A DNA stretch of 64,000 nt, taken from positions 379,388 through 443,387 of the forward strand of contig PTFA01000160.1 in assembly GCA_003342895.1 (NCBI GenBank). The letters run 5' to 3'. The translations under genes were made by a program, and so were the position numbers. The notes beneath the pieces are model-generated. The model did not search any database. It worked only from the letters and a program-made list of their open reading frames with translations, and was not told the origin of the DNA. Of the stretch, positions 1 through 64,000 are shown piece after piece; within the stretch, counting starts at the first letter, position 1, and each line of letters opens with the position of its first letter. This DNA is from Casuarius casuarius. Taxonomy: Eukaryota > Chordata > Aves > Casuariiformes > Casuariidae.

Positions 1-480
1 TCTCCCTCCTCGGCAGCCGGAGCCGCTGCCTGCAAATGCCACGTAGCCTTGTAGCTGTTCCCCTTGACTGCTCGGCGGCCGAGCACCAGACGCCTCCCCC
101 CGCTCCTCCTGGGTCGGGGCAGGGGGAGGTCAGCGCTGTCATCCCGCGTTCGGGTGGCGACCCTCGCTCGCCCTCCCCCCGCCGGCTTTGTCCCCCTCTG
201 CCTTGGGGCAGCGGCGAAGGTGGGGACCCTCCTGCGACCGCTTTCCAGCGCCGTCCTATTTACTGCTCCCTCCGAAAGGCGGTTGACTTCGGCAGCGTGA
301 GCCCAAGCGCCGGGGAGGCCGCAGGGGCTCGCGGCCCCCGGCCCCTCTGCCGCCGCTCGCGTGAGGCGCTGCGCGAAACCTCGGAGAAGAGGGTAACGCC
401 GCGGTGCTGGCAGGTGTACTGGCTTCCTGCTAGTGGCCATCTCTCAGCTGATTTCTGAGTTTCGTTTCTCTTGTTTCGGA
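1..480 (+). promoter_or_regulatory. FNDC3C1: CpG-rich left edge: probable FNDC3C promoter / non-coding exon 1
   Basis: The first ~480 bases are GC- and CpG-rich and then change abruptly to AT-rich sequence, as at a CpG-island promoter. The first coding exon, 19 kb downstream, starts with an acceptor and carries 5'UTR, so at least one upstream non-coding exon is required and this is the only CpG island upstream. Plausible donors are at 393 (gtaacg), 411 (caggtgtac) and 297 (gtgagc); I cannot choose between them, and the transcription start may lie left of the window. ORFs here (up to 140 aa) are compositional and not supported as proteins. Confidence 0.6.
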
Positions 481-796
481 CTTGCTGCTCGGACGTTTTG
501 TTGGAATGATGCATATGCTCTGTAAAGCTAATGTATTTTCATAACTGGGGTGATATCATATTCTAACGTCTGTGTTTTCTTTGAGTAATATTTTTTATCT
601 TTCCTGCTCTGCAATAGTTGAGGTTTTAACGTTGGAAGTCATTCTTTGTTTTACCAGATGCCCGGTTGTTAATATTGACACACAGCGCTCCTTCAGATAA
701 GTTCTTAGCTAGCCTGGTATGGGCGTACTTATAATACGTACTTCCTAATGTTCTTTTAATGTATTTATCCTTACAACACTTGCTTCAATAGGGAAA

Positions 797-945
797 TAGT
801 ATCTCAGTCACAGATGGAAAGACTGAGGCACAGAAATATTTATGGCCCAAGGTCACACAGGAAGTATGTGGTGAGGCAGGGAATTGAGTCTAGATTTCCT
901 GAGACTCAGATTAGCATTTTAACCAGTGAAGCATCCTCTCTGTAT
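797..945 (-). repeat. MIR SINE fragment
   Basis: The bases 'gactgaggcacagaaa' followed by 'cccaaggtcacacagg' and 'gaattgagtctagatttcc' match the reverse complement of the MIR core (cctcagtttcc, cttgggcaagt, tctgccac). It is diverged, as expected for an element this old, and lies antisense to FNDC3C. Confidence 0.75.
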
Positions 946-2319
946 TTGAAGCCAATAAATTGTCCTTGGAGTTAATACTCAGGATAAAAGAAAGTACTTT
1001 GTGTTTTGTTCAGTATCTTTGTGAGTGAAAAGCAAAACCTAAGTTGCTCCCCACAACTGTGCTCCTTTTTCTCAATTTCTGTAATTTCTATGTGGAAAGG
1101 ATTAAAAATACAAGAAGCGTTGACTTTCTCAAGACTACGTGGGCAATCATGCGTCTGTCAAAAAAGCCATCTATTTTGTTGTCTTCCCTTCCAGGTCTTT
1201 TTACCTTACTGTGTCCCAAATCTTTGCAAGCTTTGCAATGCTCTTGCTGTCTGGGAGTATTTTGTTGTTAGTTAGGATCAAATGAAGCTAATATTTTATA
1301 ATGCTGAGTTGAAAGCAGTCTACCGTTCACTGGCACACTGGATTTTATATCCTGTATCTTAGTTTGTAATTTTTAAATATAACACTCTGAATAAGTGACT
1401 TGTATTGATCATCCTAAAAGTCTCTTGAAACAAGCTCTTACACGTTGATCGCTCAGTTGTAGGTTCAGTAGTGTTGCAGCAAGTTTTTGGAAGCTTGGTG
1501 TTAACTGCAGTTAAGGAGCACTTTGACAGTGGAATAGAATAATTACAGGTTCTTGTTTTTTGTATCTGCACAAATGCATATTGCAGGCAGATTTATTCCT
1601 AAAATACTAGGACAGCTTATGTTTGTTTGTAGAAGTGGTAGTTAGTTTTACTACAGTGTTTTACTTGCCAATAGTTTTGAAGGATTGAACGTTAAATAAT
1701 TCAAAAGAATAATTCCCCATATATTCACCTTTGTAGAGAATAAAGATAACTTTGTCTCTGTACATTTTTTTTTCCTGCCACAACCCTTGATCACAAACTG
1801 CATCCTTCTTTGATGTTGTACTGAAACCAAATTTGCAACAAAGTTGAATGTAAGTGTTCTATATACGATTTTTAACGGTCTTTTGTTTGGGTTTTTTTGG
1901 AGGCTAGCATTTGCATCATGGTGACTGTGTGGGTTTGTCATGCCCATACCAGCAATCTTTCATCTTTTATATTTATTTTTAGAAAAGTTTTGGTGAGTCC
2001 TTAAAAAACAAGATTTCGTCTGTACTATGCAGACAGTAAAAATTCCAGTGTTCTTTTCATAAGAGATAGTGCTTGGCCTTGGCAAACACCCACCAGGAAT
2101 GTGCTTTTGAGCGGCACTGTGTATATTTGTAGACCCATTTGTACGCCCCTTACTGAAAAATGTTTTGGAATCCCTTTGGGTGAATTATAAGTAAATTAAA
2201 ATACATGTTTATTTTAAGTTCAGAAAAAGGAAAACAGCACTGCTGTTGGATGTCCTGCTAATTCCCCAACTTGGAAGGCTTCTCATCAAGCAGCAGAAGC
2301 ACACACGCTTGTGACTTTC

Positions 2320-2423
2320 AAGAAAATATATAGCTAGGAAGACATTCTTACAATATTCTGTATCAAAGTCAAAAGCTGGTATAAAATATTGTAAGACTGT
2401 TTTCCCTAGTTATGTGTTTTCTT
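2320..2423. repeat. Long imperfect inverted repeat (hairpin)
   Basis: Two arms of about 45 nt (2320-2364 and 2378-2423) are near reverse complements around a 13-nt spacer. The strongest paired block is the 12-bp tcttacaatatt/aatattgtaaga; the outer arms aagaaaa/ttttctt and ctagg/cctag also pair. It could be a MITE-like element or a pre-miRNA-like fold. No family is recognised. Confidence 0.6.
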
Positions 2424-5400
2424 AATTTCCTGTCATCGTTTCCTTTAATCAAAGAAGAATTTTAAATTTATCTCTGAAACCATATGGGAAAACCTCAATA
2501 TTAGTAATACTGCAGTAGTCAAGAGACTTGGAAGGAAAAAATTAGTATATGTCACTTCAAACTTTGCTAGATCTCAAAATGATCAAGTCTTTTAGCTGAA
2601 CTATTGGTATTTAAAATTGCGATGGCACCTTGCTCCAATTACAAGATATCAGAGAAGGAACCTTTTCATTTTTTCACCTGTTTTTTAGCAAGTTGTCGTG
2701 ATATTTACCAAGGTCAAGATGGTTAGTTTTCAGCTGTTATCTTTGCTGCAAGCCAGACCTTAACTGAAAAGTTTTGGATTCCTGAGTGAGGAGCACACAC
2801 TGAACTCTTTATTGCATTCTTGAAGAGCTTATTGTAAAAGCAGCGATAATTTATTCTTTCAGTGGTGCTAACACAATCCTTTCTGTGTATTGACCAGCAT
2901 GGACAGACCACTGGCTCAGAGCCCTTAGTCTATTTCAATCTTAATGTAAATCTGCTATTGTTCCGAATATCTTGATTGATGTGGAAAATGCTCGAGATTC
3001 ATTTTTACAGTATTGAGGCCTGGGACTTTATATATTTTTTTTGCCCATGTCTCACTAAAAGTAGTTTGGGAGGACACGATTAGGCTGTGACTTCAGAAAC
3101 ATCTGTGACTTCAAGACAGTATCACCTTTCTGGTGAAAATAACAATGGGTCTGCTGTGTTTGCGGGACAGTGCGAGAGCTTCTCCTGTCTGGCTCCGTGC
3201 AAAGTCAGTCAGCTTAGTCTAAGCTACCTCAGTGAGCTATGGGGACAGGGATTTCTGATAATATTCCAGTAAAGATGCAAAACATAGTGTCAGTGCTTAC
3301 CTTTAGAAGATCAATTATGAATTGATTAATATTTGCTAAGCCTTCAGTGTTTTGGCTCTCCAAACTATATGGCTGGCAATTCACGATTCTTAATGTGCAG
3401 ACAGTTTAGGAACTAGAATTTGGTACTGGGTCCAATAGCTTGAGATGCATATACATATTTTTTTGGAAATGGATTTTTTCATTATTACTGTCATATAAAG
3501 GAATAAAACTTTGAGTAGATAAATATACTTAATTGTCACAATGCTTTTTTTCTTTTTTCTTTTTTTTTTTTTTACTGGAACCCTCTTCATTGTATTCAAG
3601 TTACTTTTCAGTAATTAGATCACAGGTTAAGCAATGGAGTGTCTTTTGCTAATATGACATTAAATGTGCATATGATATGTTTACACAGTTGTCCAGTTTT
3701 GCATTCTGTACATACCGAATGCGTAGAAGGCTGTGTGAGGTCTTCCGATTTTTTTGTAGTGGAATCTTCCTCGAGTTTTACTTGCCGATTCTAGTGGAGT
3801 TAATCACTGGCTGTTCACTGATGGTTTCTGCTGTTTTATTGAGTATAAGTTGTTTCTGCATATTTTTTTTCCCTAAGACTTTCTGCCTACCAGTCACTAA
3901 AACTTTTTTTTTTTCCCTTCTCCAGAAGGAAGACTGAGGGATACAGTACAACACATTGCCCACACTACCACAGGCACTGACCATATACCATTAATCAACA
4001 GGAGCAAATTCACATCAGGAGAGTGTCAACGGTAATTAGACATAATTTACTGTTCTCCCAGATTTTACAAAGATGCTTCTTTTTTTTTCCTAAGGTTTCC
4101 AAGTAATGTTTTAAGAATATAATAATGTGAAAGAATATAGAAATCTTTGACAGTCTTTTAAGCTTAGGACTCCTTTTTTTGGAAGAAATTTTTGGATGAC
4201 TCATCAGATGGCAAAATGGGTGAGGGGAGAAAGAACTAATAGACAGCATTTTTGAGGTAAGAGGGCATTCAGTGTTTCCACATAAACATCATTTAATTAT
4301 AAAATCATGAATGTACAGAATGTGTTGATTAGACTTTCGCTCAACATTCACCTTTAGAGAAAATTCTTATCAAAAGCTTCACTGGTAGCAGCCTTATCTT
4401 TATTTTGGCATTAATCTCACACTTTTCTTTCTTAGCTGGAAGTCTTGTCTTAGTGAGACTTACATAACTGGCCTTTGGATAGGGAAAGTAAATCCTGTTT
4501 TTAGTAAAATGCATTTCTTATGCAGAATACAGTTCAAATTAGTGGTAACATGCAGGTAAGTGACCCATTACATGATGTTGCTTAGATACGTTGTTTTTAA
4601 CTGGAGCTTATAGAACTGAAAGTGTCTGTCTGTTTAAAAAAAAAAAATCCTGGAAGAAATTTGTCATCAGTATGATGTCCGTTTTTTTTCTAGTGAGAGG
4701 AAGAATTCTCTGACTGACTGTCTGTTTTTTGATGAAGATTTCTGTGAATTGTCTTGTGACATATAATACTGTAAGACCTTTATGAAACCACAGCAGTTGC
4801 TTTCATGGAAAAAAAGATAAGTTTTAGAAGCTATTGGCTAGAACAGTGTGTTTTAAATGGAAGGAGAATAAGCAGATGTAGTGTGAAATGTTTGTGAATC
4901 AGAAAGCACCTTTTTAATGTAAAAGCACAAAGTGAGTATGCCCTGGAGACCATCGTTAAGCTCTTTCTAAAAAACTTTCTTGAAATGTATATCAAACCAC
5001 CTGTTGAATTGATGGAGGCCTAAATATTCAAATTCATATATTCAAATTCATGTATCACTATCTATTTGTGGTTTAGGAGAGAACACTTGTTAATAGTGCT
5101 CAGAAAGAATATCCAGGTATGCTATGTAACCAATACACTGTAATTAATTAAACCTGTCACGTGACAAGTTTTTGATCATTTTGTGTGCTTAGAATGCTGG
5201 CTGTGTGTTGTTTACAAAACTGTATTCTTTTTGGATTACCATGACTGCTGCTTGAGGAAGAAAATTGCACATCTCCTGTGTTACAGAGGATGAAATTGCG
5301 TTTTTGTGTTAACATCTCGGAGTGCTGTCTGGTGGGTTGAAAGGCAGCCAAGCAGATTTTAGATTTTCTGTGAAGGAGGTATCTTTTTGCTGAGGTTAGA

Positions 5401-8400
5401 TCCCCTCTAACAAAGAATTAGTTTTCACAGTATGACTGTGCCAAAATTCAAATGTAATACTTACGGTACGCTTATTCTGAACTTTGTAAAGGGCAGTTGA
5501 CCCATTCGAGTTTTCCCAAATTCTTTCTTGTTTGGTTCACAATTGTCTAAAGTAGTCAGGGAAAGACTTGAAGGGTAGCTAATCAATATAGAATAGAATG
5601 AGATAGGAAAGTAGGTGATTAAATGCAAAACAAGTCTTTGGGGAGAAAAGTTGGTGTACATTGTGAGCAATAGATCAATCAGCAGATGGATTTCTTACAA
5701 AACATAGAAAAATTGTGACAACCACATTATAGTCTCCTGGAGTTGAGTAGGTATCTCACAAGAAAAATGTTTCATGGATGTTAAAATCGTGGCTATAAAT
5801 GAAGTATTTTTATCTGCTGTTTAATGCCCTTTAGTAAATAGCTTCAACATTGATATCTCTTTAATGGACATCCATTGCTTTTGGCGTGCTCTGCAGAGTA
5901 TTAAAATATTCCAGTCTAGTTGATTGATCTGTACCATTAATGCGTAACTTTAATTAGCTCATCACACTACAGTTACTTGAAGGAGTAAAGGCTGCCTTTA
6001 ATACTTTTTAAGTACCTGCAAAACAGTGAATATTAATATTATGTGTGTATTCTTCAGCTTTGGAAGGTGTTATATAAAAAAAAATTCGTATTTTTTTAGC
6101 TGTAATTTTACTACATAATGCCTAACTTTCTTAAAATATAAACTTCATAAAAACAAGAAAAAATGTCATTCTTAGATTCTTCAAAACTGTGCTAGTTTCC
6201 ACTGATGCTCTTATATGAAGGTGTGATTACATACCCAAGCCTATAGCAATTTAAGCTGATTTACCAATAAATATTTAAAGCTCAAATACAGAAGCAAATT
6301 ACATTAGTGTGTTACCTTGCATCAGCTGAACTATGATAAACGGTTATATGCATATTCATGGCCTGTCAGAAATGCTGAGTGAAGTGTGTTTGCTTAAACC
6401 TCACGTGTATGATCTCATACTTGCATTTTACCTTGCATTTTCCATAAACTAAAACATGCACATGGTCCATTATCATGAGACTGCTCAGATGTGGTAATTT
6501 AAGTAATTTATTGGTGTGTTTTAGCCCTTGGTCTAAGTATAACCTCTTTTAACTAGACTAGTTTGATCTGCTATGCAGTTAAAGTGTTAACTTGGATCTC
6601 TTTTCATGTTGAGCAAGAAAAAGTCTTCAGTTTGTGTATCAACATAATTTTTTCCTTGTTTAAAGTTTGTATAATTTCTTGGGTTTGTAAAAATGGTTTG
6701 TTTTTGCTGTATTTTTGTGCTTGTTTTTAAAGTCATATTTTGTAAGGCAGTTCTTAATTAAAAAAGGTTGTTTGTATCAATGAATTGACAGTATACATCA
6801 CACACATTTCTAATTCCCAGAAACAGATTGAATCAGAATTAGTAGGAAACCAACCTTTGCTTTCCTTAGTGTCTATATAAACCTGAAAACAAACTCTTGA
6901 TTGTATTAGTGCTGTGAAGTCCTGTTTTTACCTTGTTTTGTTGGATTAGACTACAGCTGACTACTTTGACCGAGGTCTTAGTGGAGAGCCTTTCCTGGAA
7001 ATAGTGCTGTTGGTGTTGTTTTTGATAATCTGAATGGTTGCTTTCTCTTAGAACCAGGCTTCTTAAAAACTTTTGTTGTTTAAAATTTGAAATTTAAACA
7101 TTTAGAAAACAACTTTTGGAACTTTGAAGCAAAGAGCTTTTTTGCCTGGTATTCAAGAAGGTTTGTAAATAAACTTGATTCTTTTGGCGGAGGCAGGGGG
7201 AATTATTGTAAAAGGGATTCAGCTTACATTCCACCTCAAGACCAAATTTGTCCCATAGGGAAGAATTCTATTTAGTTATCAAAATATGTAACCTGAATTC
7301 CAGAAGTTTGGAGCACATGCAGCTATCTGTGGAAACTTGCAGTTCCCATCTTGTAAATCTTGGCACTGGTTTACGACACTTTGTTTCATCTGTTCAGATC
7401 TGTAGTTACTTAAAGGTGTAAACTCCAGCTACCTTTTTAGTGACTGGTTAGGGTTTCTCGGTGGGTCATTGATGCATTATCAGCAAGCTGTGGAACAGAT
7501 TGTCCTATTTTTAGGTACTAAAGGATAATAGGGCCTGTGCTCTTAAGAGCAGTGTTGTCCTTCTAGAGTTGCATACATTTTGTTTGCAAAAAAAAAAAAA
7601 AATCCTGCTAGCTTTCCAGCTGTTCTTATCCACTGTTAATGTAATGACTTTCACTGCACTGAGAGTCCTGTGAGGATGCTGTCACTGTTCTTGTTGAAAT
7701 GAAAACTTGGTAAAAGTGAGAAAGGAAGATCCTACAAAGAGAACAATGTACTCTACTTCTTGTGACACAGGTCTGAGTTTTTCTTAGGTTATGCACCTAT
7801 TTTTTGATGGAACATGTTGTATGTTACTTCCATAACTTCAAGTCATTTAGGCAGACATTCGATACAGCATTTCAGTAGTATGTTGTTAGTGTGTAAATGA
7901 AACAGTTTCGCTCAAGACCTGAACAACGAGAACACTGCTTTGAAATTTGGGGAGCACAGCTTCACATTTTAAAAAAATCATATTAGAAATTAGTATGTTG
8001 TTACATTGAGGGCTTTTTCATCTAAGTTTGAAAATTTTGTGTTTTGTGTAGCTTTAGGACGTTAAACTAAACAAGTTAACTTATGCCAGAACATCTCATC
8101 TTTCTAGCCAGTGGAAAGAAGTAGTCAGTTTTGCATTTAATTCTTTTTTTAACAACACCCATACAGCTGGAAAATACCTTAATCCCATTATTTTTGTTAT
8201 TTGAAAGAATGAAACACTTCAAGGTCCTAGTCCTTTGAGGTGTTCAATTCTTTTCAGTTCTTTCAGAAAAGGGAATAGCACCTTTCAGGAACTACTTGGT
8301 TTCGTTATGGGCCTGTGCACTTAGCAAATGCTAACTACAGAAGTGCCTAGGATATCATCTACTTTGCTGGTGATAAGAGTAAAAACATAAAATACCTAAA

Positions 8401-11400
8401 ACAATGAAAGAAAATATTTATCTAAAAGTAATGTAATGTTTGCATTATAGAACTGTAAATACAAACTTTACAGGCCTCTTAAGTGAATAATTAAAAAGCA
8501 GAGGTATAGACATGACCCTAATATGACTAATGGGCATATTGTCAAATAACAGCTCAAAACAAGTCAAATCTAATATACTTCCAGTGTTGACAAGTAGTCT
8601 GTCTTCAAGCTTCCGGTTCTTAATAGTGAAGGTGCTCTTGTGAAGAGCAGTAAGAAGCCCTGCTTTCACTAGGGCAACATGTATTCCCCTATAGGATGGA
8701 CACTACCTTTCAAATTGTGCATTTGCCTCCACCTTCTCGCCCCCATGGTTTAGATCTCTCCAAAAACTTGAGGGATGTAGTATCAGATTACAAAATAATT
8801 GTCTGAAGTACTATGGCCAATTGCTTGGATAGTTTTTATGGGGGAAAGTAGGAGGATTTTTTTTTATTACTTTCCTGACATGGTCGCATCAGAAACCTGA
8901 TCCAGGCTGGCCAGGGAGAATGAAAGTTGATACTATCACAGAGTTCCCATGTGCCTTAGTATGTTGTATTTGCTGTTACTTTGTGGCTTTTTAGGATTTT
9001 TTCCATTGCCATATCAGGGCTTTCCATCTCAGGCTTACATCTCCTTCAGGGAGCATCTTACAGGCGATTAGGTCTCACAGTACACTGAGAGACGGGCATT
9101 AATACTCTTTAGAAGAAAAGTGCCCTTCCCTCCCCTAGTTTGCTGGTTGGGGTGTTTTTCTGGATCGCCCTCCTACAGAACACTTATGCTTTGGGACTTT
9201 TCTGTCCATGGGTCATTCTCATCAGTGGCCACAAGAGCCAAGCAGACTTCTGCGGTTTTTAAGAAGCTACTTGAGGTCCTTCTGGTGATTGACCTAATGT
9301 ATTTGCTTCCCAGATGATCTTTGTGAGGGTAGAAAGACTAACCAGACTGTGATAAAAGGTTTGTAGTTACCTTCTGTATTTTACCATGGAAACTATTAGC
9401 ACTACTTTGGAAAAAGCATTTAAGTAACAGTTAAACTCTCTGGAAAATACAGGGAAATATTTATATAGGCCTCTTCAGAGTTAACATCTCTTTGGCCTCT
9501 TAAGGTATTCTCTGCTGTACCTTTGTAAGCTCCCAAGAAAGTAATTGTTACAGCTGTTATTTGGGACATGGTCCTAAGAAGAAGCATCTCCTGTGTGATG
9601 GCAGCAGTAGTGAAGTGCTAAGATTATGTGATTCTAATTCTTACAGCCTCTGATATTTAATGCATAAAACATGTAATTCTATACCATAGCATTGGAAAAT
9701 TCTCACTTTTTTGGATGTTAAAGGAGAAAAATATTTTAAAAGAAGAATTTCTGGAAGAAAATGTTTAATACAGAGCACTGAAATCTTATGACTATAGGGA
9801 TAGGGGGGCATTTGGTTGCTTTTTTTGTTTTATTTAGGCCCCAGACCTTACCTAGGTCAAAACTACATTGAGTTTTTCACAGCTGTAAGTATTATAAATT
9901 TTGGGCTGTGCATACTTGTTGGGTAAGTCATGAAGAACATTTTCAGTATCAAAGTTGTGGTGCCTTTCTGGCTAGAAGCCAAACTTCATATAAGATGGTG
10001 CAGACAAATTCACTTGGGTATCATTATAAATTATTTGCAACATTTTAATCAAAACATATATTTAGTTTTGAACAGATGACTGTTATGGAGTGATGGTGGT
10101 CTCTTCAGAGCTAAAATTGTAACTGAGCTTCTGTTAAGTCTGATTCTGTTAAGTCTCTCACTCCCTTAATCTTGCTGAAAGTAAACCAATCCGCCTAGAA
10201 TGTCTCATGTGTGGTCCTGTGGTGGTGGAGAACTATTTTAGGATTGGGATGATATCTTAAACACCTTGTTAATACTGTTTATTTGAAAAACTAGGGTGGG
10301 AGAGGGTATCTTGTATCTTTTTTCCTAAATGTTTCCTACCTCAGAGTTGGATACAGCATAAACTTCAAGTCTGGAGGGATGAGACTTTTTTTAGTATTCA
10401 TAAATAAGGATTGAGGTTTTTGACTAGATTATTCCTTATCCTGGGGTTGGGTACTTTTTTCGTTGGGTCTGTTGTTCTTTTTAACAACCTTTGGAGATTA
10501 CTGATTCAAAACTTAACTGACAGATGATACTGTTTTTAAAATATTCAGAAATCTCAATTTGCAAGAAATCTGCTGGAGTTTAAGGCATGAAGTATCTCAG
10601 TGTTTTCTTTGAAGCAAAGTACGTGAGGTTCATATGTGCATTGGGCACAGATCCAATTCTGTACATGCCTTTTCTACAAAGGTAAAAGTCACTTACAAAG
10701 TATGTTACCTATAATGAGACCGGATTTTTTTTACCGTTTAGAGAAAAAAATACACTGACCTTATCCTGAACAAACAAAATCTCCCTTCTTAAAAAACAAG
10801 ATTCTTTTCTCCTCAGAAAGAGACATTAACTTTACTCCAAAAACTGAGAGATTCACAGAAGTTGTGAAATACTCATTTAAGGTATTGACACCACCTGTAA
10901 TTCTGTGTTTTTATGATTACTAATTAGTTTTTAGTTATGATGCTAAATCTTCAGCTACCCTAAGAAAAGCTCCTAATAGCTGCAAATAAATTACGGCTTC
11001 CAGCTCTGTTAAGAACTGAAGTCATCGTTTCTATTTTACTCACTTTTTTGCCTCCCAGGTGTAATGTTGTGCTAGTTCCTATCTGTATGTGGTCCTGGAG
11101 AGCATGCTTAACTTTCCAGTATTGGTGAGGTGGTACGTTAAAAATACAAACTAGAGAGAAATTTTGTTGTGACTGGAACAGGTGAGACAGGTGCCTTTTC
11201 TCTCCCTACAGACTACTCAAAACAGCTAAATACTGTAGTAATAACATCCAGTCTTGATTTAAGGATTGAGTTTGTAAAAGCTTAGGAAAAAACAGCTTTG
11301 CCTATAACTGCTTTTTTTTTTTAGACCAGAATCTTAATGCTGCAATTCAGATTTAAAATATTTTGAAGTTGCAGGAACCCCTTTCCTAACTTGATTTACA

Positions 11401-11504
11401 AGGTAAAAGTCTAATTGAAGCTTTAGTTTTTAATACAATACTATTCTTAATAAATAACAATATTGTAATGGTTTACTTCCGCTGATAAATATAAATTTAT
11501 TATC

Positions 11505-11620
11505 AGGCTGGAAAGTTGGGTAAGGCACTGAACCTAGAAATCAGGAAGTCTGACTTAAATTTCTAGCTCTCCATTAGACTTCCTCTTTGGTCCTGGACAC
11601 ATTGTTCTTTTTAACTTAAG
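11505..11620 (+). repeat. MIR SINE fragment
   Basis: The order 'aatcaggaagtctgactt', 'tctagctctccattagact', 'ggtcctggacaca' follows the MIR consensus (gagtcaga..ctgggttc, ctggctctgccactta, gaccttgggcaa) in the forward direction with many substitutions. Confidence 0.6.
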
Positions 11621-12151
11621 CACACTGCATTTAAAAAAAAAGAAAAAAAAGGTCTTGATCCATTCAAGTAATAAACTTCCTGGAATAGGAACTTTCTCAT
11701 ATTAAATCCAGTACTTAGACTGGAAATACAGTCTTTGTGGTAGCTTCTGTGTAGGTTTATAACTTTTTACTGTTGATGAAATCTGGATAATGAGATCAAT
11801 GCGATTGGGTTAGTCATGTTTGCTTTTCTGAGACTTGTGCTTTGCCAGGAAGACTCTGCTGTTTCAGAAATCTATTTGTATCAGTTTTGACTAATAATGT
11901 AAGATTTGGGGAAAAAAAAATATGGAGGTCAAGGTAATATGGAAGATTTGTGGTGAAATGGTATTTTTTTTCTTATGAGGTCTCAGTGCAGCAATCCAGT
12001 ATTTCAACCTTCTTTCCAAGAATTCTTAATGAAACATAAACTACGTATGCTACTCGCACTGTATACTCATGGTCATTACTTACCGCCAACATTTTTAAAT
12101 CTGAAGAGTTCCTCTGCATCATGTTTTGATGTTATTCACAAATAGCTATAG

Positions 12152-12500
12152 AAACGTAGAATAATTTAGACTGGAAGTGATCTCTGGAGGTCATCTAGTC
12201 CAACCTCAGGCTTAAAGCAGGCTAACTTCAAAGCTGGATCAGATCGATCAGGTCCTTATTCAGTGAAGTTTTGGAAATCTCCACGGATGGTGAGTCACCA
12301 TCTCTGTGCAACCTGTTCCAGTGCTTGACTGCTCTCATTGTAAATGTTTATATCTGGTTAGAATATGTATATCCAGTTAGAATCCCCCTGCTGTATCTTG
12401 TTAAGGTTTACCTTTTGTCGTGACCCTCTGAGAAGGCTCCATTTTTGCCTACGACTTTACCCCATTAGTTTACAGGTGGTGCCTTTCTGGAGAGATACTT
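12152..12500 (-). repeat. CR1 LINE fragment (3' part)
   Basis: The block at 12175-12340 ('gaggtcatctagtccaacc', 'caacctgttccagtgcttga') is the reverse complement of the 3' region of avian/reptilian CR1 elements, with the CR1 3' end at about 12152. A weaker match runs to about 12500 ('gaccctctgagaaggctcc'). This is a main reason for calling the host a sauropsid. Confidence 0.85.
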
Positions 12501-15500
12501 AAGATATTGGGAAAACATTTTGATATGAAATAACAGGATCTCTAAAAACTTGTAAATACATGATACATTTCACTAGGAAATCGTATCTGTAAAATTACTG
12601 ATCTACTGTGGTGTTTACTAGTAACTGTTCCAAGGTTCTTAATAAAAAGGGAGCAGTGCATTTAGAAAGACATAACTCTTTATTAGAGATATCGTTTAAA
12701 ACTGTGAAGTTGTTTCTATTGTGTCATTCAAGTAGATGTGATTATATGAATTGAATGTGACACCTTATTCCAGGCTGGAAACTGGCAAATGGTTAAGTGA
12801 TGTTTTGTGAATATAATATGTAATAAGCTTTTAATTTTGAAGTATCTTATGAAAAAACAAAGTTTTCAAAACCTAACGTGTGAATATCTGGTATCATATA
12901 GACCCAGTAAGTCCACCTTTGTTTTGTTACTTCTGTATAGCGAGTATAATAGCTATTTTGTCTGTTAGTAAGAACTCTGCTTTACCAGTTGAGACGCTGA
13001 CTTCAGATGGGAGTAGGCGTGAATCAATGAACACTGAGTTCAATGAGAATCCTTGGGAGTTGGATTGGATCCAGGATGACTGCAGCACTGGTTTAGAAGA
13101 ATTTGGGTTGGAGAAAAGGGAAGGCCAATGTTTCAGTTTTCTAGAGGCTCTGCATTTTTACTATGTCAGGAAGTGAGGTCAGTCACAATCACTGTATACT
13201 GCAATTGTTTTCTGGAATGTTAGTCATTAAGATTTTCTGTTTTTCTTAGAAGCTTTTGTAGTGTGAGACTGTCAGTGGAAAATATTGCCTTTTCTAATAT
13301 GGTTAACATGATTAAACATATTACATTAGCACAACGTTGAATTACTCAAGAATACTTCTCGGGATACATTTTTAAAATGTGAAGTGGTTTTATTTGATTT
13401 AAAGGTCCTTAGTATTTTATTTTGTCATAACTATAAATAGCAAAACAGAATTGTTTTAAACTCCTTTAATATTGATCAAATAATCTGGAATTCAGCTTTC
13501 AAAACTATTGGTAAGCTTTTATACAAACTAATCCTCCTGGAAGTTTAAAAAATTTTATTCATAGTTACTGTATTAGAGCAAAATAGCGTAATTCAGAAAC
13601 AATTGTGAGTGTTCAGTGTAACGAGCAGTATGCATTACATTTATTGACTGCATTTCAAAGTGCACTGCAGAGTACTGAAACAAATTCAATTGTTAAGGCA
13701 TACGTAATCATTTTCACTTATTTGTGTTCCATGTTGAGACATTAGAATGAATTTTTTTCAGATATACTAAATGAATATGTACTCTGCTATGGGTTAGACT
13801 TCAATTAAAAATGGTTTGCTTTGTGGAATATGACAAAACATTTCAGGATTTTAGGTGCATTTGTTTTGAAAAAATAGCTTGAGCTACTGCTTTTAAAGAT
13901 TATTTCCAGTGTACATTTTTGTTAACTTCCAAGTGTGATATCCACTGTTACTTGTTTTTGGCTTTGCTAAAGCAGTACTTCTGAAGGTTTGTTTCTGAGA
14001 TGGTCAAATCACTGTTTTTATTAATGGCTATTTAATTCATCCTTCCGTTCAGCCAGAGATTGGAAATGACCTTTTGCTGATGTGTGCTAGAAATCACGTA
14101 AAGAAATGAATCGGGCAAGAAGTACGCTTGCAAAATCTAACCTTTCTAAAAGTTAATCTATTTAATTTCATATTAACTCAAAAGCCTCCAATGCATGGTG
14201 ACAAAGCCCCACAAGATGCATCTACAAATTATGTAATTGATGCATAGATAATGATTCACTAATTCTCAGTATATTCTTTTGCAACATTGAAAACTGCAGA
14301 ATTTGCTTTTGTCCCTGATGCTTGCAGAGGAAATTTATTTCTTGTTTCAGATTTATTTATCTGGAATTTCAGAGTTTGTGTATTAGGTCATCTTTAATGT
14401 CAGACATAGCCTGTGAATTTTCAGTGCAAATGCTTTTCTTTTTCCCATGCCCAATCTGGACAGTAGATAGTGATGATAAACTTTAAACTCCTAGCTACCA
14501 AGAATAGAGCCTAGAAAAAAGCAATCTGAGCATCTACTACCAGGCATGTAACAGAGTTAACTCACCTTCAGGGGGTTGAATCAAGAAGCTTTCTGATTCA
14601 GTTCTCCCTGAAAGTTCTTGGACCACGAACAACTTGCCAGCTGGATTTGCCTGGGGAAGCTGTGAGACTTGGTAGGACTTTGACTGTGGGCACTGTGGAT
14701 GGAGATTTGTCCAGGATCCTCGCTTCTGCCTTTCTTCCCGCACAGTGGCTGCTTCCTCTCTTCAGTAGCAGCTGCCTTCCTCCCTCTGCAGCCACAAAGC
14801 TGCATCACTGATCCTGCAGCTGCTTTAAGTGGTAAGAGTTGGGGGCTGAGGTGGAGGACAAGAGGGCTGGATTCCTTGCTGCACCTAGACTGGCAGTAGA
14901 AGAGGGTGTAGGTAGTGAAAATAAAAACTTTTGATGCACTGCATGAGTTTTTAGTTGAATTTGTTATTATGAACCAATAGTTGGATTTTTTTTCTCCTGT
15001 TTCAGTTCAACTTCAGAAATATTTGACCTAGAACTTCAAGCTCAAACTTGAGCTTGAACAATGGTTCAAATCAAGACCCAGTTAAAGAAAAAAATGTTCC
15101 TAATGGTTTGTGGTTCTAATTCATTCTCTGCGATTTCATGTTATGTTTAATTAGTGTAACTGCCAGACAAAACTTTGTCAGTAACATTTCACCATTGATT
15201 ATTTCCTAGTATTTTTGAAGAACATATACTAGCACTACAGAGCAGCAACACAGCTTATGCAGAACAATACTGGTGGATACAAGAATGAGAAAGTTAATGA
15301 AGGAAGCTAAATAACACCTTTTAATTTCTGGGGGAGAAGACAGGAGTTTGAGCAGATTTCCTGCCTTCCCTCAAAACTCATCCTAATGAAAATGACACAA
15401 TAAATACTTTGAAGTAAATCTAGTAGCATTTTGAGAATGAAATTGGCCACTCTGACATGTGATCTTGCTCTACTAGGAAGTCTTGACTCTTTCAAGAGGA

Positions 15501-17033
15501 TGTTAAGTCATCACTTCTGTTGGGTTTTGAATCTTCTCTTCTGGCTAAGTAGCTTGAAAATGTTTCCAAGCAAAAAAAATCTATTGAAATAAAATCCTAT
15601 CCCCAGCAACATCTTACGCCCAAACATGAATTGACCTCCAAATAAACTCTCAGGGCAGAAATGGCTTTTCAAGAAAGATTAATAATTTTTGTTTCTTTCC
15701 AGGGAATTTTGCTGAGTATGCAACAGCTCTTCAAGGATTCACTTGTATTTATCCAAATACCCCCTACTTGGAATGAAATGGAGACTTGGGAGTGGGGGTC
15801 TGTGGGTATCATGTTCTGGTGTGCTGTTTCTCTGGAAAAGTTTTACCTATTAACCTGGTGAGGGGTTGAGTCCCATGTTTGCTTTCCAGCAGAGATGATA
15901 CCTTTGAGTGCAGCAATTGTTTTGCTGCCCCTTTATCAGTATTTTCAACAAGTGAAGCAAAATCTATCAGTATACAGTGGCATCTTCCAGTATTTTGTTC
16001 ACTTTCAGCCATCTGAACTCAGCTGTACAGCAAAGTTACGTTTTTGGAGTCAGACGAAACTGCCCAAGACTTGTTAAAATGGTCTCATTTATGCTAGTAC
16101 TTCCATTTTCTCTGACCATATGGAGGGTCCAAAAAAAACATGAAGTTATTCACTGTTTTTTGAAATTGTCATTAACCATATTTGTTTAATAATATTCAAT
16201 GTGTAAGTTCTTCATCTGAAAAATTCAAAGTTGCAGCACTAAATAAAATACAGCCGTGTGTATATATAGCTATAAATATAAATACTATCTGTGTAATTAG
16301 GAAATAGATTCAGGATCTTAAACAAGCATGTAGAGTTTGATCTCTTATGCTTGATTACTTATTTTTATGTGACAGTAATAGGACATTTACAAATTACAAC
16401 AATGGAAGCAAGCACTGTTCAGCGTAAGATGCAGCAGGAGTTTTATTATCTGAAGATTTAAGGTAGATGTATTCTCAGGGTGTATTGTGGTTTAGTTCAG
16501 ATCAGGGGAGCGTGTGTTGGAAGCAAGTCTTCCAGTTGTTTCCACCTAACACATCTTTGCCTCGCAGAGCACTCTCAGTGCCTCCAGACTGGATTCCTTG
16601 CAAATGAGACTGATCCGGAGGAAGCGTTGCAGGAGGACGCGTAGCGCAGTCCCCACTGCGTTCCTGCATGGGACTCCGGTCTGCGGGACCAGAGCAGAGT
16701 CACTCCACTCTCCCACCCTGCAGCAGGGCAGTGTGAATGCAGGTTTCGGCACCAGCTGCTCTGCTCTGCAGAGCCGTGCTGACTGCACTACGCTGCTTGC
16801 TGATGCAGGCAAAGCCTCAGAGGATTGGTGTGGTAGTGTAGAGACCAGGATAGAAACTTTAAACGTTTATTTAAAGTTGCAGGTGGTATTGGGACTTGTT
16901 TCAGAACATGTTTTTCTGCAGCTGGTTATTTTAGTTAGTTGAACAGCTGAATGCATATTTAGTAGCTCTCTGGTGAAGGGTTTTCCCCTTTATGTTAGGT
17001 GCTAATTTCTCTTGTCTTTGAGGTTCTTAGATT

Positions 17034-17046
17034 GGGGGGGGGGGGG
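17034..17046 (+). repeat. 13-G homopolymer run
   Basis: Thirteen consecutive G lie in intron 1, followed by TG/CA-rich sequence. The length is prone to polymerase slippage and to assembly error. Confidence 0.95.
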
Positions 17047-19073
17047 AGACCACAAGTATGTGTGTGTGTGCACATGCATGGACACACACATATGTATAGA
17101 AGTTAAGTATTCTCAGTCTGCTTGTGTATACCAAATTCCTATTAGAGGAACAATTTCTCTCAAGATTTGGTCAGAAGCCTCTAAAAAAGAGCTGTAGTGG
17201 AAGAAACTACTGTCTTAATTTTATCATAGTGACTAGTGATGTTACAATACAGGTATTTTTAAGTGGAGTAGTTTATACGATCCGATGAGTACATTTCCTT
17301 GGCAGCAGCAGTTCAGAATCTGGCAAACGGATGGAAGATTATTTTATTCAAGAAACAAATAACATGCTAAGATAGTTAAGTATATTTAAGACAAACCTGA
17401 TTCAAATTTAAACTTCAGAGGTCATGTCTAGCCCTTGCACCTGTGCAGTGGTATTTGATCTCTTAAAATACTGTTACTGGAGCAGACCTGGGAAACAACT
17501 GGTGTGCAGGAGGAGCTTGTTTCTTTGGCGGTGTTGGGTATTTCATAATCTTGAGTTTTGTGGCTTTGTGACTGTATCAGTTATTTTGGGATGCTTCTGC
17601 GAATGAGAGAGAATATGTTTTTAAGGACAGATACAGCCAGTCTCTTTACCGTGTTAATACCAGAAGAAATCCTTCTAAAGTTTATCGGAGATGCTTTCTG
17701 AATGGAATGAGTTATCACCAGAAAAAATGGTGACAGTCAGGCTATGATATTTCTCCCACTGTTGCTAGCTAATCTGTTAAAGATGCAGTCCTACAAGTGC
17801 AGAATTAATCAGGAATTTTCCGTCTCCTCCCCTCCACCCCACCACTGTTGTTTCCATATTGGTTATATGGAGCTGAATGAGATCTCAGCAGTTGTGTATA
17901 GATTAACTCAGTTTATGCACAGTTTAGGGTTTCGTTTGTTTGTTTTTGTTATTTTTTATAAGTGTAATGAATTGGAATATCCTAAATGCACTTTGGTCTT
18001 CATCTGGGTTATAGGAGGTAACAGGAAGGGAGAAGGAAATGTCAGCATTTCCTGCATCCTGTTATCTTGTGCTTTTTATGGACGCTGAATTAACGATACA
18101 CTGAAAATTCTTTAACAGTTGGATCGTATTTTGACTTACTGTAATTATAGACTGTACAGTAAAAGCTTGGGAACGATACAGTGCTTTTCCATTTACCAGT
18201 CTCCATGATACTCAGTTAAACGTGTTTTTCAAAGGTCTCTACTCTTTCTCTTATATTGCCCTAAGTTTTGTTTTCACTGTGTCAGACTTCTGTATTAATA
18301 ACATGTCGCATCAATGGGGAAATTGCAGTACTTTTTTTATACATGGACATTCAGTCCATGAGGTGATTATGTGAATTATTTGTCCTAAAACTTAGGTTCT
18401 GGAGTATAAACAATTTAGAAACTGTAACTGTAAATTTAAAAAAATGAGGTGCTGCGTAAGTGTAAATTATGCTACTATGTAATTGCATCACCTCTAAGGA
18501 GAATTTTTGATTTTTGTCAGTATATCACTCATGAAGTGTTGAGCTGAATGTGCATGATATGTGTTTCGAGAACATATTTTTGGAAGAAGAATGTGTATTG
18601 CTTAAATGCAGTACTTAAAATGGAAAGCAGGAGCATATCTTAGACTCTGTGGGTATATTCCATTATAAGGAACTTGGATATAGGATCAGTGATTCCCCCC
18701 GTGCTTCTAAAACTGTCAGTTTGCACATGTTTTAAAATGTGCAGTGAAGCTATAACTGGATGTTTTGCAGTAACTTCTGCCTCCAATTGAAGTCATTTTA
18801 TTTGAAAACTTTTGGGGAGAGTTATGAAGTATTGAAATCTGATGATACTTTGCACCTAGAGTTTTCAGATATTCCTGAATTGTTGTCATTAAACGATTCC
18901 ACTAATGTCACAGTGAACGTGTTTGACTTTCTTTTGTGGGGAAGAAAAAAACCCAATGTCCTTAAGGAACTGATGTGTTTATCTTCTGATATGTCAGTAC
19001 CAACTTTGGCGAAAAAAAAAAGCTATTTTTAGGGGGAGACAAGTCTAATATTGGCCCTCTCTTTTTGTTTTAG

Positions 19074-19116
19074 CAGGCAGTTAATGTGAGCAATTGTCGA
19101 TGAATGATTTCCAGAC
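19074..19116 (+). promoter_or_regulatory. FNDC3C1: 5'UTR part of FNDC3C exon 2, with an overlapping upstream ORF
   Basis: A pyrimidine tract ends in 'tagcaggcag', giving three possible acceptor AGs (exon starting at 19074, 19077 or 19081); the choice changes only the 5'UTR. An upstream ATG at 19100 opens a 7-codon frame ending at TGA 19118-19120, overlapping the main start. A second upstream ATG at 19104 is in another frame. A TGA at 19105-19107 is in frame with the main ATG, fixing the N terminus downstream of it. Confidence 0.7.
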
Positions 19117-19212
19117 ATGATGGCCGACCAGCCGCCTCCATTAGAAGCTACACCTCTATTGAATGAAGTGCCACTTCTACCTCATATGGTTAATGGGGAC
19201 AGCATACAACAG
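19117..19212 (+). CDS. FNDC3C1: FNDC3C exon 2 (first coding exon, residues 1-32)
   Basis: The exon begins at tandem ATGs (19117 and 19120). The start MMADQPPPLEATPLLNEV and the segment LPHMVNGDSIQQ match the FNDC3 N terminus, nearer to FNDC3B. It ends at CAG 19212 and is followed by gcaagta, a GC donor, which is the only junction that keeps the frame into VILVQVNPGE. Confidence 0.93.
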
Positions 19213-22200
19213 GCAAGTAAATCTGTTCAACTTTCATACAAGCCATGTTATTCCACGGCTGTAGTGGTAGTAGGGAGATAAAAAAAACTGTCTTACAACT
19301 TTTTTGATAATTGAAAGAGGAGGAGGTTTGAAAGAAAGCAACTATGGTACTGATTTAGAAGCTGGAAGAGCATTCTCAGCACTAATATCATCAGTAAAAT
19401 AGCAGTCTCAATGTTAAGAGGAAGAAAATTGTTAAACACTAATGTAGTGGAAATGTTAAAAGATACATGTAGTGGAAATGTTAAAAGATACATGTAAATT
19501 GAAAGGAAGGTTTGTGATACGCATTTAAGTGCTGTAAAATTAAACTACAAAACTAAAGAATACAAGAAAAACTGTAATATAGGATTTAATATTTAATAAA
19601 GCACTAAGGTTCGAAGTCTCTGTTTAAAGCTCATATAACCTAATCGGCAAAGTCTAGAAAGTGGCTGCAGTACTCTGAACTGAGAAGTATATGGAAAGGA
19701 GACGCAGAAGACAGGAAAGACCTCTGGTTTCCTGATATTAGATATCTTCATTAATAATTACAGTGCACTGATGAAACTTGAGTATGTTTAGTTGACACTT
19801 CAGAATTTTATTGGACACAACCATTCAAAAATACCTCCTATGATTAGAAATGCAGGCAAAAGTGAAGGTAAAGCATTTTGAGTGAAGTAGAAGATAGTAC
19901 ACAGGTGTTGGTAAACTAGAAGTAAACTTACTCTTTGACCGTAAAAGATGACTGCCTTGTACCACAAATGCTGAGGTATCTTCCCATAGCTGGGAAATAG
20001 ACTTCTAATGTGCATTCAGATATATTACAAACTTCTTGATATTTTAACTTTGGATCTTAATTAAGAAGCATCTTCCCCCTGCCCCAACTGTTGCAAATGT
20101 CACTGTTCAGGTGGGAAAGACTGGTTTCTTTTAAAAAGAACGAAATAGCCATTTGTTGGCAGGAATAACAAAAGAAAACATAAATTTGAAAGCTTTACGT
20201 GTCCAGGGTTAAATAATCATTTTGTTGAAGCAAGTAAAAAAACTGCCTATTGCTTTAATCTGATGAGGATATGACTTTAAGAAAGTAAGTATTTGACGAT
20301 AATTTCATTAGGAGTTAACGGGTTAATCTAAAAGGGAAAGTTACATAAAAGTTTCCAGAACATAAGAACTGTCATGGGGAATAATTGTAAAGGGTAACAA
20401 CGAAGACCTTGGCATACTTGAACGTACAATGGACAAACAGGGTACCATAAAGTAATCCTGAATTGTTGAAGGTCTAGTAAACCATAAATGTGGGAAAGTT
20501 TTAAATGAGATTTCCTTTCCTTTGTTACTGTTACAGTAGGGGAAAGAGAAGAGGTTTATGTTGTTTTGATTGTAGTATACTACTTTGTGAAAATGGTAGG
20601 CTTTATTTAAAAAAAAAAAAAGTGAGGAATGAGTGTATTCTACTTTTTTTTCCCTCAAACTTTAAAGATACAAGTACAATGACTGTGTTTTGTAATAGGC
20701 AAAACTAAAGAGCGTCTACGCCAGTTCTGAAGTTCTGGCATTAGCAACATGAAATTTTAGACGCTGACCAGCCGTGAGGTTATACAGTAGCTAGTGTTTC
20801 ATGTTACACAAGAAAGGTAGATCGAGTAGGTCCAGTTGGAGGCCAGCTCCATAGCTATGTGTTTGTGTAGATTGGTATGTATAATACTAGTGTGTGTTGA
20901 ATGACACAAAGAAGGTGACAGTCATTGAAATTTTCAGAACCTGATGGAGAACTGTTTGCAATCAAGGTGGCGTAAAAAGGATGAGTTGGAGATGCACAGA
21001 GAGAAAATCGCATTTGAAGAGTAGACCTGAAGACTGATAGTCTCCAAAACTTGTAACTGAGTTGTTTTGAAAATAATGAATACATCTGTCTAGTGAAAAT
21101 TGGTCCATCTATCTTCCCCCCGGGGGGGGGGGGGGGTGGTGTCATGTTATTGTACCACCATTTCTCATTCTAGCACCCCCATATATAAACAATCATGTCA
21201 TGTTGCCATCCTTTGGTTACCTAACAAATATACTTGCCACTTTTGTTTGCTGCGCTTCCTCTAGAGCAGAGAGGCTTTTATTAGCCAGAGTCTCTCATTT
21301 GGAAGTTTGCTTTTAAATAGAGTATTAATTTAGAAGCTTTATTTATGCATATTTTTTAATTATTTTCCTGCCAGTGCTATAAAGGACAGGCTAATTATGA
21401 AGTATTATGTAGTGTTTTTGTTTTCAGAAATAAAACTTGCACTGTTTGGCAGGTCAGTTCAAACAGTCACATGCAGCATCCAGTTGATTAGTTTGATTTC
21501 ACATAAAATTTAAGTAGGTTGGAAGTTTCCTGGAAGTTTCTTGTTCTGAAAGAACTCAAGCAGTGGAAATAGTGCGAATAACTGGTAAAAGCAAAACAAG
21601 GACCAGTGCTTTGAAGTAGCTTCCAAACTCTGCTGATCCCACTGATTCCGAAATATTTTGCAAGACACCTGAAGGTGTTAACGTTACTGTGAATCCTAGC
21701 CCTGCTCTGTCTTCTGACTTGGCTTACACTGACTCATTAGAAACACTCAAGCTTCCCAGAAATTTTCCTTGATGGAAGGTAGATGGAACTGCATCTGCTT
21801 CATTAATTACCGTGAGTCATTCCTCCAAGACATTGCCCTCATCGCATTCCTGAAATTCCAGTCTCTGAACTGCTCTGCAGTAGTGTGGTTACACCACTTA
21901 CTTGTGAGCCTTTTAGCTGGGTTCGGTTAATAGTTTCCTGATATAGTAGAATCTGGCTGTAAAGTTCTTGTAGTAGAGTTGCTGATATGTTACAATAAAA
22001 CTGAAGCACATGTTATAAATGGGGCTGAATGAGGCGATAGTTTCTAATTTCTGTTGTCCAGCACAAGCAAAATGATGATTTAGACTGCCTGAGGAAAAAT
22101 TTTGGCAGACATTTGCATTGATTTCTGTGGAAGTGAATATGATCATGTTCAGCTGATCTGATGAACCTTACTGTTTGTTGTATGGCTGTAACTACAGGGT

Positions 22201-25200
22201 CACACAAACGCGTGAGAAAATGCATCTGACCTTTCGAGAGCTGTAGAGAAGTGCTAGATATCTGCTTTACTGCCTCTTTCAGCCTCCAGAGGACTGCATA
22301 CTTTTGTTAAGTTAATTGATAGCATCAGAGAATATATTTTCCAACATGCTTTCAATGAAAAAACATGTTTGAGTTTTGGGCAAAGCATCTTTTTATGTTT
22401 GTGTGTGTGTATGTATATACACATGAATATTATTTGTGTGTGTATGTATGTATATATACATGCATGTAACTGTGTGTATATATATGTGTATGTATATATA
22501 TACACGTTTGTTTGTTTGGTCAGAGTCCTGACTTTGTCATTTTAGCTTCAAAACTGAAATAATCTCGTAGCGAAAGCTTGGAAAGCAAGATGAATCTTAG
22601 ATAATTTAGTGTTTCAGTAAAAGAAGAAATGTCAGAATGAAAAATATTGAAAATAACAGCTAACTATTTCAGGTATATCAAGGGAAGAACTGTTGGTAGT
22701 AATCAGAAAAAAATACTAAAAATGCAAAATTAAAAAATTTATATCAGAGCCTGAGGGGAGTTTATTCTACTTGTCAGTGTTCTTAAACTTGCCCTTTTTA
22801 TACTGTCTAAGAATGTCAAGATCTGTATTGTTTGAATCTAATGTGTAAGTATAAAGGAAAGGTTTTTCTCAAGTAATCTCTAAAATTAAAAAAAAACATT
22901 TTTTTGTGTGTTTTGGTTTTTACAGGTTATTCTTGTGCAGGTAAACCCAGGTGAAACTTTTACAATTACAACTGAAGATGGGCACGTTCAGTGTATTCAA
23001 GGTAAAAGAAAGACTGAAGTACTGAATCTAAATATTTGACTTATTCTGCAGATATCACAGAATTACTACGAGCAGTTGTTTCTATAATGTCAAATGTGTT
23101 TTTAGATTTTCTGCAATGCAATAAATTAGATCTTTTAGTTTGTACTTTAAACACAAATGAAACAGCACTGGGAAATTGCCCAGCTTCCTTGCCTTTCTGC
23201 AGACTTTGCTGCCAATTTATAAAAGGCTGGCATTTCAGCCATTTTCATAAATAATAATTTGTGTATAACTGTCATCTCTGAGTTGTAATGCATGAATTTG
23301 TGTGATTTAATCCACGCTACCATAAACAACTTTAATAGACACTGGGTGACCCTACCTTAATGTAAGGTAGTGGCATTAGCAGTCTGCTCATATTGAGGGA
23401 AGCATTAATACCCTCTCTGTGTGGCTACAGAGTGACAGAACTGCAAATTTAAGACGTGGTTTAAAATATCCCCTGTAAGTCAGGTTGAATTTATCATCAC
23501 TTCCGTTTTTGGAATATTTTTCACTGTTCCAAGTGATATTATATAAAATGTGTCCATTCTACTTTCATCGGATCTCTGAGAGGAATACTTATTTCAGCTT
23601 GATGTGAAAGATAATACATTCTCATTAAAACAAAATGATAGCTCAGTTGTTGGCATTACTATATTGTGAATGTTGTCACTACAGACTTTTAACTGTGTCA
23701 CTATGTAAGAACTAAAACTTATCTGTGCTAGTTTTTGTACAATTAAAGAAATGTTGTCTGTGTAAGTGTGGAGGTTGGGATAAATCTAATCTGTTCTTTT
23801 TGTAAAATAAACGTGTACAGCTACACTTACCTAAAACTCTGGGTGCTTCCTGAAAGTTATGAGATTATATGTAATGGATATTATGAGTGGGAAGACGGGT
23901 TGGCCTTGGTGACATAAATTACATCATTTTTCTTGATGAAAACTTGGTAGAGTCACCGAGTTTCTTTCCTAACTGACTTTTTGCTGGGTAGTTTGAGCCT
24001 TGCTTCTAAATCTACTTGTCTAAAAGTAGATCCATAAATATGGATTTGGATGTAGATGCTGATTTTTTCATCTATATACCCACTTTCATAAACCAAAGCG
24101 AACTAATATATTTGAAAGAAGTTGCCTCTAAAATGTATAAAAGCCTTGTGTGATAGAAAAGTGGCACTTTCTGACTTTTCAGGTCCAGCACACGTTCCTA
24201 TGATGTCACCAAATGGTTCTATGCCTCCCATATTTGTGCCTCCTGGTTATGTATCTCAGGTAAATGTTAATTTATTCTTACATTTAAGTGTACTTGTGGT
24301 TGTGGCTTTTTTAACAGTAAAGATATTGATTATTTTATCTGTAACAGCTGTTAAAAGAAAGTCTTAATTTTTTCCATTGAACTTACCAAATATTGAACGT
24401 ATCTTGATGTAGGCTTTGTCACCTTGTCACTTAGTAAAATTCAATCAGGATATATATATTTTTTTTCATTCAATACTACTAAGCCATGAAAGGTTGCTTT
24501 TAGTAAGACCACAGATGGCTCTGAGTTGGCTCTCTGAGCTCCATTAGCACTTGATTTTTCTGCAGTCCTGTTTCCAAAGTGAAAGTAGGTGCTTAGATTG
24601 TATGAACATCATAGTTCACCGTAGGCTGTGAAGTATCAGAGGACTGGGGAGTGTGGGTTGTGCTTAGCTCTGCTAGAAACAGTCTGGTGCGAGCACAGCT
24701 AATGGATAGTGTGCACGCTATGCATATGAGACTCATGTTTCCTATTTTGAGGTTATATGGGCCTTATGCCAGTATCATTGTCTTTCATGCATCAGATCTT
24801 CTCCCCACCCCGCCCAGGACAGCATAAGATATTTCTCTTAGTATCTTCTCATAATTCATAATTTTTTAATTCTTGTATAACGCTACTTATCAAAGGTTTT
24901 CAATGCCCATTTCTTTGTAACTCTGGTCTCTCTAAAATTCAGCAAAAGACTCAGCTATTATAGCAGAAGTGTCAATGCTAGTGATTTATGCCTATGAAAA
25001 CAGCAAGACTCTGGGCTCCTTTCCTAGCTTTACTTTTCCATTCTCACTCATTTTCCACTCTTCTACATTCTTCTTAAGTCATGAGAGCTCAGACCTGCAT
25101 GTGGTATTTGAAGTGTTATCAGAGATATTTGAAGTTACCAGTTTGATTTACTTTTAAATTAACACATTTTAAAAAGAAAATAATTTAAAAAAATTTAAAT

Positions 25201-28200
25201 GGGATAGGCTAGGCTTCCCCCCTCCCCGGTGATGTTCAAAAGAGAGTTTTCTGAATCTGCTTGAAAGCTATGTAACCATATGTTCTTGAGTTCCTCAGGC
25301 CGTTGTCTTTTTGCATACAGCTGTCTCTGCAGTTTTTGCATCTGCTATTATAACTAGATACTTTCATATAGACCCTGAAGAAAGATCCCTCAGATAATTT
25401 ATGCATCTATATGAAATTGAGTCTTCAGTGCAAACGATATGCAAAGCACTGACATGCTGACGTGTACAAAATGAAAAATACTTCTGCTCTGTGTTTGCCG
25501 TCACGTGAAGACTGGTGTCGTTCCCTCCCACACACACACACCCCTTGGCCAATATGACAGGGACAGACGAGCTTGAAACCAACTTTAAAGCAGAGCTTGA
25601 GTGGAACAAAGTATTTGAGTTGTGGATAATGGGGACATAGCAGCTTCAGAATGTAAAATCATATCAAAGTCTTTTTATATTAATGTAAACCTTTTACCAA
25701 AAGTTATGCCCTATGTTCTTGCTTGTTTAATATATAAACAAAGTTGAGTTAATATAGCCATCAAAATTTGCCATGAGTTTTTGCTTACATATTTATGCTA
25801 TATTGATATATTAAATAATGGTTATTATATAACATAATTTATGTATTAAATAGTATGTCATAATACCATGTAATGTAATATAGTTCTAGTTGTATATTTA
25901 GTTCAGTTGATGGACCAAAGAGCCCCCAAAACTGCTTCTAGAACAAATTGTATTCCGTGTAACAGAAACTTAGGTGACTTTTTTGTAATTTTTTTCTTCT
26001 ATTCAAAGTCTCTTAAAAATTACTAATAATACAGCTGACTCTGCAGTCGTATCACAGCTGAACTTTGTCATAGCATTTTGTGAGTGGGCACATTCTATTT
26101 CCCTTCAGACAAATATTTTCTGGTTGCTTTGCTTTATCTTTTGCTGAGGAGCTTTTCAAAATGTGCTTTTGGCATAAGTAATATTTCAACATCCGTAATT
26201 CCTTCTTGGCCAACTAGGAAATGCTACAGTGATTTCTTATAGCCAAACTAAACATGCTCTAAGAGAGGATCTTGAAGGAACTAGCAGGATAAAACATATG
26301 GTCAGCTTTTGTGTAAGTGCTTTCTTTAAATGCCTGAAAATACAAGTTCTTCATATTTTTAGTAACAGAGGGCTATGTAGATAACTTTAAATCGTTTAAA
26401 AACAGCTTTTACTTTGTCTCTCTTTTTTTTTTTTTTTTTTTTTTTACCAATTGCATAAGAAAAAATCAATTTTGCATCTCAGTTTTGTTTACCAGTGTCC
26501 ATTGAGAATGGCCCCCCCACACACTTGCATCCATAGATAATATTTTGTGCTGACTGCATTATCCATCTATATGTTGATACTAAAACACTGGAAAGCCTTG
26601 CCTTGTTGCATTTGTGATTTAAATGCAATTCAGAGGAGGTGGCAGATATAGAAGGAAGGAAGCATAAAGCTGAGGACTAATTTTAAACCAGTCTAGGAAA
26701 AAGGCTTGTCTTAATGGGACTTGATTGCTTTTGAAGTGTATTTCCTTTTAATAGTGAACATTTTTCTGTCATTGCTCTGTTTGTTTTCCTATCAAGTTGC
26801 TCCTACCTGATGTAATTTTTTGTATGAGGGAGAACAGAAAACAGTTGATTTGTCGTCAGCCTCAAATGGAATTTAATAAAATCTTGTTTGTTTCTGAGTC
26901 AGACTTCTCACTAGATACAGTCTGAAATCTTTGTAATCTTTTGGACTTCTGTATTGCAGTAAAAGAAACAGACCTGGGTATGACCAAGGTGGTTTTTCTG
27001 ATGGTCAACTCGGAGGCCTTTGGACCTAGAGTCAGAACTCTAGGTGTTGAAAACGTAATCCCTCAGATAGGCAAAACAGGCTGTAACCACAGACTGAACT
27101 TAGGTACTTCCAGGTGGCAAAGAATTGGTATAGATGTTTTGTATCTGTAAAGTTATGTACCCTACCTGTAGAAAACATGCTGGAGACTTCAGCCTCTGCT
27201 TGTCTCTTCGAAATGTATAAAGATGAGGCTAAATGGGCATTGTTTTGCTTCAGTGTCATTGTTTCGTATGTCTTTGTGAATCCCACTCTGTTGTTGAAAC
27301 CTGTGTTCTGTCCTAAGTCCTTTCTCAGTTTAAGATTTAGATGTGCATTATTCTGCAACACCGTAATGTGTGTTAAGTCTACTGTAGAAAAGGTGATATA
27401 CTGAGACATTAATATACTTCAAGCTGATGGAATTAGAATCTAGAAGGAGCCTATGTATTGCCAGTTTAGGGCAAGAAGCGTGCATGTGCATACATATGCA
27501 TGCACAGTCTTCTCTGCATGGTAGAACATTAGCATCTTTTTATCCTGGAGTTCAGGCACACAAACAGGTTCCTTGTCTGAATTCTCTTAGCCCGTGGCAA
27601 ACATGAAGTATTTTGACATTTGAGTTGGGTTAAGATCATAGTGCATGACAGCAGAGCTAACTTGTAATACTTTGTACTTGCCATAGGCTAAGAATGCGTA
27701 TGCAGATATGTACCAGAAATCAGATGACATGCAGTAACTTGTACATACGATAGCACTGTCAATCTGGATGTGTTCTAAAACAGGTTTCCTAACTGTAATT
27801 ACAAGCAGACTAGGAATTACACCATGATCAATTCACATTACTTGCTTAAAAGAATGTGTGTGTGTGTATGAATATACATATAATACGTAAATTCTAGATT
27901 GCTTAACCCTTCAGTGTGTGAGGCTCAGTTTTTTAAAACTGACTGCCTAAAACTCTGATTTCTTCCAGTAATGTATGCCAGGTTTCTGCTGGTTGGGATT
28001 CACTTCCATGTGTGTATCCCTGATTACCAGACTGTACATGTAAACTAGGGAATAAGTAGTCTTTATTACATGTACAATATTTACAAGATTATTCTGTACT
28101 GACTGCATTTCTTATGTTCCATGACAGGTGGTAGAAGAAAATGGGGTTCGTAAAGTGGTGGTATTGCCGCACTCGGCTGAATTCCACCCTTCCATGCATC

Positions 28201-31200
28201 CTCCTCCTCCTCCTCCTCCCCATGTGCCACATTACATGCATCATCACCACGCTCTGCTTCCCCACCCACCTCACCCAGTGTACCCCCCCGTTCCTGGGAC
28301 AGGAGAGCTGCCACCACAGTTCATTCACCAGCATCCACCGCCACATGTTTTTCAAGAACAAGGTGAGACTGCCGGTGTTGTTTTAATTAACGAGGCAGCT
28401 TTTTGCTCGGTGCATCTAGATTGAGAGCAAGAGACCAAAGCTCTGTTGTTAGCTCTTTCACGCATTTTCTGTGATGTTGGGCTAGTTATTAACCTCTCCA
28501 AACCTTACTCACCATATGGTTTATGGTATATGCTTAAAATACAGCATTGCGTATAACGCATCATGGAGTCTGGTCTGAAGGCCCTCTATATGTGCAAAAT
28601 ATCGCTGTATAAATTTTAAATCTGTTGCTGTTCTAAGGATGCAATGCAAGCATGGTAGTTAGAAATTTTCTGATACTGTGTATATTTTTAATGGATCCTT
28701 ACTTTTGGTACTGTAAATGCCATAATAATTGCACATACCTTTCTGTAAAATTGCACACTCTGAAACTGTTCTGCTTTGTCACAGCCTTGAGGTGAAGTTT
28801 TTTGAAAAGGCACTTACTTTTGATGTGTGAATGTATTTTTTGCTGGACAGAATCCAAATACCACTGGAAAGAAAATAGAAAGGAATAACATACATACAAC
28901 AAGAACTTACCCAGTCATCCATGTTGGAGAATGAAATGCAAGTCCATTCCATATTTAAAAACTGAAGGAAGCATTACTTCACTGGAGGACTGGGAGCATT
29001 GCTTACTTAAAGCAGGCTATAAGCCTGGTTATATACACAAGCATTTAACACAAAAAGAACTTAGACTATGGAAAAGCATTCTTTGTCTCTCTATCAAGCT
29101 TAAATTGGTAACTAAGCTATTTTGGCCAACGTCTAGGGTAAAATAGTCACTCACACCTAAGTTACATTTTAAAAGGATAGTGTGGATCCTAAACTTGCTC
29201 ACACTCTCTTGAAAATGTGACTATATGGTTGTAGTGGGGAAGGAAGGCAACTGTAAGATACAGTCTTGACCAGCTAACAAAGAAGGAAAGGTCTGAAATA
29301 CTAAATTAGAAAAAACAGAAAATCTAAGCTCATGAAGTAATCAAAAATAATATATAAAAATAGATTCATTAATTTGGATACGGTTTAAATAGAAGGAGAA
29401 AAGAGTTAAATTAATGAAAATTTTTCTTGCAGATATTCTTATGTATTTTAATATAGTATTTAACATTGATCACATTTCTAAACAAGGAATAAACAAACTT
29501 TGAACTGCCTTTCTTTTCCTGCTACCTGATCTTTATGTTCATGCATTAATCAGCCCAGTTCAGAAACTCTGTATCAGGTGAGATCCCTTCAGTCTAGTGA
29601 TGCTCTGACAGTCAGCAGTATGAAATGTGCCTGTTTCTTGTCTGTTCCCTGCTGCCCAGAGACATCTGAATATCACCAGTGAAACTTATGAGGACTTCAC
29701 ATAGTTTCAGCTCGGTGCAGCTGTGAGCCACTGCAGCTCTGTGCATCTGACTGACAAAACACTGTGAAATTGCATGTTTTTTCAAGTTCTGGTTTTATCG
29801 TAGTCATTCTTCTAACTTCAGAACATTTCTCAGTTGTTGAATAAAGTGTACCGAATAATGAAGTAAGTTCTCCTTTGCTTTATAGAACCTCGTTCTCATG
29901 GAAGGACAAACTTTATTCAGCGAGATGAAAGGAGTCTTAAAATGCAAGAACATCTGAAGAAAAGACTAAAAGACAGACAAGCGAGTGGTCATACTAACAA
30001 TAAACTTAACAGTCCTCCTTCTTCGCCACATAAAATTAATAATTCTTCCAATACAACTATTCAGAATGGAAACGGGAAGGGACAGCAAGTGGCAGGAGGT
30101 CCGCTGAAGCAGAAACAAATAGGAAAAACAAAGAGCAGTCCAGATGCAGAGATAGGAGGTAGGTTGCACTGAAAGGAGTAAAAAACACTAGATTCTTTTG
30201 CAACAGAAGATCCTGTAAATTCATTGCAAAATAGTTTCTGAAAAAAATTGCATTTATAAGTTTCTTAGGCTATTCAGGATTAGCAAAAGCCTGAAATACT
30301 TTTCATTGTGTTTAGATTTTTTTTTTTCTTTCCTTGAGAGATAATAGCAATGTCAAGCTTGGTCGTCTTGAATTTTATCAAGCAAGGTCTTTGGAAAGAT
30401 TTACGAGCATGTTTAAGTATAAGCTCATAAAATGTAAAGTGGTAGGATATCTTGCTAAAAATTAGTTCTCTAAAGTGTCAATTAGCTCTTGAATTACGAG
30501 GTACTAAAAGCAGTTCATAATCGCATCATCAAGAATTCCACTCCCTCTCCCTCTGTTACTCAGTGTTCAATTAAAAAGAAAAAAATCAATAGTTTTTCAA
30601 TCACCCCATCCAAGGAAGCTTAATACAAACCTAGAAAATACTCTTTCCTTTTTAATCTTTCAGATTCCTGTAAATTACAAACAGACTATGCTTTATTGAT
30701 AGTTTATCACTCTCTTTTCAGCCATCACTTTCTACTAATTTAGAAACAACCTGGGAAGGGAAGAATGTTTTATCTGTGCTGTGAAAGTACTCTTCATACT
30801 TTTCACAGATGTAAGATAGGGAATTTTTCAGGAACACATTCTATTATTATTCATACATACATACTTTCAAACTTCTTGATTGCTGTTATTGTGAGAGATA
30901 ATGTTTGATTATATTTAATCTATGTGTCTTTGTCTTTATCTTGGCCTTTTTTATCTAAAATCAATAGACCTACCTTTTTTCCAATGTTTCTGTCTTTCTG
31001 TGCCTCTTTTTTACCCCTCTTTAAACCTCTTATTTACTGCTATGCCTTTTCTAATCTGGAATTCTGACCGATAGTCCAAGTGAGGGTGGCGAGCTGTGAA
31101 TATTTACCAAAATGACTTTTGATTTCATTCTTTGCATTAACTTTTCAGATATATAGGAGTTATTTAAAACTTCAAGTAATGAGAAGGTTTGAGCATTAAA

Positions 31201-34200
31201 CAGTCTTTTTTCAAGATACTGTTTGATCAGTTGTAATTTCAGCTCAGCACATTATTTTGCTCAAATTAATCTTTGAGCTTTTTAATAGCTTGCTCCTTTT
31301 TACTTGCATGTACTAAAATACCTTGTGTACAATATCTGTCTTTCATATTGTTTTTGAAACAATATTTCTGAAATGCAAACAGTTTCTTATAATTCCTTAA
31401 AAGAGTTATGCATCTCTTAGTTGTGTGTGTATGTGCGTCTCAAAAAGTAGGTGCTCTTGTTAGGCTGCAAGGTCTGCTCCTCATCTGTTTCATTACTGTA
31501 TTTAACACCTCAGAGCAGGAAGGCAGAAATCTGATTTTGTATTTGGGGAAGTAAATAGAGGTGGAAGTTCTTATCTAACTTGTTTCAAGGACTAAAAATA
31601 TACTCGATTAAAGATTTGTCTTAATATAGGCTTGTTTTTTAAAAAAAAAAACGATTTCAGTTTTTCTTTAATATCCAGAATTGTTGAACATATAGACAGG
31701 AGATATTTTTAGTGTAGTTTTGATCAGGCTTTTTTCCAAATTTGACCAAGGAAAATGGCTTGCAATGGAAATAAAAAAAAAAAAAAAAAAGCACATACAA
31801 TGGAGGTATAAAATCTTACTGTCAGTTTTTAACACCTTTAATTTTCTGAGGAATATTTTCATGTTATCAAAGAAAATCCACTTATGCTCCAAATAGGAAA
31901 ATATACCCTTTGTGCAGGATGTACTAAAAGAGTTTTTGTAACACTGTTAGTTTTGGATAGTTCATGTTTCTACCCATCATGCAGCCAAAACAAATAGGGG
32001 AAATGAACTTTGCACAATAAGTACTATTGTTAAACTCCTAATGAAGCGAACTCCATCTTGTGGTGGCACTTTCGTAACAGACTGATTTACTTTTGGCGAT
32101 TTTCTGTAATCTGTTTTGTATTTGAATTTTCAGAATCGGACACAGAATCCAAGAAATATGATATCCACTTGAGCATTGGCAAGCCAGTAGTAAGTATTAT
32201 CCTTAAAATACTGTTCTTGTCTATGTATATACTCTCTGTGAAATAACATGCATCTCTCTCATTGATTCTTTTTTTTGTGGTTCATTTTTTAATGGAGAAA
32301 ATGTATTTTAGTTGTTAGAGGTTATAGCTGGGAAAGGGCAGTTATGATGTAGAAGCTCACTTTTTCTCAGCTCTCTGAAATGGTCCACCTGGCTCAGTTT
32401 CCTAGTCTTTAAGGCAAGAGTATTACCATGATTGAAGTTGTCTAGTGTGGCTTTAGTACCTTGCAAACAAAGGGCCTGGTAAGCTAATGGAAATCTGTCT
32501 GCTCTGAGTCTTTGAACCATCCTTCATTCAGCCTAGAGGATTTAAGAATGTTGATATAGAATTTACAAAAATAGTTCATCATTTTCATATTATGTTTAGA
32601 AATTGGAGTAAATATTTGAGTATTAGCAGAATATTTAGGAAGCTGGAGTCTTGTGGTGACATTCATTTAAATATCTAAAGCCTAAAATTGCTCTGATTTT
32701 TGATCTTGAACATGCTTAATGAAACTCCTCCTTGCATCACCTGTACAGTAAGCGTGGGTTGCATTCTTTTGCTCCAGCCTTCCAGCCATTCTTTGTTATG
32801 GTAGTGTTTTTCCATTGCTGTTTCTGCCATCTGTACTTATTGCCAACAGAAGGCTGCATTGGCTTTATGTCACAGAAAATTTGCAGTATGGGAATTAAAT
32901 GGTGAAAAAGCTTAGGTCAGAAATCTTAGTACTTAAAAATTTGAGCCGCTTAGTATCTTCTAAGTCAGTGGTTAAATTTTAAGATTAAGTGAGGGAGTTG
33001 TAATAGAATTAGAAAGGCCATCTGATTGTGCCCAAATGTAGATCTTGTGCCAGTGTTGAAGACTGCAAATGTGAAAATTTGCTCTGAGTCCTACAAACAG
33101 TGCAGGTGAAATAGAAATTTCTCTTCATATACTGAGACAATGTTATGCGTCGTTAGTCAGATTATTTGTCTAATGCTTGAAGGCAAATCTGTTAATATGA
33201 TATTTCAGAAATGAGAACAGAACATTAATTTATATTCAAATAATGACTCAATATTTCCACTGTGAAGATAAAGAATTCCTCCAGTGAGGAACTTCATGGG
33301 CAAACTAGCAACACCATGTTATTGACTAATATACCTTTTATTACAGAAAGCAAACTTACTTGCATTATTTATGCTTTTAATAGGTTTCTGATATACAAGC
33401 AAGATCAGCCGTTCTGTCCTGGAATCTCCCAGTTAGTTCACAGAATGGAGAGAGCCATAGTCATAGTCCAGCAGCATTTACATTTGAAGTAGCAATATCC
33501 AACAGTGGTAAAAATGGAAAATTTAAATCTGTCTATGTGTAAGTTTAGTTTCTTCATTTAAGCACAATACTGATGTTTAAAAACATTAACCAATCAGCAA
33601 TCTCTTTATCAGGAGCTGTTTTTTGACTTGCAGACCTACCTACTTCACATGAAATAAATTTTAAGTAATATCAGTAAGAGTTACATGGACAATGGAAAAC
33701 ATTGAAAATTAAATGTACGCTACACGGCTTTGCTTTTCAAAAAGCTTTAAAGTATAAGGAAGAGCTGTAACTCTTTTTTTTTTTTTTTTCCTTTTCACAG
33801 TGGGGAAGAATTAACAATTACACTTCCTGATCTCAGACCAGCAACTGATTACCATGCCAGGTATGTTTCTGGAAATGGAAAACTTAATGTCGTTGTTCAT
33901 GTTAATAATTGAATCATTTCAGCTTCCTGAAAAAGATGTAATCACAGATGGTTTGGGGAATATTCTGTGTACAATATCATAGCTATGTACATTACGGTTG
34001 CCATCTAAATTCCTACTTATATGCTAGTTACATAAAAATGCCCATCTCATGTTCTTCAGCTTTCTTCGCTGCCATCTTTCCTTGTTTCTCCAAAATGCAA
34101 ACTTCACAATATCCTCTGTTGGTATTCTTAGAAAGACAAGTTTGAACTCAGTGGAAGGGATTCTTAGAGGCCAAAGACAGCAGCAGATAAAATAATTTAG

Positions 34201-37200
34201 ACTTCAACAAGGATCTGGGAGTTTGACTTCTGAGCTCGATTGTAAGGATGCTTCTCTAAACTGCAAGCCTCTGTAGCAGTGCAAGGAGGGAAGTGGAAGC
34301 TGGTTGAAATGGGGGTGGAAACAAAGGAACAAGACATGCGAGATTCAAGAATAGTCATGCAGAGTTCTTGAGCTCACCGGAGTAAATAAATACCTCCTCC
34401 AGTAATGCTTAGCTGGTCAGAAAGAGGGCAAGAAGCTGGTTAAAGAAACCAGGGGAACATTGTGATCCAGCAGTAGAAGAGAGAGCCTCAATGCTTGGGC
34501 ACAGGAGGAGGCGAGTTTTAAGATTTATTGAAGCAAAACCCTATTCTTACAAACTGCAAAACATGTCTTAGTGTGCCAAATACTCAGCACAGCTCCACTT
34601 GTGCAGTACAGTGTGTGTTTGGTTCATGGTGTTACCTTCCACGTAGGCCGACGTTCTTTTACCTGCAACTCATTTGAGAAGACAGACAGTATTTCTCACC
34701 TTTCTGAAAAATTAGTGAAGTCATTGCTCATCAAAAACAAATGCAAATGAGCGTGACTGTTTTAGAGATTGTCACATTTGAACAATTATATATTGATACA
34801 TGCTGTGACTTTATTGCCTGAACAGCTCATTTAGTTTGTTTTAGCTTCTGTACACTCGTACGAGTAAGTGTCGTCTATATTTGAATCAGAAGGTCTTTTA
34901 GCAAAAGGTTAATTTCAAGTCAGGTACTCTGTCTCATTCGTTTGGTAACATTTGTTCTAATTTTCATCATGCCCTCTTTATTTCATCACTAAAATATCAT
35001 TACTGTGATGAAATAAAATGCAGTCTGCCTTCTCACTGTGATGACTAGGAAAGAGCACTTGTGTGAATAATCTTGCTATTGTTTCTTGCAAACCTGTGTG
35101 AAGGGGACTTGTGTTTTTGTCAGCTGTCAAAGCAGTACGAACAATAGAAAGGATTCTTTGGTTGTTAGTACATTTTGAAAAGGAAAAAAGTAATTGTAAA
35201 GTTAATGAAAGATGCCAAATGGACAGTCTTCAAGATTAATAGATTTAACCATGTGAACTCCATCACGCTATTCTGTCAGCATGCCCCTGTCTTCTTGAAC
35301 TTGAAATGGATAATAGTGTTTCTTATGGCGTAAACATACTGGAAGTTGGAGTGAGATCATAAACTCCTTGTTTATTATCTGCTCCTGAAAGAAAGGCATG
35401 ATACTGTCAGCTTTTGGAACCAATGATTTGAAAGAATGATTGGGTACTTCCTTACAGTAACTGGAGCAGTCTGGTCTTTTTTCTTTCACTGCTACCTGCA
35501 GTTAAACACATTTCTAGAACTGACAGCTCTTTCCTTAAATTTTCAGTTGCTAATGCATTAACAGTGTACTCTAATTAATTGTCCTTTGTTCAGAGTTTCA
35601 GCAACCAGCAGTTCCATAAAAGAATCTGTTTCAGAATTAGTGAGTTTCACTACAGAAAGTTGTGAGCCAGACTCTCCAGCTGCACCCAAGCTAATTAACA
35701 GAACCAAGAACAGCCTGAGTTTGCAGTGGAAGGTAAGTAATCTGATATATTCATGTGTGATATGTTTACATTTACTTTGTCAATAATTTATTATTTCTTT
35801 CAGATGTTTGCTTTTGCTCAGTGAAGATTGATAACAGAAATCACGATTGCTGCTTCTTTCTTTTCTTGCTGCTTATTCAGTTTCTCTCATATGAATTTAG
35901 TATAAGAGCTGGCAGCAGGTCTCCCTAACTATAGACTATCCAGGAGGAAAGGTTTTTTTGCTAAAATGGTAGCATATGAAAGGATACAGCATTAGTATTT
36001 TTGCTTAGGGTTCCTGCATGGTAAATATATATGGCTTAAAGTTATCATTCAGAGTTCTCATAATTATTCTAAGTAACTCTTTATGAATTCCTTTTGGCTA
36101 GCTTGAAGATTAACTTTTGAATCTATTTTTTACATATTTACAGTACAGTCTGTGAAGACTTTGTGGTAACTGTGTATTCTTGTCTTTTCATATTTTTCTT
36201 ATAACTATGCATATATCTGGAAAATGATTTTTAGACAAATATGACATTAATTAGTAAATTATTTATGTAATCTGTGCCCAACAGTATGGTAAGTTTCCAA
36301 TTCATATGTTGTAGCAAGTAGAAATATTGCTTACTTGAATGCTTACACTGCTCAAACAGAGAACTGGTAAATACCAAATGCAAGGACACAAGGAAAAACT
36401 AGGAATAAAATTTCATAAAATGAAACTATAAGTAAGTTTATATTCTAAGCTATCAGAATTAATAGAATCACTATAGTAGCCCAGAGAACCATCAGGAAGG
36501 AGGAATTAAATTAGTTGCTAGTTTTTACCCTCTCTAGCTCACTTTACTGAGCACATCTGTGCCCGCAATAGTCTCAAATTATCACAAGTGTGTGGAAGAG
36601 GGCTGTTCTGTATGCATAGCGCAGATGCCTTTCAGCTGTACGCTGACTTTAAATATATGGCTTTAAAAGGCAGTTGGAATATGTTACATTCAATTATTAA
36701 AACGTTTTGTGAATATATGTAAAAATGTATGTGAAATGCAACGATTTGATTTTAACTGTTTTTATTGTTTCTTTATTTTCAGTCCTCAAATGACAATGGT
36801 TCCAAAATAACTAATTTTCTTTTAGAATGGGATGAGGTAAGCCCTTTTCTAGTGTAAAAAAAAAAAAAAATCGTAATAACATCTGCAGGCCAATTATGTT
36901 TAAAAATACTTTTTGCTTGGGTACGTCATCCTTATTTTTATTGCAACTGTCCAGATAGTTTTAAAGGGACTAGCCAAATCAAAATCTTGAATCAGATTGC
37001 TAGTACAGCAGTGATTCAGGTAGAGAATCCCTTCAGAACCTCTGAGAGGATAGTTAAAACTCCTTAATCTTATTCTCGTCATTCATAATGTCATTAATTC
37101 CCATACTGTTTAAATGGATGAGTATTTGGCTTGTGTCTGCAGTAGCTGTCACAAATATCACTGAAATCTTGAAGTTCTTACTCAAATATATTCTGAAGTG

Positions 37201-40200
37201 ATGATAAACTTCAGAAGGTTTTTTTTTATTATTATTTTGGGTGAGGGAGGTTGTGCCATAATTTGGACAAGCAGCAAATGGAGCTTGTTTGCTTATTGCT
37301 AATTTAGAAAATCCTGTAGTTTCATAGCAAGCCATTCTGTGAGGTTTTCAGGAGGTCCTCTATATTCCCAGCCCTCTAACCAGGAATCCTAGGTCAGGAG
37401 TCATCCATCTCTTCGCCTTGGTAGCTCATTCATTGGCAGGTGATGATGTACAAAATGCTTGGTGGCAGAGCCTCAGTTGCAGTTATTACATTTTTTTGTC
37501 AAATGTCCAGCACAGAAACATCAGATACTTTGTTTCTCATTCAAAATGTGATTTTACTGTCAGCAATACTCAGGATGACTGTGGTAACTTTCACTTCTTA
37601 CTTTTTTTTTTTTTTTTTTTTTTTATTTTTTTTTTTTTTTCCCTTATTATCATTAAATTGGTGAAGTGAAATTTAGGAAAAGTTAGAGATGAAAGGGTTG
37701 ATCTTAACAGGGAGCGTACAGTCCCTCTGTACAGTATTCAGGTTTTTTTTCATTTCTTTAAAGGGAAAGAACGGACCCTTCAGAGAATGCTACTATGGGC
37801 ATCTGAAGCAGTATAAACTTACAAAACTGTCTCCTTCTACAAAATATTCACTCAGATTAGCTGCTAAAAATGATATTGGAATGAGGTAATGAACACAATA
37901 TATCATGTGATTTATTTTCTCATCAACTACTTCTATTGCTGTTAACATTTTTATAAATATACTTTTCCAGTGGGTTTAGTGAGACAGTGGCATATTATAC
38001 AGCAGGAATTGTCCCGCCACCCCCATCGCCCCCTCTACTCGTTGAAGCAGGAGTGACCTGGCTGTCATTAAAATGGAGCCCACCTAATGGGGTGTCTTCA
38101 GATGACTCTCTGACTTACAGTTTAGACATGGAAGAAGAAAGTTCTGTAAGTACTGGGTTTGTTTTATATATGTCAAAGCCTGATATGCAGTCAGGCTTAA
38201 ATAAAAATGTAATCCTGTATTTTTACTTCCAAATGAAATAAGAAAAAATACTGCACTAGAATCGCAACAGTTGGCAAGCACTGCATATATTCATAAAATA
38301 AAATGAAGATGAAGTTCTATAAATGAGCTAAAAAATCCTGATCTTTCATACTTTTTTGTTTTATCAAGGAAAATTAATGACTCCATTTGTTCTTATTTAT
38401 TCTGCTTTACAGGGTTATGGTTTCCAACCACAGTACAATGGAGATGAACTCTCTTGCACTTTAAGAAATCTTAGGAGGAGTACTTCCTATAAGTTTAGGG
38501 TTTGTACTGTATTTTGCTTCTAATTTAATTATGACTGTATATTTCTGGAATTTTAGCATTTTCATGAAGTGAAAGCCTTTTTCTGTGGAGACTAGTTTAT
38601 CCACAGTAATTTTGGAGTTATACTTTTTGGTGAATTGTATTATAAAGTAGAGGGTTTTTTCTGCATGAGCTAATTTTGTTTTCCTTTTAAATTGTTGCCT
38701 TTCCTTTTTTTTTTGCATGGAAGAATTTTGTAAATCGCCAAGATACTGTTTGTCATTCAATCAAGCATTTGTTTTGTATTCTGTTCATTCCTGAAACAGC
38801 TCTTTGCCTACAACAGTGAAGGAAAAAGTAATCCTAGTGAGGTAGTAGAACACAGCACCAATCCTGACAAACCAGGACCTCCAAGTAAACCCACTGTGAA
38901 GGGAAAGATCCATTCGCACAGTGTGAAAGTTACATGGGGTAGGTTAACTTTTGTTGGTGTTGTCTTTGAGTAGTTCTCATAGTTTTGGATATGTACAATC
39001 AGTAAACAGAGGTAAAATTTTTAGGCTAATTATTTGTCTCTTCAGAGATCGTTATTCTAGGAGAAATATTTAGCATTACAAAAAAGTTGCAACTCTGTTT
39101 TACAGCTAGTCTTGTTATTGTGTGTGTGTGTGTGTGTGTGTGTTTTTATATATATATATATATATAAGAAGCAGTGGTGTTCTTTATTCATTTAAAAAAG
39201 CATTCAGTGCTATTGGCTGTTTTAATGGCCTTGAATTTACTGTGACACTTAAATAATTTTCATGTGTTTTTAAAATATAAAAGTTTATACCTGAAGTCAG
39301 CAGGTCTATTTCATACTCTTCCTCCTGGCATCATCACAATTAGTAATAGAAAAAAAATATTGATCTGGAAAACACCTTGTGAATATATAAGTATGGTCAT
39401 AAAATTAAAACTTGAAGGTAGATTAAATTTTATATTGCAGTTTCTGTTTCAATTGAATTTTCTACATGAATGTTCTCTGAAAATGTAGATTACAAAACAG
39501 TGCATTATCTTCTGTAACTTACTTTAAGATACTGCTTTCTTTCAGAACCACCCAAAGATAATGGAGGATCAGACATTTCTAAGTATTTCTTAGAAATTTC
39601 AGAAACTTTAGTTGGTAAGCAATCATCTTCAAGTACTAATTCAGCTTATGGCTGGTATCTAAATATCTGCATTATTCATTGCTGTAGCAATTATTGTACT
39701 GTTTTGCATGGCTATATGTCTGTTGTACATGGTATTTCTTTACATATTTGATCCTTTAGTTTTGATTCTGTGGCTTGATTATTTTCATAATTAATAATTC
39801 TGTGAGAGAATTTTCAATGGCCCTCCCCCCACCCTCCACCCCCCCCCAAATTTCCCAATATGGAATAGTGTCTTTCTTTCCTTAGGAAGTAAATGGGAAA
39901 ACATATACAGTGGTCCCCAGAGAGAACATGTATGTGACCATCTCAAGCCTGGTACTTCATACAGAATGAGAGTTTACTGCATCAGTAAAGGTGGTGAAAG
40001 CCAGGTGAGAAAAGATAGATAAATTTGGTCCTGAAAGGTGTTTTTTTATCTGTGTTTTAGTGAAATGTTGTTTTGTGTTTCCACTCCTATATTATTGCTA
40101 GGTTTCTGATGTTCTGACTGTTACGACATCAGCTGTTCCTCCTGGACCATGTCATGCTCCATGCCTGGCAGGCAAAGCTAAGCCCAAGGAAATCACTTTA

Positions 40201-43200
40201 CAGTGGGGTAAGCTCCAGAGTTTCTAAACAACATATTTTTCTGATTTTAAATGTCGGAACAAAAATGAAAAGTCTGAAGCCTTTAAAAAATGTAGCCCTG
40301 GTCATTAGTTTTTTAAGAAAGCATAAAACTCACTAACCAGCTATGATTTGGTGAGGCCTACATGTGCAATAATATGGAGAGAGTTAAACATACATAACTG
40401 TCTTCCTGCGAGAAGGCTTGCTGGCTGCCTCATTACAGACTCTTATTATTGGCAGTTTAAAAATGAATCTTCATTTTTTGTTTTTAGCTCAGGAAAGGAG
40501 ACAAGCAAAAAGTAATGAAGGTACAAATATTTTTAAGGAAATGTATCAAAAATATCTGGAAGAATCTGAGGAAGGCTATCCTAAATTAATCCACCAGTAC
40601 CTGAAAAAAAATTAGAAGTTCACGAAGTGTTCCTGTTCAAATAGGCGATAAACACTTGCACTCCTGCTTTTAGAATTCATCTGATTTGTAGCTTGAGATG
40701 GCCAATTAGAAACTAGTTTAAAGAAAAAGTGATTTCTGAAGTTAATAGCAAAAAGAAAAAAGTTCACTTTTTATTTCATAGGCCCTCCTTCCATAGATGG
40801 AGGTTCAGAAGTAACGGAATATGTTATAGAGATGGCAAACTCTGAACAAGATGAACGCAGACAAGTATATCAGGGTCCAGCATCGGAATATGCAGTAAAC
40901 AACCTACTTCCTGGGAGAACATACTGCTTCTGGATACGAGCAGCAAATAAAGTTGGGGTAACCACTCTGCTGATCAGATTTTGTTATGCAAAGGACAGTA
41001 ATGGTGCTATTGTGCTAGGAGCCTGATATTTTACAGCTGTGTTCCATGGTAGTTTCGTTGAAGGAGCAAAAATTCTTACAATAAAAAAAGATGATGTAAA
41101 GAAGATTCAGTAAAATATGGCTGAAGGAAGGACTGAATTCACTGTCTAAGGGAATGTTTGTTGCTGTGTTGCATTTTTTGCTGTTGTATAGTGGGTTATT
41201 GTTGGTACCTAAGCTAACTAGTTAGTTAACTCTAGTCATTCTCTACTACTTGTAGGCATTTGTTTGACTGCAGTGTAAACCCCATCTTTCTCACCGAGAG
41301 ATAACCACTCGGTGTTTGTGCATTAAGAAAATGACTTGTGTTTTATGATTAGTGTAGGTTTTGCCGATTGGTGGTGTGGGGAATAGTATTGTACAGAGAG
41401 GGTGTGCTCAAATAATGCCAGGTTTGAACAAGGTTGGGGTAAACACTGGTTGCATAAAAGCCTTTCTGAAACAGTACCCAGTTGCTTCTGGAAGCCAGAT
41501 CTTGACTACAGGGAAAGCAGGAGTTATGAAACCATAGAGGTATGCATTAGTGGAAGGATTACAGATATTGTGTATGCCCAGGGCCAATTTGTAGGGTAAA
41601 CTGTTTGAAAGGAATTTTAGATGGTGCTGTGAAACTAGTTAGCACTGAGTTCTTCAATTTAATTGCCTTTCAAGTTAAAAACATTTTGTTTTCTTCAGCT
41701 CATATACTTGCACATTCATTTTTGCTCTACAATTGTTGCTGTATTCATGTGATTGTATTTTCTTACAGTTCGGTCCTCACTCTGACAAAGCAGAGATCTC
41801 TACTGCTCCAGGCCCCCCTGATCAATGTTGCAAACCCCTGATAACTTGTAAGAGTGCAACTTGTGTTGTAGTTTCATGGGAGGTAGGTTTTAATAATTCT
41901 CAGTAATACACAAATTAATATTTGGTCTTTTAGTAACATACATGCATGGAAATGGAAGAAATTGCAAATGTGTAGGTGAAATATTTCAAACACATCTCTT
42001 TCCAGTGGCATACATTGTTTTTGTAAACTTTGTTAGCTGTGAATCTCCATCTTAAACTGAATAAGCACAGTGACATTTAAATCCTCCTCATGGTATGGTA
42101 ACTAGCATTATATTGCTAATGTATTTAATGCATCCAAGTGGTAAGAGATCTTGAGTCATTAAAAATTCTAGTTTGAACAGTGTTGTTACTATAGCCACGT
42201 ATTTAGATGGAAAACTTTTAACAAGCCGCACTTAAAATCATGCTCTTGGCTGTCGTTGAAGGTCTGAGTTTAAATTTACAGCATTGTTTTAAGAAATATT
42301 CATGCAGTATGCTCTGATAATACTAGCTTCAAATGCATGGATACATTATACCAGCAGTGTTTAATGCTAGTAAAGAGGCTGAGTATCGGATGTTGAGAAA
42401 TAAGATAGTTCTCTCAAGAGAAGTGAGGTTTTGAACCCCAGCGCTTCTATTCTAATGTCTTTGTTCAGTGTAACAAGAGATCTCACTCGCGTGGTGCGCA
42501 TGTACATATATGTAATAGCTGAATGAAAACTTACCACTTAAATCCACAGAGTCCTGCATGCAATGGTGCAGAAATCAGTGAATACAGACTGGACTGGGGA
42601 CAGGTGGAAGGATCGATGCATATCATTTACACTGGCCCTCTCCTGAGCTATGAAGTAAAAGGTCTCACACCTGCAACCACATATTATTGCAGAGTACAGG
42701 TATGAAAAGCCTTTTAGTATGTGTTACCAAAAAAAAAATACAAACAGTTTGGAGAAATATTTAAGCTAGAGATGGATAAAATTATGTACTCTTACCTACC
42801 AATGCAGTGTAGAAGGTAATTAGTAGAAGGAATACTTTTGCTTCTCCCCCAGCTCCTCCTAATGATATTTATCTAGAAATGAGGTTTAGTGTTGCATTAA
42901 ATACCATACATTTTGCCTGATTACACTCACATCACAAAATGGGTGTGATCAGGCACCTTCAGTGTGTGCCCACTGTGCATTCATATTACTCCATAAACAG
43001 TGCTTATGTTTAATAGCTATCGCTTACTGTTCTTCCTAGGCAACAGTGCTGCAAAATACTGTTTTTTTCAGCTATCATGCAAGCAGTGCTGCTTGGTTAT
43101 AATCTCGCTCATAAAAGTAAAATCCTGTATTCAGTTCTGGATTGACATGTTTACGTTTTATTTGGGAAATTTTCCATGTTCTTTCAGATTACTTGTACTG

Positions 43201-46200
43201 ACATGTCACATCTATCATGCTTCCATTTTACTATCTGGTTAGAAAAATGTGTATTCAATAAACAGTATGTGGTCTCTCTTTCAGGCTGTGAATATCGCTG
43301 GAGTTGGGTTGTTTGGTGAGATTGGTGTGGTGACAACCCCTGCATCAGTGCCTGCAGCAGTATCAGTACTGCATTTACTTGAAGAAGATCAAATGGAAAT
43401 TTCTCTTCCTTTATCAACGTGCCTTGCAATTCAATGGGAAGAACCATGTTGTCATGGGTCAGAGATCACTGGATATAATATAGAATATGGGGAAAAACAG
43501 CTTGTAACTATTGATAGAAATACAAGCCATGTTCTTGAGAATCTGCTGCCTGACACTCTGTACAGGTGATAATTTATTGTTTTATTCTGAAACTGCCTTT
43601 GCAGGAATTTCAATCCATAGCTTTAAGGGCAGTGTTTTTTAAGTTTTATAGCAGCTTCATTCAGACTACAGTATATTTTGCAGTAGGTCATTTCTAATGG
43701 GTAGTCTTAAGCAAACCAGTCGCTGTGAGTGTGGTCTGAGAGGTAATGTAAATGGAAAGTAGACAGAAGTTTTCTTGGCTTCTAAATAATACCATACTTT
43801 GCTTCTGGAGAGAGCAAGAGTTTGTCACTGATATATTGTAGACAAAACACAAATGCTTGATGAGAGCTCATTTCTTAAGTTGATTCTTCTTTGATGGGAC
43901 TTGCCTGTCTGTCTTCCCTTAATATTGATAGATTCTGCACTCATTCCTAACACGTCAGATAAGGGTCACTGAGTGAAGTACTTATAAACAAATGGGCATA
44001 CGCTGTACATAGGAGAATGAGTTAAGGAATTCTCTCCTTAGGGTCTATGTAGTTAACAGAGAGGAGGTACGTAGTGATTGAAGGCCTTAGTCAATAGAGA
44101 GGTAATTATTTTGGAGCTTTGCTCGTAACTTGGATAATCAAGTCCCTGAAATAAGTGATGCGATTATTTTAGTAGGAAATGATGATACTTGGCTAGTTCT
44201 GTATCCTGTTTCTGGCATCCTTTGGTACAGGGTATTATGGGAGAGACAAAGAAAGTTGAGAGATTTCTTCATAAAATGGTCAGTAACTGGATTTGTCTCA
44301 CTTTCTATATGTCTTTCAGTTACTTTTTTTTGTTGTTGTTGTTCACTAAAACATGTAGAGCAGAGGTTTCCTCTAGCTGCCGATACGATTATCGGGCAGC
44401 ATTCATGAGAAATCTGTTACCTAGCTCGTGAACAAACTAGTTCAGGTGGTAGCCTTTACCTTTAGGATGCTAGCAATAAGCCAGCAAGTTCCAAACAGCT
44501 GTGTTTTTTACTTTTTTGTAAATTATTTTTCCAAATGAAAAAATTATTGAAAAATACTTACTAAAGACAAACTTGCATTAAAATATAAAATGTCATTCAT
44601 ACTTTGTTGTACAATTCTGAGGTATGGTTTTGGTAGTGCTGTCAGATATGCTCTACCGTTCTGCATGTAAGAGCTTTAGATCCCCTGTAATCTGTAACAT
44701 TTTCTTTTCTTCATTGTCTATAATGTTCAACTAATATGCTTAAAAAAAAGAAAAAGCAAATAGCACTTGAATATTAGAATTGGTCTTTCACAGGTGTGAC
44801 TCATGAAATGGTCTTTTTTAGTACCATAATATTTTTGTTATCTAATAACACTTAATGCTGGGAAAACATCACGTAAGTGTCATTCCTATATAGGTTGCAT
44901 TGCAGTTAGACAGTATGCAATATATAAACATATGATTTTTTTTAAGGGTGGAGGAAGAGGAATAAATGCAGACTTTACGTATGTTGCATTATGCAGTCTT
45001 TTGCTTTTGTTGAATATCTACCTGATTTACTCAGCAGCTCTAAAAAATAAAACTAAATTGTCATACTCAGAATTAAACCATGATGTCTAGGGGCAAGAGG
45101 GAATGCTATATTAAGGTGGTCATTCTATCTCAAATCCAAGACAAAATTCCAGGTTTTGTGAGTTTAGAATTTTTTATTCAGAAGCTATATGTATAGTGAG
45201 ATGATCACCAAAAGAGGGTGAATGTATGGATAGGGTAGCTGTTCTTGTATTGGGCCCTTAGGTTTGGTTAAAGTTCAGTTCAGGTTATGGAACATCATTA
45301 TCGATGAGAGGCAAGCCGTTCAGGTTAAGGTGATGTTGGGGCACCTGGGCGTTTGTCCGTTGTGTAGAATAAACCTGAACAATACTGAGAAACACTGAAG
45401 TTTTGTTATGTTGGAAAACAATGTAATTATTTTGACTCATTTTGAAATAGATTATTTTTTATAGTTAAAGTTAATTTCTAACTGCTTTTTAATTGTTTTG
45501 TTGTTTGTAGCCATATTCGCTACAAATTTTGACTTTTACCTCATTACCTAGTATTTTTCCAGGACTTCAGTAAATTACTCACATAGCTGCTCTTTTCACA
45601 TTTCTAGAGTTAGAATACAGGCCATAAACAGCTTTGGAGTTGGTCCTTTCAGCCATTCCATTAAAGCCAAAACAAAACCACTACCTCCTGACCCTCCTCA
45701 TCTTGAATGTGTGGTCTTCAGCTACCAGAGCCTTAAACTTAAATGGGGTGAAGGTCCTAGCAGAGCTTTAATCACCAACCCTACACAATTCAATTTGCAG
45801 ATGGAGGACAGGTTTGGCAGGTAAGATAATTAGAACATTGAGGATGTCGTTATTGCTTAAAAACTTGATGTTCAGTTTTTAACACATTTTAAGTTTTCTT
45901 ACCTCTGTTTTCACCAGTAAGTAATGGAAAAACTCATTTGGACATCGTAAGTTTGCTCCTTAACTTCCATTTTTGCATCACAACTTTCATCCAGAAATGT
46001 TGTTAATAGCTGCTGTTCTAGTATTTATTGGTAAGCAGTAGATTTACTAGTTAAATAGTAATATGTTACTATCTTTCTGTATTGTCAATTTCTGTATTTT
46101 TTGAAAATTCTAAAGTGCAGTCCAGTGTGCACATAATAAACATGTTCTTTAACTTATCATTACAAATGTATCTTGTATATGCAAAGGTCATTCTCTTGGC

Positions 46201-49200
46201 TGAAATCAAGAATTTGGTCATGTAGTTTCAGAGGTAGCCTGTGCATGGCTGTAGTTTAGTGCCTGCATGGGTTGAATGAAGGCTTCATGAATTTAAATTA
46301 AGACTTCCACCAGTATGAATGTTGTGTGTTGCTGGTTTAATGCGCATCATGAACCACTGATGACAATAGCAGAGTTTGAACTGCTTAACATTTCTTTATG
46401 CATGTATGTAGTAAGCTGGGGTAAGGGGAAATGTATTGTGATATTTTTGTAGTAAATTTCGATATGAAAATGTTCACCAAGCTCACTTGCAATATTAACA
46501 TAGAAATTTGTGATTATTGAGTAACTCTAAGTTGTGCATATAAATATATATTTTTTTTTTCCTTCCAGGTTTGTTACTGTTTATAGTGGTCCTTGTCATA
46601 CATACAAGGTACAGCGACTCAGTGAATCCACTACATACTATTTTAAAATCCAGGCATATAATGATGCTGGAGAGGGGGAGTTTTCTGAAGTTTACGCTTT
46701 CACTACAACTAAGTCTCCACCAGCATCTCTGAAAGGTGAGCTTATACAGCGCTAGAAATCTCTGTAAGCCATTTATGTAGTATGTTAAATGTTCAAACCT
46801 GACTCATTTCCTGATCTAGCCTCTTTCCATGGCCTGTGCGGGACAGAGAACAGAAACTAGCTGTGTTTGAGCATTATCTTGGTATAAGAAGGGTTTTACT
46901 GGCTGAAGACTGGTGTAGCCTTCTCCCACACTGTATCCCTTCCACCTCTGACAGTGGGAATATTCTCTACCCATTTGCAACTGGTTTCTCAGGGTAGCTA
47001 TCATTTGATACAAGTTAGCATGTAGGCAAATGAGAACACAATACAAATACATCCTCTGATCTTCGCTTCATAATATGAACATTAAAGATCCCCTCTAGCG
47101 AAGGTCATTATGAAGATCAGAATGCTAAGTATTTGCAAGAAAATCAGTTTAGTGAACCTTGTTTATAGCATTTAATTTCAGCTCTGGAGATATGGGGACA
47201 TAAATGACGTTCTCCCTAGTGATTTGGAAGTGTTTACTCATCTGGACAAGCATTAGGCTTTAGAAGGTCATCTTGTCAGCTAAAAAGGAAGATAAATGTA
47301 ACCTGCACTTATTAGAATAATCATTTTGTAAGTTTATCTCATGAAAGATAGCAAAGAAAAAGAAAGTAGTACAAACTGAAAAGCTTGATTACTTAGGATG
47401 ATCTGAATGTCTGTTGTTACCTTTAAGAATAACTGTTACTTCTACGTTGTTACCAAATGTGGTGGAAAACCCTTCTTAAGGTTTTAAATTGTCCAGTCAT
47501 TTGCACTAGAACTGATAAACTTTGATTTTATACATTTTCTGTTTAAAGTGTATTTTAAGCAAGAGTGGAAAAAAAAATTCCTTATTGTCAGTGAAACCAG
47601 TGAAAAGATGAAGAATTTGAATACCTCTTTGGAGATATTCAAAACCCGACTGGTCATGGTCCTGGGCAACCTGCTGTAGCTGACTGTGCTTGAGAAGGGG
47701 AGGTTGAACCAGATGATCTCCAGACGTCCCTTCTAACCTCAAACATTCTGTAACTTAAAATGTCTTGTTGGTGTTGCCTGCCCTCTATATTAAGAGAATT
47801 TATTTTTAGTTAGAAACAATATTGTCTAATTTCTGTTTATGAGGTGCCAGACGAACTCTTTGTGTAAGAGGTTCATTGCCCACTTAAGACACTAACTGAA
47901 TATGAGTCACTGTAATAATTAACAATTTTGGCTTGTTTTCTTTCCATCTAATTGGAAAAGGCAAGAACATTTGTTAAGACCATTGTTCTCTTTCCTAAAA
48001 TACCAACAAATCACTTTCTTCCAGCACCCAAAGCAAATCAGCTGGAAGAAAACACTTACGAAATCACATGGGAACCTTTACAACCGATGAAAGGAGATTC
48101 CATTGTTTACATCCTTCAGCTTGCTGCTGGGAGAGAGTTTGATCAGGTACTTCTTATTGGTGTAATTTTTACTTGAAATATAATTTTTACTTTGAAAAAG
48201 TATTGTAATTGTTATCTTCTTGATTTTTACGAAATCTGATTATATTTTCAATAGTAAGTTTTTTTTCCAAAGCACTTTACAATTCCTGTCTTTGTTCAGC
48301 TTACTTCAAATGTGTTCAAAGCAGCACTTTTAAATCTCTTCATGCGAATCATGCATTTTTAATCACATCCCAGGAAAGTAATGAAACTACAGATTGTATG
48401 TTTGGGCATCTAGGGTTGGGCAGATAATGGGTAGGCAGTCTGCTCTGAGTGTTTGTTTTGAGATTAATTTGCTTTACCCAACTGCAAGTACTTTTTTAAT
48501 GTGGAATTTTGTCACTTAAGGATTTCCCCACACACACACAAGACTGTCATTTCTCTCTGAGGTGCTTGATTGTGGTGGGTGTGCATAAGCTCTGCTGATG
48601 CTCAAAGACTTTTTTTTCTTAGCAGTATGTGCATGAGCATATACACGCTGTGTCCAAATGGGTGTGTGTTTTCTCATTTTCTGTCAATCTTTTGAGATCC
48701 TAGGTCCTCATTGTAGTACTAGATGGGAGGCTGTCTTTGTCTCTCATCTTAGCTATCCTTGTTTTGAGGTTTAATCCTGCTCAATTTATTTCATTTTATT
48801 TTGGAAGAACACTTTCACTTCATTGGCATGCTCTCTCCTTATGGAGGGTCTTTCCCCAAAGCTTCTCTCTGTAACGTGGCTAGTCAGCTCAGCATTTGTT
48901 GCTTCTGCCGCCAGCATAGTAGCATGATGTCCTTTGGCCTTTGAGATTTGCCAGTCATACACAAAGTGAGTTTTGACTCCCAAACATCACCTGCTCTGGA
49001 ATGAGGAGTATAGCTCTTCCAAGTTCACATGAACACGTATGTTCTTGATCTAAACAGTTTTGAGTTACCAGTTCACAGTTTAGTTTGTAGTCCATAGTGC
49101 TGACCTGAAAAGAAACATCCAGCTTTTAGCAAACAGAATGGTGCATGGTTCTGTAGCAGGTTCCCGGGTTTGATTTTTAGAAGATTGGCATCATCCTTTC

Positions 49201-50633
49201 ATCTATGCTGAAAGGCTTTGCAGTTTGATACGGTCCTCAGTGGAACTTTGTTGGAAATCCCAAAAGGAATGATTAATTGTTTTACAGCACAGAGCTACTG
49301 CTACTCACCCATTCAGGACAATAATTCACAAATAATGGCGGGCAGTAATCCCTTCACCATGTTTGGCATTAACAAGTACTGAAAGCTTATTTTTTAATTC
49401 CAGAAGGTCATCAACCCTTGAATCTGATGCGTTGAGTGTCAAGTATACCTGCACGTCTTGCTTGCCTAGAGTTCTGACCACCTTAGCAGATGGGTTCAGT
49501 TCCTTTAAACTGGTATCAACATGCTACACAAAGCTTGAGGAAGAAGCCTGACTTCCCTATGGAATGACTCTGCCTGCCGGTGGCTGCTGCTGGTCACTAG
49601 ACTAGATGAACCTTTGATCTGACCCCATAGTTATGTTCTTCCTGAATTTGTCCTGCTTTTTTCTCCTTTCCTTTCTTTCTTTCTTTTTAAATCCTAACAT
49701 TATCCTCCCGGTTGTTTTCTTGGCCTGCTGATGAAGCAGACAGTCTGAATTTCTACTTGTACTCTTCCTCTCAAGCAAAACCACTTAATAGGAACTGATC
49801 TGTAAAGTGAAGGTCTTAATGTTTCAGTTCTATAGTGAGCTTTTGCTTGTACTGTAAAAGCAAATGGCTGCAAAGGCAGGCTTGAGAGTCACTGGGAGAG
49901 CTGCTTACGCAGAAGTGGGTTGACACTGTTTTAGCCTGTTCTCCCAGCATTTCCTTTGGCTCTTTGATTCTTGAGTCTCTCAGTCTCTGGCATCATTGTC
50001 TTCGTTAGTCACAGACAGCACTTGCCCCACATTTGTCAGCACTGTAGAACTTTATTTTTTCTGAGCTCCAAAATCCAGATCTAGGATCTGTCACTGTGCA
50101 GTAGAGCATAATGGGATGCTTTTGATTATTCACTCTTCAGAAATAAAAGCTGAGATTTTAATTCAAGATCCATCAAGTTGGCTGGAAGAGAATGACTTCT
50201 GGCTGTGTCCAGCATTGCCTGTGTCATACAGCAGAATGCTACACGGAAAGTATCGCTTGCTGTTTGTAAGATGAATCACATTTAAAGTGGTTCTCCTTCC
50301 TCTTGTTCTTATTAGGTATACAAGGGGCCAGAGACGACGTTCCGTCTCACAAGCTTGCAGACAAACTGTGAATATCGGATCAGAGTCTGCGCTGGCCGTC
50401 AGTCTCAAGACTCTACTGGATCGCAGGAACTGTATGGACCTTACAGTCCCAGTACAGTATTCTCATCTCAGAAACAAGAGCTGGTTCCACAGTGTGCTGA
50501 TTTGACAACAGAATTGGCAGAGACTAAGAAGACATTGCGTGAAGAACGCTTCATTGCTATTGTTCTTCTTTGCGGATTTGCAGTGGTTGCTATTTTATTT
50601 GCTGTTGTTATTCAGTACTTTGTGATCAAGTAG
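19117..50633 (+). CDS. FNDC3C1: Fibronectin type III domain-containing protein 3, FNDC3C paralog (25 coding exons)
   Basis: FNDC3 proteins are tail-anchored membrane proteins of the secretory pathway; FNDC3A is needed for spermatid adhesion and FNDC3B (FAD104) acts in adipocyte differentiation. Joined exons: 19117-19212, 22926-23001, 24183-24259, 28128-28362, 29886-30158, 32134-32189, 33384-33538, 33801-33860, 35594-35732, 36783-36836, 37764-37885, 37971-38145, 38413-38499, 38800-38938, 39546-39614, 39886-40004, 40102-40207, 40782-40957, 41769-41882, 42550-42699, 43285-43565, 45608-45820, 46569-46735, 48025-48146, 50316-50633. They give 1192 aa with all phases matching, close to FNDC3A and FNDC3B (about 1200). 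Layout: conserved N-terminal block 1-83, Pro/His-rich region about 100-150, basic linker about 160-250, nine FN3 domains about 268-1140, membrane anchor about 1168-1190. The protein is FNDC3A-like in many places, but the N terminus is FNDC3B-like and the TAF9B neighbour indicates FNDC3C. No frameshift or stop is seen, so the gene appears functional. Confidence 0.93.
19442..19491 (+). repeat. Perfect 25-bp tandem duplication
   Basis: The 25-base unit at 19442-19466 (starts atgtagtggaaa, ends agatac) is repeated exactly at 19467-19491. Absence of divergence suggests a recent event or a polymorphic site. Confidence 0.95.
21116..21139 (+). repeat. C6-G15 run
   Basis: Six C are followed directly by fifteen G and then tgg. 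This is a low-complexity tract with G-quadruplex potential, and its length is hard to sequence accurately. Confidence 0.9.
22396..22505 (+). repeat. Interrupted (TG)n/(TATG)n/(TA)n microsatellite
   Basis: Alternating TG, TATG and TA repeats run with interruptions over about 110 bases. Open frames on the opposite strand here are repeat artefacts. Confidence 0.9.
22926..23001 (+). CDS. FNDC3C1: FNDC3C exon 3 (residues 33-57/58)
   Basis: Encodes VILVQVNPGETFTITTEDG and VQCIQ, a strongly conserved block of the FNDC3 family. The acceptor is tttttacag and the donor g|gtaaaag, leaving phase 1. Confidence 0.95.
23002..24182 (+). other. FNDC3C1: FNDC3C intron 3
   Basis: AT-rich sequence without a recognised feature apart from a small perfect palindrome at 23352-23370 (ctacctta/taaggtag with a 3-nt spacer). 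Confidence 0.8.
24183..24259 (+). CDS. FNDC3C1: FNDC3C exon 4 (residues 58-83)
   Basis: Encodes PAHVPMMSPNGSMPPIFVP and PGYVSQ, matching the VPMMSPNGS..PPGY block of FNDC3A/B. The acceptor is gacttttcag and the donor CAG|gtaaat; it ends in phase 0. Confidence 0.95.
24260..28127 (+). other. FNDC3C1: FNDC3C intron 4
   Basis: About 3.9 kb of AT-rich sequence with a T homopolymer at about 26424-26446. No exon or recognised repeat family is visible. Confidence 0.75.
28128..28362 (+). CDS. FNDC3C1: FNDC3C exon 5 (residues 84-161), Pro/His-rich segment
   Basis: Starts with VVEENGVRKVVVLPHSAEF (FNDC3A has a similar IEDNGVRRVVV block), then a stretch dominated by proline and histidine including runs of seven Pro and four His, then GTGELPPQF. 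The compositional bias is family-typical but very marked. The acceptor is atgacag and the donor caag|gtgaga (phase 1). Confidence 0.95.
28363..29885 (+). other. FNDC3C1: FNDC3C intron 5
   Basis: Apart from the MIR fragment at its start, I see only AT-rich sequence in this intron. The acceptor is ctttatag. Confidence 0.8.
28425..28560 (+). repeat. MIR SINE fragment
   Basis: The order 'gagaccaaagctctgttg', 'ttagctctttcac', 'gttgggctagttattaacc', 'tctccaaaccttactcacc' matches the forward MIR consensus. It lies in intron 5, in sense orientation. Confidence 0.7.
29886..30158 (+). CDS. FNDC3C1: FNDC3C exon 6 (residues 162-252), basic linker
   Basis: Encodes a Lys/Arg/Ser/Asn-rich linker with HLKKRLKDRQ and LNSPPSSPHK, which match the KKLKDRQ..SSPPSSP segment of FNDC3A. 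No globular domain is expected here. The donor is gag|gtaggt (phase 1). Confidence 0.95.
30159..32133 (+). other. FNDC3C1: FNDC3C intron 6
   Basis: Nearly 2 kb of AT-rich sequence with an A homopolymer at about 31770-31790. Nothing else is recognised. Confidence 0.8.
32134..32189 (+). CDS. FNDC3C1: FNDC3C exon 7 (residues 253-271)
   Basis: A 56-nt exon encoding an acidic linker (ESDTESKKYDIHLSIGKPV) leading into FN3 domain 1. The acceptor is gaattttcag and the donor gta|gtaagt; phase 1 in and 0 out fit its neighbours. Confidence 0.9.
32190..33383 (+). other. FNDC3C1: FNDC3C intron 7
   Basis: AT-rich intron with nothing recognised. It ends in ttttaatag before exon 8. Confidence 0.8.
33384..33538 (+). 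CDS. FNDC3C1: FNDC3C exon 8 (FN3 domain 1, first part)
   Basis: Encodes VSDIQARSAVLSWNLPV, the A-B strand region with the conserved Trp, and ends KNGKFKSVY. It matches FNDC3A SDIQARTVVLTW. The donor gt|gtaagt leaves phase 2. Confidence 0.95.
33801..33860 (+). CDS. FNDC3C1: FNDC3C exon 9 (FN3 domain 1, middle)
   Basis: A 60-nt exon encoding GEELTITLPDLRPATDYHA, with the L.P.T.Y FN3 motif. It is preceded by an unusually long T-rich tract (33773-33797) before the CAG acceptor. Confidence 0.95.
33861..35593 (+). other. FNDC3C1: FNDC3C intron 9
   Basis: About 1.7 kb. The part around 34150-34520 is slightly less AT-rich but matches no family I know. No exon is supported. Confidence 0.75.
35594..35732 (+). 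CDS. FNDC3C1: FNDC3C exon 10 (end of FN3 domain 1, start of domain 2)
   Basis: Encodes RVSATSSSIKES, SELVSFTTESCEPDSP and KLINRTKNSLSLQWK; the last matches FNDC3A NRTKNSLTLQWK. The donor is aag|gtaagt (phase 0). Confidence 0.96.
35733..36782 (+). other. FNDC3C1: FNDC3C intron 10
   Basis: AT-rich intron of about 1 kb with no recognised repeat or exon. Confidence 0.8.
36783..36836 (+). CDS. FNDC3C1: FNDC3C exon 11 (FN3 domain 2)
   Basis: A 54-nt exon encoding SSNDNGSKITNFLLEWDE, equivalent to FNDC3A PSDNGSKIQNFVLEWDE. The donor is gag|gtaagc. Confidence 0.95.
36837..37763 (+). other. FNDC3C1: FNDC3C intron 11 with a long T tract
   Basis: Contains an almost pure T tract at 37602-37640 interrupted by one A. 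Otherwise nothing is recognised. The acceptor is tttaaag. Confidence 0.85.
37764..37885 (+). CDS. FNDC3C1: FNDC3C exon 12 (FN3 domain 2, end)
   Basis: Encodes GKNGPFRECYYGHLKQYKL, TKLSPSTKYSLRLAAKNDIG and M, with the L.P.T.Y..R..A.N..G signature of FN3. The donor ag|gtaatg leaves phase 2. Confidence 0.95.
37971..38145 (+). CDS. FNDC3C1: FNDC3C exon 13 (domain 2/3 boundary and FN3 domain 3)
   Basis: Encodes SGFSETVAYYTAG, a proline-rich interdomain VPPPPSPP, and VEAGVTWLSLKWSPPNG, which matches FNDC3A TKAGITWLSLQWSKPSG. The donor is tct|gtaagt. Confidence 0.96.
38413..38499 (+). CDS. FNDC3C1: FNDC3C exon 14 (FN3 domain 3)
   Basis: Encodes GYGFQPQYNGDELSCTLRNL and RRSTSYKFR. The donor is agg|gtttgt, the weakest GT site in the gene, chosen because it is the only nearby one that keeps phase 0 into LFAYNSEGKS. 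Confidence 0.9.
38800..38938 (+). CDS. FNDC3C1: FNDC3C exon 15 (end of FN3 domain 3, start of domain 4)
   Basis: Encodes LFAYNSEGKSNPSEVVEHST, NPDKPGPPSKPTVKGKIHSH and SVKVTW, near-identical to FNDC3A here. The donor is g|gtaggt (phase 1). Confidence 0.96.
38939..39545 (+). other. FNDC3C1: FNDC3C intron 15 with a TG/TA microsatellite
   Basis: Holds a (TG)n tract at 39119-39143 followed by a (TA)n tract at 39147-39166. The rest is plain AT-rich sequence. Confidence 0.85.
39119..39166 (+). repeat. (TG)n-(TA)n microsatellite
   Basis: About twelve TG units are followed by ttt and ten TA units, a simple compound dinucleotide repeat. Confidence 0.95.
39546..39614 (+). CDS. FNDC3C1: FNDC3C exon 16 (FN3 domain 4)
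   Basis: A 69-nt exon encoding PPKDNGGSDISKYFLEISE and TLV; PPKDNGG is a family signature. Phase 1 on both sides. Confidence 0.95.
39886..40004 (+). CDS. FNDC3C1: FNDC3C exon 17 (FN3 domain 4)
   Basis: Encodes SKWENIYSGPQREHVCDHL, KPGTSYRMRVYCISKGGESQ. It matches FNDC3A KWEMIYSG..REHLCDRL. The donor is cag|gtgaga. Confidence 0.96.
40102..40207 (+). CDS. FNDC3C1: FNDC3C exon 18 (end of FN3 domain 4, start of domain 5)
   Basis: Encodes VSDVLTVTTSAVPPGPCHAP and GKAKPKEITLQW. The donor g|gtaagc leaves phase 1. Confidence 0.95.
40488..40615 (+). other. FNDC3C1: Candidate cassette or alternative terminal exon in FNDC3C intron 18
   Basis: A strong T-rich acceptor (ttttttgtttttag) ends at 40487. 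Joined to phase-1 exon 18, the frame reads AQERRQAKSNE and stays open to TAG 40613-40615. A possible donor (gaag|gtacaa) after 40520 would make a 33-nt cassette that keeps phase 1 and so adds 11 residues. Without it, an alternative C terminus lacking the membrane anchor would result. I know of no such exon in other FNDC3 genes; it may be chance. Confidence 0.3.
40782..40957 (+). CDS. FNDC3C1: FNDC3C exon 19 (FN3 domain 5)
   Basis: Encodes PPSIDGGSEVTEYVIEMANS, RRQVYQGPASEYAVNNLLPG and RTYCFWIRAANKVG, with the L.PG..Y..R..A.N..G FN3 signature. The donor is ggg|gtaacc (phase 0). Confidence 0.95.
40958..41768 (+). other. FNDC3C1: FNDC3C intron 19
   Basis: Contains a small stem (41291-41313, caccgag/ctcggtg) and otherwise nothing I recognise. 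The acceptor is ttttcttacag. Confidence 0.8.
41769..41882 (+). CDS. FNDC3C1: FNDC3C exon 20 (domain 5/6 boundary)
   Basis: Encodes FGPHSDKAEISTAPGPPDQC, KPLITCKSATCVVVSWE, matching FNDC3A TTAPGPPDQCKPP..CRSATC. It is Cys-rich for an FN3 protein. The donor is gag|gtaggt. Confidence 0.96.
41883..42549 (+). other. FNDC3C1: FNDC3C intron 20
   Basis: AT-rich intron, no recognised content. Confidence 0.8.
42550..42699 (+). CDS. FNDC3C1: FNDC3C exon 21 (FN3 domain 6)
   Basis: Encodes SPACNGAEISEYRLDWGQVE, GSMHIIYTGPLLSYEVKGL and TPATTYYCRVQ. The YRL.WG.VEGSM..Y segment is specific to FNDC3A/C-like members. Phase 0 at both ends. Confidence 0.96.
42700..43284 (+). other. FNDC3C1: FNDC3C intron 21
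   Basis: No recognised feature; ends in a pyrimidine tract and ttcag. Confidence 0.8.
43285..43565 (+). CDS. FNDC3C1: FNDC3C exon 22 (end of FN3 domain 6 and most of domain 7)
   Basis: The longest internal coding exon (281 nt). It encodes AVNIAGVGLFGEIGVVTTP, an acidic interstrand stretch HLLEEDQMEISLPLSTCLAI and WEEPCCHGSEITGYNIEYGE. The expected W..PC.HGSEI motif of the family is intact. The donor is ag|gtgata (phase 2). Confidence 0.95.
43566..45607 (+). other. FNDC3C1: FNDC3C intron 22
   Basis: About 2 kb of AT-rich sequence; no exon, repeat family or RNA gene is recognised. Confidence 0.75.
45608..45820 (+). CDS. FNDC3C1: FNDC3C exon 23 (end of FN3 domain 7, start of domain 8)
   Basis: Encodes RVRIQAINSFGVGPFSHSIK, AKTKPLPPDPPHLECVVFSY and QSLKLKWGEGPS, matching FNDC3A TKPLPPDPPRLECVAFS..LKLKWGEG. 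The donor is ag|gtaaga (phase 2). Confidence 0.97.
45821..46568 (+). other. FNDC3C1: FNDC3C intron 23
   Basis: AT-rich, no recognised content; it ends in a long T tract followed by ccttccag. Confidence 0.8.
46569..46735 (+). CDS. FNDC3C1: FNDC3C exon 24 (FN3 domain 8)
   Basis: Encodes FVTVYSGPCHTYKVQRLSES, TYYFKIQAYNDAGEGEFSEV and YAFTTTKSPPASLK. It is nearly identical to FNDC3A RGPCHTYKVQRLNES. The donor g|gtgagc leaves phase 1. Confidence 0.97.
46736..48024 (+). other. FNDC3C1: FNDC3C intron 24
   Basis: Contains a CR1 3' end (about 47625-47757, sense). Otherwise nothing is recognised. Confidence 0.8.
47625..47757 (+). repeat. CR1 LINE fragment (3' end)
   Basis: Segments 'ttcaaaacccgactgg', 'ctgggcaacctgctgtag', 'aaccagatgatctccag', 'gtcccttctaacctcaa' and the terminal attctgt follow the 3' end of chicken-type CR1 in the forward direction. 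Confidence 0.88.
48025..48146 (+). CDS. FNDC3C1: FNDC3C exon 25 (FN3 domain 9, first part)
   Basis: Encodes APKANQLEENTYEITWEPLQ, PMKGDSIVYILQLAAGREFD and Q; FNDC3A has CEITWECLQPMKGDPVIY. The donor is cag|gtactt (phase 0). Confidence 0.96.
48147..50315 (+). other. FNDC3C1: FNDC3C intron 25
   Basis: The last intron, about 2.2 kb, less AT-rich than average between 48700 and 49640. It ends with a probable old CR1 3' end (49520-49640). The remaining GC-richer stretch looks like decayed repeat or retrocopy sequence that I cannot name. Confidence 0.65.
49520..49640 (+). repeat. Probable old CR1-type 3' end
   Basis: The run 'agactagatgaacctttga', 'tctgaccccatagttatg', 'ttctt' resembles the 3' end of older sauropsid CR1 families (agactagatggacctttgg, tctgaccca, cttatgttct). 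The 5' limit is uncertain. Confidence 0.55.
50316..50633 (+). CDS. FNDC3C1: FNDC3C exon 26 (end of FN3 domain 9, linker, membrane anchor, stop)
   Basis: Encodes VYKGPETTFRLTSLQTNCEY, RIRVCAGRQSQDSTG, a charged linker with ELAETKKTLREER, and the hydrophobic tail FIAIVLLCGFAVVAILFAVV ending IQYFVIK. The last residues are the same as the FNDC3A C terminus. Stop TAG at 50631-50633. A single C-terminal membrane segment with almost no tail predicts a tail-anchored protein with the FN3 array facing the cytosol, unless an alternative topology applies. Confidence 0.97.
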   Translation, partial: VYKGPETTFRLTSLQTNCEYRIRVCAGRQSQDSTGSQELYGPYSPSTVFSSQKQELVPQCADLTTELAETKKTLREERFIAIVLLCGFAVVAILFAVVIQYFVIK

Positions 50634-52940
50634 ACTAGAGCCTATTCCGTACTCAGCTTTTTGTACAGAAGCTATTTCGGGTATTTATGGTTAGTTCTAA
50701 TTAAAATCTTAGCTGGAAATGTGTAGATATGTGCATTTCCACTTTTGCTGCTGGCTAACAGTGAGGCTGGGTTGGCAGATCCTTTCCAAATACTGAACAC
50801 AGATTTCTTGTAGAAAGGGTAATCCTGGGTCCTCTGTAATCAGGGTTAGCTGTTAATAAAACAGCAAAAAACTGCCTTATCATGCACACTGGTGTGTGTG
50901 CACACTCTTCCTCTCTCTGAATGCAAAGTGGGGGCCCTTTGGCCAGTTCAAGAGAGAAGGCATTATTAGAGCAAGTCCTTTTAAAGTACAACTAGAGCAG
51001 TGGTAGTCAATCAGCAATGTTTAATCAGGTATTGTTGTAGTTTGGTATACATGAAATACAGCAGCACAAATGCTTAAGCTTAGAGCAGTACTGTATTGCA
51101 GAACATTACTAGAGCATACCACATTTAATATACTGTAGAAGGAAAGCAGAATATTGACTTTGACTTAGTGATATTACTACTTTACAGTTATTTTAATATT
51201 TGGGATTCAGTAATAATCATTTCAAGTGTTAAAGTAGAGGGTGCCAGCATTTTTAGGATTTTAATTAAAATGCTAGACAAAATGTTAGCAGGACGTAATG
51301 TACATACAGCAATTGCATTCGTATGTAACATTGCAAAAAAGGCCCCTTTTGTATTGTACATTTCTGAATGAAATGCTTTCTGCTGTTGGTGAGCAGCTGT
51401 TGGCCCAATCCACATTTCACTCTCAGTGCCTGAGAGAAAAGTAATTTCCTGTGCTTCTGATTAAATCTTTGCAGTGTTTTCAGAAAAGCACAGGTATTGT
51501 CTTTAAGGAGAAAGAGTGCATTTATGATAAATGTTACACTATTTGGCTCAAACTGAGCAAATGTTTTTGTACTATTATTAACCTAAAAATAAAAAGTTGA
51601 AACTGCTTTTGGATGCCCTTCTAACTTAATCTGAATTATCAAATTGTACATGAAAGAACTCTTTTTAGATAACATTTATACAATGTTTTAAACAAATTGC
51701 TATCCCAGTGGTAGCAGTTTCACATTCCATTGTTTTCTAGATGAGAATGTTCAGTCTGCTATGAACTTTTTCTGAAACTTGTCATATTTGTCTAGGGGTT
51801 ATTTTTGTGGACACTGTGCACTACATATGACTGTTCTTGTTAAATCTATTTGCAAATATCTAAAGATGAGTCTGACAGCTGTCTTCTTTATATCAAATAT
51901 TTTGAAAGCTGGAACTCGCAAATTTAGAACATGTTTCAGAATGGGTCTTCCTAATAGCATTGGCATATGCCACAGAAAGTTAGATTTAGTGTATTTTGCA
52001 AAGACTACAGCTACACTTTATATACATCAGAACAATGCACTTGTACGTGGAATGTTGGATGTGATAGTGCTACAGGCTAAGTATTTCAAATAATTGATCA
52101 CTTTAAGGGTCTTTCTCCTATGGCAGTTGATGAATAATGTTACGTTATAGTTTGAGGCATTGTGTTGTATTTCAGATGTGGAAAACTTAAATTATGACAT
52201 AGTATCGCTTAATACTCTTAAAAGTAGATTTATGGTGCAATCTGAAATTAATCTTTTCAAAGTGTACTCTTCATTTTGTACTCTATTTATTTTGATTAAA
52301 AGTCCTGGAAAATGTATGTTTGAATGTATTGTTCTACTTGTAGCAGAACTTTAAGTTAATCATTTATTATATCATAGAAATCTCTCCCTCCAGTGTCGGA
52401 AAGAGTTTTATACAGATATTAGTGTCTTTAGTTTGCAGAAGAGTTTACAATCTGTCTTTATTTCTCTTCATAGTCTACTTTTAGCAAATAAGACTGCCTT
52501 CAGCAAATCTCTATTGCCAAAGGGTTATTTCTTTAACTCTTAGAATGAAGTTTGTAGAGATTTATTTGGCAATAATATTTCTGATAATTTTAAAAGATAA
52601 ATTAGGATTGCAGAGTAAATACTAACAAGTCAGGACTCCTAAAATGTAAAATAAAGTTCTTCTGTAATTGCCACAAAATGTTCATGTTTCCAGAAAATAT
52701 ACTGGAAAGCCTACCATAATATAGATTTTTTTTTTTTTTTTACATCAGCTATTATCCATTCCAGAATGATATACCCTAGTGGCATTAATGTATTAGGTAT
52801 CTTTCCATTTTTCTTGTATTGTAATTTTGAGGTATCTCAAACTTATGTTAAAGCTGCCATGCATTGTATTACTAAATTGTAACTATCAAATAGATAATAT
52901 ATTTAATACAGCCAATAAATAATACAAATGTATTCAAATT
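50634..52940 (+). other. FNDC3C1: FNDC3C 3'UTR
   Basis: AT-rich sequence without coding support after the stop codon. AATAAA hexamers occur at 50855-50860, 51588-51593, 52650-52655 and 52914-52919. The last is followed by a GU-rich stretch (about 52950-52970), making it the best distal site; the end at about 52940 is inferred. Confidence 0.6.
52914..52919 (+). terminator. FNDC3C1: Candidate distal poly(A) signal of FNDC3C
   Basis: AATAAA followed 30-50 bases later by ttgctgtgtatttttgtgg, a typical downstream element. Upstream AATAAA copies (50855, 51588, 52650) could give shorter 3'UTRs. Confidence 0.5.
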
Positions 52941-53497
52941 TGATCATAGGGTTGCTGTGTATTTTTGTGGATTTTTATTCAGGAGCAGTTTTATCATTTG
53001 TGTAGTGTATAACTTAAGTTGAAGAAATGCATATAGAATGGTTACTAAAGAGCATTAAGGGCTGCCTTAAAAAAAAATCTTTCTGCAGGAAAAGTTATTT
53101 GGGAGAATTCCAGGACAAAATCTGTTAGGGTCCATACATTTTCTCTCTGGATGAAGAAGTGTTTCAGATGGATGTGCTGTACAGTTTTGGCAACGTCAAT
53201 ATTATCAAAGGAGGCATATCCTTACTGACCGTGCCCTCTGCCTGCTGCACCTCTGGGGACACTTCTGGGGACACTTCTGCTGGTGTTTTTCAGACTCAGT
53301 ACAACGGAAAGAGCAGGACACCTGGAGTCACTGCCAGGGCTACACTGTTAATGCCCCGGACTCTTCTTGAGGAAACGTGATTTATACTGGAAGTGGAGAG
53401 GATGCTGTGTGTCTGTCAGTTAACTCCGGTGGAAATACTTGCAAGGCAGAGGAGGAAAATGCAAACTGGCTCTTTCCTTCCAACCATTTTTGTCCTG

Positions 53498-53588
53498 AAA
53501 ATGAAATCTAAAGCAGTGGTTTACCAGTGCTTAGTGGTAAAGCTTAGCTTTACCAGTGCAGTGGTAAACCACTGCTTTGATTTCATTT
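53498..53588. repeat. 91-nt near-perfect palindrome / hairpin
   Basis: Arms 53498-53544 and 53546-53588 are near reverse complements around a one-base centre at 53545. Paired blocks from outside inward: a 10-bp aaatgaaatc/gatttcattt, a 17-bp block from aaagcagtgg to ttacca, a few mismatches, and ggtaaagct/agctttacc at the tip. The 11-mer tttaccagtgc also occurs as a direct repeat at 53520 and 53550. It resembles a pre-miRNA or a recent inverted duplication; no known family is recognised. Confidence 0.75.
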
Positions 53589-54394
53589 CGTCCCATGCCG
53601 TGAAGGGTGTATAGACTCTTGTTTCTCAAAGAACGGTTTTTATCCTGCCCTCAGAACACAGCAAGGGGCTGCAGAAGCAGCTTTGTGTGGCTCTCAGCCA
53701 CATCAGTGAAGTCAATGGTGCTGCTTTACTTCTGTGAGCCTGCGGCAGTATGTCCTGTCAAAGCGATGAGTTCAGACCTTTGCAGGTCATCCTTCCTAGG
53801 AAGCTGGTATGGGGACGCTGTGACTGAAACCCCTGTTGAATGGCAGGTGGTTGCAAAGGCGCATACTGAAATTCAGCACTTCTAAAGTCCTGTTTAGCTT
53901 TCAATAACTTCTGTAAATGCTTTTCCCAGAAAAGAGTCAACACTTTCCACCTGAGTCTGCGCTACTAGGTTTTTATTTTTCTTCAGAAAGAAAGAAGGGA
54001 GAGGGATAAGAAATGATGTATATTATGCACTGGGGTGCATAAACAATATACCTCGTGTGACCCAGAAGGTAGTTATTCTGCTTGGCTGTGGGTCTGTCAG
54101 GTGTTCATCACTGCAGTGCGGTGCTCCGCTTTGGGGTACTGCATTTTCAGGAAGGGGCAGACTAACGGGAGAAATCCCGGGGGATTGCATGGACAGCAGT
54201 CCTGAGAGAACCCATGCGACTTGCAGAAGAAAGTCCATGTGTGTGTGTTCCTAAGGGAGGAATGCCTTCCAGCAGGCAAAAGGCTGTCTCCAAGAAAGAA
54301 AGGGGGAATAATTACCTTTCTTTCTGCCTGAAAGGGAATGGGCTTTCATTTTCAGCAGGGATGGATGTTAAAACTTTGTACAAGTAAGGATAGG

Positions 54395-54500
54395 AAACCA
54401 CTGGAAGAGATACCAGGAAAGTACTATAGTCTCCATCACTGCAAGTTTTAAAAAACAGGTTAGACAAGCATAATCAAAAATGGCATAGGAACAGTTGATC
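54395..54500 (+). repeat. CR1-like fragment
   Basis: The bases 'tagtctccatcactgcaag', 'ttttaaaaaacaggttagac', 'aagcataatcaaaaatgg' resemble the CR1 segment just upstream of the 3' end (agtctctatcactggag, ttttaaaa.caggttggac). It is diverged and the borders are approximate. Confidence 0.55.
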
Positions 54501-54828
54501 TGAGGAGTGGCGGGGAGTGGGCTTACCATCCACGCTGTCATTTCTCGACCTGCTTCTCCGGATGATCACTCGTGATGAGCACCACGGGTGGTGTGTGGGA
54601 CATGCACTCTAGTCACAAAGTCAGACCTCCACAGAATTTCTTTTAATTTCTTGCAAAAGTACTTTCTCATCAGGCTCTGCAGAGGTAGACTTGCTTTAAC
54701 ACAATATTGTCCTCCTGGTTCCCGGCAGATGTGTTGGTCTGGGGGACCAAACAGCACGATTCCTTGATCCCTTTCCTGTGAGGTCAGTAGGGCCGGGGCA
54801 GACCATGCATTGGTGATCGGGCTCAGTG

Positions 54829-54862
54829 TTTGCCTGTCTGCCTTACAAATAAGACAGGCAAA
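54829..54862. repeat. Short 11-bp stem-loop
   Basis: tttgcctgtct and agacaggcaaa are exact reverse complements around a 12-nt loop. It could be chance; it lies in the 3' flank of the receptor gene. Confidence 0.6.
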
Positions 54863-55174
54863 TACCTTCTGCTCTTGCTTCCCTCCCCAGCAATCTCCAG
54901 TATCTGTAGTTTGTCCCTCGTCTGTTTGGATGAGCTCTCAAGGCAAGGGCTGTTTCTTGCTAGGCATTTGCGTAGTGCTTAGCAGAGATGGGACATGACT
55001 TTGCCGAAAGCTTGGTATAGTTTGAATAAAGAACAGGATAAAAGGCTGAAAATGAGGGCAGCAGCTCAAGAGACCTGAAGGGTGAGGAATAAATCAGTCT
55101 TTGCAAAGGAGGCAATGCTTTCACAGTCTCAACAGGTAAATAGTTACCTATTGCTTTCCTTTCAAGTATCTTAC

Positions 55175-55622
55175 AGATTATATTCCTTGTATTTATTTGC
55201 TGAAAGCAAGCAGCTGGACTGGCTTTAACTTCATCTTTCTTAGCTTCTGTGAGAAGAAAATAATGAATTATGTTTCACGAAGCCTGTGTTTAACGAAGTC
55301 TCTGGTCCAAAAAACTGAGACACAAATCCCTTAAACAGGAGCTTTTTGGACAATTAAGCCTGCAAATGTGGCTGGTAAGTTCACTTAAGAGAAAGCCCAG
55401 TCTCTGCCAGTGTCTGCCCCTATTTGTGGAAATAATTTTAATCGACTCTAAACCTCCTAAAATGTCATAAATGTATCTCAGGAAACATCCTCACATTCAA
55501 AGGACAGCCTTAAAGCATGTTCCAGTCAGCATGTTCACAGTCTACCAGGATTTTAATCCATGTCACAGCATATTGGCTGGCAAAATGCTTAGGCTGCTAG
55601 AATTAAGTCAATGCTGGACAGT
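55175..55622 (-). other. Putative 3'UTR and poly(A) signal of the GPCR
   Basis: Downstream of the stop codon on the - strand the first AATAAA is at 55192-55197 (TTTATT on +), about 425 nt past the stop. The transcript end near 55175 is inferred; no coding sequence is seen. Confidence 0.5.
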
Positions 55623-55915
55623 TTATGTGAAAGAACCGAGTTCTGTACTTTCAGAAGAAACCTTCTCACTCCTGGTCAGGCGCCTGCAGTGCCAGGTTTG
55701 CTTGTGGTGCAGGATTTTGCTCATTGCTCGTCTGTATTTCTGTGACATAATATTGTAAAGGATCGGGTTTATAGAAGCCCCAAGGTAGAAGAGAAGCATG
55801 GAGATGAGGTTGAAGTACTGCGTGAGGTCATACAGGATGATTTCAGTCTGGGCGAAGAGGATTCGGCCGATGTGGAACGGGAGCCAACACAGTACAAAGG
55901 CCAAGACTACGACAG
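55623..55915 (-). CDS. GPCR exon 2 (residues 257-353: TM6, TM7, C-tail)
   Basis: The acceptor on the - strand is ttcccccttta g|ctgtcg. It encodes AVVVLAFVLCWLPFHIGRIL, ASINPILYNIMSQKYRRAM and a basic, Ser-rich tail ending TELGSFT with TAA at 55625-55623. Confidence 0.92.
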
Positions 55916-58202
55916 CTAAAGGGGGAAGAGAACACAGCTTAGTCATTTTGAGCATAGTTTCTTCTGCTTCTTCAAACTATTTAATGACCGAGACATCAGC
56001 CTGTAACATTTAGCCCAGCAAAGATGAGACCTCCTGCTCTGAGCAGCTCCCGTTGTGCTGCGGTTACTGGTGACCTCGAGCAACGTGGGTTTAAGGTTGC
56101 ACACAGGAGCGATTGCAATTAGAATAGAGCTCTCTGCACCCATGTTGCCCGGTGGAGATAAGGAATCAAATCGGGCCGGGGCAAAGCAGCCCCAGGCCTG
56201 TGAAAAATTAGAGGCTACTGCCCTCTCTTTTCCTAAAAACATGAGTCGTCATTGAAATCCTGCTGTGGGTCTCGGGGTTAGGGGGAGGAACAGGGGACGT
56301 GTGGGGAGATGGAGAAGGGAAGCAAACCGCAAAGCAAAGCGGTTGAGGAAGCTGGGGTCTGGGAGGTGCCACGAGACACTGAGGAAGAGGAGGGAAAACA
56401 GAGCACCTCATAAGCAAAAAAAAAGAAACTGGAGGGAAGCAGCCAATGAGTAGCGAGACTGCGCTGTTCTGCTGTGGTCTGTTCTCTTGCAGGTAGCTAT
56501 AGGTGCGGGTGCTGCTGGGTCCCTGCCAAAAACACGTTTCTGGTGCGGGGGTCTTGGGAGGGGGAGGCTGGCGGGATGGGGGAGAGTTTGCACAGGGAAC
56601 TGAAAAGGGACCTATTTTGTGTCCTGGCCCTGGGCTAATCTTTGGAACATTTCCATTGCAGAAAGATACCAAAAAAGTCCGCGGACTGCTTGAGGCCTGA
56701 CAGACGGGTCCTTTGGCCCTCGCTGTGACACCGGCACCGCTTTGGAAGGGCGGAAGGCTGGACAGAGGCACCTCTCCCCTCGCGGCGAGTGCGCACCCAG
56801 GCCAGGATGCTGGCGGTGGGACACCCAACGTAAACCACCTTGTTCCACAACAGCTGCTGGGGGTGACTCTCGGATGTGCCGTAACGGAGGGGAGGAGAGC
56901 CAAAACCTTCCGGGTTCAGTGAATCTGCCCCAAGCCACAGGGATCAGCTGGGGCAGAAGAAAGATCACATTCAGCTAAACCCAGACACATGGGTAGTTAC
57001 CACCCGGCAAACCTGAGTCATTAAACTCTATATGTTTTGCAGGGAAAGTGGCTTTAAACCCTTTCCGTGCTACAAGAGGGGAAGTGCTTGGTCTGGTTTT
57101 AAGTCACAAAATTTTCCCATTTCTTTGCTTTAATCCCACAGGGTCAGAGATGGGGGTAGAAAAGAGGAGTGTGGTCTCAAAAGAAGCAGAAGCCATGCTG
57201 ATTTGCTTCCCTTCAGTGCAACAGGATCCTGAGCCTGAACGCTGTTCGGACGGGGACTCCCCTTCTCACCAGGAAAAGCTAGGAACTAAGTCCTAAGTCA
57301 TAAAGCTGTTGATTTTAAATCATTGTGAGCCTGTGAGTTTTGAATCTCCTCTCCCCCCGCATCACGATGGCTTGCCCCGCGGGAGGGATTAGGGAAGGCG
57401 GCTTTTCCAACTGGGTTTCTAAAACGCTCTTACCCAGCATTTTGACCGTCTGCGCGTGGTAGCTTTTCCTGCTCGCAGCCTGGCGCCCCCGCAGCCGCCG
57501 CCGGCTTCGCCACAGCTTTCTGCAGACGAGCCCGTAGAGCAGGGTCAAGCAGAGCATCGGCAGGAAGAAATAAATGGTGGAGACCCAGGCCATGGTCTCC
57601 AGCAGCCCCGTGCGGGCGGCGCGCTCCGTGTGCTTGCACTCCTGGCTCGCCCGGGGGTGGCTGCCGTTGCGCTCTTCCACCCCGAAGAGGAAGAGGACGG
57701 GGCCGGCGCTGAGCAGGGAGCAGCCCCACAGTGCCAGGATGACCCATTTCACCCGGCACTTCGTGATCGTCACCTTGGCTCTCAGGGGGAAGCAGATGGC
57801 GAAGTACCGCTCCACGCTCACCGTGGTGATGTGCAGGATGGTGCAGTACGTGCACGTTTCGCTCAGGTAGATTAAGAACTTGCAGAGAAAATCCCCCAAA
57901 ATGTACGGCCTGTACTTCCAGATCCGGTAGAGGTCCGAAGGCAGGCCAAGGAAAATCAGGGTGTCCGACAGCGCCATGCTGGACAGGTACATGTTAACGG
58001 TCGTTCTCATTTCCTGCGAGCGTTTGAAAATTAATATTGTTATCAAATTCCCAGAAACCCCAAAGAAAAACAAGAGGATGGAAATTATAGTCACAGGCAC
58101 CAAAATATGTATGTCAAACAAAGAAAAAGACTGATCTTCATAGTAGTCTGTGTCAATTCTGGAATGGCTGTAATTGGAGATGGAGCCCATCTCTGGCTTC
58201 AA
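55623..58202 (-). CDS. Ghrelin/motilin receptor-family GPCR (third paralog), two exons
   Basis: Class A peptide receptor related to GHSR and MLNR, which signal through Gq at the plasma membrane. Exons 58202-57434 and 55915-55623 join in phase 1 to give 353 aa. Visible landmarks: N-glycosylation site N10, GNLIT in TM1 (N51), MALSD in TM2 (D80), C107-C189 disulfide, ERY 131-133, GVEERNGS in loop 2 (N179), CWLPFH in TM6 (266-271), NPILY in TM7 (306-310) and a Ser/Thr-rich tail. Pocket residues D90 (2.60), E115 (3.33) and R274 (6.55), used by the ghrelin receptor, are present. The single intron just before TM6 is as in GHSR and MLNR. Some segments are GHSR-like (ERYFAICFPLRAKV), others MLNR-like (LGLPSDLYRIW). 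It is not simply either gene: GHSR is expected next to FNDC3B, MLNR next to FNDC3A. The start at 58202 gives a typical N-terminus length; Met5 is an alternative. Confidence 0.9.
55916..57433 (-). other. GPCR intron (1518 bp)
   Basis: The donor is g|gtaagagc and the acceptor ctttag. It is GC-rich in the middle, creating a 231-codon and several smaller open frames without recognisable domains. The position, just before TM6, equals that of the GHSR and MLNR introns. Confidence 0.85.
57434..58202 (-). CDS. GPCR exon 1 (residues 1-256: N terminus to intracellular loop 3)
   Basis: Encodes the extracellular N terminus, TM1-TM5 and loop 3 (RKLWRSRRRLRGRQAASRKS) up to QTVKML. GC-rich codon use between 57440 and 57870 produces long antisense and off-frame ORFs, which are shadows. 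Confidence 0.92.
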
Positions 58203-60555
58203 AGCAAAGGGAAGGGCTGGCTTCGTGTCTCCTTTCGATGGAAACCGGATTCATGACAAGAAAGAGGCCTGTTTTGTCCTGAGTGCCCAAGTGCCAGTGA
58301 AGCTGCTGCACAACGGTTCTTAAGTGATCAGTTAAAAAAAAATCAAAGTGGTGTTCATAAACATTTTGCAAATGAAGCTAACTATGTAAATGATGATTAG
58401 TCCATTTTATGAGAATGTGGAGGAATATTAGACTCATACATCTAGCATTTTCTAGACATAGCCTTTTAAAAACAATATTTACCACTCCTGTTTTTACCAT
58501 TAGCTTCGCAGTGATTGGAAAAGTACCAATTTTTACATTTCCTCTCAAGTCCCGTGAATCCCACTAAGTGCGTGGCTTTCAAGATGGAGCTGGTGCCATC
58601 GCTAGAGATCTGTTGCAGAGTAACAGCAAGGAGAGGCCGTCCACCCTGACACGAGTGAGACAGGAAAAAACCCTCCGGATCTATTCAGTTTTCCAGATTC
58701 TTTCAGCGCTTGCAAGCGACAGGGAGTAGAAATCTTCAGGCTGAGACAAGCGTTTCCGTGCGGCTCTGTGAATGAGCGGGGAGGTTTGCAGGTAGGTCCT
58801 GGCACTGGGCGGACACAGGACACTTCCACTGCAACATGCAGAATGACTTTTCTGCCTTCGGTGACTAAGGTGCTCTTTGTGCCAGGAGGTTCCCGGGGCA
58901 GCTGGAGTTCCCCGCACAATTTCTGAGGAAACGGGCTGGGGCACTTTGATTTTTTGTCGTCGTTTCCCGTGCATGCCCATTATGCAGTAATCCATCTTCC
59001 TCCCCGCCATCTACACATCGCTAATGAGGCTGTGTTAAACATGCATGCTTCACTCCTCTGCTTTTCTCCTTACCCTGCAAAAACTGCCATCCGTTACCAG
59101 GTAGACTGAAACAGTTCTTTGATACGGGAAATTTAATTAGCCCATTTGGGCGAGTTATATAATATTCCATTGTGCTGCGTTTACCTAAAGCCTTTCCCAC
59201 TGGAGCTCCTCCTCGGCATATGCCACGGAGTGAGGAAATGTCTACTGACAGTGTTTTAATGAGATTATTAAGATAGGATGGGAAAGTTTTTATTTCAACA
59301 TCAGTCTTAAAAATGAGACAGTCTGACACTTAGTCCTGATTTACTTTCCACTTCAGAAAAGAGCAGAGATCATGAGCTGGTAAGTGCCAGTGTGGGGGAG
59401 GCAAGGGAAAAAGTGGGCCAAAGTGAGTGAAAAACGCGAGGGAAGACTCGGGGAAACTGGAGATTAACTGCACACCGCTGGGAGGGAGCAACGACGCTCA
59501 GTACCAGACATGCTGGGTACTGCGCTCAGTTTGGCAGCAAGATGTGTCCTGCCATGGTCTGAGGAAATTCCTATATTCCCTGAGATGTCGGTCATTGGCA
59601 GGGAGCGAGCAGGGTACCCAGTACAAAAATAAACTTCTTATATTCTGTTCTCCTCAGAGCTGTGCCGTTTGCAGTCTTCCTTGTCTTAAAGGCTGTTCAG
59701 AAGCCAGCACTGTATAACCAAGCAGTGTGGGATTTGGGCTCGAAAGGTCAGTGCTGAATACAGGCACTGCATTATGCCGATGCAGCTTTGGTTTCAATGC
59801 TAGGGAGCTTTCTGCTGCCATTTCCAAGAGATGTGGGCACCGCCTGTGTTTCCCCAAAGCCGGTCACAGATTTAGGCACCTAAATACCTCAAAAAAAGAA
59901 AAGCGGTCTGTTTGCAAAGGCTGTGCTTTGCTACACCTCAAACACCCCTGTTAAAGCTTTCCCAAGAGCGAAATCCCCAAAGCCTGACTCTGCACCGTGA
60001 AACCGCCGTGGCGGCCCCCGTGACTCGGGCAGATCCCTGCTGGCGGGGACACAGCTGCCTCCGACCGATGTCTGCGTTCGGTGGCGGCAGACCCCGGAGC
60101 CGAGCATCCAGCCCGGCGAGGAAGCGACCCGGTTTCCTGCTGTGCAATTCCAGCCGGAAACGTTGCAGGTAGCTATAGCTCTTGATTGCGTAGCTGGGCC
60201 TGAAAAGTCACTTTTTGTGGCAGGGTTGGACGGGGACGCCGTCACGGCAATGAAGGGAGCCCTTTGGGGCCCCAAGGGCCGCTGGCTGCTCTCTGTGGTA
60301 GACCTGGAGCCCACCAATGTGCAGCACCGTCCCTTTATTTTCTAACAGATCAGGAATAAACAGCAGCAGATGACCGGGTTATGCTTAGTCTCAGCCTAAC
60401 CCGCTGCCTGTGTCCAGTCCGTGGTGAACTCCCCTCCCCCTCTTCCTCAGAGGAGGAAGAAAAGTGGGTTTTGTTTGTTGTTTAAGGCCGGCGTCTGGAA
60501 TTCATCCTCCGTTCCCTCCTAGCAGGATGTTTTTGTGTAACATGCTATGACTCAT
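58203..60555. other. Region between the receptor gene and the TAF9B CpG island
   Basis: The receptor promoter should lie here. A TATA-like stretch (tatataa on the - strand) is near 59153, about 950 bp upstream of the receptor ATG, but nothing proves its use. No exon, repeat family or RNA gene is recognised; the several 60-130-codon ORFs carry no recognisable domain. Confidence 0.6.
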
Positions 60556-61299
60556 GAAAGTCAAATGACTTGGCCTCCAGCGCTGCAGCAGAGCCAGCCA
60601 AGGCGGCTGGGCAGCTTCCCAGGGGCTCGGCACCACCCTCGGGGGACGAGGAGGGACGGAGGGAGCGGATCCCGCTTCTGCCGCGCCTCGTGGGCGTCCC
60701 GTCAGCCGGGCCGGCTGCTGTTTATCCCCCCGTCCCGACCCGACCGGGAGGTTGGCTTCCTTCCTCGCTACGTCAGCCGGTCCGATGGGGATCCTGCCCG
60801 CAGCTGCCGCGCAGTGCCCGCCCGGCCTTCCTCCCGCCTGCAGCAGCTGCCGAAGATGGCGGCAGACACCGCGCGGGTGGACGAGATGGAGGTAGCGAGG
60901 ACAAAACAACGCGGCAGCTTTATCTGTCAGCGCCATGAAAACAGGGTTAAAGGGCTCTCGCTTTTCAGTGACATTGGGAAAACCGACAATCCGAAAAGCT
61001 GCCATCAGCGAAAGGGTGGCGTGAGGCCGCCCTGCGCCATGGGGGCAGAGGGCAGCGGCCTGCCGCCATCTGCATCGCCGGGCAGCCTCCAGGTAGACGC
61101 CAGACAGCACGGGGCCGGTGACGGTAACAAAGCTCACGCAGAAAACCGTGTTTAAAAAAGTAATTTTATTTAAAAGAAATGATTTTTCTGCATCGCAGAA
61201 ATGTATTAAAAAAAAAGAAAGAAGACAAACACTTGGTTTCTGACCAAGGATTGGGCTCGGGGGGAAGCGGGCTCCCCGCCCCGGCCAGGCCTCGGCCGC

Positions 61300-61433
61300 G
61301 GCCGGGCCCCGTCGCCATGGCGACCCGCCGCGCGCCGCCGCCCCGGTCACGGGATCGGCCGGGCCCCGTCGCTATGGCACCACCCCGCGCGCCGCCGCCC
61401 GCCCTGCCCCGCCCCCCCGGTCACGAGACCGGA
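61300..61433. repeat. Imperfect tandem duplication in the TAF9B promoter with RFX-like X-box
   Basis: The unit beginning ggccgggccccgtcgc at 61300 recurs at 61357. Each copy goes on through atggc, cgcgcgccgccgcc and ccggtcacg. Copy 1 holds the full palindrome gtcgccatggcgac (61311-61324), which fits an RFX X-box; copy 2 retains only the left half (gtcgctatggc). Confidence 0.7.
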
Positions 61434-61460
61434 AGGCGCCGCGGCGGCAGAGCGGAAGCG

Positions 61461-61511
61461 ATGGAGCCGGCCAAGATGGCGTCTCCCAAGAGCGCGCCCA
61501 AAGACGCGCAG
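61461..61511 (+). CDS. TAF9B: TAF9B exon 1 (residues 1-17)
   Basis: Encodes [17 protein letters not shown]. The first in-frame ATG in a purine-rich context; family members start MESGK. The donor is cag|gtaccg; the following intron is only 78 bp. Confidence 0.93.
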
Positions 61512-63535
61512 GTACCGCGGCTGGGGGAGGCGGGGGGGGGCAGTCCTGTCCGGGTCGGGCGGTGCCGAGCTCTCTCTGCCGCCCCGCAGGTCATGGCGCA
61601 GATCCTGAAGGACATGGGCATCACGGAGTACGAGCCGCGCGTCATCAACCAGATGCTGGAGTTCGCCTACAGTGAGCGGCGGCGGCCGGGGGGGACAGGA
61701 CCGGGGGGGTCGGCGGGGCCTGCAGGGCCGGGGAGGGGTTCGGGGGTCTGGGGGCCCTGGCGGTGTCGCAGAAGGGGCCCGCTGGAGCCTGCCACAGCCA
61801 GGCCCGGGCAGACACTGCGTGGGGAAGGGGCCGCTGCCCTTAAAAGCTCCTCCCGGGGGGCGTTTTCCCTCCCAGTCTTTAAACGTAATTTTGAAGAAAG
61901 CAGTGTCGTGTAAGTTTTTGCTTTTTCGGTCATAAATAGGCAGTATCGAGGGAAAAAAAAAGTTTTTTTATTTTTACTTTTAGGCTATTCTTAATGACAC
62001 ATTCTGTTTTCCAAAGGGTATGTGACCACTATACTAGAAGATGCAAAGATTTATTCAAGCCACGCTAAGAAATCTAGTGTTGATGCAGATGACGTGAGGT
62101 TAGCGATCCAGTGTCGGACGGACCAGTCCTTTACATCTCCACCTCCAAGAGACGTAAGTAAAACTGTGGTTATAATTTCAGAGCATGATAACAAAACTGC
62201 AGATGGGAGTGTAACCGTGTCTCTTCAGTTCTTGTTAGATATCGCAAGACAGAAAAATCAAACGCCTTTGCCATTGATAAAGCCTTATTCTGGACCCCGA
62301 CTTCCACCTGACAGATACTGTTTAACAGCTCCAAACTACAGACTTAAATCGTTACAGAAGAAGGTAAGGGTTCTGGGTAGCGTTGCCTTTGGATTTGACA
62401 AGGCACCTAATCTTCACGTTCTTTGTCAGGAACGTTTAAGCAAGTTTTTCACATCTCTGAAGGATTCATGCATGCAAATGCTGAGCTGTGCCCACCAAAA
62501 CATCATTTGAGACTAAGTCAGTGGTCTTTGTCTCTCAGAATTTACAAATATTCTTACTGTTAATAATTTCAGATGTGAAGTGTATAAGAAAATGGATCTA
62601 TGATTCTTTTTAGCCTTACAGCAAAATTCTTCAAGTTTTATAACAGCTTGTAAAAGGCAAAACTAAGGTTTAGATTTTTAGAGAGTATTTTCTACTACTT
62701 ATACCTTAGATGTTTTTGTCTGTTTTAGAAGGAAAAGATTCACTTTGTTTGCTGAAAAATACTGAATCTCTCTGTCCGTGGTATCTTATCTTTATTTCCC
62801 CCATATTAAAGAAGAATTTCAACAGATGAGCCTAAGGTTCTATTCCAGATATTGGTATGGGATATGTCTTAGTGCTAGATATAGAGTAGAAGAATAAATA
62901 CCGATTTAAAAAGTTCTAGTTATTCTTTCTTGTAAAAATTAATGGCTGTCCTGAATGCTGTCTGGCAGATCAAGTATCTGCTGATCTTTGGCATCATGTC
63001 AAGTCTGTGATCTGCCAAACTGATCTGTGAAAGCTGCCTGGGCAAAGCAGTTCATACCTGCTGTGCTCCAGTTTATGAGATGTTTACAGGGGTCAGCGTC
63101 ATCTTTAAAAAATAAAGTTTGGCTTGATTTGCAGAGTGCAGACCTCTTGGTGATCAAGAGTGCCTGATTATATGTTGCTGGTGCTCCTTATTATCAGATG
63201 GAAAGTCCAGTTTTTAGCTGGTCTTGATGAAGGTCCGTGTGTTCCTCACGGGGTTTTACTTCCGCAAGGTGCCTTGTAGAGTTGTTTACACCACAAAGAG
63301 TTTGAGACCTTCTGTGTTGGAATGCATTGACATAACTAGTTATTGCTGTGAAATAGGCTGTCTGTGGTTTTGTAGGAGGAAGCACTTCTTTTTTTCATGT
63401 TAAGAGTTGTTAATTTCTAACGTGATGGTGAATTAAATATTCTCTCTTGACAGGTCTCTTCCTCTGCAGGAAGAATAACAGTCCCTCGCTTGAGTGTTGG
63501 TGCTGTAAGCAGCAGACCTAGCACACCTACTTTAG
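61461..63535 (+). CDS. TAF9B: TAF9B, TFIID/SAGA histone-fold subunit (5' five exons; gene runs off the window)
   Basis: TAF9 and TAF9B pair with TAF6 through an H3-like histone fold in TFIID and SAGA-type complexes in the nucleus. Exons 61461-61511, 61590-61671, 62017-62153, 62229-62363 and 63454-63535 join in phase to give 162 codons plus one base. Histone-fold core: [20 protein letters not shown] (from residue 19) to [11 protein letters not shown]. The C-terminal conserved region starts at [15 protein letters not shown]. The rest (about 90 residues in the human protein, including the acidic end) lies beyond 64000. Sequence marks are mixed: VMAQ, RQKNQ and VGAVSS are TAF9B-like, [13 protein letters not shown] is TAF9-like. 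The FNDC3C neighbour settles TAF9B. Confidence 0.92.
61590..61671 (+). CDS. TAF9B: TAF9B exon 2 (histone fold, helices 1-2)
   Basis: Encodes [20 protein letters not shown] and QMLEFAY. The acceptor is gccccgcag and the donor a|gtgagc (phase 1). Confidence 0.95.
62017..62153 (+). CDS. TAF9B: TAF9B exon 3 (histone fold, helices 2-3)
   Basis: Encodes [40 protein letters not shown] and SPPPRD, all family-diagnostic. The donor is gac|gtaagt (phase 0). Confidence 0.96.
62154..62228 (+). other. TAF9B: TAF9B mini-intron, 75 bp, in frame and without stop
   Basis: Bounded by gtaagt and tctcttcag. Its length is 25 codons and it has no stop in the coding frame, so retention would insert 25 residues between PPPRD and FLLDIA without breaking the protein. 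Confidence 0.85.
62229..62363 (+). CDS. TAF9B: TAF9B exon 4
   Basis: Encodes [40 protein letters not shown] and SLQKK. The donor is aag|gtaagg (phase 0). The frame stays open 48 codons into the following intron. Confidence 0.96.
62364..63453 (+). other. TAF9B: TAF9B intron 4
   Basis: About 1.1 kb with no recognised repeat. An open frame continues from exon 4 to TGA at 62508-62510, and an AATAAA occurs near 63110, so an intronically polyadenylated short isoform is conceivable but unsupported. Confidence 0.7.
63454..63535 (+). CDS. TAF9B: TAF9B exon 5
   Basis: Encodes [20 protein letters not shown] and RPSTPTL, followed by a phase-1 donor ag|gtaaga. Human TAF9B and TAF9 have the corresponding PRLSVG..S.P.TPT segment. 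Confidence 0.94.
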
Positions 63536-64000
63536 GTAAGAAACAGCTCAGTTGTGGTTTCCCATGCTGATTTTGTGAAGGAAAAAATTTTGAGGCATAT
63601 TTTAAAACCTTCTTCAACCATTAAACCGTCTTCAATCATTTAAGAAATGTTGGGTGCCATCTGAATGTAATGTCATTGTTAACACTTAACATCTCAACTA
63701 AAAAAAAAAAAAAAAGGCAATTTCAAACCTTATTTTAACTTGGATATGTTTTTATGTTACTGGCCTTCTGTATTTTTATTCCTGTATTTCTTTTAACCTC
63801 TATATGCAAAGAGGCCATTCAGGAAGCAGAAATAAGTTTGATTTTTTTTTCATCAGTGTAAATGATATACTGAACTGTTAATAGCACTAAACAAAATCTG
63901 TTTTTCTAAAAGGTTCACAAAATTTGGTCTGAGCATTTACATTTACATTTGTGAGTGTGCATGTGTGTGTTGCTAGCCTAGGATTTCGTTAGTCATGGGT
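63536..64000 (+). other. TAF9B: TAF9B intron 5 (incomplete)
   Basis: AT-rich intron sequence with an A homopolymer at about 63701-63716, running to the window edge. Remaining TAF9B exons are outside. Confidence 0.8.

Follow-up and report, generated by a model that had tools for sequence, protein, structure and literature searches.

Does the cassowary carry, next to a third FNDC3 gene, a third receptor of the ghrelin/motilin family, and do the two genes descend from the whole-genome duplications of early vertebrates? The question arises from a window of 64,000 nucleotides of the Casuarius casuarius genome, which is the whole stretch of DNA analyzed here. We consider it likely, at a probability of roughly 0.85, that the receptor gene of this window, named R3 here, is a third ghrelin/motilin receptor paired with FNDC3C in the way that GHSR is paired with FNDC3B and MLNR with FNDC3A, that it originated in an early whole-genome duplication and that it works in a GHSR-like manner.

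The window holds an FNDC3 gene, then R3 convergent to it, and then a TAF9-family gene divergent from R3 (Table 1). A preliminary description had placed the receptor convergently and directly behind FNDC3C, and the location of the R3 exons and of the last FNDC3 exon bears this out. The FNDC3 gene covers its bird relatives from residue 1 (MMADQPPPLEATPLLNEV...) as far as the transmembrane segment at the C-terminus and reaches far to the left of position 50316, where the block was first said to start; the ATG of R3 lies 12 bases inside 58202, its former end. The R3 model has one open frame across both exons with no internal stops, and its intron falls between TM5 and TM6 of a gene of two coding exons, as is a trait of the family. 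In the TAF9-family gene all junctions are GT and AG, the frame is open and the gene continues past the window edge; PDB comparison gave 319.6 bits with human TAF9 vs 293.8 bits with TAF9B. On the mammalian X, FNDC3C presumably adjoins TAF9B.

Table 1. Location of the features in the window.
Feature	Position	Strand	Details
FNDC3C-type gene	19117..50633	+	25 coding exons found; tblastn with P0218 and P0223, open frames, trees
Last coding exon of FNDC3C-type gene	50316..50633	+	end ...VVIQYFVIK-stop; 98% identical to P0218
R3 gene	58190-55623	-	349 aa, two exons
R3 exon 1	57434..58190	-	N-terminus and TM1-TM5; end ...HAQTVKML plus first base of split codon; donor GTAAG next
R3 intron	55916..57433	-	GT...AG; read-through of the donor from exon 1 gives 39 codons (first one split), then stop
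R3 exon 2	55623..55915	-	acceptor TTTAG; TM6, TM7 and C-tail (...VVVLAFVLCWLPFHIGR...), stop codon included
TAF9/TAF9B-family gene, first five coding exons	61461..63535	+	61461-61511, 61590-61671, 62017-62153, 62229-62363, 63454-63535

The PDB search with R3 returned human GHSR (E 2.1e-111, 375.6 bits) and human MLNR (E 8.5e-103, 347.4 bits) at the top, against 184.5 bits for NTSR1 and 174.8 bits for NMUR2, and chance resemblance is excluded by the E-values of GHSR and MLNR. Judged from its sequence, R3 is a member of the ghrelin/motilin receptor family, with the NTSR and NMUR receptors more distant from it than GHSR/MLNR. It is identical at 323/325 positions to a cassowary protein which bears the label 'GHSR'.

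In a tree of 68 rows R3, GHSR and MLNR formed three separate groups (100/99, 100/100 and 99/97), and in a FastTree of 220 rows the R3 clade comprised 88 rows with local support 98. The window clade takes up 87 of the 120 matches listed (742 were found), from birds to frogs, with a polypterid and a sturgeon as its ray-finned fishes. Among these 87 there was no named mammal, which fits the earlier idea of a member lost in mammals. No shark R3 was found among the matches listed and sharks retain FNDC3C, hence a loss of R3 in sharks must be assumed.

The FNDC3 gene was placed by a tree which is without FNDC3B rows (the retrieved proteins and the PDB list yielded none) and whose human FNDC3A row fills 25% of the columns. 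The window gene grouped with Xenopus laevis fndc3c.L and apart from FNDC3A (100/100), so its grouping with FNDC3A, which the preliminary description had named as a finding that would speak against it, was rejected. FNDC3C is kept in marsupials and platypus, and we take mouse Fndc3c1 and human FNDC3CP to be the same gene.

The linkage of receptors with FNDC3 genes was read from contigs of identical length, taken as the same contig; direct adjacency was seen in the window and in Ascaphus, where the R3/FNDC3C pair has the consecutive locus tags FKM82_027210 and FKM82_027211. R3 and FNDC3C lie on contigs of identical length in 18/19 species, from amphibians to alligator, the mismatch being Pygoscelis papua, the sole bird of the set. 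Equal-length contigs were found for R3 and MLNR in 0/23 species and for FNDC3C and MLNR in 0/13, and for MLNR and FNDC3A in both of the sharks which had the two tabulated. Sitting with an FNDC3C-type gene and on contigs other than those of MLNR, R3 probably does not have the FNDC3A linkage of MLNR proper. Passages of published work place GHSR beside FNDC3B (PMC4797157) and MLNR with FNDC3A in wrasse (PMC5840709); together with the R3-FNDC3C pair they support the proposal that each of three FNDC3 genes has one receptor. No paper was found in the literature which links the R3 clade to FNDC3C.

According to this reading, the whole-genome duplications of early vertebrates would have multiplied a single FNDC3-receptor pair; mammals would later have lost R3, and several bird groups would have lost it or kept it in reduced form. 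Of the descent by whole-genome duplication put forward earlier, the timing fits; we infer the derivation itself, from three FNDC3-receptor pairs of jawed vertebrates. This sampling leaves room for another origin, by which R3 is an old small-scale duplicate predating jawed vertebrates and its FNDC3 neighbour is no footprint of genome duplication, and so does the rooting, since the NTSR1/NMUR outgroups have very long branches, put the root inside the MLNR rows and do not fix the order of the three splits. We regard such an origin as improbable, because all three receptors accompany an FNDC3 paralogue and FNDC3A and FNDC3C had parted before sharks and bony vertebrates did.

The residues of the binding pocket were counted over 50 R3 rows and 13 GHSR rows, with numbering after human GHSR; the roles of the pocket and activation residues in GHSR, including Gln 3.29 which is thought to touch the acyl group of ghrelin, are taken from passages of PMC8568970. 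The salt-bridge pair of the ghrelin pocket is kept, with E124 (3.33) in 50/50 and R283 (6.55) in 49/50 R3 rows, and W276 (6.48), H280 (6.52) and F312 (7.42) are present in 49/50, 49/50 and 50/50; the row without R6.55, W6.48 and H6.52 is P0021. ERY, N319/P320/N324 and D2.60 are each found in 50/50, F279 of the activation cluster is replaced by Leu in 11/50, and V182 is replaced by F in 48/50. The ECL2 stretch (human 183-197) has 15 residues in 45/50 R3 and 13/13 GHSR rows. Q120 (3.29) occurs in 0/50 R3 rows vs 13/13 GHSR rows, its place being taken by V, I, F or C, and from this absence acyl-ghrelin is probably not the best ligand of R3. The AlphaFold model of P0001 has a mean pLDDT of 77.6 (the five models span 77.6 to 53.3), and its first structural match is ghrelin-bound GHSR (TM 0.83/0.90).

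R3 may work like GHSR: a ghrelin/motilin-like peptide from gut or brain would enter the transmembrane pocket with its N-terminus and shift the E3.33-R6.55 salt bridge, and by way of the W6.48/H6.52/F7.42 cluster the receptor would be activated towards Gq and Gi. With no named mammal in its clade among the matches listed, R3 may be a hormone receptor lost from our lineage. A bolder and tentative suggestion is that it serves a third hormone axis of ghrelin/motilin type, separate from the other two and with a peptide of its own or an acyl-independent ligand, present in early bony vertebrates, working in ratites, crocodiles, turtles, lizards and frogs, and gone from mammals and standard laboratory birds; if so, this absence would explain why its physiology went unnoticed.

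R3 could also be a relic of little function heading for loss, as several bird copies suggest: the entries of Falco (marked LOW QUALITY), Trogon, Aquila and Athene look frame-shifted, shortened or without conserved residues, and galliforms, anseriforms and passerines, like mammals, are absent among the named window-clade matches (120 listed of 742). The window copy is, however, intact and 92.4% identical to that of kiwi, and the near-invariant pocket and G-protein motifs of the 50 R3 rows disfavour a long relaxed selection, so we hold this to be very unlikely.

The database labels, under which many species have R3 as 'GHSR' or 'GHSR type 1-like', and the nearly equal identity of R3 to human GHSR (53.9%) and human MLNR (52.2%) would suit an additional copy of GHSR or MLNR, confined to sauropsids or tetrapods, which came to lie next to FNDC3C. 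We give this reading almost no credence, because AU tests under the model used rejected R3 with tetrapod GHSR (p 2.9e-8), tetrapod R3 with tetrapod GHSR (p 1.7e-6) and R3 with sauropsid MLNR (p 3.5e-6), and because two ray-finned fish members group with tetrapods inside R3 (100/99). With the 68-row tree, these tests put R3 outside both clades, so that it is neither GHSR proper nor MLNR proper, and the nesting which the preliminary description had named as counter-evidence is rejected. That the window FNDC3 gene is FNDC3B and its neighbour a GHSR which evolved fast, as the 'GHSR' labels and an FNDC3 tree lacking FNDC3B would allow, is hardly credible, because GHSR and window-type FNDC3 contigs differ in length in 3/3 species with both genes tabulated (Hemicordylus, Latimeria and Acipenser ruthenus), Hemicordylus carries both GHSR (P0112) and R3 (P0076), and fndc3c.L lies within the window FNDC3 clade.

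Among known systems, GHSR shares with R3 the two exons with the TM5/TM6 intron (a passage of PMC4797157 gives two exons and one intron for GHSR in most mammals), E3.33, D2.60, R6.55 and an FNDC3 neighbour, whereas its clade, its partner and the residues Q3.29 and V182 differ. MLNR has the family, the fold, the E3.33-R6.55 pair and the FNDC3 neighbour in common with R3; it forms a separate clade, and in human MLNR chain residues 182 and 232 are separated by a long segment which R3 lacks. Teleost GHS-Ra-LR2a/b are, like R3, an extra clade of GHSR/MLNR type; the same paper, in the part concerned, calls them teleost-specific, lists LR2a for gar too, gives one GHS-R for all tetrapods, and shows an FNDC3 gene flanking LR2b in sea bass and medaka (PMC4797157). 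Our guess is that LR2b of these two fishes may be the teleost MLNR. A passage of a 2019 Sci Rep paper (PMC6504862) reports 'MLNRB' from coelacanth, amphibian and two reptiles and treats it as a new subtype of MLNR; birds, FNDC3C and a loss in mammals do not come up in that passage. Compared by taxon list, the spread of 'MLNRB' matches that of R3 provided that R3 was missing from the birds in that Ensembl release, and on the described taxa the R3 clade probably overlaps 'MLNRB'.

The receptor gene of the window is a real and intact third member of the ghrelin/motilin receptor family and lies beside an FNDC3C-type gene, which bears out the main points of the preliminary description. The 64 kb contain zero N. 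The receptor has two exons and 349 amino acids with a frame open throughout, and the coding exons of the FNDC3C-type gene start, by tblastn, at MMADQPPPLEATPLLNEV (19117). The Rfam search of the window gave 0 matches at the gathering threshold.

Features of the window and the basis of their placement
Feature	Position	Strand	Basis or remark
FNDC3C-type gene, 25 coding exons	19117-50633	+	tblastn with bird proteins P0218, P0223
C-terminal transmembrane exon of the FNDC3C-type gene	50316-50633	+	tblastn
Receptor exon 2	55915..55623	-	after GT...AG intron
Receptor exon 1	58190..57434	-	convergent behind the FNDC3C-type gene
TAF9-family gene, intron-containing, divergent from the receptor	61461-63535	+	start 61461

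When receptor exon 1 is read past its splice donor, 39 codons follow up to a stop (57315-57433, minus strand). GHSR1b is a truncated form of GHSR, and judged from the sequence such read-through could give a five-transmembrane product resembling it.

Chance similarity of the receptor was ruled out by the scores of its matches in the structure database, where the best relatives of known structure were human GHSR (375.6 bits) and MLNR (347.4), with NTSR1 (184.5 bits) and NMUR2 (174.8 bits) far behind. A Casuarius casuarius entry named “GHSR protein, partial” agrees with the window receptor at 323/325 positions, which points to a cassowary or a closely related ratite as the source of the DNA. Protein searches were done with the window receptor (742 matches) and with lungfish MLNR (706 matches), the best 120 of each being used; the retrieved proteins are clusters at 90% identity carrying one name each. 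All 217 retrieved receptors were analyzed by FastTree together with the window receptor, human GHSR and human MLNR. The window receptor fell in a clade of 88 rows with local support 98, here called R3, formed by the window and 87 of the 120 listed matches of its own search, and the remaining 33 stood outside. Many members of R3 are annotated in databases under GHSR names.

The smaller receptor trees and the AU tests used 65 of the 217 retrieved proteins, picked by taxon. In the 68-row tree the window clade (19 rows) had support 100/99, GHSR (13 rows) 100/100, and the branch separating the 36 MLNR rows 99/97. The alternative that R3 arose within one lineage as a copy of GHSR or of MLNR was rejected by the AU tests, both for R3 grouped with tetrapod GHSR (p-AU 2.9e-8) and for R3 grouped with sauropsid MLNR (3.5e-6); the grouping of only the tetrapod members of R3 with tetrapod GHSR was likewise rejected (1.7e-6). 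The receptor thus nests in neither family, in keeping with the separate block which had been proposed. Coelacanth P0081 clusters with MLNR in the tree. Five fish proteins (P0085, P0093, P0103, P0104 and P0119) fall with MLNR in the tree and carry the database label growth hormone secretagogue receptor.

Among the matches listed, R3 has members in birds, a crocodilian, turtles, squamates, frogs, salamanders and caecilians, and in two non-teleost ray-finned fishes, Erpetoichthys (P0083) and Acipenser (P0084). In the tree a shark stands at the base of GHSR and cartilaginous fishes lie within MLNR. Because the shark-bearing GHSR clade excludes R3, R3 would have split off before the crown group of jawed vertebrates, provided that the root is not within GHSR. 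Rooting with NTSR1, NMUR1 and NMUR2 as outgroups put the root among the MLNR rows, which we attribute to the very long end branches of the outgroups (0.6 to 3.1), and such a root would not change the date of the R3 split. No shark R3 was present among the matches listed (best 120 of 742). A separate FNDC3C-type gene was seen in cartilaginous fishes (P0317, P0318, P0334, P0336 and P0321), labelled FNDC3A-like or FNDC3a.

No R3 of a mammal, galliform, anseriform or passerine was found among the named matches listed (best 120 of 742), a pattern which is no proof of absence. The FNDC3C matches include many passerines, Anser, pheasants, marsupials and platypus among the best 120 of 438. The FNDC3C proteins kept in marsupials and platypus (P0296, P0306 and P0327) have long branches in the tree. 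Since a 90%-identity cluster carries one name, a songbird R3 could hide under the name of another bird; the small size of the R3 clusters counts against this, the biggest having 31 members among the matches listed vs 233 and 181 for passerine-named clusters of FNDC3C and MLNR, respectively. The Trogon, Athene, Falco and Aquila entries in R3 (P0077, P0079, P0082 and P0116) look frame-shifted, truncated or devoid of some conserved residues, and they may represent repeated decay in birds or poor gene models.

The linkage of R3 with FNDC3C was surveyed through the size of the longest contig recorded per protein, compared between genes by species. R3 and FNDC3C were on identically sized contigs, which means the same contig and not adjacency, in 18 of the 19 species having both recorded: alligator, one turtle, four squamates, one caecilian, one salamander and ten frogs. 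The exception is the only bird of the 19, Pygoscelis papua, where the contigs differ (11,112,925 vs 11,413,577). Equal sizes were found in 0 of 23 species for R3 and MLNR, 0 of 13 for FNDC3C and MLNR and 0 of 3 for GHSR and FNDC3C; the 23 include Engystomops and the 13 include Rhinatrema, in each of which the sizes differ. The locus tags of R3 and FNDC3C directly follow each other in Ascaphus, on a contig of 361 kb. MLNR and FNDC3A had equal contig sizes in the two sharks for which both were recorded (Stegostoma 82,076,947; Cetorhinus 106,584,623).

For the FNDC3 neighbour, a conserved FNDC3C region, chosen to pick up FNDC3A, B and C at once, was used as query (438 matches, best 120 used), and trees were made from 43 and 28 of the 120 listed matches, in which FNDC3C and FNDC3A were the only types identified, with no FNDC3B. 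The 30-row tree holds the 28 matches, the window and human FNDC3A, the last taken from PDB letters covering 25% of columns. The window gene belongs to a 24-row clade that contains X. laevis fndc3c.L and whose members extend from sharks to birds, and the FNDC3A of shark, chimaera, a teleost and human lies on the opposite side of a 100/100 branch; the identity of the window gene as FNDC3A was accordingly rejected, and the gene, proposed as a third FNDC3 type in the preliminary description, stands apart from FNDC3A.

The TAF9-family gene scored 319.6 bits with human TAF9 vs 293.8 with TAF9B. In human, TAF9 is autosomal and TAF9B is X-linked, and we take TAF9B to lie beside FNDC3CP on the mammalian X. 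Such a neighbour would suit the mammalian X region; it was not used as proof because TAF9 outscores TAF9B. As it has introns and scores higher with TAF9, the gene may represent the ancestral locus of TAF9 and TAF9B.

Under human GHSR numbering, the ligand pocket was compared in 13 GHSR rows, 36 MLNR rows and 50 rows of R3, of which one is the window and 49 come from the 87 listed matches. E124, Y106 and F312 were present in 50 R3 rows and R283, H280, W276, F286 and L181 in 49, with the ERY motif and N319/P320/N324 in 50. Position F279 (6.51) has Phe in 38 rows and Leu in 11; Leu occurs in 11/11 squamate rows, the others having Phe and one a gap, so that this change in the activation cluster is confined to squamates within the 50 rows. 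At Q120 the R3 rows have V (20), I (19), F (10) and C (1), with Q in 13/13 GHSR and H in 22/36 MLNR rows. In the cryo-EM account of PMC8568970, as far as its passages on the pocket go, a salt bridge between E124 and R283 splits the ghrelin pocket, mutation of this bridge all but eliminates binding, the acyl group of ghrelin likely interacts with Q120, and a non-polar residue there lowers ghrelin potency according to earlier studies. The AlphaFold model of the retrieved protein P0001 (mean pLDDT 77.6) has ghrelin-bound GHSR 7w2z as its top structural match (TM 0.83/0.90, 56% identity), MLNR structures following from rank 11. R3 would be a peptide receptor that couples to Gq/Gi and binds a ligand of the ghrelin/motilin type, acyl-ghrelin probably not being the preferred one.

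Passages of earlier papers credit tetrapods with one GHS-R and one motilin receptor (PMC4797157), tabulate one motilin receptor and GHS-R1a per class (PMC6533539), or, in a review, name GHS-R1a and splice forms for tetrapods, paralogues beyond a few teleosts being little known (PMC3713435). MLNRB, described in a passage of PMC6504862 as a novel subtype in coelacanth, amphibian and two reptiles, probably overlaps R3, judged by the described taxa. Among the open-licence papers listed in literature searches, none was seen to describe a receptor next to FNDC3C. R3 is already present in databases under GHSR names and was probably glimpsed once as MLNRB; what is new is its position among the FNDC3 genes and the way it is spread and has been lost. 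With a third intact receptor, conserved in its pocket and present in most of the major groups of tetrapods except mammals, studies of appetite, growth hormone and gut motility may rely on an incomplete list of receptors in reptiles, amphibians and non-model birds, and the ligand of R3 is now a directly testable question. In earlier work, GHSR is placed between FNDC3B and TNFSF10 (PMC4797157) and wrasse mlnr adjoins fndc3a (PMC5840709); R3 completes the set of three as FNDC3A-MLNR, FNDC3B-GHSR and FNDC3C-R3.
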